38,683 nt of DNA from an uncultured Bacteroidota bacterium (lineage in GTDB: Bacteria; Bacteroidota; Bacteroidia; Chitinophagales; Chitinophagaceae), in NCBI GenBank assembly GCA_903831935.1, contig CAIKZP010000143.1, forward strand, positions 1-38,683, written 5' to 3'. Of the stretch, positions 1 to 38,683 are shown one piece after another (the stretch's first letter is position 1; each line of letters starts with the position of its first letter). The notes beneath the pieces are model-generated. The model saw only the letters and a list, made by a program, of their open reading frames with translations. It had not been told where the DNA came from and ran no database searches. A program made the translations under genes and the position numbers.

Positions 1-151
1 TAGTCTTTAAATTAAATATATAATAATAATCATATATACGATATGCCTATTTTTTATTCAAAAATGGAATTGATGATTCAAAGAATTAAACGCTTCAATT
101 TTATATTACCAATTGTTAGAAATTCAACATTCAGCTTAAGCTACACTTTTG

Positions 152-159
152 TACCTTTG
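152..159 (+). promoter_or_regulatory. Bacteroidota-type -7 promoter element of purL
   Basis: TACCTTTG fits the Bacteroidota -7 consensus TAnnTTTG, and GCGCC follows. The purL ATG lies 28 bases downstream of the element. No convincing -33 TTG is seen at the usual spacing. The element overlaps the upstream TTG codon that could extend the purL frame, which argues against that longer start. Confidence 0.65.
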
Positions 160-187
160 CGCCTTATTTAAAGAACAAGCAACTATA

Positions 188-2392
188 ATGGAAATTACTG
201 TCAATACAGCCAAGCAATTAAGACTTACAGAAGCAGAATTCGAACTGATTAAACAGAAACTAGGTAGAACCCCCAATTTTACGGAGCTATGTGCTTTTAG
301 TGGAATGTGGAGCGAACATTGTAGTTATAAGAATAGTATTAAATGGTTAAAAACACTTCCAAGAGATGGTGGTAGAATGTTAGTTGCTGCAGGTGAAGAG
401 AATGCAGGATTAATGGATATGGGAAATGGTTTTGGAGTAGTTTTTAAAATAGAAAGTCATAACCACCCAAGTGCCATTGAACCATTTCAAGGAGCAGCAA
501 CAGGTGTTGGTGGTATTCAGCGCGATATTTTCACTATGGGGGCACGTCCTATTGCATCTTTAAATAGTTTGCGTTTTGGAAATATTCAAGATAAAAAAAC
601 ACAAAGATTATTAGCAGGTGTTGTGCACGGAATTGGCCACTATGGAAATTGTTTTGGTGTACCAACTGTTGGTGGTGAAGTGTATTTTGAAAACTGTTAT
701 CATACCAATCCATTAGTGAATGCAATGAGTGTTGGTATTATGCGTTCCGATAAAATGATTAGTGCTACAGCAGAAGGTATTGGTAATCCAGTATTTTTTG
801 TAGGAAGTGCTACAGGTAAAGACGGTATTGGTGGTGCTAGTTTTGCCTCTGCAGAAATTACTGCAGAAAGTACCGAAGAATTACCAGCAGTTCAAGTAGG
901 AGACCCGTTCCAAGAGAAAAAATTATTAGAAGCTTGTTTAGAAGTGATTGATACCAATGCAATTGTTGGTATGCAAGATATGGGCGCAGCTGGAATTATT
1001 TGTTCTACTGCAGAAATGAGTGCCAAAGGTGGTGTGGGTATGCGCATTGATTTAGACAAAGTTCCTACGCGTCAAAAAAACATGAAGGCTTGGGAATTAT
1101 TGTTGAGTGAAAGCCAAGAACGCATGTTAATTGTAGTTGAAAAAGGCAAGGAAGAAGCGGTATTAAAAGTATTTGAAAAATGGGATTTGAGTTGTAGTAA
1201 AATTGGAGAAGTAACCGGAGATGGCTTACTTAAATTTTATATGCATGGTGTTTTAGAAGCAGAAATTCCTGCTTATGAATTAGTATTAGGAGGCGGTGCA
1301 CCACAATACACAAGAGAATATACAGAACCAAAATATTTCGATAAAATAAAATCGTTTTCAACTGATTCAATTCAAGACATTACTGATGTAAAAGCAGTTG
1401 CAGAACAATTGATTCAAATTCCAAATATTGCTTCTAAGCGTTGGGTTTACACGCAGTACGATAGCATGGTTGGTGCTGGAAATGCATCTACCAATGCGCC
1501 AAGTGATGCATCTATTGTTTTAGCAAAAGGCACTGGTAAAGCATTAGCCATTACGGTTGATTGTAATAGTAAATATGTATTTGCAGATCCTTATGTAGGC
1601 GGTATGATTGCCGTTGCAGAAGCCGCTAGAAATATTGTTTGTAGTGGTGCAGAGCCAATAGGCGTAACCAATTGTTTGAATTTTGGTAATCCTTATGATC
1701 CAGAAGTGTATTATCAATTTGTAAAAGCAGTTACAGGAATGGGTGATGCTTGTAAGAAATTTAATACCCCAGTAACTGGTGGTAATGTAAGTTTCTATAA
1801 CCAAAATCCAGACGGTCCTGTTTATCCTACACCAACTATTGGTATGGTAGGCATCTTAGACGATTTTAATAATCGCATGACACTTAATTTTAAAAATGCT
1901 GGAGATACAATTGTATTAATTGGTCAACAACAAAACGATATTGGTTCTTCGGAATATTTACACAAATTAAACGCCGTTGAATATTCTCCAGCACCTTATT
2001 TTGATTTAGAAGAAGAGTTTAAAGTGCAACAATTTGTTACCGCAATTATTAAAGAAAAATTAATTGAAAGTGCCCACGATATTAGTGAAGGCGGCTTAGC
2101 CATTACATTATTAGAAAGCGGATTCCATAGTAATTTAGGTTTTAATATTTCTGCTACAGAATCTATTAGAAAAGATGCGTATTGGTTTGGCGAAGCGCAA
2201 AGCAGGGTAGTGGTTTCTATTAATGAAAAACAACTTGAAAAGCTAACAGCACTTGCTGCACAATCAGGTATTAGTATTACCACACTAGGAACTGTAACTG
2301 ATGGTGGAATTTCTGTTAATGGAAATAATTGGGGAACAATTACCGAGTGGAAAGAAAAATATGATACAGCTATAGAAAAATTATTAAACTAA
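188..2392 (+). CDS. purL: Phosphoribosylformylglycinamidine synthase subunit PurL (short form)
   Basis: This is the ATP-dependent amidotransferase subunit that turns FGAR plus ammonia into FGAM in de novo purine synthesis. The protein is 734 residues when started at the ATG at 188; a TTG at 149 in the same frame would add 13 residues but lies on the promoter. The family signature SEHCSYKNS is at residues 42-50 (catalytic-region His44), followed by [20 protein letters not shown] at 90-109, which forms the ATP/substrate-binding core. The length matches the small PurL of the PurSQL complex, so separate PurQ (glutaminase) and PurS proteins are expected elsewhere; neither is in this window. No glutaminase domain is fused at the C-terminus. 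hldD follows after a single base, so the two are probably cotranscribed. Confidence 0.95.
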
Positions 2393-2393
2393 T

Positions 2394-3395
2394 ATGGAAA
2401 AGGATGCCACTATAATTGTTACCGGTGCCGCTGGATTTATTGGTAGCTGTACGGTGCAGGCTTTAAACGAACAAGGGTATCAGAATCTATTATTAGTTGA
2501 TGATTTTGGAATTGAAAGCAAAAGAAAAAATTGGGAATCAAAACAATTTAGCCAAATTATAGAACGCTATTATTTGTTTGATTGGTTAGCAATTCATCAA
2601 CCCAAAATTGCACTTGTAATTCATTTGGGGGCAAGAACAGATACCACTGAATTTGATTATAGTATTCACGAAGAATTGAATCTGCAGTATTCAAAAAATA
2701 TTTGGAATTACTGTGTTCAAAACAATGCCCCATTAATATATGCATCTTCTGCTGCAACCTATGGTGCAGGCGAATTTGGGTATAATGACAGCCACGAAAT
2801 TATTGACAAACTTCAGCCGCTAAATCCTTATGGGGTTAGTAAAAATGAGTTTGATAAATGGGCATTACAACAAACAAAATCACCTATTTATTGGGCTGGA
2901 TTAAAGTTCTTTAATGTTTATGGTCCTAATGAATTCCACAAAGATCGAATGGCTAGTGTAATCTGGCATTCTGTAAAACAAATTAAAAAAGACGGCCTCG
3001 TTAAATTATTTAAAAGTCATCGTGCCGATTTTAAAGATGGAGAGCAGTTGCGTGATTTTGTTTATGTAAAAGATGTAGTAAAAGTAATTAGTTGGATAGC
3101 AAATTCTTTTCATTTAGGTAATTGGCAAGCAGAAAAAAATGGCATCTATAATTTAGGAACAGGAATCGCTAGAAGTTTTTATGATTTAGCAGTAGCTAGT
3201 TTTAAAGGACTAGATTTAGAACCTAATATTAGTTTCATTGATATGCCTATTGATATTCGTGACAAATACCAATATTATACGCAAGCAAATATGCAAAAAC
3301 TGCGCAGCGCAGGGTATACAGATGCTTTTTATACACTAGAACAAGGGGTGGATGATTACGTGCGCAATTATTTGCAAACATTGAACTATTATTAA
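2394..3395 (+). CDS. hldD: ADP-glyceromanno-heptose 6-epimerase
   Basis: This is an extended short-chain dehydrogenase/reductase of 333 residues. The NADP-binding glycine motif GAAGFIG is at residues 11-17 and the catalytic YxxxK pair is Tyr146/Lys150 in LNPYGVSK. Substrate-side residues such as FFNVYGPNE match HldD/RfaD, which epimerises ADP-D-glycero- to ADP-L-glycero-manno-heptose for the lipopolysaccharide inner core. The start lies one base after the purL stop, so translation is probably coupled. Other NDP-sugar epimerases share the fold, but the overall length and the RTDTTE and NPYGVSKNEFD blocks favour HldD. The cell should therefore make heptose-containing LPS; this is an inference. 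Confidence 0.88.
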   Translation: MEKDATIIVTGAAGFIGSCTVQALNEQGYQNLLLVDDFGIESKRKNWESKQFSQIIERYYLFDWLAIHQPKIALVIHLGARTDTTEFDYSIHEELNLQYSKNIWNYCVQNNAPLIYASSAATYGAGEFGYNDSHEIIDKLQPLNPYGVSKNEFDKWALQQTKSPIYWAGLKFFNVYGPNEFHKDRMASVIWHSVKQIKKDGLVKLFKSHRADFKDGEQLRDFVYVKDVVKVISWIANSFHLGNWQAEKNGIYNLGTGIARSFYDLAVASFKGLDLEPNISFIDMPIDIRDKYQYYTQANMQKLRSAGYTDAFYTLEQGVDDYVRNYLQTLNYY

Positions 3396-3451
3396 ACGAA
3401 AGTTTTCTCATAGTGCCTTAGTAATAAGAAAAGTTTTTTAAAAAGAATGTT

Positions 3452-4252
3452 ATGAGCAAAAAAGTAGCCATCATTGGCGGAGGCAATTTAGGAACAGCAA
3501 TAGCAGAAGGTTTAATTAATAGTGGATTTGTTTTACCCGAACATTTAATTGTTACAAAAAGAAATATTGAAACCCTAAAAGCACTCGAAGAAAAAGGGGT
3601 ATTAATTAGTAACGATAATTTAGAGGCAGTGAACTATGCCGACTGGGTTATTTTAGCAATAAAGCCCTTTCAGTTAAAAGAAGTCCTCACCCAAATGCAG
3701 CCTGCTTTAAATGCAAAAAAACATGCCATAGTTAGTGTTGTAACTGGTGTTTGGATAAAAGATATTCAAGAAATAGTTGGTGCTGATTTTCCCATCTTTC
3801 GTGCAATGCCTAATACGGCTATTGCCATACAAGAAAGTATGACTTGTATTTGTTCGGCAAATACAAATGACGCACAAGTTGATTTTGTAAATGAAGCATT
3901 TAATCAATTAGGGAAAACCGTTTTTATTGAAGAAAAATTAATGGACGCTGCAACTGTTTTAGGTGCCTGTGGTACTGCCTATGCTATGCGCTATATTCGG
4001 GCCAATATACAAGGAGGAATTGAAATAGGATTTAGTGCCAAAGTTGCATCCTTAATTGCCGCACAAACCGTAAAAGGTGCAGCAGAGTTGTTGTTGCAAA
4101 GACATACACATCCTGAACAGGAAATAGACAAGGTAACCACTCCAAAAGGATGTACCATAGCGGGTTTGAACGAAATGGAACACCAAGGGTTTAGTTCTTC
4201 ATTAATTAAAGGAATTATCACTAGTTATAAAAAGATATTGAGCGATATGTAA
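3452..4252 (+). CDS. proC: Pyrroline-5-carboxylate reductase
   Basis: This cytosolic NAD(P)H-dependent enzyme performs the last step of proline synthesis, reducing pyrroline-5-carboxylate. The protein has 266 residues, usual for the family. The N-terminal Rossmann motif IIGGGNLGTAIAEGL covers residues 7-21, LAIKPFQL follows, and FRAMPNTAIAIQES is the conserved central block. The C-terminal dimerisation domain carries VTTPKGCTIAGLNEME, the ProC signature (usually TSPGGTT.AGL) in a slightly altered form. It lies 56 bases after hldD in the same direction. No clear promoter or terminator is seen between them, so it may belong to the same transcript. Confidence 0.92.
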   Translation: MSKKVAIIGGGNLGTAIAEGLINSGFVLPEHLIVTKRNIETLKALEEKGVLISNDNLEAVNYADWVILAIKPFQLKEVLTQMQPALNAKKHAIVSVVTGVWIKDIQEIVGADFPIFRAMPNTAIAIQESMTCICSANTNDAQVDFVNEAFNQLGKTVFIEEKLMDAATVLGACGTAYAMRYIRANIQGGIEIGFSAKVASLIAAQTVKGAAELLLQRHTHPEQEIDKVTTPKGCTIAGLNEMEHQGFSSSLIKGIITSYKKILSDM

Positions 4253-4311
4253 TGCAAGGCAGCAATACTTTAAAAATTCGTATCTAAAAATCTATCACCT
4301 AATAAAAGCCT

Positions 4312-5547
4312 GTGAGCCATTTTCGCAATTGTTTATTTGCCATATTTGTACTTTTTGCAAACAGTATTTTTGCCCAAACAAATTTGGCAAAATCAGAAGA
4401 TTCTTTAATTGTGCCTAATAAAGCAATGGTTATTGAAAAGGACATTACAGACCTAATAAGAAGCTCCAATAAAAAAGACCAACATAAAATTATTACGGCA
4501 ACTGATACCTCCAACAATCAACGGTTGTTTTCATTTATTCCAGCAGCCGGTTATTCTTTACAAACTGGGTTAGCAGGAATTTTAAGTGCCAATCTTGCAT
4601 ATTATAATGATACTGCCAAAAATCAAAAAATTTCTAGTATATCAACAAGTGTTACCTATACACAATATAATCAAACGATTGTTCCATTGGTTGCTAATAT
4701 TTGGTCTAAAAATAATCGATATAATTTTATTTCAGACAATCGGTACATAGATTATCCCTCAAATATTTATGGCATTGGCGGAAGGACTGATCCTAATAAG
4801 GGGCACCAGATTGCATTCTATGCGCTCAAATTTCACCAAACAATTTTAAAGTCTATTTCCAATAATTTATACGCAGGACTTGGATATTACTACGATCAGT
4901 TTTGGAATATTAAAGTATTAGATTCTGTTACCAAAAGAATGAATGCATTAATTAATCGCCAACTTGGTAAAGGAGAAACATCTTCTAGTATTGCTTTCAA
5001 ATTAATGTACGATAATAGGCTGAACCAAATCAATGCAAAAAATGGTTGGTATATCAATTTAGTATACAGAGATAGTTATAAGTTTTTGGGTAGCGATAAC
5101 AATTGGCAATCTTTGTTAGTGGATATTCGCAAGTATATTCCTTTTCCAAAACACAGCAAAAATACACTAGCACTTTGGAGTTTCAATTGGTTAACATTAG
5201 GCGGTACAGTGCCTTATTTATTATTACCTAGCACTGGTTGGGATGACCAATATAATACTGGGAGAGGCTATATTCAAGGGCGTTTCAGAGGAAAGAACAT
5301 GTCTTATTTAGAATCTGAATATCGTTTTAATATTTCAAGAAATGGATTTTTAGGTGGGGTGCTGTTTGGCAATCTGCAATACTTTTCTCCAGATATTTCT
5401 GCACAGTTTCAAGTGCTCTCGCCAGGTTATGGCGGAGGTTTGCGCATTAAATTAAACAAGCATTCTGGTGCTAATTTATGTATCGATTATGGTTTTGGAA
5501 AAGACGGTTCTCGTGGATTTTTTGTAAATCTTGGAGAAGTATTTTAG
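4312..5547 (+). CDS. BamA/TamA-like (Omp85, D15 domain) outer-membrane protein
   Basis: The protein has 411 residues. It starts at a GTG codon, since no ATG is available before the signal peptide. A signal peptide is visible at residues 1 to about 22 (hydrophobic CLFAIFVLFANSIFAQ, cleaved after AQ). The rest is rich in alternating aromatic and polar strands. The C-terminus reads GGLRIKLNKHSGANLCIDYG and ends in a Phe, which matches the last strands of the D15/Omp85 barrel. No POTRA repeats are recognisable in the roughly 90-residue N-terminal part, so this is a short barrel-type member rather than BamA itself. Its exact role (transport, assembly or other) cannot be read from sequence. Confidence 0.75.
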   Translation: MSHFRNCLFAIFVLFANSIFAQTNLAKSEDSLIVPNKAMVIEKDITDLIRSSNKKDQHKIITATDTSNNQRLFSFIPAAGYSLQTGLAGILSANLAYYNDTAKNQKISSISTSVTYTQYNQTIVPLVANIWSKNNRYNFISDNRYIDYPSNIYGIGGRTDPNKGHQIAFYALKFHQTILKSISNNLYAGLGYYYDQFWNIKVLDSVTKRMNALINRQLGKGETSSSIAFKLMYDNRLNQINAKNGWYINLVYRDSYKFLGSDNNWQSLLVDIRKYIPFPKHSKNTLALWSFNWLTLGGTVPYLLLPSTGWDDQYNTGRGYIQGRFRGKNMSYLESEYRFNISRNGFLGGVLFGNLQYFSPDISAQFQVLSPGYGGGLRIKLNKHSGANLCIDYGFGKDGSRGFFVNLGEVF

Positions 5548-5556
5548 CCTAAATAA

Positions 5557-6432
5557 TTAATGTGCTTTTAAGAATTCAATTGCTTTAATGTGTGCGTCTT
5601 CGGTGGCTTCTTTATTAAAACTAGGATTACTAGGATTTGCAAAACCATGTCCTGCATCATATTTATAAGCAGTAATTTTTTTGCCAGTACTTAGCATGTC
5701 TTGTTCAAATTTAGTAACCATTTCAGGTGAAGGGCTTTTGTCTTTATTTCCAAAAAAACCAATCACATCGCAATTCAAACCTTTTAGTTTTTCTAGATTG
5801 GTTTCTGGTCTGCCATAATACATTACACATCCTGCGGCTTGTTTACCTGCTAATAAAGACGTTTGTAAACTCCACATGCCACCAAAACACCAGCCAATCG
5901 TATAAATTTTTGCATTACTACCACTATAAGAGATGGCACCTTTTACAATATTTTCTAGTCGATCTATTTTCACACCCTGCATCAGTTTCATAGCACTATC
6001 TGGGGTAGCAGCTATTTTGCCGTCATATAAATCAATGGCTAAAATATTTACGTCTGCTAGTTCGCCTGATAGGTTATCGGCTTCTCTTTTAATATAGTCG
6101 TTTAATCCCCACCATTCTTGAATAACAAATACCCATTTATTGGTTTTTCGCTTGTTTTTTATTTCATAGCCTTTTGCTTCAGTACCATCTGCCGCCTTAA
6201 AACTAATAACAACGCCTTTGGCATCAGCCAATTCAAAAGGGATAGGCGTTTGGTGCATTTGGGCAAATGCAGCGTTGTTAGAAGCTTGTCTAAATTGCTC
6301 GCGAACATCGGCATTATAGCAACTGGTATAGCATTCAGGGCTAAGGGCAACCGGAGTTGGTGTTTTATATCTATAACTTAAAAACAACGCTGTTGAGAAT
6401 GCGGCTAAGGTTAAAAGCAGTATTTTTTTCAT
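5557..6432 (-). CDS. Exported dienelactone hydrolase family protein
   Basis: This is an alpha/beta hydrolase of 291 residues when started at the ATG at 6432, immediately before the signal-like segment MKKILLLTLAAFS; an upstream in-frame ATG at 6462 would bury the signal and is less likely. The catalytic triad of dienelactone hydrolases is present: Cys182 in GWCFGG, Asp231 in GNKDKS and His262 in AGHGFANPS. Glu106 in QEWWGLN is the residue that pairs with the cysteine in this family. The N-terminal hydrophobic stretch suggests periplasmic location or membrane tethering, unlike the cytosolic chlorocatechol enzymes. The natural substrate is unknown. The gene is convergent with the outer-membrane protein gene, with a gap of only nine bases. 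Confidence 0.85.
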   Translation of the reverse strand: MKKILLLTLAAFSTALFLSYRYKTPTPVALSPECYTSCYNADVREQFRQASNNAAFAQMHQTPIPFELADAKGVVISFKAADGTEAKGYEIKNKRKTNKWVFVIQEWWGLNDYIKREADNLSGELADVNILAIDLYDGKIAATPDSAMKLMQGVKIDRLENIVKGAISYSGSNAKIYTIGWCFGGMWSLQTSLLAGKQAAGCVMYYGRPETNLEKLKGLNCDVIGFFGNKDKSPSPEMVTKFEQDMLSTGKKITAYKYDAGHGFANPSNPSFNKEATEDAHIKAIEFLKAH

Positions 6433-8406
<1,974 letters not shown>

Positions 8407-8431
8407 TACCATCATTTACAAAAAGAAAAAC

Positions 8432-10630
8432 ATGCGTATTGTTCGAATATTTTTTTTGAGTCTTGTTGTTTTAGTTGCAACATTCAGTGCAATGGCCCAG
8501 CCAATGCAAGGGATTAAATGGAATAAGCAAGGCACTGGTTATTTTGCTGTAGAATCAGGTGAAATTGTATACAATGATTTAAATTCTATTCAGAAAAAAA
8601 CAATTGTTACAAAAGCGCAATTAACACCAACTGGTACCACAAAGCAATTGTCTATACGTAATTTTTTCTTTTCTGAAGATGCAAAAAAATTATTGATTTA
8701 TACCAATAGCAAAAAAGTTTGGCGTTATGATACACGTGGAGATTATTGGGTGTTAGATATTGCAACTAGTACCCTAAAACAATTAGGAAAAGGCAAGCCT
8801 GAATCTTCTTTAATGTTTGCTAAGTTTTCGCCAAATAGTTTAAAAGTTGCTTATGTTTCTGAATACAATATTTATTCAGAAGACCTATCTACCGGAAAAA
8901 TTGAACAACTTAGTTTTGGTGGTAGCAGAAAAAAAATCAATGGCACATTCGACTGGGCTTATGAAGAAGAGTTTTTTTGTAGAGATGGATTTAGGTGGAG
9001 CCCAGATAGCAAGCAGATTGCTTATTGGCAAATGGATGCAAAAATCACGCGCGAACATTTAATGATTAATAATACCGATTCTATTTATCCTTTTGCTGTG
9101 CCTGTAGAATATCCAGTAGCCGGAGAAGCGCCTTCTCCATTTAAAATTGGGGTTGTAGCATTAAATAATCCTACCATTACCAAATGGATGCAAATTCCAA
9201 CAGATCCTATATTACAATCGTATGTGCCAAGAATGGAATGGGCGGCAAACAGCACACAATTAGTTGTTCAACATTTAAATCGCAAGCAAAATGAATCGGA
9301 AATTCTTTTGTGCGATGTAGTTACTACAAAAACAAATCCTATCTATCACGAATCAGACCAAGCGTGGATTGATATTTTAGCATTATGGGATGAAAAATAT
9401 TCCTATGGTGGTTGGGATTGGATTGAAAATGGAAATGCTTTTTTATGGGCCAGTGAAAAAGACGGATGGCGTCATTTATATCGTATTAGCAGAGACGGAA
9501 AATCGCAAACATTAATTACCAATGGCAAATATGATGTCATGCAAATAAGTGCCATTGATGAAAAAAATGGTTATCTCTATTTTGAAGCATCTCCAGACAA
9601 TGCCACGCAAAAATATTTGTATCGAACTAAATTAGATGGCACAGGAACTGCAATGCGTGTTACACCAGCTAATCAGCCTGGAACCCATAGCTATACACTA
9701 TCTCCAAATGCCATTTTTGCAAAACATTCTTTTACTAATTATTATACCCCGAATATTTCTGAGTGGGTAAAACTAAATACGCATCAACCAATTGATGGCG
9801 ACAAAGTAAATAAAGCGATTCAAGTATCAGACAAATCTAAAATCAATCTCGAATTTTTTACCATCACCACTTCAGAAGGGGTAACCATGGATGCTTGGAT
9901 GTCTAAGCCTGCTAATTTTAATCCTGCAAAAAAATACCCTGTTTTATTTTATGTATATACAGAGCCTTGGGGCCAAAATGTAAAAGACGAATACGGCGTA
10001 GGAAATGATTATTTGTTTAGAGGCGATTTAGCACAAGAAGGATATTTTTATATTTCAATCGATAATAGAGGCACACCAGTTCCAAAGGGAAGAGCTTGGC
10101 GCAAATCGATCTACAAAAATATTGGACAAGTAAATATTAGAGACCAAGCATTGGCCGCAAAAGAAATTTTAAAATGGCCTTATATTGATAGTTCACGTAT
10201 TGCTGTTTGGGGATGGAGTGGTGGTGGATCGGCTACCCAAAACTTACTTTTCCAATATCCTGAAATTTATAAAACGGGTGTTGCTGTAGCAGGTGTGGCT
10301 AACCAATTAACTTACGATAATCTGTACCAAGAAAGATATATGGGATTGCCGCAAGAAGACAAATCAGGATTCATAAAAGGTTCGCCCATTACCTATGCAA
10401 AGAACTTAAAAGGAAATCTGTTGCTTATTCATGGAACTGGCGATGATAATGTACACTATTCAAATATGGAGATGTTGGTGAATGAATTGGTAAAATATGG
10501 CAAACAATTTCAAATGATGAGTTATCCAAACCGCACCCATTCTATATCTGAAGGACCTGGTACTTTTAACCATTTGTCGCAATTGTATACCGATTATATC
10601 AGAAAAAATTGTCCCGGAGGGGCTAAATAA
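8432..10630 (+). CDS. Exported S9 family (dipeptidyl peptidase IV-like) serine peptidase
   Basis: The protein has 732 residues and a signal peptide at residues 1 to about 23 (MRIVRIFFLSLVVLVATFSAMAQ). The N-terminal half is a DPP-IV-type beta-propeller, with WSPDSKQIAYWQMD and VPRMEWAANSTQL. An alpha/beta-hydrolase catalytic domain follows: Ser596 in GWSGGG, Asp671/Asp672 in HGTGDDNVHYS and His703 in NRTHSISEGPG. The propeller carries the DWAYEEEF block, the usual place of the paired glutamates that bind the substrate amino terminus in DPP IV, which favours true dipeptidyl peptidase activity on Xaa-Pro peptides. Location is probably periplasmic. It lies directly behind pyrG with no terminator between. 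Confidence 0.88.
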   Translation: MRIVRIFFLSLVVLVATFSAMAQPMQGIKWNKQGTGYFAVESGEIVYNDLNSIQKKTIVTKAQLTPTGTTKQLSIRNFFFSEDAKKLLIYTNSKKVWRYDTRGDYWVLDIATSTLKQLGKGKPESSLMFAKFSPNSLKVAYVSEYNIYSEDLSTGKIEQLSFGGSRKKINGTFDWAYEEEFFCRDGFRWSPDSKQIAYWQMDAKITREHLMINNTDSIYPFAVPVEYPVAGEAPSPFKIGVVALNNPTITKWMQIPTDPILQSYVPRMEWAANSTQLVVQHLNRKQNESEILLCDVVTTKTNPIYHESDQAWIDILALWDEKYSYGGWDWIENGNAFLWASEKDGWRHLYRISRDGKSQTLITNGKYDVMQISAIDEKNGYLYFEASPDNATQKYLYRTKLDGTGTAMRVTPANQPGTHSYTLSPNAIFAKHSFTNYYTPNISEWVKLNTHQPIDGDKVNKAIQVSDKSKINLEFFTITTSEGVTMDAWMSKPANFNPAKKYPVLFYVYTEPWGQNVKDEYGVGNDYLFRGDLAQEGYFYISIDNRGTPVPKGRAWRKSIYKNIGQVNIRDQALAAKEILKWPYIDSSRIAVWGWSGGGSATQNLLFQYPEIYKTGVAVAGVANQLTYDNLYQERYMGLPQEDKSGFIKGSPITYAKNLKGNLLLIHGTGDDNVHYSNMEMLVNELVKYGKQFQMMSYPNRTHSISEGPGTFNHLSQLYTDYIRKNCPGGAK

Positions 10631-10732
10631 GCCAATAAGACAATCTTTAGCGGCTATTTACGTACAAAATAGTCCTGTTTTAATAGATTGATAAATTTAT
10701 AATTCCTGATTCTCAATCTAAACTGCAAATAG

Positions 10733-10740
10733 TACCTTTG
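10733..10740 (+). promoter_or_regulatory. -7 promoter element of yidC
   Basis: TACCTTTG followed by CCGCTCAATA matches TAnnTTTG exactly. It shares the extended core TACCTTTGCCGCTC with the fusA promoter. The ATG is 19 bases further on, giving a very short leader. No strong TTG is present at the usual -33 distance. Confidence 0.7.
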
Positions 10741-10759
10741 CCGCTCAATAAAATTCAAT

Positions 10760-12613
10760 ATGAAGACAGACAAGAATTCGATTATAGGTTTCGTACTGTT
10801 AGGGATTCTGTTTTTTTTATACTTCTGGGTAACCAATAAGCAACAAAATGCTTTATTAGAGGTAAAGAAAAAACAAGAAGATTCACTTGCAAGAATAGCT
10901 GCTAGTAGAATGAAAGTGGTAGATACCGTAACCGCAAAAATCGATTCTATTAGAAGAGATTCTGCTTATCGCGTTTCTGCTGCAGGAAATTTCACTACTG
11001 CTGCTCAAGGTACCGAGCAATTGATTGTTGTTGAGAATGAGGTAATGAAAGTGAACTTTTCTAATAAAGGAGGAAAAGTACATAGTGTGGTACTTAAAAA
11101 ATACTTATCGCACGATGGTCAGCCGGTTGTTTTATCAGGTTCAAAAGATCAATTAGGTTATGCAGTTAATACTGGGAATAATCAATCAACTCAAACAGGT
11201 GAATTATACTTTGCTGCCAATCCAATTGTAAAAAATGCAGATGGCTCACAAGTAGTTCGATATAATTTACAAGCAAGCAATGGCGAAAGTATTTTACACG
11301 AGTACACTATTCAGCCAACTGCTTATATGATTGATTGGAATCTAGCTTTAACAGGTGCCGATAAATTACTTAGCCAAGGTCAATTAAATATGGTTTGGCA
11401 TTCAGTTACAGAGCAGCACGAAAAGACTGCGGTATACGAGCGTCAGATGTCGAATATTTGTTTCTCAGAAGGAAATGAGTTTGATTATATCTCTGCCAAA
11501 ACAGAACGTAAATTCGAAAAGCCAGTTCAGTGGTTAAGTGTTGTTCAACAGTTTTTTAATACCACGCTAATTTCCAAAAACAGTTTTACTGCAGGTGCTG
11601 TAAACTGGTCGCGTAAAACAGATTCAACTACCGAACTTGCAACAATAGATGCGAATTTACAAATGAAACTACCTGTACAAAATGTAGTTTCTGTTCCGCT
11701 ACAATTATATTATGGTCCTAGTGATTTTAATATTCTAAAAAAGCAGGCGCCAGAAATGGACAAGATTGTGAATTTGGGTAGAGATATGTATTCATTTGTC
11801 CGTCCAATTAACAAATACATTGTAATGAACGTATTTGATTTCTTTGCAGGATTTGTAAAGAATTTTGGCTGGGTAGTATTATTGCTAACATTGTTTATAC
11901 GTTTGGTAACCGCTCCTTTAACTTATAGTAGTTATTTAAGCGGTGCAAAAATGAAAGTGTTGCGTCCGGAGTTAGACACATTAAAAAAGAAGTTTGGCGA
12001 AGACCAACAAGGTTTTGCCATGGAGCAAATGAAATTATTTAGAGAGGCAGGTGTGAATCCTCTTGGCGGATGTATTCCAGCCTTGTTACAGATTCCTATC
12101 TTCTTTGCCTTGTATAGTTTCTTTAATTCTAATATAGCACTTCGTGGTCAAGCATTTTTGTGGAGTACAGATTTATCGTCTTATGATGTAATAGCAAGGC
12201 TTCCATTCACTATTCCAATGGGATTTGGAGACCATATTAGTTTGTTTACTATTACCGCAGTACTTACTAGCTTTTTAATATCAATCTACAACATGAGCAT
12301 GACTCCAACGCAAGACAATCCTGCGTTAAAGTATATGCCTTATATTTTCCCTTTCATGTTGTTGTTTATTTTTAACCGACTACCATCGGCACTTACTTGG
12401 TACTACACAGTTTCAAACGTAGTTACTTTAGGACTCCAATTTGTTATTCAGAATTATATCATTAACCACGATAAAATTTTAGCAAATATTGAGGTTAAGC
12501 GTAAAGCACCTAAAAAGCAAAGTAAATGGCAGGAGAAATATTCTCAAATGATGGAAAGCCAGAAAAAAGTGCAAGACTTAAAAGAGCGCAATCAAAAAAA
12601 ATTAAATAAATAA
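10760..12613 (+). CDS. yidC: Membrane protein insertase YidC
   Basis: The protein has 617 residues and the architecture of Gram-negative YidC/Oxa1. An N-terminal membrane anchor covers residues 7-25. A large periplasmic domain extends to about residue 355. The C-terminal insertase core starts with a hydrophobic segment ending in FIRLVTAPLT, whose arginine is the one expected in the hydrophilic groove. GGCIPALLQIPIFFALYSFF and three further membrane segments follow. The tail is lysine-rich (KRKAPKKQSK and later), as is usual for ribosome contact. It inserts inner-membrane proteins alone or with SecYEG. The gene has its own promoter and a strong terminator right after its stop codon, so it is likely monocistronic. 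Confidence 0.96.
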   Translation: MKTDKNSIIGFVLLGILFFLYFWVTNKQQNALLEVKKKQEDSLARIAASRMKVVDTVTAKIDSIRRDSAYRVSAAGNFTTAAQGTEQLIVVENEVMKVNFSNKGGKVHSVVLKKYLSHDGQPVVLSGSKDQLGYAVNTGNNQSTQTGELYFAANPIVKNADGSQVVRYNLQASNGESILHEYTIQPTAYMIDWNLALTGADKLLSQGQLNMVWHSVTEQHEKTAVYERQMSNICFSEGNEFDYISAKTERKFEKPVQWLSVVQQFFNTTLISKNSFTAGAVNWSRKTDSTTELATIDANLQMKLPVQNVVSVPLQLYYGPSDFNILKKQAPEMDKIVNLGRDMYSFVRPINKYIVMNVFDFFAGFVKNFGWVVLLLTLFIRLVTAPLTYSSYLSGAKMKVLRPELDTLKKKFGEDQQGFAMEQMKLFREAGVNPLGGCIPALLQIPIFFALYSFFNSNIALRGQAFLWSTDLSSYDVIARLPFTIPMGFGDHISLFTITAVLTSFLISIYNMSMTPTQDNPALKYMPYIFPFMLLFIFNRLPSALTWYYTVSNVVTLGLQFVIQNYIINHDKILANIEVKRKAPKKQSKWQEKYSQMMESQKKVQDLKERNQKKLNK

Positions 12614-12617
12614 TTAG

Positions 12618-12655
12618 AGAGGATGTATCAACAAAAGATACATCCTCTTTTTTTT
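12618..12655 (+). terminator. Rho-independent terminator after yidC
   Basis: A perfect 12-bp stem AGAGGATGTATC / GATACATCCTCT with a 7-base loop AACAAAA runs into an eight-T tract (12648-12655). It begins five bases after the yidC stop codon. Confidence 0.93.
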
Positions 12656-12663
12656 CAAATCTA

Positions 12664-12712
12664 TGTTGCGTTTAGTTTTTTATAATACTAAACAACAAAG
12701 TTTTTTAACTTT
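12664..12712 (+). other. Two consecutive hairpins upstream of the GLPGLI-like gene
   Basis: The first pairs TGTT(gc)GTTTAGT at 12664-12676 with ACTAAACAACA at 12687-12697. The second pairs AAAGTT at 12697-12702 with AACTTT at 12707-12712; the two share one base, so they meet end to end. They lie between the yidC terminator and the next gene. They could be back-up termination structures or part of the next gene's leader. Function is not known. Confidence 0.35.
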
Positions 12713-12760
12713 AATACTGCTGCTTTTTTTGTAACATTGAGTAATAATTAAATAGAGTAA

Positions 12761-13396
12761 ATGAAGCGTGTTTTATTGATAGTAGGAATATGCTTAAGTA
12801 ATACCTTGTTTGCTATTGCACAACAACGTGTAGTAGCCGAATGCACCGTTCAATTTAGAATAACACTCGAAGATCTAAAGGCCAATAAAGACGTGCAAAA
12901 TGCTGTTCAATTAAGTAACAAAACTGTTTACATAAAAGGGAATGATTGCAGGATAGATTTAATGAGTCCATCACTAAACCAATCTATTATTTACGAAAAA
13001 TTAAACGGCTCAGCTGTGGTATTGCGTGAATTTGGCAATAATAAATTCATGACAAAACTTTCTCCAGAAAAATGGATAGCAGCAAATAAACAATACGATG
13101 AAATGAGCATAAGCCTAATGGATGAAACTAAAATCATTTTAGGATACGATTGTAAAAAAGCAGTAATCAGTTTAAAAGATGGAAGTGTTTATACATTATT
13201 TTACGCAACAAGTATTACACCTTCAGTTAAAGAGTTTGAATATCCGTTTAGAGATCTGCCTGGCTTTGTGCTAGAATACCAAATAAAGGAATTTGGAGAA
13301 AGCATCGTAAACTATAAAGCAGTTAAAATTAATTTGAGTCCAGTACAAGCGTCGAAATTTGATATCCCTACAAGTGGGTATCGGATATTAAACTAG
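12761..13396 (+). CDS. GLPGLI-like exported protein of unknown function
   Basis: The protein has 211 residues with a clear signal peptide (MKRVLLIVGICLSNTLFAIAQ). The body is predicted to be mostly beta-strand. Near residues 130-175 it has GYDCKKAVISLKDGSVYTLF and then DLPGFVLEY, which resemble the GY.CKKA and GLPGLILE blocks of the Bacteroidota GLPGLI/DUF4412-like secreted families. The first block even has the cysteine before KKA. The central phrase is DLPGFVLE rather than GLPGLILE, so membership is probable, not certain. The biochemical role of these families is unknown. It stands alone downstream of the yidC terminator and convergent to a small minus-strand gene. Confidence 0.7.
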   Translation: MKRVLLIVGICLSNTLFAIAQQRVVAECTVQFRITLEDLKANKDVQNAVQLSNKTVYIKGNDCRIDLMSPSLNQSIIYEKLNGSAVVLREFGNNKFMTKLSPEKWIAANKQYDEMSISLMDETKIILGYDCKKAVISLKDGSVYTLFYATSITPSVKEFEYPFRDLPGFVLEYQIKEFGESIVNYKAVKINLSPVQASKFDIPTSGYRILN

Positions 13397-13452
13397 CAGA
13401 AATAATTAATTAGAAAATAGAAGTTCGAAGATTAACTAGTAATGAAAAAATA

Positions 13453-13809
13453 CTAGTGGTGCATTGGAACAGGTGTTTTGAATTTAGTAGGCACTTTCAC
13501 CTTGAATTTATAAGGATACACATAAGTGGTGTTTCCATTATCAAAACGTAACATAGAACTAATTTCAGAAGGATTTTGTTGGTCTTTAGAGCCAATTAAT
13601 TGGGTGCCTCTAAATTGCATACTAGCTTTCATAGAAGAATAAGTTAAACTTTTATGAGACAAGCTGCTTAAGTTTTTCAATGAATATTTGCTGTTTTTAG
13701 CCTTTTCATCTACTAAACCTGTGAATGAGAATGCAGCATAAGCTACCTGTATTGCCATAATAAATAGGGCAGATATGGTAACTTTTTGTATGGTTTGCTT
13801 ACAATTCAT
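13453..13809 (-). CDS. Small exported protein of unknown function
   Basis: The protein has 118 residues. It begins MNCKQTIQKVTISALFIMAIQVAYA, a good Sec signal peptide with likely cleavage after AYA. The mature part is short, basic and serine/lysine-rich, with strand-like segments such as TTYVYPYKFKVKVP near the C-terminus, which ends in PVPMHH. I recognise no domain. A sequence one mismatch from the -7 consensus (TACCTTCG, minus strand, 13815-13822) lies directly before the start, so the leader would be almost absent. The signal peptide supports it as a real gene. Confidence 0.65.
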   Translation of the reverse strand: MNCKQTIQKVTISALFIMAIQVAYAAFSFTGLVDEKAKNSKYSLKNLSSLSHKSLTYSSMKASMQFRGTQLIGSKDQQNPSEISSMLRFDNGNTTYVYPYKFKVKVPTKFKTPVPMHH

Positions 13810-13944
13810 TTGCTCGAAGGTAAACTATTTCTTAAAAATATCACAATTATCTTAATATTAATAAGACGCACGAAATACAAAAAAGTTGCCTCAATATTAA
13901 AATAAAATAAAAAAAAGTTTTATATTCAATAAACTGACCGTCCG

Positions 13945-15366
13945 ATGAGAGAAAATCCATACCGCGAAGACCGAGAGGAACTCAAAGAACTCTTGCTACA
14001 ATACCAAAATTTAAAATCAGGACGTGCCCATTCTTTTTTAGAAGAAGATGCTTTTGAACAGATTATAGCCTACTACGACGACAAAGACGATATCAACGAA
14101 GCCCTCGAAGCGGCAGAAATTGCCCTAGAGCAATTCCCTTATTCTGCTCATTTAATGATTAAAAAAGCAGATTTACTACTAGCCAATAGAAAATACCAAG
14201 ATGCCTTAAACATTTTGGAAACAGCTGAATTGTATGATAGCAATGATGTTAACCTCTATATTTTAAAAACCGACGCATATTTAGCATTAGACCAACAAGC
14301 CAAAGCAGTAACCTTATTAGAAGATGCCTTGCAGTTGTTTCAAGGGGAGGAGCGACTTGATTTGCTATTTGAATTAGCAGATGTTTATGACGACTATGAA
14401 GAATTCGATAAAGTTTTCGACTGTTTGAAATTAATTTTAGAAGAAGAACCTAATAACGAAGAAGCCCTATACAAAATTTGTTTTTGGACAGACTTTACAG
14501 GTAGAAATGAAGAGAGCATACATCTCCACCAACAAATTATTGAAGACTTTCCATACAGTGAATTAGCTTGGTTTAATATGGCAGCTGCCTACCAAGGATT
14601 AAAGTTGTACGAAAAATCAATTGATGCATACAAATACGCCGTAGCCATTGATGAAAAATTCGATTATGCTTATCGTAATATGGGGGATGCATATTTGCGA
14701 TTGCGTAAATACAAAGAAGCCATTGAAGTACTAGAAAGGGTATTAGAACTATCCCGCCCAGAAGATGTAATTTATGAAGCCATTGGCCATTGTTACCATC
14801 GAATGGGAAATTTTGCACAAGCCCGATTTAATTATAAAAAAGCAGTGCATTTAAATCCAGACGATAGTAAACTACACTATAAAATTGCTGTTACTTATAT
14901 GCTCGAAGAGCAATGGCAGCCTGCAATCAAGCAGTTAGACAATGCCATGCGGATACACCGTTCTATTACTGAGTACAATTTAGCAATGGGCGAATGCCGA
15001 ATGCATTTGGGCCAATTTAAAGAAGCGATTCAATATTTTAATTTAGTAGTCCGTCAAAAAACAAAAAATGTAGCAGGATGGGAAGCGCTAATTAAATGTT
15101 TGCTCAGTGCAACTTATTACGACGATGCATTATTGCAGTCAATTAATGCCATGAAAGCAACCGAAGGCAAACCTGTTTTTTTATTTTACCAAAGCACCGC
15201 ACTCTTCTTAAATGGCAAATCAAAAGAAGCCCTTTTAAAATTAGAGATGGCAATGGAAAAATCGCCAAAGCAATTAAAAAAATTCATAGATCTAAATCCT
15301 TCTATATTACAAAACAGCCAAGTGGTAGATATTTTGGCTAGGTATAAGAAAGGAAAAAAGATTTGA
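13945..15366 (+). CDS. Tetratricopeptide-repeat protein
   Basis: The protein has 473 residues with no signal peptide or membrane segment, so it is probably cytosolic. It is built almost wholly of TPR helices. Clear repeat units include AWFNMAAAYQGLKLYEKSID, YRNMGDAYLRLRKYKEAIEV, YEAIGHCYHRMGNFAQARFN and LHYKIAVTYMLEEQWQPAIK, with degenerate repeats before and after. The acidic N-terminal segment contains REDREELKELLLQYQNLK. TPR superhelices bind protein partners, but the partner cannot be read from sequence. The gene lies upstream of comA and aroE in the same direction, but comA seems to have its own promoter. Confidence 0.9.
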   Translation: MRENPYREDREELKELLLQYQNLKSGRAHSFLEEDAFEQIIAYYDDKDDINEALEAAEIALEQFPYSAHLMIKKADLLLANRKYQDALNILETAELYDSNDVNLYILKTDAYLALDQQAKAVTLLEDALQLFQGEERLDLLFELADVYDDYEEFDKVFDCLKLILEEEPNNEEALYKICFWTDFTGRNEESIHLHQQIIEDFPYSELAWFNMAAAYQGLKLYEKSIDAYKYAVAIDEKFDYAYRNMGDAYLRLRKYKEAIEVLERVLELSRPEDVIYEAIGHCYHRMGNFAQARFNYKKAVHLNPDDSKLHYKIAVTYMLEEQWQPAIKQLDNAMRIHRSITEYNLAMGECRMHLGQFKEAIQYFNLVVRQKTKNVAGWEALIKCLLSATYYDDALLQSINAMKATEGKPVFLFYQSTALFLNGKSKEALLKLEMAMEKSPKQLKKFIDLNPSILQNSQVVDILARYKKGKKI

Positions 15367-15420
15367 TAAGGCTGTGGCCATCAGTTTTATGCATTGCTAA
15401 ATAAAGTCATTTGATTATTG

Positions 15421-15428
15421 TATTTTTG
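15421..15428 (+). promoter_or_regulatory. -7 promoter element of the comA-aroE pair
   Basis: TATTTTTG followed by CGCCTG matches TAnnTTTG. The comA ATG is 19 bases downstream of the element, the same short distance as at yidC. The nearest upstream TTG (15394-15396) is 24 bases away, longer than ideal. Confidence 0.55.
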
Positions 15429-15447
15429 CGCCTGAAAAACATACATA

Positions 15448-16209
15448 ATGAATTTTAATTTAACACAAATACCAGAACGTACTGCAAAACCTAGGTCTCA
15501 TGGCATAACAATGGTTATGGACAAAGGATTGAGTATTCCAGAAGTGCACAATTTCATGAGTGTTGCTGGTCCGCACGTAGATGTGATTAAATTAGGGTTT
15601 GGTACTGCTTATGTTACACCAAACTTAAGAGAGAAAATAGAAGCGTATCAGTCTTATGGTATGCCCATATATTTTGGAGGTACTTTATTCGAAGCATTTT
15701 TAATTCGCAATCAATTCGACGATTATTTAAACATATGTAAAGACTACGGAATAAATTATGTTGAAGTAAGCGACGGATCTATAAGCATTCCACATCCAGA
15801 AAAATGTGGCTATATAGAAAAACTAACCAAACATTTTACTGTTTTAAGTGAAGTAGGAAGTAAAGATGCCGCACATATTATCCCTCCTTATAAATGGATA
15901 GAATTGATGCGTGCAGAATTAGAAGCAGGTTCAACTTATGTAATAGCAGAAGCCCGCGAAGCAGGTAATGTAGGGATATACAGAGGAACAGGTGAAGTGC
16001 GTGAAGGGTTGGTGCAAGAAATTTTAACACAAATTCCAGCAGAAAAAATACTTTGGGAAGCACCACAAAAAGCACAACAATTATACTTTCTTGAACTAAT
16101 AGGCTGTAATGTGAACTTAGGAAATATTGCACCCAACGAAGTCATTGCATTAGAAGCAATGCGTATTGGTTTAAGGGGCGATACATTTGAGTTGTACCTA
16201 GATAAATAA
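15448..16209 (+). CDS. Phosphosulfolactate synthase (ComA family)
   Basis: The protein has 253 residues and the ComA TIM-barrel pattern. Blocks are MVMDKGLSIPEVHNFM, VDVIKLGFGTAYVTP, YFGGTLFEAFL, YVEVSDGSISIP, VLSEVGSKD and AGSTYVIAEAREAG. The tail has KAQQLYFLELIGCNVNLGNI and LRGDTFELYL. ComA adds sulfite to phosphoenolpyruvate to give phosphosulfolactate. It was characterised in coenzyme M synthesis of methanogens and has relatives in bacteria that make sulfolactate. No ComB phosphatase or ComC dehydrogenase is adjacent, so the product's fate here is open; sulfonate or sulfonolipid metabolism is a possibility. aroE follows after six bases, probably in one transcript. Family assignment is strong; the exact reaction in this organism is inferred. 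Confidence 0.85.
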   Translation: MNFNLTQIPERTAKPRSHGITMVMDKGLSIPEVHNFMSVAGPHVDVIKLGFGTAYVTPNLREKIEAYQSYGMPIYFGGTLFEAFLIRNQFDDYLNICKDYGINYVEVSDGSISIPHPEKCGYIEKLTKHFTVLSEVGSKDAAHIIPPYKWIELMRAELEAGSTYVIAEAREAGNVGIYRGTGEVREGLVQEILTQIPAEKILWEAPQKAQQLYFLELIGCNVNLGNIAPNEVIALEAMRIGLRGDTFELYLDK

Positions 16210-16215
16210 ATCAAC

Positions 16216-16953
16216 ATGCGTTATTTTGGTTTATTAGGCTATCCACTTTCGCATTCTTTCTCTCAGAAATATTTCACTGATAAATTTCTTGCAGCAGGAA
16301 TTACTAACTGCGTTTATGAGAATTTTTCAGTGCCAGAAATTGCATTATTTAAAACCATTTTGGCCAATCAACCTGCGCTAGAAGGATTCAATATAACGAT
16401 CCCTTATAAAAGAGAGGTGTTGTCATTTTTAAACAGTGCAACCGATTCTGTCAATAAAATGGGCGCCTGCAATTGTGTGAAAATTACCAATGGAAAATTG
16501 GTAGGATATAATACAGATATTGTTGGGTTCAAACAATCACTCTTACCCTTTTTAAAACCTTATCACCAAAAGGCCTTAATACTTGGTACAGGGGGGGCTT
16601 CATCGGCAGTAGAATATGTTTTAAATGAATTATCTATTCCGTATCAATTTGTTTCTCGTGTGGCTACAGCAACTGCTATTAGTTATAATTCGCTCGATGC
16701 CGCAATGCTACAATCACACAAATTAATTATCAATGCTACGCCTCTTGGCATGTATCCAAATGTGCAAGATTGTCCGGCAATTCCTTATGAATTATTAACG
16801 CCTGAGCACCATCTTTTCGATTTAATATATAACCCTGCCGAAACAAAGTTTTTAGCCGAAGGGAAACGTATGGGAGCAAGCATTCAAAATGGTTTGGAAA
16901 TGCTTGTATTGCAAGCAGAAGAAAGTTGGCGTATTTGGAATGAGGCCAATTAG
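16216..16953 (+). CDS. aroE: Shikimate dehydrogenase
   Basis: The protein has 245 residues and is an NADPH-dependent enzyme reducing 3-dehydroshikimate in aromatic amino acid and folate precursor synthesis. The substrate site shows GYPLSHSFSQ (Ser12, Ser14), GFNITIPYK with catalytic Lys65, Asn86 in GACNCV and Asp101 in GYNTD. The cofactor-binding loop LGTGGASSAV is near residues 118-127. It is slightly shorter than E. coli AroE (272 residues), as is common in Bacteroidota. It is probably cotranscribed with the ComA gene and is convergent with rdgB, with only 16 bases between the stops. Confidence 0.92.
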   Translation: MRYFGLLGYPLSHSFSQKYFTDKFLAAGITNCVYENFSVPEIALFKTILANQPALEGFNITIPYKREVLSFLNSATDSVNKMGACNCVKITNGKLVGYNTDIVGFKQSLLPFLKPYHQKALILGTGGASSAVEYVLNELSIPYQFVSRVATATAISYNSLDAAMLQSHKLIINATPLGMYPNVQDCPAIPYELLTPEHHLFDLIYNPAETKFLAEGKRMGASIQNGLEMLVLQAEESWRIWNEAN

Positions 16954-16969
16954 TGCTGTTAGTTTTTTA

Positions 16970-17560
16970 TTAAATGGCGCTCAAAAAATCAATCAATTTT
17001 TTCATGGCTTTTTTTCTATGACTGTAAGTGTTTTTTTCAATCATAGTCATTTCTGCAAAAGTTTTCGTAGCGCCATTGGGTACAAAAATTGGATCATATC
17101 CAAATCCATCAAACCCTTTCTGCAATTGAACAATAACGCCTTCGCAAATTCCTTCAAACAAGTATTCTTTGTTCTGCCAAATTAAAGAAATAACCGTTCT
17201 AAACTGTGCATTTCTATTTTCAATTCCAGTTAAATTTTCTAATAACAAATTAATATTGTCCTGAAAATTTCTACCATCTCCGGCATACCTTGCGCTTTTT
17301 ACACCAGGTGCGCCGCCAAGAGAAAATACTTCTAACCCAGTATCTTCACTAAAACAATTTTTTTGTGTTAGTTGATGTATAGTGGTTGATTTTTCAGTGG
17401 CATTTGCTTCGAGGGTATCGTGTGGTTCAGGTATATCAATATCTATACCCGCTTCTTTGAGTGTAGTAATTTCAAATCTATCAGTTAAAACCAATCGAAT
17501 TTCAGTTACTTTATTTTGGTTATTGGTTGCAAAAACTAGTGCAATTTTTTCGGATTCCAT
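16970..17560 (-). CDS. rdgB: XTP/dITP diphosphatase (non-canonical purine NTP pyrophosphatase)
   Basis: The protein has 196 residues, the standard HAM1/RdgB length. It hydrolyses dITP, XTP and related deaminated purine nucleotides to monophosphates, keeping them out of DNA and RNA. The N-terminal nucleotide-binding block FATNNQNKVTEIRLVL (residues 10-25) is present. SEDTGLEVFSLGGAPGVKSA has the catalytic acidic residues, and the C-terminal part has GFDGFGYDPIFVP and a final SHRKKAM. The start at 17560 fits the family start. It lies 47 bases downstream of the unknown gene at 17608-18171 on the same strand and is probably cotranscribed with it. Confidence 0.94.
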   Translation of the reverse strand: MESEKIALVFATNNQNKVTEIRLVLTDRFEITTLKEAGIDIDIPEPHDTLEANATEKSTTIHQLTQKNCFSEDTGLEVFSLGGAPGVKSARYAGDGRNFQDNINLLLENLTGIENRNAQFRTVISLIWQNKEYLFEGICEGVIVQLQKGFDGFGYDPIFVPNGATKTFAEMTMIEKNTYSHRKKAMKKLIDFLSAI

Positions 17561-17607
17561 TCAGTTCAAATAGTGGTTAGTATAAATTTGGTTGGTATTT
17601 TCAGCAA

Positions 17608-18171
17608 CTATAATTGGAACATTTTTTTCAAGCTCATCCAAAGTTTCCCCTTTTCTGTTTTAGCCGCAATTGAATCGCCATCCATAACACTTAATGCAGG
17701 CGCTAAAAGCAGCTGACAATTATTATAAACAACAACTTCATAAGCTTGTAGGGCTGAAGAGATTAGTAGTTCAGTAGGGCTTACATCAAAAAGGATTAAA
17801 AATTTCGGTTGATTTTTTTGTTCAATTTCAGTAAACAATATTGGGGTATTCGCTAAATTAACAAGGGCAATGTCTCCAAGGTTAAGTTTACAAGCTGTTA
17901 AAATATTTGATAAAAATTGTAAGTGTTTGTCGTTTATATAGGCAGCATCTAATTCTTTAACAATAATGGTAATTTGTTTGCCATTATTACCCAAATACCA
18001 TTGTTTGTTTAAATCAGCTGTAACCCTCTGCTGTTCTACTTTTGGCGCTTTAGGTGCAACTGGTTTTTCTATGATTTTTTCAGTACTAACAATATCCGTT
18101 CCAAGAACCAAATTATTGCCATATAAATTAGCAATTACAAAGTCTGGGAGTATTATTTTTTGGGTTGACAT
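17608..18171 (-). CDS. Unknown cytosolic protein, possible DNA polymerase III psi-like fold
   Basis: The protein has 187 residues when started at the ATG at 18171; a longer frame starts at TTG 18183 with four more residues. There is no signal peptide or membrane segment. Residues about 28-45 are a proline/lysine-rich linker (EKPVAPKAPKVEQQRV). The body alternates strands and helices: FLSNILTACKLNLGDIALVN, then FLILFDVSPTELLI. It ends with LLLAPALSVMDGD and KGKLWMSLKKMF. That closing pattern (apolar-SPaL, acidic pair, basic residue, LW-x2-LK-x-F) faintly recalls the C-terminus of the psi (HolD) clamp-loader subunit. I do not recognise the family with confidence. It appears to be in an operon with rdgB and is divergent from ilvE. 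Confidence 0.7.
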   Translation of the reverse strand: MSTQKIILPDFVIANLYGNNLVLGTDIVSTEKIIEKPVAPKAPKVEQQRVTADLNKQWYLGNNGKQITIIVKELDAAYINDKHLQFLSNILTACKLNLGDIALVNLANTPILFTEIEQKNQPKFLILFDVSPTELLISSALQAYEVVVYNNCQLLLAPALSVMDGDSIAAKTEKGKLWMSLKKMFQL

Positions 18172-18193
18172 AGTAGAAATCAAATATTAACGC

Positions 18194-18223
18194 TTGTTAG
18201 TTTTTGTTTTTTTCGTTTCTTTG
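18194..18223 (+). promoter_or_regulatory. Promoter of ilvE
   Basis: TTG at 18194-18196 is followed after 19 bases by TTTCTTTG at 18216-18223, one mismatch from TAnnTTTG, then CAACAAA. The spacing is canonical for the Bacteroidota housekeeping sigma factor. The ATG at 18240 lies 17 bases beyond the element. Confidence 0.6.
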
Positions 18224-18239
18224 CAACAAATATAAAACT

Positions 18240-19304
18240 ATGGCAGCAGGAGTGGATATAAAGATTACAAAAATACCGGTTAGTAAGTTATCTGAAATGA
18301 GTCTTGAAAACATTCCTTTTGGTAAATATTTTACCGATCATATGCTAGAAGCAGATTATATAAATGGCGAGTGGACAAATATTACTATCAAACCCTATCA
18401 ATTATTGCATTTAGACCCTGCATTGTCTGCAATACATTATGGTCAATCTATTTTTGAGGGTATCAAAGCCTATCGAAATGATCAAGGAGAGGCTTTTATA
18501 TTTAGACCCAAAGAAAACTTCAAAAGGTTTAATTTATCTGCAGAAAGAATGTGTATGCCTGCTATACCACAAGAATTGTTCATGGAAGGCATGCGTACCC
18601 TTATTGAGCTAGACAAAAATTGGATTCCTTCGCAAAAAGAACATTCCTTATATATTAGACCATTCATGTTTGCAACAGATGTAATGTTAGGTGTTCGTCC
18701 ATCGGAGACTTATAAATTCATGATTTTGTTGAGCCCAACAGGTCCGTATTTTGCGGCACCTATGAAAATTCTTGTTGAAGAAACCTATACCCGCGCAGCA
18801 CCTGGTGGGGTTGGATTTTCAAAAAATGCAGGAAACTATGGCGGTAGTTTAATAGCAGCACGTCAAGCAAATAAACTAGGCTACGACCAAGTTTTATGGA
18901 CCGATGCTTTCGAACACAAATGGTTGCAAGAAGTAGGAATGATGAATGTAGTTTTTATCATTAATGGGATTGCTATTACACCATCATTAGAGGAAGGAAC
19001 TATTTTGAAGGGCGTTACCAGAGATAGTGTGTTAACGTTATTACAAGAAATGGGTATCCCTGTTGAAGACCGTCCTATTAATGTAGATGAATTAATTGCA
19101 GCATACCAAGCAGGTCAAGTACAAGAAGTTTTTGGTGTAGGTACTGCAGCAACGATTGCCCCAATAAAAGAAATGAAATACAAAGAGCATATTCTTCAGT
19201 TCAATGTTGATAGTTGGATAATTGCGCCTTCACTTAAAAAACAATTGGATGATATCAGATACAGTAAAGTAGCTGATACACATGGTTGGATGATTAAAGT
19301 ATAA
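18240..19304 (+). CDS. ilvE: Branched-chain amino acid aminotransferase
   Basis: This is a PLP-dependent fold-IV transaminase for leucine, isoleucine and valine. It has 354 residues from the ATG at 18240; an in-frame ATG at 18204 would add 12 residues but lies before the promoter's -7 box. Family blocks are SAIHYGQSIFEGIKAYR, LYIRPFMFATD and FSKNAGNYGGSLIAARQANK, whose Lys195 is the expected PLP Schiff-base residue. QVLWTDAFEHKWLQEVG and EVFGVGTAATIAPI follow. The length and the YGQSIFEG and GNYGGS patterns match the eukaryote-like (type II) BCAT group rather than the roughly 309-residue E. coli form. It is transcribed divergently from the unknown gene and rdgB. Confidence 0.94.
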   Translation: MAAGVDIKITKIPVSKLSEMSLENIPFGKYFTDHMLEADYINGEWTNITIKPYQLLHLDPALSAIHYGQSIFEGIKAYRNDQGEAFIFRPKENFKRFNLSAERMCMPAIPQELFMEGMRTLIELDKNWIPSQKEHSLYIRPFMFATDVMLGVRPSETYKFMILLSPTGPYFAAPMKILVEETYTRAAPGGVGFSKNAGNYGGSLIAARQANKLGYDQVLWTDAFEHKWLQEVGMMNVVFIINGIAITPSLEEGTILKGVTRDSVLTLLQEMGIPVEDRPINVDELIAAYQAGQVQEVFGVGTAATIAPIKEMKYKEHILQFNVDSWIIAPSLKKQLDDIRYSKVADTHGWMIKV

Positions 19305-19339
19305 TTTTAATTACATCTCAGCTTTTTGTTTAAGGGCAT

Positions 19340-19534
19340 TTATTTTTTTATTTGTGTATCCTGATTTTTTGTTTTTTTAATTCCATAGCCAATACCTGCC
19401 GCCATTAGTAAACAAATGCCGCCGTCAATTGGAACATCTTGTGTGTCTGGTGAGAAGCCTGGTACCACAACTTGTAAAGGATGCATCATTGCTATTAAAT
19501 GAACAATCATCATCAGTTTTAAAAATCTAATCAT
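19340..19534 (-). CDS. PID-CTERM-like small sorting-domain protein
   Basis: The protein has 64 residues. An N-terminal hydrophobic signal-like segment (MIRFLKLMMIVHLIAMM) is followed by a short linker. Next comes DVPIDGGICLLMAAGIGYGI and a basic end KKTKNQDTQIKK. The tripartite tail (PIDGG, hydrophobic stretch, lysine cluster) is the pattern of the Bacteroidota PID-CTERM putative protein-sorting domain. Whether the tail is processed, and by which enzyme, is not known to me. The gene lies 12 bases after the stop of the T9SS-sorted protein gene on the same strand, so they may be cotranscribed. The short length lowers certainty, but the motif is distinctive. Confidence 0.7.
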   Translation of the reverse strand: MIRFLKLMMIVHLIAMMHPLQVVVPGFSPDTQDVPIDGGICLLMAAGIGYGIKKTKNQDTQIKK

Positions 19535-19546
19535 TTTAAATATGAT

Positions 19547-22144
19547 TTAAAGTTTGATGATTTTATGAACTGATTTTCCAGCGGCATTAAAAAGGCTAAC
19601 ATAATAAATGCCAGCAGGTAGTTGTTTTAATTGATAACTAATCTGTAAATCGTTACTATTAATTGAACTGTTTGCAAAAACCAATTGGCCACTTGTATTG
19701 TGTATTTGAATATGGGTTGGCGTTGAACTTTTAGTCAACCATTTTATTGTAAGCCAATCATAAAATGGATTGGGATATAAGTGTACATCAATATTTAGAT
19801 TGTTTTCTGCAATTAAATTATTTGTTAAAGGCTTTAATACTATTTCAAATCTATTCACACCCTTGGTTTCTGATTCATTCGAAATAGTAAAGTCATAATT
19901 AAAACCAATGTCAATGGGCATTATTTGTTTAGTGTACTTGTCATGAAAATATAATTCAACACCTGCTATTTTATTTGTTTGTAAAGATTTTAAATGAAAG
20001 GTTCCTTCCATTGCTGTTTCAATGCCAAGTGGAATAGTTGAATCTTTATTATAAGTGCTAGTATTGATAGATAATTTTTCGCCGCTATTGCTTATGCTAT
20101 AAAAATTAAGTTCAGGATTATTTATTTTTAAAGCATCAAATTTATCAACACCATTGTTTGCTGAAGGGTCTAAAATTAGCAAGTGTCTATCCCAAAAAAT
20201 ACTATCAGATTCTATACTTAATTCTAATTGATTTAAGTTTGATTGGGCTCCGCCAAATACAGTGGTAGTAGGGTTGGCAATTACTTTCGCATTTTCAGTA
20301 AATTGAATAAAGTTCTCTGAACTAGTATCGGTAGTTTGAACAAAAAACGCAGCAAAAGCAGGAAGGCAAACACTATTAGAAAAAGGATAACTGCTGTATC
20401 CGCCTTTTGTACCTTGTTGTGGATTCCAAATAAAATAATTAGTGCTTACATTATTTCCAATGTTTAGTTGGCGCATATCAATACAAGAAGCATAAGGGTT
20501 TCCTACTAAATTAAATCCTGCATTAGTATTGCTTTTAGCTAAATATACTTTTTGGTTGCCTGTATTTAATTCGCCAGATAAGTTGATAGTAATAGGAGAT
20601 GGCACATAACTACCCGCCGTTAAGCCTTCTCCAATTTTTCCTCTAATTAATACCCTAATACCTTGCATTGGATTCCATGCATTATTACCAATTCCATTAG
20701 TGTTTGTAAATGGAATCCAACCTTGGTCATTGCTAGTTCCATCGCCCAATAATGGGTTATACCAAAAGCTAGATGGATTATTGGTAGCAGTGGTTGTGAA
20801 TCCATTTACAGATCCAGCTTGTCCGGTAATGTTTACACTATTAGTTAAATCAAATAAGCCAATAGAATTGGTAAATGGATGCGATAAAAATCGAAAAGTT
20901 CTTTTGCCACCAGGTATATATTGTTGCACTACAACCTTACCAATAATTAATGCGCCAATGCCCAACTTATCAAGCATAGCTGTACCATTATTGTCGGCTG
21001 ATAAAACTAAATTTCCATTACTAATTAATGTACTACTATCTTTAAGTACCACAGTTCCAGGGTCTATTCCTGCTTTTATTTGTAGTGAATTTCCAAGCGT
21101 TAAAACGGCTTTATTAAATAGAATAAGGTTATTTAATATTGCAGCAGATGAATCGAATTTAACTGTGCCTGCATCTCCTGTAATATATAGTAATGAGGTG
21201 TTTGATCCTGCTAACTTTCCCAATCCTTCATTTGCAAAATTCGCTACAGATAATGTGTTGCCATTAATGCCTAATACAATTCCAGAATCAATAGATAGTT
21301 TTGATAAAATAAAATTGGTTGTTAAATTTTGAAGTCCGTTACGATTCGATAAAACATAAGTATAGCTTGCTTCTTGAAAAGAAATTGGCGAATTACCAGA
21401 ACCATCTTTTTCAATTCCCCAGGTATTTAAATCTGTAATATTTCCTGTTGATTTGCTATAATAATTTAACGATACAGAAAAATTCCAATTCGGCAAATTA
21501 GTAAAACGGGTATTACTTCTTGTCCAATTAATAGTATTGCCAATGGATGTTAGAATATCATTTTTTGTTCCTTTTAAATTGGTAATATTAAAATACTGAT
21601 CATCCGTTTCTATACTAAAGTCTTTTGCAGATATTCCGTTAATTAAACCAGGTGGAAGCCATGACTGCGTTGTTGTTGGAGTACCTGTTGCAAGCCATGT
21701 GTTGGAAGCTAGTGCGTAAATAAATACAGGATTAGTTTCTGTTCCTTGAAATGCAATTAGTTGGTCGCCACTGGCCGAGAAACCCGAAACTGCAGTAGAA
21801 GAAACGGTTCCTAAACTTGCCACGGGGCTTGTTCCAGTGCTGCTAAAACTTACTGTTATAGTAGTGCCTTTTAATACACCCGAACTAGGGGCGGTCCAAG
21901 AATGAACACCTTCTGAGCTTGTTGCAAATGCTGGATTAGCTGATGACCCATTCCAACCCTTTTCTGAAAATTGAATTTTAGTATTTGCAGCAATGTCTAC
22001 TAGTGTTACAAAAGCAAACTGGTCGTTATTGTCTGTTTGAAAAGCAATAATGGCAATATCTCCTGCCTGTAAGTTTGAAAGCTGCGAAAAAGATGAAAAA
22101 CATAGGCTCAAACAACAAATACTTATAAAAAATCTAAAAATCAT
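19547..22144 (-). CDS. Large secreted protein with T9SS type A C-terminal sorting domain
   Basis: The protein has 865 residues. The signal peptide is MIFRFFISICCLSLCFSSFSQ. Residues about 22-230 begin LQAGDIAIIAFQTDNNDQFA and FVTLVDIAANTKIQFSEKGW, a beta-rich N-terminal module often found in secreted Bacteroidota proteins. The middle is a long beta-strand region rich in Asn, Ser and Thr. The last 80 or so residues match the type A sorting domain: VHLYPNPFYDWLTIKW, then LPAGIYYVSLFNAAGKSVHK and final IIKL. The T9SS should carry it across the outer membrane and remove the tail. No enzymatic domain is recognised, so an adhesive or structural role is possible. Confidence 0.87.
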   Translation of the reverse strand: MIFRFFISICCLSLCFSSFSQLSNLQAGDIAIIAFQTDNNDQFAFVTLVDIAANTKIQFSEKGWNGSSANPAFATSSEGVHSWTAPSSGVLKGTTITVSFSSTGTSPVASLGTVSSTAVSGFSASGDQLIAFQGTETNPVFIYALASNTWLATGTPTTTQSWLPPGLINGISAKDFSIETDDQYFNITNLKGTKNDILTSIGNTINWTRSNTRFTNLPNWNFSVSLNYYSKSTGNITDLNTWGIEKDGSGNSPISFQEASYTYVLSNRNGLQNLTTNFILSKLSIDSGIVLGINGNTLSVANFANEGLGKLAGSNTSLLYITGDAGTVKFDSSAAILNNLILFNKAVLTLGNSLQIKAGIDPGTVVLKDSSTLISNGNLVLSADNNGTAMLDKLGIGALIIGKVVVQQYIPGGKRTFRFLSHPFTNSIGLFDLTNSVNITGQAGSVNGFTTTATNNPSSFWYNPLLGDGTSNDQGWIPFTNTNGIGNNAWNPMQGIRVLIRGKIGEGLTAGSYVPSPITINLSGELNTGNQKVYLAKSNTNAGFNLVGNPYASCIDMRQLNIGNNVSTNYFIWNPQQGTKGGYSSYPFSNSVCLPAFAAFFVQTTDTSSENFIQFTENAKVIANPTTTVFGGAQSNLNQLELSIESDSIFWDRHLLILDPSANNGVDKFDALKINNPELNFYSISNSGEKLSINTSTYNKDSTIPLGIETAMEGTFHLKSLQTNKIAGVELYFHDKYTKQIMPIDIGFNYDFTISNESETKGVNRFEIVLKPLTNNLIAENNLNIDVHLYPNPFYDWLTIKWLTKSSTPTHIQIHNTSGQLVFANSSINSNDLQISYQLKQLPAGIYYVSLFNAAGKSVHKIIKL

Positions 22145-22163
22145 GGCTTTATTATTAAGAATC

Positions 22164-22194
22164 CAAAATAAATTTTACGCTTGCTGACTACCAA
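22164..22194 (-). promoter_or_regulatory. Possible promoter of the T9SS-sorted protein gene
   Basis: On the minus strand, TTG (22194-22192) is followed after 20 bases by TTATTTTG (22171-22164), one mismatch from TAnnTTTG. The ATG at 22144 lies about 19 bases further on. Spacing fits; the core is imperfect. Confidence 0.4.
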
Positions 22195-22411
22195 GCCATT
22201 TAACTAGAATGGGTGAAATCAAAGCATATTTTGGGTGAATGAGCTAAAAACCATGTTTTTTTAGCGGGGGCTAAAATTATTTTTTACAGCCCCAAAATCA
22301 GTCAAAATATAATTTAAGAGCGGAGAACCGGTTTTTTGACCGTATTTTTGGCACTTAATTTCATTTTTTAGGGCGTTTTGAAAAATAGTCGTGGAAAACT
22401 TTTGAAAACAT

Positions 22412-22442
22412 TTTGGTTTTTCACATTCAGCCATTACCTTTG
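22412..22442 (+). promoter_or_regulatory. Promoter of the rpsL-rpsG operon
   Basis: TTTG at 22412-22415, exactly 19 bases, then TACCTTTG at 22435-22442, followed by CCGTCC. This is the best full match to the Bacteroidota -33/-7 promoter in the window. The rpsL ATG is 25 bases after the element. Confidence 0.85.
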
Positions 22443-22467
22443 CCGTCCGAAATTTTAAACGTATAGA

Positions 22468-22848
22468 ATGCCTACAATACAGCAATTAGTTAGAAAAGGC
22501 CGCGAGATAATCAGGGCTAAAAGTAAATCAAGAGCTTTGGACGCATGTCCTCAGCGCCGTGGTGTTTGTACCAGGGTTTACACGACAACCCCTAAAAAAC
22601 CAAACTCTGCCTTACGTAAGGTGGCTAAGGTGCGTTTAACCAACAAAATAGAGGTTATCGCTTATATTCCTGGTGAAGGTCACAACCTTCAAGAACACAG
22701 TATCGTGTTAATTCGCGGTGGTCGTGTTAAGGATTTGCCGGGTGTACGTTACCATATTGTTCGTGGTAGCTTGGATACTGCCGGTGTTAAAGACCGCAAA
22801 AAGAGCCGTTCTAAGTATGGTACTAAGAAAGAAAAGGCTAAGAAATAA
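22468..22848 (+). CDS. rpsL: 30S ribosomal protein uS12
   Basis: This decoding-centre protein of the small subunit has 126 residues. The conserved loop [19 protein letters not shown] carries Lys43, and [17 protein letters not shown] carries Lys88 and Asp89. Lys at 43 and 88 are the usual streptomycin-sensitive residues, so no resistance substitution is visible at these sites. The C-terminus is lysine-rich. It is the first gene of a short rpsL-rpsG transcript with its own promoter, closed by a terminator. Confidence 0.98.
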
Positions 22849-22884
22849 TTATATATAACAACAACCAGCTAATTCATACACCTC

Positions 22885-23352
22885 ATGCGTAAAGCACAAG
22901 CAAAAAAATTACCTCTAGCTCCAGACGGACGTTTTAACGATAAATTAGTTACCCGTTTCATTAATAATTTAATGTGGCAAGGTAAAAAAAGTACTGCTAT
23001 CAATATTTTTTATGATGCAGTGGATAAAGTTTCTAAAGTAACTAGTGAAGATGGTTACGAGGTTTGGAAAAAAGCAATTGCCAACGTAACGCCTGCTGTA
23101 GAAGTACGTAGCCGTCGTATTGGTGGTGCAACTTTTCAAATTCCTGCTGAAGTTCGTGCAGATCGTAAAATTTCTTTAAGCATGAAATGGTTAATCCGTT
23201 ACAGCCGCGAAAGAAATGGTCGTACAATGGCCGACAAATTGGCTAATGAAATCATGGCTGCTGCAAAAGGCGAAGGTGCTGCTTTCAAAAAGAAAGAAGA
23301 TACACACCGTATGGCTGAGGCGAACAAAGCGTTCTCTCACTTTAAAGTATAA
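22885..23352 (+). CDS. rpsG: 30S ribosomal protein uS7
   Basis: The protein has 155 residues, the normal bacterial length. It nucleates assembly of the 30S head by binding the 3' major domain of 16S rRNA. Recognisable blocks are DGRFNDKLVTRFINNLMWQG, GGATFQIPAEVR and MKWLIRYSRERNGRTMADKL. It follows rpsL after 36 bases with no Shine-Dalgarno. A terminator stands 27 bases after the stop, so fusA is not on the main transcript. Confidence 0.98.
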   Translation: MRKAQAKKLPLAPDGRFNDKLVTRFINNLMWQGKKSTAINIFYDAVDKVSKVTSEDGYEVWKKAIANVTPAVEVRSRRIGGATFQIPAEVRADRKISLSMKWLIRYSRERNGRTMADKLANEIMAAAKGEGAAFKKKEDTHRMAEANKAFSHFKV

Positions 23353-23373
23353 TTCGATTGATTGCAATATTTT

Positions 23374-23402
23374 AAAAAACCTCATTCATTTGAGGTTTTT
23401 TT
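23374..23402 (+). terminator. Rho-independent terminator after rpsG
   Basis: AAAAAACCTCA (23374-23384), loop TTCATT, TGAGG (23391-23395) and seven T (23396-23402). The five-pair CCTCA/TGAGG core is extended by A-T pairs into the T tract. Confidence 0.8.
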
Positions 23403-23499
23403 ATGCCCATTACGCACTGAAATCAGCTAAATTTTACAAGCTTGTCTTACTGATTTAGCATGTTTTTATAACAATTAGAATTAATTCTTTGTGAACCCC

Positions 23500-23528
23500 T
23501 TGTTCAATCGCTATAATTACTACCTTTG
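23500..23528 (+). promoter_or_regulatory. Promoter of fusA
   Basis: TTG at 23500-23502, 18 bases, then TACCTTTG at 23521-23528 followed by CCGCTCGAAAA. The fusA ATG is 55 bases beyond the element, a longer leader than at rpsL or yidC. Confidence 0.8.
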
Positions 23529-23583
23529 CCGCTCGAAAAATTTGAAGCTTACTTCAAAATAAAACTTTAAACAAGAACTCTAT

Positions 23584-25734
23584 ATGGCGGACTTGAAATT
23601 ACAACGCAACTTTGGTATTGCTGCGCACATTGATGCGGGTAAAACCACTACTACCGAGCGTATCCTACGCTACACAGGTATGATTCATAAGATTGGTGAG
23701 GTGCATGATGGTGCAGCCACAACCGACTGGATGGAACAAGAAAAGGAGAGGGGTATTACAATTACCTCAGCAGCAGTTAGCTGTGAGTGGAAGTTTCCTA
23801 CCAACAAGGGTACGGCTGATGCCAATACCAAATCTTACTATTTCAATATCATTGATACCCCAGGCCACGTGGATTTTACTGTAGAAGTAGAACGTTCTAT
23901 GCGTGTATTGGATGGTTTGATCGCACTTTTTTCTGCGGTTGATGGTGTTGAACCTCAGTCAGAAACTGTATGGCGTCAAGCTAACCGTTATAAAGTTCCT
24001 CGTATTGGATTCGTTAACAAAATGGATCGTTCAGGTGCAGACTTTTTAATGGTAGTTCATCAAGTGAAAGAAATGTTAGGTGCTAATGCAGTACCACTTC
24101 AGTTGCCAATTGGCGCAGAAGATGATTTCATTGGCGTGGTGGATTTAATTACCATGAAAGGTGTGATTTGGGATATGGAAACAGAAGGTATGACTTTCAA
24201 AGAAATTCCTGTTCCTGCAGACCTAGTTGAAGAAGCAAATGAGTGGAGAGCTAAACTAATTGAATCTGTTGCTGAATACGACGACAATTTAATGGAAAAA
24301 TTCTTCGAAGATCCTGCTTCAATTACTGAAGAAGAGGTACACGAAGCAATTCGTAAAGCTTGTATCGACTTAAGTATTGTTCCAATGATGTGTGGTTCTT
24401 CTTTCAAAAACAAAGGAGTTCAAACAGCATTAGATGCGGTATGTCGTTATTTGCCTAGCCCTGTAGATGTTGAAGACACTGTAGGGATTAATCCTGAAAC
24501 TGGCGAAACCGTTACGCGTAAACCAAATGCAAAAGAACCTTTTGCTGCTTTGGCTTTTAAAATCATGACTGATCCTTTCGTTGGTCGCTTGGCGTTCTTC
24601 CGTTGCTACTCTGGTCATTTAGATGCTGGTTCTTATGTACTAAATGTTAGAAGTGGTAAAAAAGAGCGTATCAGCCGTATCATGAAAATGTTTGCGAACA
24701 AACAAAACCCAATCGATTTTATCGAAGCAGGTGATATTGCAGCAGCAGTAGGATTTAAAGAAATTAAAACGGGTGATACTTTGTGTGATGAAAATCATCC
24801 AATCACTCTAGAGAATATGTTTATTCCTGAACCCGTTATCTCTGTAGCTGTTGAGCCTAAAACTCAAGCAGACGTTGATAAAATGGGTATGGCTATTGCA
24901 AAATTAGTGGAAGAAGATCCTACATTACGTGTAAAAACTGATGAAGATACTGGCCAAACTATTTTGTCTGGAATGGGAGAATTACACCTTGAAATTATCG
25001 TTGACCGTATGCGTCGCGAATTCAAAGTAGAAATCAACCAAGGTAATCCACAGGTTGCTTATAAAGAGGCATTCGGAAATACTATTGAGCACCGTGAAGT
25101 GTTGAAGAAACAGTCTGGTGGTCGTGGTAAGTTTGCCGATATTCAATTTGCAATCGGACCAGCTGATGCTGAGTGGTTAACTGAAAATCCAGGAAAAGCT
25201 TTCCAATTCAAAAACGATTTGTTTGGTGGATCAATTCCAAAAGAATTTGTTCCTGCTATTCAAAAAGGATTTGAAACTTCAATGACAACTGGCGTTCTTG
25301 CCGGATACCCTGTAGTTTCTATGAAAGTCCGTGTGTTCGACGGTAGCTACCACCAAGTGGATTCAGATGCAATGTCTTTTGAATTGTGTGCTAAAGGCGG
25401 TTTCCGCGAAGCAGGACGCAAAGCAAAACCAACTTTGCTTGAACCAATCATGCGTGTTGAAGTAGTTACCCCTGATCAATACATGGGTGATGTTACCGGT
25501 GACTTGAACCGTCGTCGTGGAATGTTAGAAGGTATGGATACCCGTGGTAATGCACAGGTAATTAAAGCGAAAGTGCCTTTGAGCGAAATGTTTGGTTATG
25601 TAACCCAATTGCGTTCAATGTCTTCTGGTCGTGCATCTTCTACCATGGAATTCAGTCATTATTCTCCTGCACCTAATAATATTGCTGAAGAAGTAATAGC
25701 AAAGGCTAAAGGAAAAGTAAAGTCTGAAGACTAG
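23584..25734 (+). CDS. fusA: Elongation factor G
   Basis: This translocation GTPase has 716 residues, in the usual EF-G range of about 690-720. The G1 motif AHIDAGKT is at residues 14-21, and [17 protein letters not shown] is the switch I region. G3 is DTPGH and G4 is NKMD. Domains II to V follow, with [10 protein letters not shown] and the domain IV loop region [12 protein letters not shown]. The C-terminus has [20 protein letters not shown]. It stands alone between two intrinsic terminators with its own promoter, so its expression can be set apart from rpsL-rpsG and the S10 genes. No tuf gene follows, unlike in E. coli. Confidence 0.98.
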
Positions 25735-25760
25735 TAGTATTATAAAAAACAATGATATAC

Positions 25761-25791
25761 AGCCCTGCTCTTAATTGAGTAGGGCTTTTTT
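25761..25791 (+). terminator. Rho-independent terminator after fusA
   Basis: AGCCCTGCTC (25761-25770), loop TTAATT, GAGTAGGGCT (25777-25786): ten pairs with one G-U, running into six T (25786-25791). It stands 26 bases after the fusA stop. Confidence 0.92.
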
Positions 25792-25886
25792 GTGACATAT
25801 TTGTATGGGTTTTTGCACCAAAATGCCCATTTGGGTATATTTTTCATTTTATTTTAAAGAAATTCACAAAAAACTTCTAAAAATAG

Positions 25887-25917
25887 TTGCCCAATCAATT
25901 GCAGCCCCTTACCTTTG
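25887..25917 (+). promoter_or_regulatory. Promoter of the S10 ribosomal operon
   Basis: TTG at 25887-25889, 20 bases, then TACCTTTG at 25910-25917, followed by CAACCCC. It lies directly upstream of rpsJ and has the same core as the rpsL and fusA promoters. Confidence 0.8.
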
Positions 25918-25921
25918 CAAC

Positions 25922-25939
25922 CCCAATCAGAAAATTGGG
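25922..25939 (+). promoter_or_regulatory. Hairpin at the predicted 5' end of the rpsJ mRNA
   Basis: CCCAAT (25922-25927), loop CAGAAA, ATTGGG (25934-25939): six perfect pairs followed by TTTTG. The predicted transcription start is within a few bases of 25922-25925, so the hairpin would sit at or very near the 5' end of the message. It ends eight bases before the rpsJ ATG. It could protect the RNA or gate translation; this is inference. Confidence 0.45.
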
Positions 25940-25947
25940 TTTTGTAT

Positions 25948-26253
25948 ATGTCTCAAAGAATCAGAATCAAATTACAATCTTACGATCACAATTTAGTAGA
26001 CAAGTCTGCTGAGAAAATCGTTAAAACCGTTCGTAGTACTGGTGCAGTAGTTACAGGTCCAATTCCTTTGCCAACGCATAAGAAGATCTTTACTGTACTT
26101 CGTTCTCCACACGTAAATAAGAAAAGTCGTGAACAGTTCCAGTTAGCTACTCATAAGCGCTTATTGGATATCTACACTTCTTCTTCTAGAACAGTAGATG
26201 CCTTAAGCAAATTAGATTTGCCATCAGGTGTGGAAGTTGAAATCAAAGCATAA
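25948..26253 (+). CDS. rpsJ: 30S ribosomal protein uS10
   Basis: The protein has 101 residues from the ATG at 25948 ([15 protein letters not shown]); an in-frame upstream start at 25915 overlaps the promoter and is rejected. The conserved blocks [20 protein letters not shown] and [15 protein letters not shown] identify S10, part of the 30S head and also a transcription partner of NusB/NusG. It is first in the S10 operon here but is followed by an unusually long gap before rplC. Confidence 0.97.
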
Positions 26254-26415
26254 TCTGCAGTAAGTTAGCCAAGTTGGCAACCACTTCAGAAACAACAAAG
26301 AGTTCTTATACAAATTATATTCACCTACCAAACCGCATAGCGGCCAAAGTAGCTCTGATTAAAGAAAGCCATAAAAGTTAAAGGTCTAGGCCAATAGCTC
26401 AAATGGACTAACATA

Positions 26416-26441
26416 TAAACAGGCCCTTCGAGGTTTGTTTA
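26416..26441 (+). other. Ten-pair hairpin in the rpsJ-rplC spacer
   Basis: TAAACAGGCC and GGTTTGTTTA enclose the loop CTTCGA; two of ten pairs are G-U, which pair on RNA of this strand only. This strand bias hints at an RNA element. No T tract follows, so it is not a terminator. Confidence 0.5.
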
Positions 26442-26512
26442 CTACCGGTACTTCCTCTTCAAAATTAATTTTTTGGAAACAAAGGAAAAGGTCGCTAGTC
26501 AACAAGGATTGA

Positions 26513-26533
26513 ATTTCGCTTCATCGGCGAAAT
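26513..26533 (+). other. Seven-pair hairpin upstream of rplC
   Basis: ATTTCGC, loop TTCATCG, GCGAAAT: perfect pairing, ending 37 bases before the rplC ATG. The spurious upstream start at 26532 lies inside it. Confidence 0.5.
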
Positions 26534-26570
26534 GTCCTACATACCTCCGCGGGGCACAAACCGCAAAACG

Positions 26571-27188
26571 ATGAAAGGAATTATTGGAAAAAAAATTGGT
26601 ATGACCAGCATCTTCTCTGAAGATGGCAAGCAAATTGCTTGTACCATTATTGAAGCTGGTCCAAATACCGTTACTCAGGTTAAAACCTTAGAGACAGACG
26701 GCTACAACGCTATTCAATTAGCAGTTGGTGACAAAAAAGACAAACGCGCTACTAAAGCTGAGATTAATCACTACGCAAAAGCTCAGACCTCCGCAAAAAA
26801 ATTCGTTAAAGAATTCCGCAACTATTCAATAGAAAAAGCTTTGGGTGAAACCGTAACGCTAGACATTTTCGCTGAAGGCGATAAAGTTGAAGTTGTTGGT
26901 ACCACTAAGGGTAAAGGTTTCCAAGGTGTTGTAAAACGCCATGGTTTCTCTGGTGTGGGTGAAGCATCTCACGGACAACATGATCGTCAAAGAGCTCCAG
27001 GTTCTATTGGTGGTTCATCTTATCCTGCAAGAGTGTTTAAAGGAATGAGAATGGCTGGAAGAATGGGTAATGACAGAGTGATGTTGAAGGGCTTGAAAGT
27101 GGTAAAAATATTTTCTGAAAAGAATTATATACTAGTAAGCGGTTCAGTTCCTGGACATAACGGATCAATCGTTTTAATCCAGAAGTAA
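26571..27188 (+). CDS. rplC: 50S ribosomal protein uL3
   Basis: The protein has 205 residues from the ATG at 26571 (MKGIIGKKIGMTSIF); an upstream ATG at 26532 adds 13 residues not found in the family. The block HGQHDRQRAPGSIGGSSYPA followed by RVFKGMRMAGRMG is the L3 extension reaching towards the peptidyl-transferase centre; it includes the glutamine region methylated in other bacteria. L3 starts 50S assembly. rplD follows after 21 bases. Confidence 0.97.
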   Translation: MKGIIGKKIGMTSIFSEDGKQIACTIIEAGPNTVTQVKTLETDGYNAIQLAVGDKKDKRATKAEINHYAKAQTSAKKFVKEFRNYSIEKALGETVTLDIFAEGDKVEVVGTTKGKGFQGVVKRHGFSGVGEASHGQHDRQRAPGSIGGSSYPARVFKGMRMAGRMGNDRVMLKGLKVVKIFSEKNYILVSGSVPGHNGSIVLIQK

Positions 27189-27209
27189 TCACACAATAAT
27201 CTGAAGAAA

Positions 27210-27845
27210 ATGCAAGTAGACGTATTAACTATAAAAGGAGAGAAAACCGGTAGAACGGTAGAATTACCTGCAGAGGTATTTGGTATCGAGCCTAATGATC
27301 ACGTGATCTATTTGGCAGTAAAGCAGTATTTAGCTGCTGGTCGTCAAGGTACACACAAAGTAAAAACACGTGCCGAAGTTCAAGGTGCTAGTCGCAAGTT
27401 GCACAAGCAAAAAGGAACTGGTGGTGCTCGTAAAGGTAATATCCGTAACCCTTTGTATAAAGGTGGTGGTACTATCTTCGGACCAAAACCACACTCTTAT
27501 GATTTTAAATTAAATCGTAAAGTGAAAGACCTAGCAAAAATTTCAGCTTTAAGCCATAAAGCAAAAGATAACGCCATTTTTGTTATTGAAGATGTTACTA
27601 TGGAAGTGCCTAAAACCAAAGAATTGGTTGCAGCAATGAAAAGTTTGAATTTGTTTGATAAAAAAACATTGATCGTGTTGCCAGAATACAACGACAATTT
27701 GTATTTGAGCACTCGTAATATTCCAAATATCGCTAGCACACTTTTAGCTGATATCAATACCTACGAAATAATGAACGCAGATGTATTGGTGTTAACTGAA
27801 AACACAGCAAAAATATTTGCAGATAACGACGCAGTAGTTGCTTAG
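27210..27845 (+). CDS. rplD: 50S ribosomal protein uL4
   Basis: The protein has 211 residues. The long exit-tunnel loop is clear at about residues 46-90: GRQGTHKVKTRAEVQGASRK, then QKGTGGARKGNIRNP. This loop narrows the peptide tunnel and is a macrolide-sensitivity site. In E. coli, L4 also represses the S10 operon through a leader hairpin; whether it does so here is unknown, but the long spacer before rplC would be a candidate target. rplW follows after 53 bases. Confidence 0.97.
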   Translation: MQVDVLTIKGEKTGRTVELPAEVFGIEPNDHVIYLAVKQYLAAGRQGTHKVKTRAEVQGASRKLHKQKGTGGARKGNIRNPLYKGGGTIFGPKPHSYDFKLNRKVKDLAKISALSHKAKDNAIFVIEDVTMEVPKTKELVAAMKSLNLFDKKTLIVLPEYNDNLYLSTRNIPNIASTLLADINTYEIMNADVLVLTENTAKIFADNDAVVA

Positions 27846-27898
27846 TTAACTGATTAAATTGAATGAATTTTTAAGATTAACGTTTCAACACAATATAA

Positions 27899-28198
27899 AT
27901 GAAACCTTCAGAAATATTAGTAAAACCGATTTTAACTGAAAAAGCAAATGCTCAGCAAGAAAAATTGCGCAAGTATGCTTTTAGAGTTAGCCGTAAGGCA
28001 AATAAACTTGAGATCAAAAAAGCAGTAGAAGATTTTTACGGAGTTACCGTATTAGATGTAAACACTGTGGTTGTTCCTGGTAAAAATAAAACACGTTATA
28101 CAAAAGCTGGTTTTATTCAAGGAATGAAATCTGCTTACAAAAAAGCACTGGTAACAGTAGCTGAAGGTGAGACGATTGATCTTTACGCAAATATTTAA
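27899..28198 (+). CDS. rplW: 50S ribosomal protein uL23
   Basis: The protein has 99 residues. The N-terminal ILVKPILTEKANAQ and the block YAFRVSRKANKLEIKKAVED are typical of L23, as is VNTVVVPGKNKTRY. L23 lies at the tunnel exit and is the docking site for trigger factor and the signal recognition particle. It lies between rplD and rplB as in most bacteria. Confidence 0.96.
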   Translation: MKPSEILVKPILTEKANAQQEKLRKYAFRVSRKANKLEIKKAVEDFYGVTVLDVNTVVVPGKNKTRYTKAGFIQGMKSAYKKALVTVAEGETIDLYANI

Positions 28199-28245
28199 TT
28201 TATAGCTTACGGAGCTGAAAATTCCGTAGAAAAAAAGAAAAACAA

Positions 28246-29085
28246 ATGGCACTTAAAAAGTACAAACCGATTACCGCAGGAACTCGTTGGAGAGTCGGTA
28301 ACGCGTACGCTGAAATCACTACTAACGAACCTGAAAAAAGTTTGTTAGAATCACAAAAAAATACTGCCGGACGTAACTTCCAAGGTCGTCGAGTATCAAG
28401 ATACATGGGAGGCGGAAACAAGCACCATTATCGAATCATTGATTTCAAAAGGAACAAAAAAGATATGTCTGCTTCTGTGTTGACTATCGAGTATGATCCT
28501 AACCGTACTGCATTTATTGCATTGGTTCAGTATACCGACGGAGAGAAAAGATATATTCTTGCTCCTCAAGGTTTACAAGTTGGAGCAACCGTTATTTCTG
28601 GCGATGCTGTAGCACCTGAAATTGGTAACGCACTTCCTATGAAGAGCATGCCTTTAGGTACCAATATCCACAACATTGAATTACAACCTGGACAAGGTGG
28701 CAAAATGGCTAGAAGTGCTGGTTCATCTGCACAATTAGCTAATAAGGAAGAAAAATACGCAGTATTAAAAATGCCTTCTGGCGAATTAAGAAAAGTATTG
28801 ATTAACTGTTGCGCTACTGTAGGTGTGGTTTCTAATAGCGACCACAATCTTGAAATGGCTGGTAAAGCAGGTAAGAATCGTTGGAAAGGTATTCGTCCTA
28901 GAGTTCGTGGTGTTGCGATGAACCCAGTAGATCACCCGATGGGTGGTGGTGAAGGTAAAGCTTCAGGTGGTCATCCTCGTAGCAGAACTGGTAAATACGC
29001 CAAAGGTGAAAAAACCAGAACAAGAGGAAAAGGAAGCGACAAGCTGATTATCCAACGCAGAGATGGAAAAAAATTAGCTAAGTAA
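28246..29085 (+). CDS. rplB: 50S ribosomal protein uL2
   Basis: The protein has 279 residues and is the most conserved 50S protein. It contains [45 protein letters not shown] and the block [12 protein letters not shown] with His230, equivalent to the histidine near the peptidyl-transferase centre. The C-terminus [19 protein letters not shown] is slightly different from the E. coli form (TPWG is absent), as in many Bacteroidota. rpsS follows after 54 bases. Confidence 0.98.
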
Positions 29086-29139
29086 TTTTACAAAGCTAGA
29101 AACATAAATAACTAACAGACCAGTAAACTTATAACTATT

Positions 29140-29409
29140 ATGGGTCGTTCGATTAAAAAAGGTCCTTACGTAGACGCAAATTTAGAAGAGAAAGTTGTTG
29201 CAATTAATGATGGCAAAACAAAGAAAGGTGTTATTAAAACCTGGAGCCGTCGTAGCACAATCACTCCGGATTTTGTGGGACACACTTTTGCAGTACACAA
29301 CGGTAACAAATTCATCCCTGTTTATGTAACAGAGTTTATGGTAAGCCATAAATTAGGTGAATTCGCCCCAACACGTAACTTCAGAGGTCACGCAGGAACT
29401 AAGAAATAA
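29140..29409 (+). CDS. rpsS: 30S ribosomal protein uS19
   Basis: The protein has 89 residues: [19 protein letters not shown], then [39 protein letters not shown] and [11 protein letters not shown]19 sits on the 30S head with S13 and contacts the A-site region. Standard length and position. A possible hairpin (29421-29447) lies between it and rplV. Confidence 0.97.
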
Positions 29410-29420
29410 AAAACATTTTT

Positions 29421-29447
29421 GATCTTGGGTTTCAAAAAAACCAAGTC
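29421..29447 (+). other. Intercistronic hairpin between rpsS and rplV
   Basis: GA(t)CTTGG(g)TTT at 29421-29432 pairs with AAACCAAGTC at 29438-29447, with two single-base bulges and loop CAAAA. No T tract follows, so it is not a terminator. It may be an RNA stability or regulatory element. Confidence 0.45.
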
Positions 29448-29469
29448 ACTAATAAGAAACTAAAAGAAA

Positions 29470-29814
29470 ATGGAAGCAGTAGCTAAACTGAACAATTATC
29501 CTACAGGTCCACGCAAAATGCGTTTGCTGGCCGATGTGATCCGTGGAATGGAAGTGGAAAAAGCTTTGGCCATTCTGGAACATCACCCACAACACAATGC
29601 TACTCCTCTAGCAAAATTGCTTAAGAGTGCCATTAACAACTGGGAACAAAAGAATAGCGGCGCAAGTGCAGCTGACAGTAGCCTAGTAGTAAAAACAATT
29701 TTCGTAGATGGTGGTCGTGTTTTAAAACGGATGCGCCCGGCACCTCAAGGTCGTGGCTACAGAGTTCGTAAGCGCAGCAACCATGTAACATTAATAGTAG
29801 ATTCTAAAAACTAA
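29470..29814 (+). CDS. rplV: 50S ribosomal protein uL22
   Basis: The protein has 114 residues. The N-terminal half has [20 protein letters not shown] and [14 protein letters not shown]. The tunnel-lining hairpin reads [20 protein letters not shown]. This loop forms part of the exit tunnel with L4. rpsC follows after 15 bases. Confidence 0.97.
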
Positions 29815-29829
29815 TTGTAAAACCATTAT

Positions 29830-30636
29830 ATGGGTCAGAAAGCAAATCCAATTGGTAACAGGTTAGGTATCATCCGCGGATGGGAAAGCAACTGGTATGG
29901 TAGTAAGAAAGACTACGCATTAAAGTTGATTGAGGATCATAAGATCCGTACTTACTTGAATGCCCGTATCAACAAAGGTGGTATCGCAAAAATTGTAATT
30001 GAGCGTACTTTAGGTAAGCTAATTGTAACGATACACACTTCTAAGCCAGGTATCATCATCGGTAAAGGTGGTGGAGAGGTTGATCGTATCAAAGAAGAGT
30101 TGAAGAAATTGACAGGTAAAGATGATGTTCAAATCAATATCCTAGAAATACGTCGTCCTGAATTGGATGCTGCTATTGTAGGAGACACGATTGCTCGTCA
30201 AATCGAAAACCGTATCAACTTCAAACGTGCCACTAAAATGGCTGTAGCCTCAACTTTGCGTATGGGAGCTGAAGGAATCAAGGTAAAATTAAGCGGCCGT
30301 TTGGCTGGTGCTGAGATTGCCCGTTCTGAAGAATTCAAACAAGGTCGTGTTCCTTTGCATACATTCCGTATGGATATTGACTACGCTAACGTGTTTGCCC
30401 AAACAGTTTATGGTAAAATTGGTATCAAAGTATGGATCTGTAAAGGTGAAGTATTAGGAAAACGCGAATTGAACCCGAATTTTGTTGGTGGTAAAAACGA
30501 TATGAGTGCAAGACCAGGCGAGGAAAGACGTCCGGGTGGAGACAGAAGAGATGACAGACGCGGTGGTGGTGGAGAACGTCGTGATAACAATCGCGGTGGT
30601 GGAAACGCTGGTGGCGGAAGAGACAACAGAAGATAA
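29830..30636 (+). CDS. rpsC: 30S ribosomal protein uS3 with Arg/Gly-rich tail
   Basis: The core (residues 1 to about 215) has [17 protein letters not shown], the KH-domain loop [14 protein letters not shown] at residues 73-86, and RTLGKLIV. S3 lines the mRNA entry channel and contributes helicase activity. Total length is 268 residues against 233 in E. coli. Residues about 228-268 are a low-complexity tail rich in Arg, Gly, Asp and Asn ([19 protein letters not shown], then [11 protein letters not shown]). The tail is in frame and ends at a normal stop; base composition does not suggest a frameshift. Its role is unknown; RGG-like tails can bind RNA. Confidence 0.96.
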
Positions 30637-30710
30637 TTAAAGATGTTTAGGTTGCCGGTAACGGTACCATTAGTTAAATAAAATTGAATCGCCACTCTTT
30701 GTAAAAATTG

Positions 30711-30717
30711 AGGAGGT
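30711..30717 (+). promoter_or_regulatory. Consensus Shine-Dalgarno-like AGGAGGT upstream of rplP
   Basis: A perfect AGGAGGT lies in the 101-base rpsC-rplP gap, with 20 bases between it and the rplP ATG at 30738. This is too far for ordinary SD action. Other genes in this window start behind A-rich leaders without such a motif, so it stands out. Confidence 0.45.
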
Positions 30718-30737
30718 AGTCCAAAAAACAAAAGAAA

Positions 30738-31157
30738 ATGTTACAACCTAAAAGAAGTAAACATAGGAAACAGCAAAAAGGCCGCATTCGCGAAGTCGCT
30801 AAGCGTGGTACTGCAATTTCTTTCGGATCATTTGCATTAAAAGCTTTAGAGCCAATCTGGTTAACAAACCGTCAGATTGAATCTGCTCGTCAAGCAATGA
30901 CACGTGCTATGAAAAGAGAAGGAAATGTATGGATTCGCGTATTTCCTGATAAAATTGTTACTCGTAAACCTGCCGATGTGAGAATGGGTAAAGGAAAGGG
31001 TAACCCTGAATTCTGGGCAGCAGTAGTAGAACCAGGTCGCATCATTTTTGAATGTGATGGTGTTACTGAAGCAATTGCTAAAGAAGCAATGGAACTAGCA
31101 GCACAGAAATTACCAATTGCAACCAAATTCATCGTAAGAAGAGATTTGCAAGCTTAA
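30738..31157 (+). CDS. rplP: 50S ribosomal protein uL16
   Basis: The protein has 139 residues: [16 protein letters not shown], then [37 protein letters not shown] and a normal end. Arg82 in the RMGKGKG loop is the position that is hydroxylated in E. coli L16. It contacts the A-site tRNA elbow. It follows rpsC after 101 bases, a gap that holds an unusual AGGAGGT. rpmC follows after 18 bases. Confidence 0.97.
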
Positions 31158-31175
31158 TTATAAAACGAATTTGCA

Positions 31176-31391
31176 ATGGCAAACCAAAAAACAATCGATT
31201 TTAACAAAAGCGTAAAAGATCTGAATATCACAGACTTGAAAGCTAAGATCTCTGAAGACCAATTAAGGTTAAAAAAACTTGAGTTCGCTCATGCTATTTC
31301 TCCTTTGGAAAATCCAATGAATATCCGTGGATTAAGAAGAGACATCGCCCGTTTACAAACGGAATTGAAGAAAAAAGAAATGGGTATATAA
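31176..31391 (+). CDS. rpmC: 50S ribosomal protein uL29
   Basis: The protein has 71 residues, two long helices: DFNKSVKDLNITDLKAKISE, then RLKKLEFAHAISPLENPMNI and RGLRRDIARLQTEL. The LxFxxA..P.ENP..IR..RR.IAR pattern is diagnostic. L29 sits beside L23 at the tunnel exit. rpsQ follows after 17 bases. Confidence 0.95.
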   Translation: MANQKTIDFNKSVKDLNITDLKAKISEDQLRLKKLEFAHAISPLENPMNIRGLRRDIARLQTELKKKEMGI

Positions 31392-31408
31392 ACCATAAAT
31401 GAAAAGTA

Positions 31409-31666
31409 ATGGAAGAAAGAAATTTGCGTAAAACAAGGATCGGTGTGGTAACCAGCGATAAGATGGATAAAACCATCACAGTTGCGGTTGAAAGAAAAGT
31501 AAAACACCCTATCTACGGAAAGTTCGTAAAGAAAACAACAAAGTTTCATGCTCATGACGAAAAGAGTGAGTGTGGTATTGGCGACGTGGTTAAAATCATG
31601 GAAACTCGCCCTTTAAGCAAGACCAAACGTTGGAGACTTGTTGAAGTTGTTGAAAAAGCGAAATAA
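31409..31666 (+). CDS. rpsQ: 30S ribosomal protein uS17
   Basis: The protein has 85 residues: [60 protein letters not shown] and [11 protein letters not shown]. It is an OB-fold protein that binds 16S rRNA early in assembly. A 107-base gap separates it from rplN. Confidence 0.97.
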
Positions 31667-31773
31667 TTAAGCTTTACATGCTTTAAGCAGTTGTTCATTC
31701 AATCGCTAAAGCCTCTGAAAATTAAAATTCTGTAAATGCGTTGGGGTTAAAGCCATCGCAAAACTTTAAAAAA

Positions 31774-32142
31774 ATGATCCAGCAAGAAAGCAGATTAAAT
31801 GTAGCTGATAACAGTGGCGCTAAAGAAGTGCTTTGTATCAGAGTTCTTGGGAACAGCGGACAGGATTATGCCAAAATTGGCGATAAGATTGTTGTAAGTA
31901 TAAAATCAGCTATCCCAGCCAGTGCAGTTAAAAAAGGCACTGTATCAAAAGCAGTTATTGTTCGTACTAAAAATAAGTTACGTCGTAAAGATGGTTCTTA
32001 TATTCGTTTCGATGATAATGCAGTAGTATTATTGAATAACTCAGACGAACCTCGTGGTACACGTATCTTTGGACCAGTCGCTAGAGAATTACGTGACAAA
32101 GGATTTATGAAAATTATTTCTTTGGCACCAGAAGTTCTGTAA
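31774..32142 (+). CDS. rplN: 50S ribosomal protein uL14
   Basis: The protein has 122 residues from the ATG at 31774 ([19 protein letters not shown]), the exact family start; an in-frame TTG at 31741 would add 11 residues and is rejected. Blocks [20 protein letters not shown] and [20 protein letters not shown] are typical. L14 forms an intersubunit bridge and binds the silencing factor RsfS in other bacteria. Confidence 0.97.
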
Positions 32143-32196
32143 ACAAATATTTAGTTAAGCGTTTAGCGTTTAGCATCCAGCTTTAAGCATATAAAA

Positions 32197-32535
32197 ATGA
32201 GTAACAGATTTAAACCCAAATTCAACATCAAAAAAGGCGACACAGTTGTTGTGATAGCCGGCGATGATAAGGACTTGAAAAAGCCACGCAAAGTGTTGGA
32301 AGTGATCATTGATAAAGGCCGCGTAGTAGTGGAAGGTGTTAATATCGCAACTAAGCACACAAAGCCGTCGGCTTCAAATACCAAAGGTGGTATCGTTAAA
32401 GTTGAAGCAGCCATCAACATCAGCAATGTGCAGTTGTGGGATGCTAAAACTGGCGAGCCAACCAAAGTTACCCGTTCAAGGGAAACTGGAAAATTAGTTC
32501 GTATATCTAAAAAATCAGGGGAGGTAATCAAATAA
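32197..32535 (+). CDS. rplX: 50S ribosomal protein uL24
   Basis: The protein has 112 residues: [20 protein letters not shown] (the KOW motif) and [20 protein letters not shown], then [14 protein letters not shown]. It is an assembly initiator of the 50S subunit. Its stop codon overlaps the rplE start by one base (TAATG), indicating translational coupling. The only other zero-gap arrangement in the cluster is none, so this junction is the tightest. Confidence 0.96.
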
Positions 32536-33110
32536 TGAGTACTGTAAAATACACTCCAAGATTAGCTGATAAGTATACCAAAGAGGTTATACCTGCGCTA
32601 ATGAAAAAGTTTGCATACAAAAGTATTATGCAAGCGCCTAAACTAGAAAAAATTTGTATCAACCGTGGAGTAAACGGTGCTGTTACTGATAAGAAATTAG
32701 TAGATGTTGCAGTTGAAGAACTAAACACTATTACTGGTCAGAAAGCAGTTCCAACTATCTCTAAAAAAGATATCTCAAACTTCAAATTACGTAAAGGAAT
32801 GCCAATTGGTGCTCGTGTAACGTTAAGAGGCGAAAAGATGTTTGAATTTTTAGACCGTTTGGTATCTGTTGCTTTACCACGTGTACGTGATTTCAAAGGA
32901 ATTTCTGACAAGGCATTTGATGGCCGCGGTAACTACACTTTAGGTGTTACTGAGCAAATCATTTTCCCAGAAATCGATATCGATAAAGTAAATAAAATTA
33001 CTGGTTTAGATATCACTTTTGTTACTTCTGCGAACACTAATGAAGAAGCATACGAATTATTGAAAGAGCTAGGAATGCCTTTCAAAAACATCAAAAAAGA
33101 TAATAACTAA
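32535..33110 (+). CDS. rplE: 50S ribosomal protein uL5
   Basis: The protein has 191 residues, a little longer than E. coli L5 (179). It has [60 protein letters not shown] and [21 protein letters not shown]5 binds 5S rRNA and touches the P-site tRNA. It starts within the rplX stop codon. Confidence 0.97.
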
Positions 33111-33122
33111 TAACAGCATAAC

Positions 33123-33392
33123 ATGGCAAAAGAATCAGTAAAGGCCAGACAAAGAAAGCGTGAGAAAATGGTAGCTCAATATGCTACTAAAAGAACCGCT
33201 TTGAAAGCAGCTGGAGACTACGCAGGTTTGGATTTACTTCCAAAAAATGCATCACCAGTACGTTTGAAAAATCGTTGTCAATTGACAGGCCGTCCAAGAG
33301 GGTATATCCGTTACTTCGGATTATCAAGGATTATGTTCCGCGATATGGCTTTAAACGGAATGATTCCAGGTGTTAAAAAAGCAAGCTGGTAA
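33123..33392 (+). CDS. rpsN: 30S ribosomal protein uS14 (zinc-free form)
   Basis: The protein has 89 residues: [20 protein letters not shown], then [20 protein letters not shown] and [20 protein letters not shown]. Only one cysteine is present and the CxxC pairs of the zinc-binding type are absent, so this is the C-minus form that does not need zinc. It lies 12 bases after rplE. Confidence 0.97.
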
Positions 33393-33396
33393 ACTT

Positions 33397-33414
33397 TTAT
33401 CCCTTCAGGGGTAA
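33397..33414 (+). other. Intercistronic hairpin between rpsN and rpsH
   Basis: TTATCCC, loop TTCA, GGGGTAA: seven pairs including one G-U. It starts four bases after the rpsN stop. No T tract follows. Confidence 0.45.
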
Positions 33415-33452
33415 TTGTAAACAAATTTTAGAACTGATTTAATTTAACAAAT

Positions 33453-33851
33453 ATGGTAACTGATCCTATAGCAGATTTCTTAACCAGAATTCGGAACGCT
33501 CAGATGGCTGGTCACAGAATTGTTGAAATTCCTGCTTCCAACCTAAAGAAACGCATGACTGAAATTTTGTATGAGCAAGGATATATCCTTAAATACAAAT
33601 TTGAAGAAGATAGCAAACAAGGTTTAATTAAGATCGCATTAAAATACGATCCTATTTCTAAACAACCTGCTATTCGCGCGTTAGAAAGAATTAGCCGTCC
33701 GGGATTGCGTCAATATGCAAAACCTGCAGAAATTAAACGCGTTATCAATGGTTTAGGCGTAGCTATTTTAAGTACTTCAAAAGGAGTATTAACAGATAAG
33801 CAAGCTAAAGCTGAGAACGTAGGTGGCGAAGTACTTTGCCATATCTATTAA
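33453..33851 (+). CDS. rpsH: 30S ribosomal protein uS8
   Basis: The protein has 132 residues: VTDPIADFLTRIRNAQMAGH, then EIPASNLKKRMTEILYEQGY and the C-terminal GLGVAILSTSKGVLTDKQAK, GGEVLCHIY. S8 is a primary 16S rRNA binder. In E. coli it represses the spc operon at the rplE leader; nothing here proves this, but spacer hairpins lie on both sides of the gene. Confidence 0.97.
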   Translation: MVTDPIADFLTRIRNAQMAGHRIVEIPASNLKKRMTEILYEQGYILKYKFEEDSKQGLIKIALKYDPISKQPAIRALERISRPGLRQYAKPAEIKRVINGLGVAILSTSKGVLTDKQAKAENVGGEVLCHIY

Positions 33852-33863
33852 TCAAATAAAAAA

Positions 33864-33885
33864 CCATTGGTTTTCCATTGGTTTT
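33864..33885 (+). repeat. Tandem 11-base repeat forming a terminator-like hairpin after rpsH
   Basis: CCATTGGTTTT occurs twice in direct tandem (33864-33874 and 33875-33885). As RNA the two CCATTGG parts can pair with one U-U mismatch around a TTTT loop, followed by TTTTC. It may be a weak terminator or a pause between rpsH and rplF in a 122-base gap. Confidence 0.5.
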
Positions 33886-33973
33886 CTATTATATAAGCTG
33901 GTTTGACAATTAAGCTTTTTAGTCGGAGCTGAACACGAATCAGGATTTCACTAATCATTAATTTTAAACGACT

Positions 33974-34528
33974 ATGTCTAGAATTGGAAAAAAACCGGTA
34001 GAAATACCAGCAGGTGTTACTGTTAGCCTTTCGGCCGACAATACCATCACTGTTAAAGGACCAAAAGGTTCTTTATCACAAACTATCGATAGAGATATTA
34101 CAGTAGAAATTACTGCAACTCAAGTTGAGTTTAAACGTCCTACCGATCAAATTCGTCACCGCGCAATGCACGGTTTGTACAGAGCATTAGTTGGTAACCT
34201 TGTAAAAGGTGTTACTGAAGGATATAAAAGAGATCTTGAATTAGTAGGGGTAGGTTATAAAGCAGTGAATACTGGTAATTTATTAGACCTTGCTTTAGGA
34301 TATTCTCACAATATTATTTTTGAAATTCCTTCTGAATTAAAAGTAACTACGCTTACTGAAAAAGGACAGAATCCAAAAATATTCTTAGAAGGTATTGACA
34401 AACAATTGATTGGTCAAGTTGCCGCTAAATTACGAAGCTTACGTAAACCTGAACCATACAAAGGAAAAGGTGTGAAATATGCTGGTGAAATACTAAGAAG
34501 AAAAGCAGGTAAATCAGCTGGTAAATAA
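33974..34528 (+). CDS. rplF: 50S ribosomal protein uL6
   Basis: The protein has 184 residues: SRIGKKPVEIPAGVTVSLSA, ITVKGPKGSLSQTIDRDI, HGLYRALVGNLVKGVTEGYK and the C-terminal LRKPEPYKGKGVKYAGEILR. L6 is near the GTPase-associated centre. It is preceded by a 122-base gap with a terminator-like repeat, so it may be at a second expression level within the spc cluster. Confidence 0.97.
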   Translation: MSRIGKKPVEIPAGVTVSLSADNTITVKGPKGSLSQTIDRDITVEITATQVEFKRPTDQIRHRAMHGLYRALVGNLVKGVTEGYKRDLELVGVGYKAVNTGNLLDLALGYSHNIIFEIPSELKVTTLTEKGQNPKIFLEGIDKQLIGQVAAKLRSLRKPEPYKGKGVKYAGEILRRKAGKSAGK

Positions 34529-34576
34529 TTAGTAAGAAAAAAAAGTACTAACAAGCATCCGGCAGAATCGGGTGTT
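34529..34576 (+). other. Two hairpins between rplF and rplR
   Basis: TTAGTA (34529-34534) pairs with TACTAA (34546-34551) across an A-rich loop. AGCATCCG (34554-34561) pairs with CGGGTGTT (34569-34576), eight pairs with two G-U. They fill most of the 63-base gap. No T tract is present. Confidence 0.4.
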
Positions 34577-34591
34577 ATAAAATAAAATAAG

Positions 34592-34945
34592 ATGAATTCT
34601 AAATTGGTTCAAAGGCAAAAAATCAGGTATCGCATCCGTAAAAAGATTGCTGGTACTGCAGTAAAACCACGCCTTTCTGTTTTTAGAAGTAATGCAGAAA
34701 TTTACGCACAATTAATCGATGACGATAATGCGGTTACAATTGCTTCTGCGTCTTCAAGAGACAAAGATATTGCTGCTCAAAAAGTTACTAAAACTGAGAA
34801 ATCTAAATTAGTAGGAGCTGCAGTAGCTACAAAAGCTATCGCATTAGGTTTATCCGCTGTAGTTTTTGATAGAGGTGGTAACTTATATCATGGTCGTGTG
34901 AAATCTGTAGCCGATGGCGCCAGAGAAGCAGGTCTTCAATTCTAA
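34592..34945 (+). CDS. rplR: 50S ribosomal protein uL18
   Basis: The protein has 117 residues: [40 protein letters not shown] and [20 protein letters not shown], then EAGLQF at the end. L18 binds 5S rRNA together with L5. rpsE follows after 29 bases. Confidence 0.97.
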
Positions 34946-34974
34946 TTTGCTAACAACAATTAATAGTTAGATAA

Positions 34975-35496
34975 ATGTCTAAAGTAAACGTAAATAAGGT
35001 AAAAGCCGGTGGTGACATGGAACTCAAAGAAAAAGTAGTTGCCATCAACCGCGTAGTTAAAACCACTAAAGGTGGACGTACCTTCAGTTTCTCTGCACTA
35101 GTAGTAGTAGGAAATTCTAATGGTATTGTAGGCCAAGGATTAGGTAAAGCAAAAGAAGTACAAGAAGCTATTGCTAAAGGTATTGATGATGCAAAGAAAA
35201 ATCTTACTAAAGTTCCAGTTATGCACGGTACTATACCGCACGAACAATGGGCTAAAGAAGGAGCAGCAAAAGTGTTAATTAAGCCAGCTGCACACGGAGC
35301 GGGTGTAATTGCAGGAGGCAGCATGCGTGCTGTTTTGGAAAGTGCTGGTATTACCGACGTTTTGGCAAAAAGCTTAGGATCTGCAAATCCACACAATGTG
35401 GTTAAAGCAACCATCAAAGCATTAGGTTTGTTAAGAGAGCCAATACAAGTTGCTAAAACTCGTACGGTTAAATTATCAAAAGTATTTAACGGATAA
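34975..35496 (+). CDS. rpsE: 30S ribosomal protein uS5
   Basis: The protein has 173 residues: [40 protein letters not shown], then [20 protein letters not shown] and [20 protein letters not shown]5 guards decoding fidelity together with S4 and S12. No known spectinomycin-resistance deletion is obvious in the loop near [10 protein letters not shown]. Confidence 0.97.
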
Positions 35497-35548
35497 TAAT
35501 CAAATCAGTCAAATCTATTTAACAATAGTTGACAGAAAAAGATAGACC

Positions 35549-35731
35549 ATGAAAAAGATTAAAATAACACAAGTAAAAAGCGGGATCGACAGACCACAGC
35601 GTCAGAAACTTACACTGATAGCTTTAGGTTTGAAAAAGCTAAATGCTTCTAAAGAAGTTGAAGCTACTCCACAAATATTAGGAATGGTTAACAAAGTTAG
35701 CCATCTAGTAAAAGTTGAAGAAATCGCTTAA
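35549..35731 (+). CDS. rpmD: 50S ribosomal protein uL30
   Basis: The protein has 60 residues: [20 protein letters not shown], then [20 protein letters not shown] and [14 protein letters not shown]. Usual bacterial length and position between rpsE and rplO. A G/C-rich hairpin lies in the following gap. Confidence 0.95.
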
Positions 35732-35746
35732 TTATTTATTCAATCT

Positions 35747-35765
35747 GCGAGGGGTGATTCCCCGC
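35747..35765 (+). other. GC-rich hairpin upstream of rplO
   Basis: GC(ga)GGGG (35747-35754), loop TGATT, CCCCGC (35760-35765): six G-C pairs with a two-base bulge. It is the most GC-rich stem in the ribosomal gaps and ends 21 bases before the rplO ATG. No T tract follows. Confidence 0.5.
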
Positions 35766-35786
35766 TAAGTACAAAATCAGTTTAAG

Positions 35787-36236
35787 ATGAAACTACACAC
35801 ACTAAAACCAGCCGCTGGTTCGGTTCACAAAGAAAAACGTATTGGTAGAGGAGAAGCATCTGGTAAAGGTGGTACTTCTACAAAAGGTAATAAAGGTGGT
35901 CAAAGCCGTGCCGGTTATAAAAGCAAAATGGCTCACGAAGGTGGTCAGATGCCAATCCAACGTCGTATTCCTAAGCGTGGATTTAAAAACATTAACCGTG
36001 TTGAGTACAAAGTGTTCAACTTAGGTCAATTAGACCAATTAGTTGAGAAGTATGGTTTCACAGAAGTTTCTCTTGAAAACTTATACATCAACGGTTTAAT
36101 TAGCCGCACAGATAAAGTAAAAATACTAGCAACTGGCGAATTGAAAGCACAACTTTCATTCAAAGTGAACAAAATAAGCGACAAAGCCAAAGCATCAATT
36201 GAAGCAGCTGGCGGAACTGTTGAAATAGTAAAGTAA
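35787..36236 (+). CDS. rplO: 50S ribosomal protein uL15
   Basis: The protein has 149 residues. The glycine-rich N-terminal arm is clear: LKPAAGSVHKEKRIGRGEAS, GKGGTSTKGNKGGQSRAGYK and GGQMPIQRRIPKRGFKN. The C-terminal globular part ends EAAGGTVEIVK. It is the last ribosomal-protein gene of the window and is followed by a strong terminator-like hairpin before secY. Confidence 0.97.
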   Translation: MKLHTLKPAAGSVHKEKRIGRGEASGKGGTSTKGNKGGQSRAGYKSKMAHEGGQMPIQRRIPKRGFKNINRVEYKVFNLGQLDQLVEKYGFTEVSLENLYINGLISRTDKVKILATGELKAQLSFKVNKISDKAKASIEAAGGTVEIVK

Positions 36237-36253
36237 TTTTACTGTAACTTTCC

Positions 36254-36279
36254 AGACGCATCGGTGATGCGTCTTTTTT
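36254..36279 (+). terminator. Terminator-like hairpin between rplO and secY
   Basis: AGACGCATC (36254-36262), loop GGT, GATGCGTCT (36266-36274): nine perfect pairs running into six T (36274-36279). It has all features of an intrinsic terminator, yet the secY start is only 35 bases downstream and no clear promoter lies in between, so partial read-through is likely. Confidence 0.85.
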
Positions 36280-36314
36280 GGTTTTGAGGCATTAACTTCT
36301 AACAAATAGTATCA

Positions 36315-37661
36315 GTGAAAAAATTAGTTCAGACTTTAAAGAATATTTGGGCGATTGAAGATCTACGTAGTAAGATTGTTGTTACACTAACTTTCGTATT
36401 ATTATATCGCTTAGGAAACCACATTGCCTTACCAGGTATGGATCCAAACGCTATTGAAGCAGCACAACGTGCTACTAAAAGCAATGGTCTATTAGGTATC
36501 TTCGACATGTTTGCAGGTGGTGGATTTTCTCAAGCCTCTATTTTGGCTTTGGGTATTATGCCTTATATCTCTGCTTCGATTTTTATGCAATTGATGACCA
36601 TCTTGGTTCCTCAATTACAAAAAGTTCAAAAAGAAGGAGAAAGCGGTCGTAAAAAAATTAACCAATGGACACGTTACTTAACTGTAATTGTTACTGTTTT
36701 TCAAGCGGCAGCTTATGTTGGTTATTTAAATAGTCCTGGATATGCAGAAGCTATTTTAGTGGCTTACAAACCATATTTCTGGTTTTCTACAATCGTTACA
36801 CTTACAGCAGGTACTTTGTTTGTAATGTGGTTGGGTGAAAAAATCCAAGACAAAGGATTGGGCAATGGTACTTCTATTATTATCATGGTAGGTATCTTGG
36901 CTCGTCTTCCACAAAACATCATTCAAGAATTTAGCGCTAAAGGCCAAAAAGGCGGTGGCGGTTTATTGATATTCTTAATTGAAGTTGCCATACTGGTAAC
37001 TGTAATTATGGCTTTAATTATTTTGGTTCAAGGAGTACGCAAAATACCAGTTAATTATGCTAAGCAAATTGTAGGTAACCGTCAGTTTGGTGGTGCACGT
37101 CAATTCTTGCCAGTTAAAGTTAACAGTGCTGGTGTAATGCCAATCATCTTTGCTCAGGCAATCATGTTCTTGCCAACTTTGGTATCTTTTACCAATATTG
37201 ATTCAGCACAAGGTATTGTTCGCATATTCAATGACCACAGCAATGTTTGGTACATGATTATCTATTCTGTAATGGTAATTGGATTTACTTTCTTGTATAC
37301 TGCTTTGATTTTTAATCCAAAACAAATTTCCGAAGATTTAAAACGCAACAATGGATTTGTACCTGGTGTTAAACCTGGTCAGCCTACTGCCGATTATATT
37401 GGATCTATCATGGATAAAATTACTTTACCTGGTGCTATATTTTTAGCCTTGGTTGGTATTCTTCCAGGATTTGCGCAACGCTTAGGTGTTACGCAAGGAT
37501 TCAGTTCATTCTTTGGAGGAACTTCTTTATTAATTATGGTAGGTGTAATTTTAGATACATTGCAACAAATTGAAACACATTTATTAATGCGTCAATACGA
37601 TGGATTAATGAATAGCGGAAGAATTCAAGGACGTCAAACAGTGTCTACTTCAACGATCTAA
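36315..37661 (+). CDS. secY: Preprotein translocase subunit SecY
   Basis: The protein has 448 residues and about ten membrane segments. The start is a GTG (MKKLVQTLKNIWAIEDLRSK). It has RLGNHIALPGMDPNA, the plug region after it (GLLGIFDMFAGGGFSQASIL), LGIMPYISASIFMQL, WLGEKIQDKGLGNGTSIIIM and a cytosolic loop NPKQISEDLKRNNGFVPGVK. The C-terminus LMRQYDGLMNSGRI is typical. It is the channel of the Sec translocon and works with SecA and YidC; the latter is also in this window. Expression is probably tuned by the hairpin between rplO and secY, and a terminator follows the gene. Confidence 0.98.
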   Translation: MKKLVQTLKNIWAIEDLRSKIVVTLTFVLLYRLGNHIALPGMDPNAIEAAQRATKSNGLLGIFDMFAGGGFSQASILALGIMPYISASIFMQLMTILVPQLQKVQKEGESGRKKINQWTRYLTVIVTVFQAAAYVGYLNSPGYAEAILVAYKPYFWFSTIVTLTAGTLFVMWLGEKIQDKGLGNGTSIIIMVGILARLPQNIIQEFSAKGQKGGGGLLIFLIEVAILVTVIMALIILVQGVRKIPVNYAKQIVGNRQFGGARQFLPVKVNSAGVMPIIFAQAIMFLPTLVSFTNIDSAQGIVRIFNDHSNVWYMIIYSVMVIGFTFLYTALIFNPKQISEDLKRNNGFVPGVKPGQPTADYIGSIMDKITLPGAIFLALVGILPGFAQRLGVTQGFSSFFGGTSLLIMVGVILDTLQQIETHLLMRQYDGLMNSGRIQGRQTVSTSTI

Positions 37662-37680
37662 TTACTTTATTCGATATTGA

Positions 37681-37720
37681 TAAACCTGTCTGGCTTATAC
37701 CTGACAGGTTTATTTTTTTT
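37681..37720 (+). terminator. Rho-independent terminator after secY
   Basis: TAAACCTGTC (37681-37690), 12-base loop, GACAGGTTTA (37703-37712), then eight T (37713-37720). The stem is perfect over ten pairs. It separates secY from map. Confidence 0.9.
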
Positions 37721-37742
37721 AACCATGAGCAGAAGACCAACT

Positions 37743-38546
37743 ATGATATTTTATAAAACAGATGCAGAAGTTGCTTTAATGAAAGAAGCCGCATTATTGG
37801 TAAGTAAAACACTTGCCGAAGTGGCTAAGGTGTTAAAGCCTGGCATGACAACTTTAGACATTGATACCTTGTGTGCCAACTATGTAAAGTCTCATAACGC
37901 GGTTTTGTCGTTTTATAAATACCATGGTTATCCGCATAATATTTGTGCATCGGTTAATGATGTGGTGGTGCATGGATTTCCAAATGATGTTCCCTTAAAA
38001 AATGGAGATATTGTTTCTATTGATTTGGGTGTGATATTAAATGGATGGCATGGAGACCATGCGTATACTTTTATTTTAGGAGAAGTGAGCGAAGCGCTTT
38101 TGCAGCTTGTAAAAGTTACAAAAGAGTCATTATATAAAGGCATTGAAAAAGCAATTATCAATAATAGAGTTGGAGATATATCCTTTGCCATTCAAGACCA
38201 TACAGAGCGCAAATACGGCTATGGTGTTGTACGTGAATTAGTAGGACATGGATTGGGTAGAAGCTTACACGAAGATCCTCAAGTGCCCAATTATGGCAAG
38301 CGTGGCAGCGGTTCAAAAATGAAAGAAAATTTAGTGCTTGCTATTGAGCCAATGATTAATTTAGGTACGCGCGATGTGTTTACTGATACCGATGGTTGGA
38401 CTGTGAAAACCGCTGATGGTAAGGTTTCTGTGCATTTTGAACATGATGTATGTGTAAAAAAAAATGAGGCATTAATATTGTCTGATTTTAGTATTATAGA
38501 AGCTGCTGAAAAAGCAAACCCACACTTAAATTCTTCTTATTGTTAG
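37743..38546 (+). CDS. map: Type I methionine aminopeptidase
   Basis: The protein has 267 residues from the ATG at 37743 (MIFYKTDAEVALMKEAALLV). Alternative in-frame starts at 37725 and 37677 are less likely; the latter lies in the terminator region. It removes the N-terminal methionine of new proteins at the ribosome exit. All metal ligands are visible: Asp94, Asp105, His169 (GHGLGRSLHEDP), Glu202 (AIEPM) and Glu234 (HFEHD). His77 matches the catalytic histidine. A short purine-rich AGAAGA lies about ten bases before the start. In most bacteria infA and rpmJ come next, but here a flavoprotein gene does. Confidence 0.95.
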   Translation: MIFYKTDAEVALMKEAALLVSKTLAEVAKVLKPGMTTLDIDTLCANYVKSHNAVLSFYKYHGYPHNICASVNDVVVHGFPNDVPLKNGDIVSIDLGVILNGWHGDHAYTFILGEVSEALLQLVKVTKESLYKGIEKAIINNRVGDISFAIQDHTERKYGYGVVRELVGHGLGRSLHEDPQVPNYGKRGSGSKMKENLVLAIEPMINLGTRDVFTDTDGWTVKTADGKVSVHFEHDVCVKKNEALILSDFSIIEAAEKANPHLNSSYC

Positions 38547-38573
38547 GGGGATATCAATTTTGAAAAACTGGCT

Positions 38574-38683
38574 ATGCAAAAACAATTAGTTGTAATTGGT
38601 GGAGGTGCTGCCGGATTTTTCTGTGCAGTAAATGCTGCTAGGATGCACCCTAATTTGCAAGTAACCATTATTGAAAAATCCAA
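38574..38683 (+). CDS. FAD-dependent oxidoreductase of the HI0933/BaiN-like family (partial, 5' end)
   Basis: The first 36 codons are visible before the window ends. They read MQKQLVVIGGGAAGFFCAVN, then AARMHPNLQVTIIEKS. GGGAAGFFCA is the dinucleotide-binding GxGxxG region, and the VTIIEKS end is the second strand with the acidic residue that binds the FAD ribose. The GAAGFFCAxxAA pattern is typical of the HI0933/BaiN-like flavoproteins. The substrate is not known for most members. It starts 27 bases after map in the same direction. The truncation is the window edge, not a mutation. Confidence 0.75.
   Translation, partial: MQKQLVVIGGGAAGFFCAVNAARMHPNLQVTIIEKS

Follow-up and report, generated by a model that had tools for sequence, protein, structure and literature searches.

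The hairpin and T-run between the rplO and secY genes of the DNA analysed here (the window, 38,683 nucleotides, contig C143 of a 3.51 Mb genome) are, on balance, probably a family-specific intrinsic terminator, itself probably partial, lying at the end of ribosomal-protein transcription and kept by selection. As polymerase leaves rplO, the hairpin would form in the RNA at the T-run and a share of the transcripts would stop there; the ribosomal-protein mRNAs would thereby gain a definite 3′ end, and less secY would be supplied by read-through. In most sampled members of the family, a sigma-A-type −7-like box abuts the stem, which would let secY transcription also begin independently, at the 5′ arm or a few bases into it, and a transcript begun there would lack the outer pairs of the hairpin.

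SecY is required in far smaller amounts than the ribosomal proteins, and in many bacteria its gene shares an operon with theirs. A family-wide terminator with an abutting box at this boundary would offer a natural series for measuring secY against ribosomal output. Bacteroidia ribosomes are described as not recognising Shine-Dalgarno sequences (available text of PMC9976891), which makes control of output at the mRNA level plausible.

The rplO-secY boundary in the window

Genes and gap. The genes, which we take from their translations to be rpsL, rpsG, fusA, rpsJ ... rpmD, rplO, secY and map, are followed by an oxidoreductase-like frame. The rplO stop ends at 36236 and the GTG of secY stands at 36315, a gap of 78 bases with a folding z of −2.8. 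The features used below are:

35787..36236, + strand, rplO (L15), from the open reading frame list and named from its translation; it closes the S10-spc ribosomal-protein run here
36245..36252, + strand, −7-like box TAACTTTC, one base off the Bacteroidota consensus TAnnTTTG, with no −33 TTTG at the usual spacing
36254..36274, + strand, stem-loop of 9 pairs with loop GGT, dG −12.2 kcal/mol, from folding and family covariation
36274..36279, + strand, T-run of six T, from the sequence, directional in relatives
36280..36314, + strand, untranslated stretch of 35 bases before secY, without a consensus promoter
36315..37661, + strand, secY with a GTG start at 36315, from the open reading frame list; the only SecY-family match of the genome
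37673..37680, + strand, weak box-like GATATTGA ahead of the secY-map hairpin
37679..37714, + strand, another terminator-type hairpin, in the secY-map gap, GATAAACCTGTC...GACAGGTTTATT with a 12-base loop and then a T-run; similar layout in many relatives

Hairpin. Positions 36254-36279 read AGACGCATC-GGT-GATGCGTCT-TTTTT, nine Watson-Crick pairs around a 3-base loop. The first T of the run (36274) is also the 3′ base of the outermost pair, which leaves five unpaired T, with GG next; 35 bases (36280-36314) then separate the run from the secY GTG. Tested as an intrinsic terminator, the site has both a stable hairpin and an adjoining T-run on the transcribed strand. The first-pass annotation had pointed out this nine-pair stem with six T, which is present and is conserved in relatives, and had seen no clear promoter in the last 35 bases before secY, where indeed none of consensus type occurs.

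Scans. A strict scan of the whole window (at least nine Watson-Crick pairs, at least five GC pairs, a loop of 3-8 bases, at least five T in 6) returned 2 hairpins, at 12618-12648 and 36254-36274, against 0 in 20 dinucleotide shuffles; apart from the site before secY, the window thus has only the former, of 12 pairs. Under loose criteria, the stretch 25000-38683 holds 12 terminator-like sites against a shuffled mean of 11.4, so that such sites are not commoner than chance; from the rpsJ start to secY on the + strand, the sole other site in this loose scan is a 6-pair one at 26925. We considered a dispersed palindromic repeat and rejected it, as the genome has one perfect copy; places with 3 mismatches number three, and a reversed control pattern gives two.

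Conservation in the family

Loci compared. We assembled 110 secY loci, from the best 80 of 593 relatives and 30 of 53 places. Removal of 4 that fall short of the secY start, 1 with scant upstream DNA and 3 exact duplicates left 102 distinct loci. On the SecY tree, 88 of these (the window copy, L085, included) lie on one side of a branch with support 100 and are called the family here, with the other 14 as outgroup; because several rows are near-copies that were kept, counts over the 88 rows overstate independence. The family side includes records titled Sediminibacterium, Ferruginibacter, Niastella, Chitinophaga and Taibaiella. Among the best 80 of the 593 relatives, the nearest SecY matches are metagenome-assembled genomes titled Bacteroidetes (95 per cent), Flavihumibacter (89) and Sediminibacterium (88), on which basis we assign the window's genome to Chitinophagaceae. 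Separately, we compared a further 20 genomes that belong to the order but to other families.

End of the ribosomal-protein run. In the window's genome, the alpha cluster (infA, rpmJ and rpsM with rpoA and rplQ) is found on a separate contig, C37, with its own TAnnTTTG, and for this reason rplO is taken as the end of the ribosomal-protein run. By motif search, infA, rpmJ or rpsM follow map in the 14 outgroup rows, in L060 and in the five Chitinophaga rows; the same search places none of them after map in the remaining family rows, several of whose loci end too early.

Hairpin with T-run. A looser rule asks for 6 or more pairs, an energy of −5.5 kcal/mol or lower and 4 or more T among the 6 bases that follow; by it, 66 of the 88 distinct family gaps between rplO and secY carry a hairpin with a T-run, compared with 3-9 in ten shuffles, and 22 have no qualifying hairpin. 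A stricter perfect-stem rule, which overlooks most Chitinophaga hairpins (they are bulged), still finds 52 of 88, where shuffles average 0.88 and reach 3 at most; the strict rule matches 6 of 313 other gene ends lying upstream in these loci. The rplO-secY gaps of the 14 outgroup loci, at about 0-27 bases, are too short to hold the hairpin. No terminator-type hairpin occurs in any of the 20 genomes from the other families of the order, 2 of which have gaps of more than 100 bases. In a few relatives (L031, L052, L057), extra sequence stretches the gap to 121-175 bases.

Covariation. An alignment of 38 rows, built without structure and omitting L109, shows compensating double changes in 7 of 8 pairs; double-change cells number 24, where shuffles give 4.7 and slid controls 0-6. 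Since the rows were mostly picked for bearing a hairpin, the percentage paired is inflated. Such compensation supports an intrinsic terminator but does not by itself define one.

The box 5′ of the stem

Directly 5′ of the stem, the family has a box of the form TAnnTTG, mostly TAnnTTGC, or GATATTTGC (the GAnnTTTGC form). Pattern matching finds it in 65 of 88 family gaps, against a shuffled mean of 18.5 and maximum of 28, a count in which the window's own form is not included. With a narrower pattern set, the box is found in 58 of 85 gaps against 10 of 313 other gene ends, and 57 of 64 sites start 5-11 bases past the rplO stop. TAnnTTTG and TAnnTTGY combined account for 41 of 85 gaps, the perfect TAnnTTTG being rare in the family (seen in L026 and L050). 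Taken together with the hairpin, and with the box scored as present by hand in four TAACTTTC rows, the 88 gaps divide into 52 with both parts, 14 with the hairpin only, 17 with the box only and 5 with neither.

The Bacteroidota −7 box is given as TAnnTTTG in PMC7366714, and for Flavobacterium psychrophilum PMC9723704 places TAnnTTTG and the variant TAnnTTGY (SM5 box) at −12 to −5. Our literature search found no published start-site data for the family. In 400 kb of a congener (G017), TAnnTTTG occurs 52 times in sense orientation upstream of genes and 8 times in a similar length of control DNA, and TAnnTTGY 31 times against 12; since both are enriched before the congener's genes, a promoter role is plausible for the box in its family form. 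In the same sample, TAnnTTG followed by a purine (17 against 20 in the control) is unenriched, and TAnnTTTC (14 before genes against 10) is hardly enriched.

The window's own box makes a weaker case. TAACTTTC agrees with TAnnTTTG at 5 of 6 fixed positions and so falls short of the −7 box, and it also departs from the SM5-type TAnnTTGY, which many relatives do carry. At spacings of 19, 20 and 21 upstream of it stand GAAA, TGAA and TTGA in place of a −33 TTTG; in Flavobacterium johnsoniae, the −33 element is likewise reported as not identifiable (available text of PMC7366714). No perfect TAnnTTTG or TAnnTTGY occurs in the 260 bases before secY of the window. In the same genome, the boxes before rpsL, fusA, rpsJ and infA are perfect TAnnTTTG, unlike the secY site. 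We regard TAACTTTC as a weak form, with promoter activity less credible for the window than for the family.

In Chitinophaga and Taibaiella-like loci, the hairpin is present and the 260 bases before secY contain no TAnnTTTG or TAnnTTGY. Because the window's box is one base off and these loci are boxless, secY may still be supplied by read-through; its supply could come from read-through, from a start of its own or from both. The first-pass annotation had made secY reliant on read-through, which suits the boxless loci but overlooks the family box upstream of the stem. Attenuation at the hairpin, an idea of the first-pass annotation, may also be at work and is among the live readings.

Predicted start sites

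Geometry. We set the predicted +1 at 5 bases after the box, using a broadened box list (also TAnnTTTN and TAnnTTCN), by which 46 of the 88 loci could be scored. The predicted +1 falls inside the 5′ arm in 42 of these; 2 have it at the first base of the arm, and the other 2 have it before the stem. Mean hairpin energy over the 46 loci is −10.0 for the whole hairpin and −5.1 when counted from the predicted +1, and the RNA from the predicted +1 to the T-run would be 20-28 bases long in 45 of 46. In the window, the predicted +1 is 36256-36257, within the 5′ arm, from which the hairpin energy would be −6.6 to −7.8 instead of −12.2. Unit length need not prevent termination of so short an RNA: tR2 in a 38-bp transcription unit terminates in vitro with a measured efficiency of 33 per cent (PMC6978380), and so a short transcription unit does not rule termination out. 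The hairpin, its directional T-run, covariation and conservation, the conservation of the box, the geometry and the separate alpha cluster are all computed results; from them we infer termination, its efficiency, promoter activity and the start site.

Possible complete separation of two units. The hairpin might end nearly all ribosomal-protein transcripts and the box drive a separate secY unit, whose transcripts, begun within the stem and so lacking the outer pairs, would escape the terminator. The conserved and tightly placed box, a predicted +1 inside the 5′ arm with its loss of folding energy, the box kept in the 17 gaps that have no hairpin, the similar layout before map in many relatives and an alpha cluster no longer dependent on read-through past secY all speak for this. 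The weak box of the window, the missing −33 element and the boxless Chitinophaga and Taibaiella-like loci speak against it, as does the rarity of the layout elsewhere: counted over TAnnTTTG and TAnnTTGY (GAnnTTTG-like forms left out) in the 400 kb sample, a box is followed by a hairpin and T-run at 1 of 100 sense and 1 of 69 antisense sites, so that a general rule of this kind is rejected. Nearly complete separation seems to us doubtful in view of these points.

A possible terminator bypassed by its own start. Equally tentative is a module in which the +1 in the terminator's 5′ arm sorts the transcripts. Read-through RNA from the ribosomal-protein genes, containing the whole hairpin, would halt; box-started RNA, without the outer pairs and about 20-28 bases long at the T-run, would continue into secY; and polymerase freed at the T-run, about 27 bases from the box, could reinitiate there. 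If true, reinitiation would make the output of secY a set proportion of ribosomal-protein transcription, and the layout may recur before map. Recycling of RNA polymerase and reinitiation after intrinsic termination are described for E. coli in vitro and as not yet observed in vivo (available text of PMC6978380); by comparison, a terminator and a promoter on one short stretch of DNA, as predicted here, would permit such recycling. The component parts are ordinary, and the interplay of box and hairpin is our proposal.

Direction of the T-run

Stems sought without a T rule (at least 7 pairs) are found in 44 of the 88 gaps. In 39 of the 44, the 6 bases counted from the last stem base include 4 or more T; in 5, the corresponding 6 bases 5′ of the stem include 3 or more A. 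A T-run on the 3′ side with few A on the 5′ side is, as we read it, the signature of a one-way intrinsic terminator. These counts bear on whether the hairpin instead stabilises an end, either as a 3′ barrier for processed ribosomal-protein mRNA or as a 5′-terminal hairpin protecting secY mRNA. A predicted +1 at the stem would suit such a role, as would L036, L037, L054 and L064, where strong hairpins have no qualifying T-run; the one-sided T-run in most of the stems detected without a T rule is, however, what termination leads one to expect, and we consider a purely stabilising end improbable.

History on the SecY tree

For the tree states, the box was set to present by hand in the four TAACTTTC rows (L085, L005, L086, L087). 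With these four hand-set states, we count 7 gains or losses of the box along the SecY tree and 16 of the hairpin; after the early branches, the box is the steadier element. L060 and the Chitinophaga and Taibaiella-like rows branch first. Since the latter two have the hairpin without the box, the hairpin probably predates the box; L060, with neither part, gives no help here. For co-evolution of box and hairpin, the tree holds too few differing pairs for judgement. One loss is seen in G017 (L091), whose gap has neither box nor hairpin and is 29 bases long; in G011 (L092), a close relative, it is 75. The 29-base gap resembles the end of the 75-base gap, a natural loss of about 46 bases, which makes the module dispensable.

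A regulated attenuator, in which a protein or leader structure disables the terminator according to need for SecY or ribosomal proteins, would gain from the position of the hairpin between two functions, and ribosomal leaders with conditional terminators are known in bacteria (available text of PMC7247131). The 16 changes in hairpin presence fit it poorly. Exact complements (at least 6 bases) of either arm in the 740 bases around the site are just the arms themselves, leaving no alternative partner of that length, and no known RNA family in Rfam matches the hairpin region upstream of secY. Regulation of this kind, including the antitermination factor proposed in the first-pass annotation, appears to us quite unlikely.

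That the palindrome serves, as DNA, as the operator through which a repressor controls a secY promoter is very improbable: a GACGCAT core is frequent across the aligned rows and located at the predicted +1, but the sequence varies while pairing persists (GGTGCATC, GACACATT, ACCCCG), the T-run is mostly one-sided and the genome has a single perfect copy.

Relation to known systems

The partial terminator that we favour shares with intercistronic intrinsic (Rho-independent) terminators and attenuators a perfect stem containing GC pairs, a short loop and a directional T-run, and the hairpin upstream of secY is similar to other terminator-like sites of a congener. It differs from an ordinary intrinsic terminator in its position between ribosomal-protein genes and secY, in its family-wide compensating changes and in the box that often abuts it. 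The family box, which fits TAnnTTGY or GAnnTTTG, is close to the −7 box TAnnTTTG of the Bacteroidota sigma-A promoter (B. thetaiotaomicron, F. psychrophilum) and to the SM5 box TAnnTTGY of F. psychrophilum; the window's TAACTTTC matches neither fully, has no −33 element and would place the +1 in a hairpin stem.

Candidate leaders for L13, S4, S15 and S16 in Bacteroidia and Flavobacteria (PMC7247131) are likewise structured RNAs in Bacteroidota ribosomal-protein operons; here we find a single short hairpin with a T-run. Neither secY nor rplO is mentioned by name in the main text of PMC7247131. A literature search that covered few subscription journals, and papers in part, recognised no published rplO-secY module of box and hairpin.

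Second hairpin before map and other sites

An automatic rule, which gets some map starts wrong, reports the secY-map hairpin in 52 of 99 rows, the outgroup rows among them. Directly beside this hairpin, relatives often have TAnnTTTA or GAnnTTTG.

In the stretch 25910-25950, a small hairpin (25922-25939) comes within 5 bases downstream of the rpsJ box TACCTTTG, with TTTT just ahead of the rpsJ start, and a separate terminator-like hairpin follows fusA at 25761-25786. The rpsM-rpsK part of the alpha cluster (L137 4815-4985, G000:C37) has several hairpins, one of them terminator-like at 4911-4928, TCCCGAA-TCAG-TTCGGGA-TTTTT.
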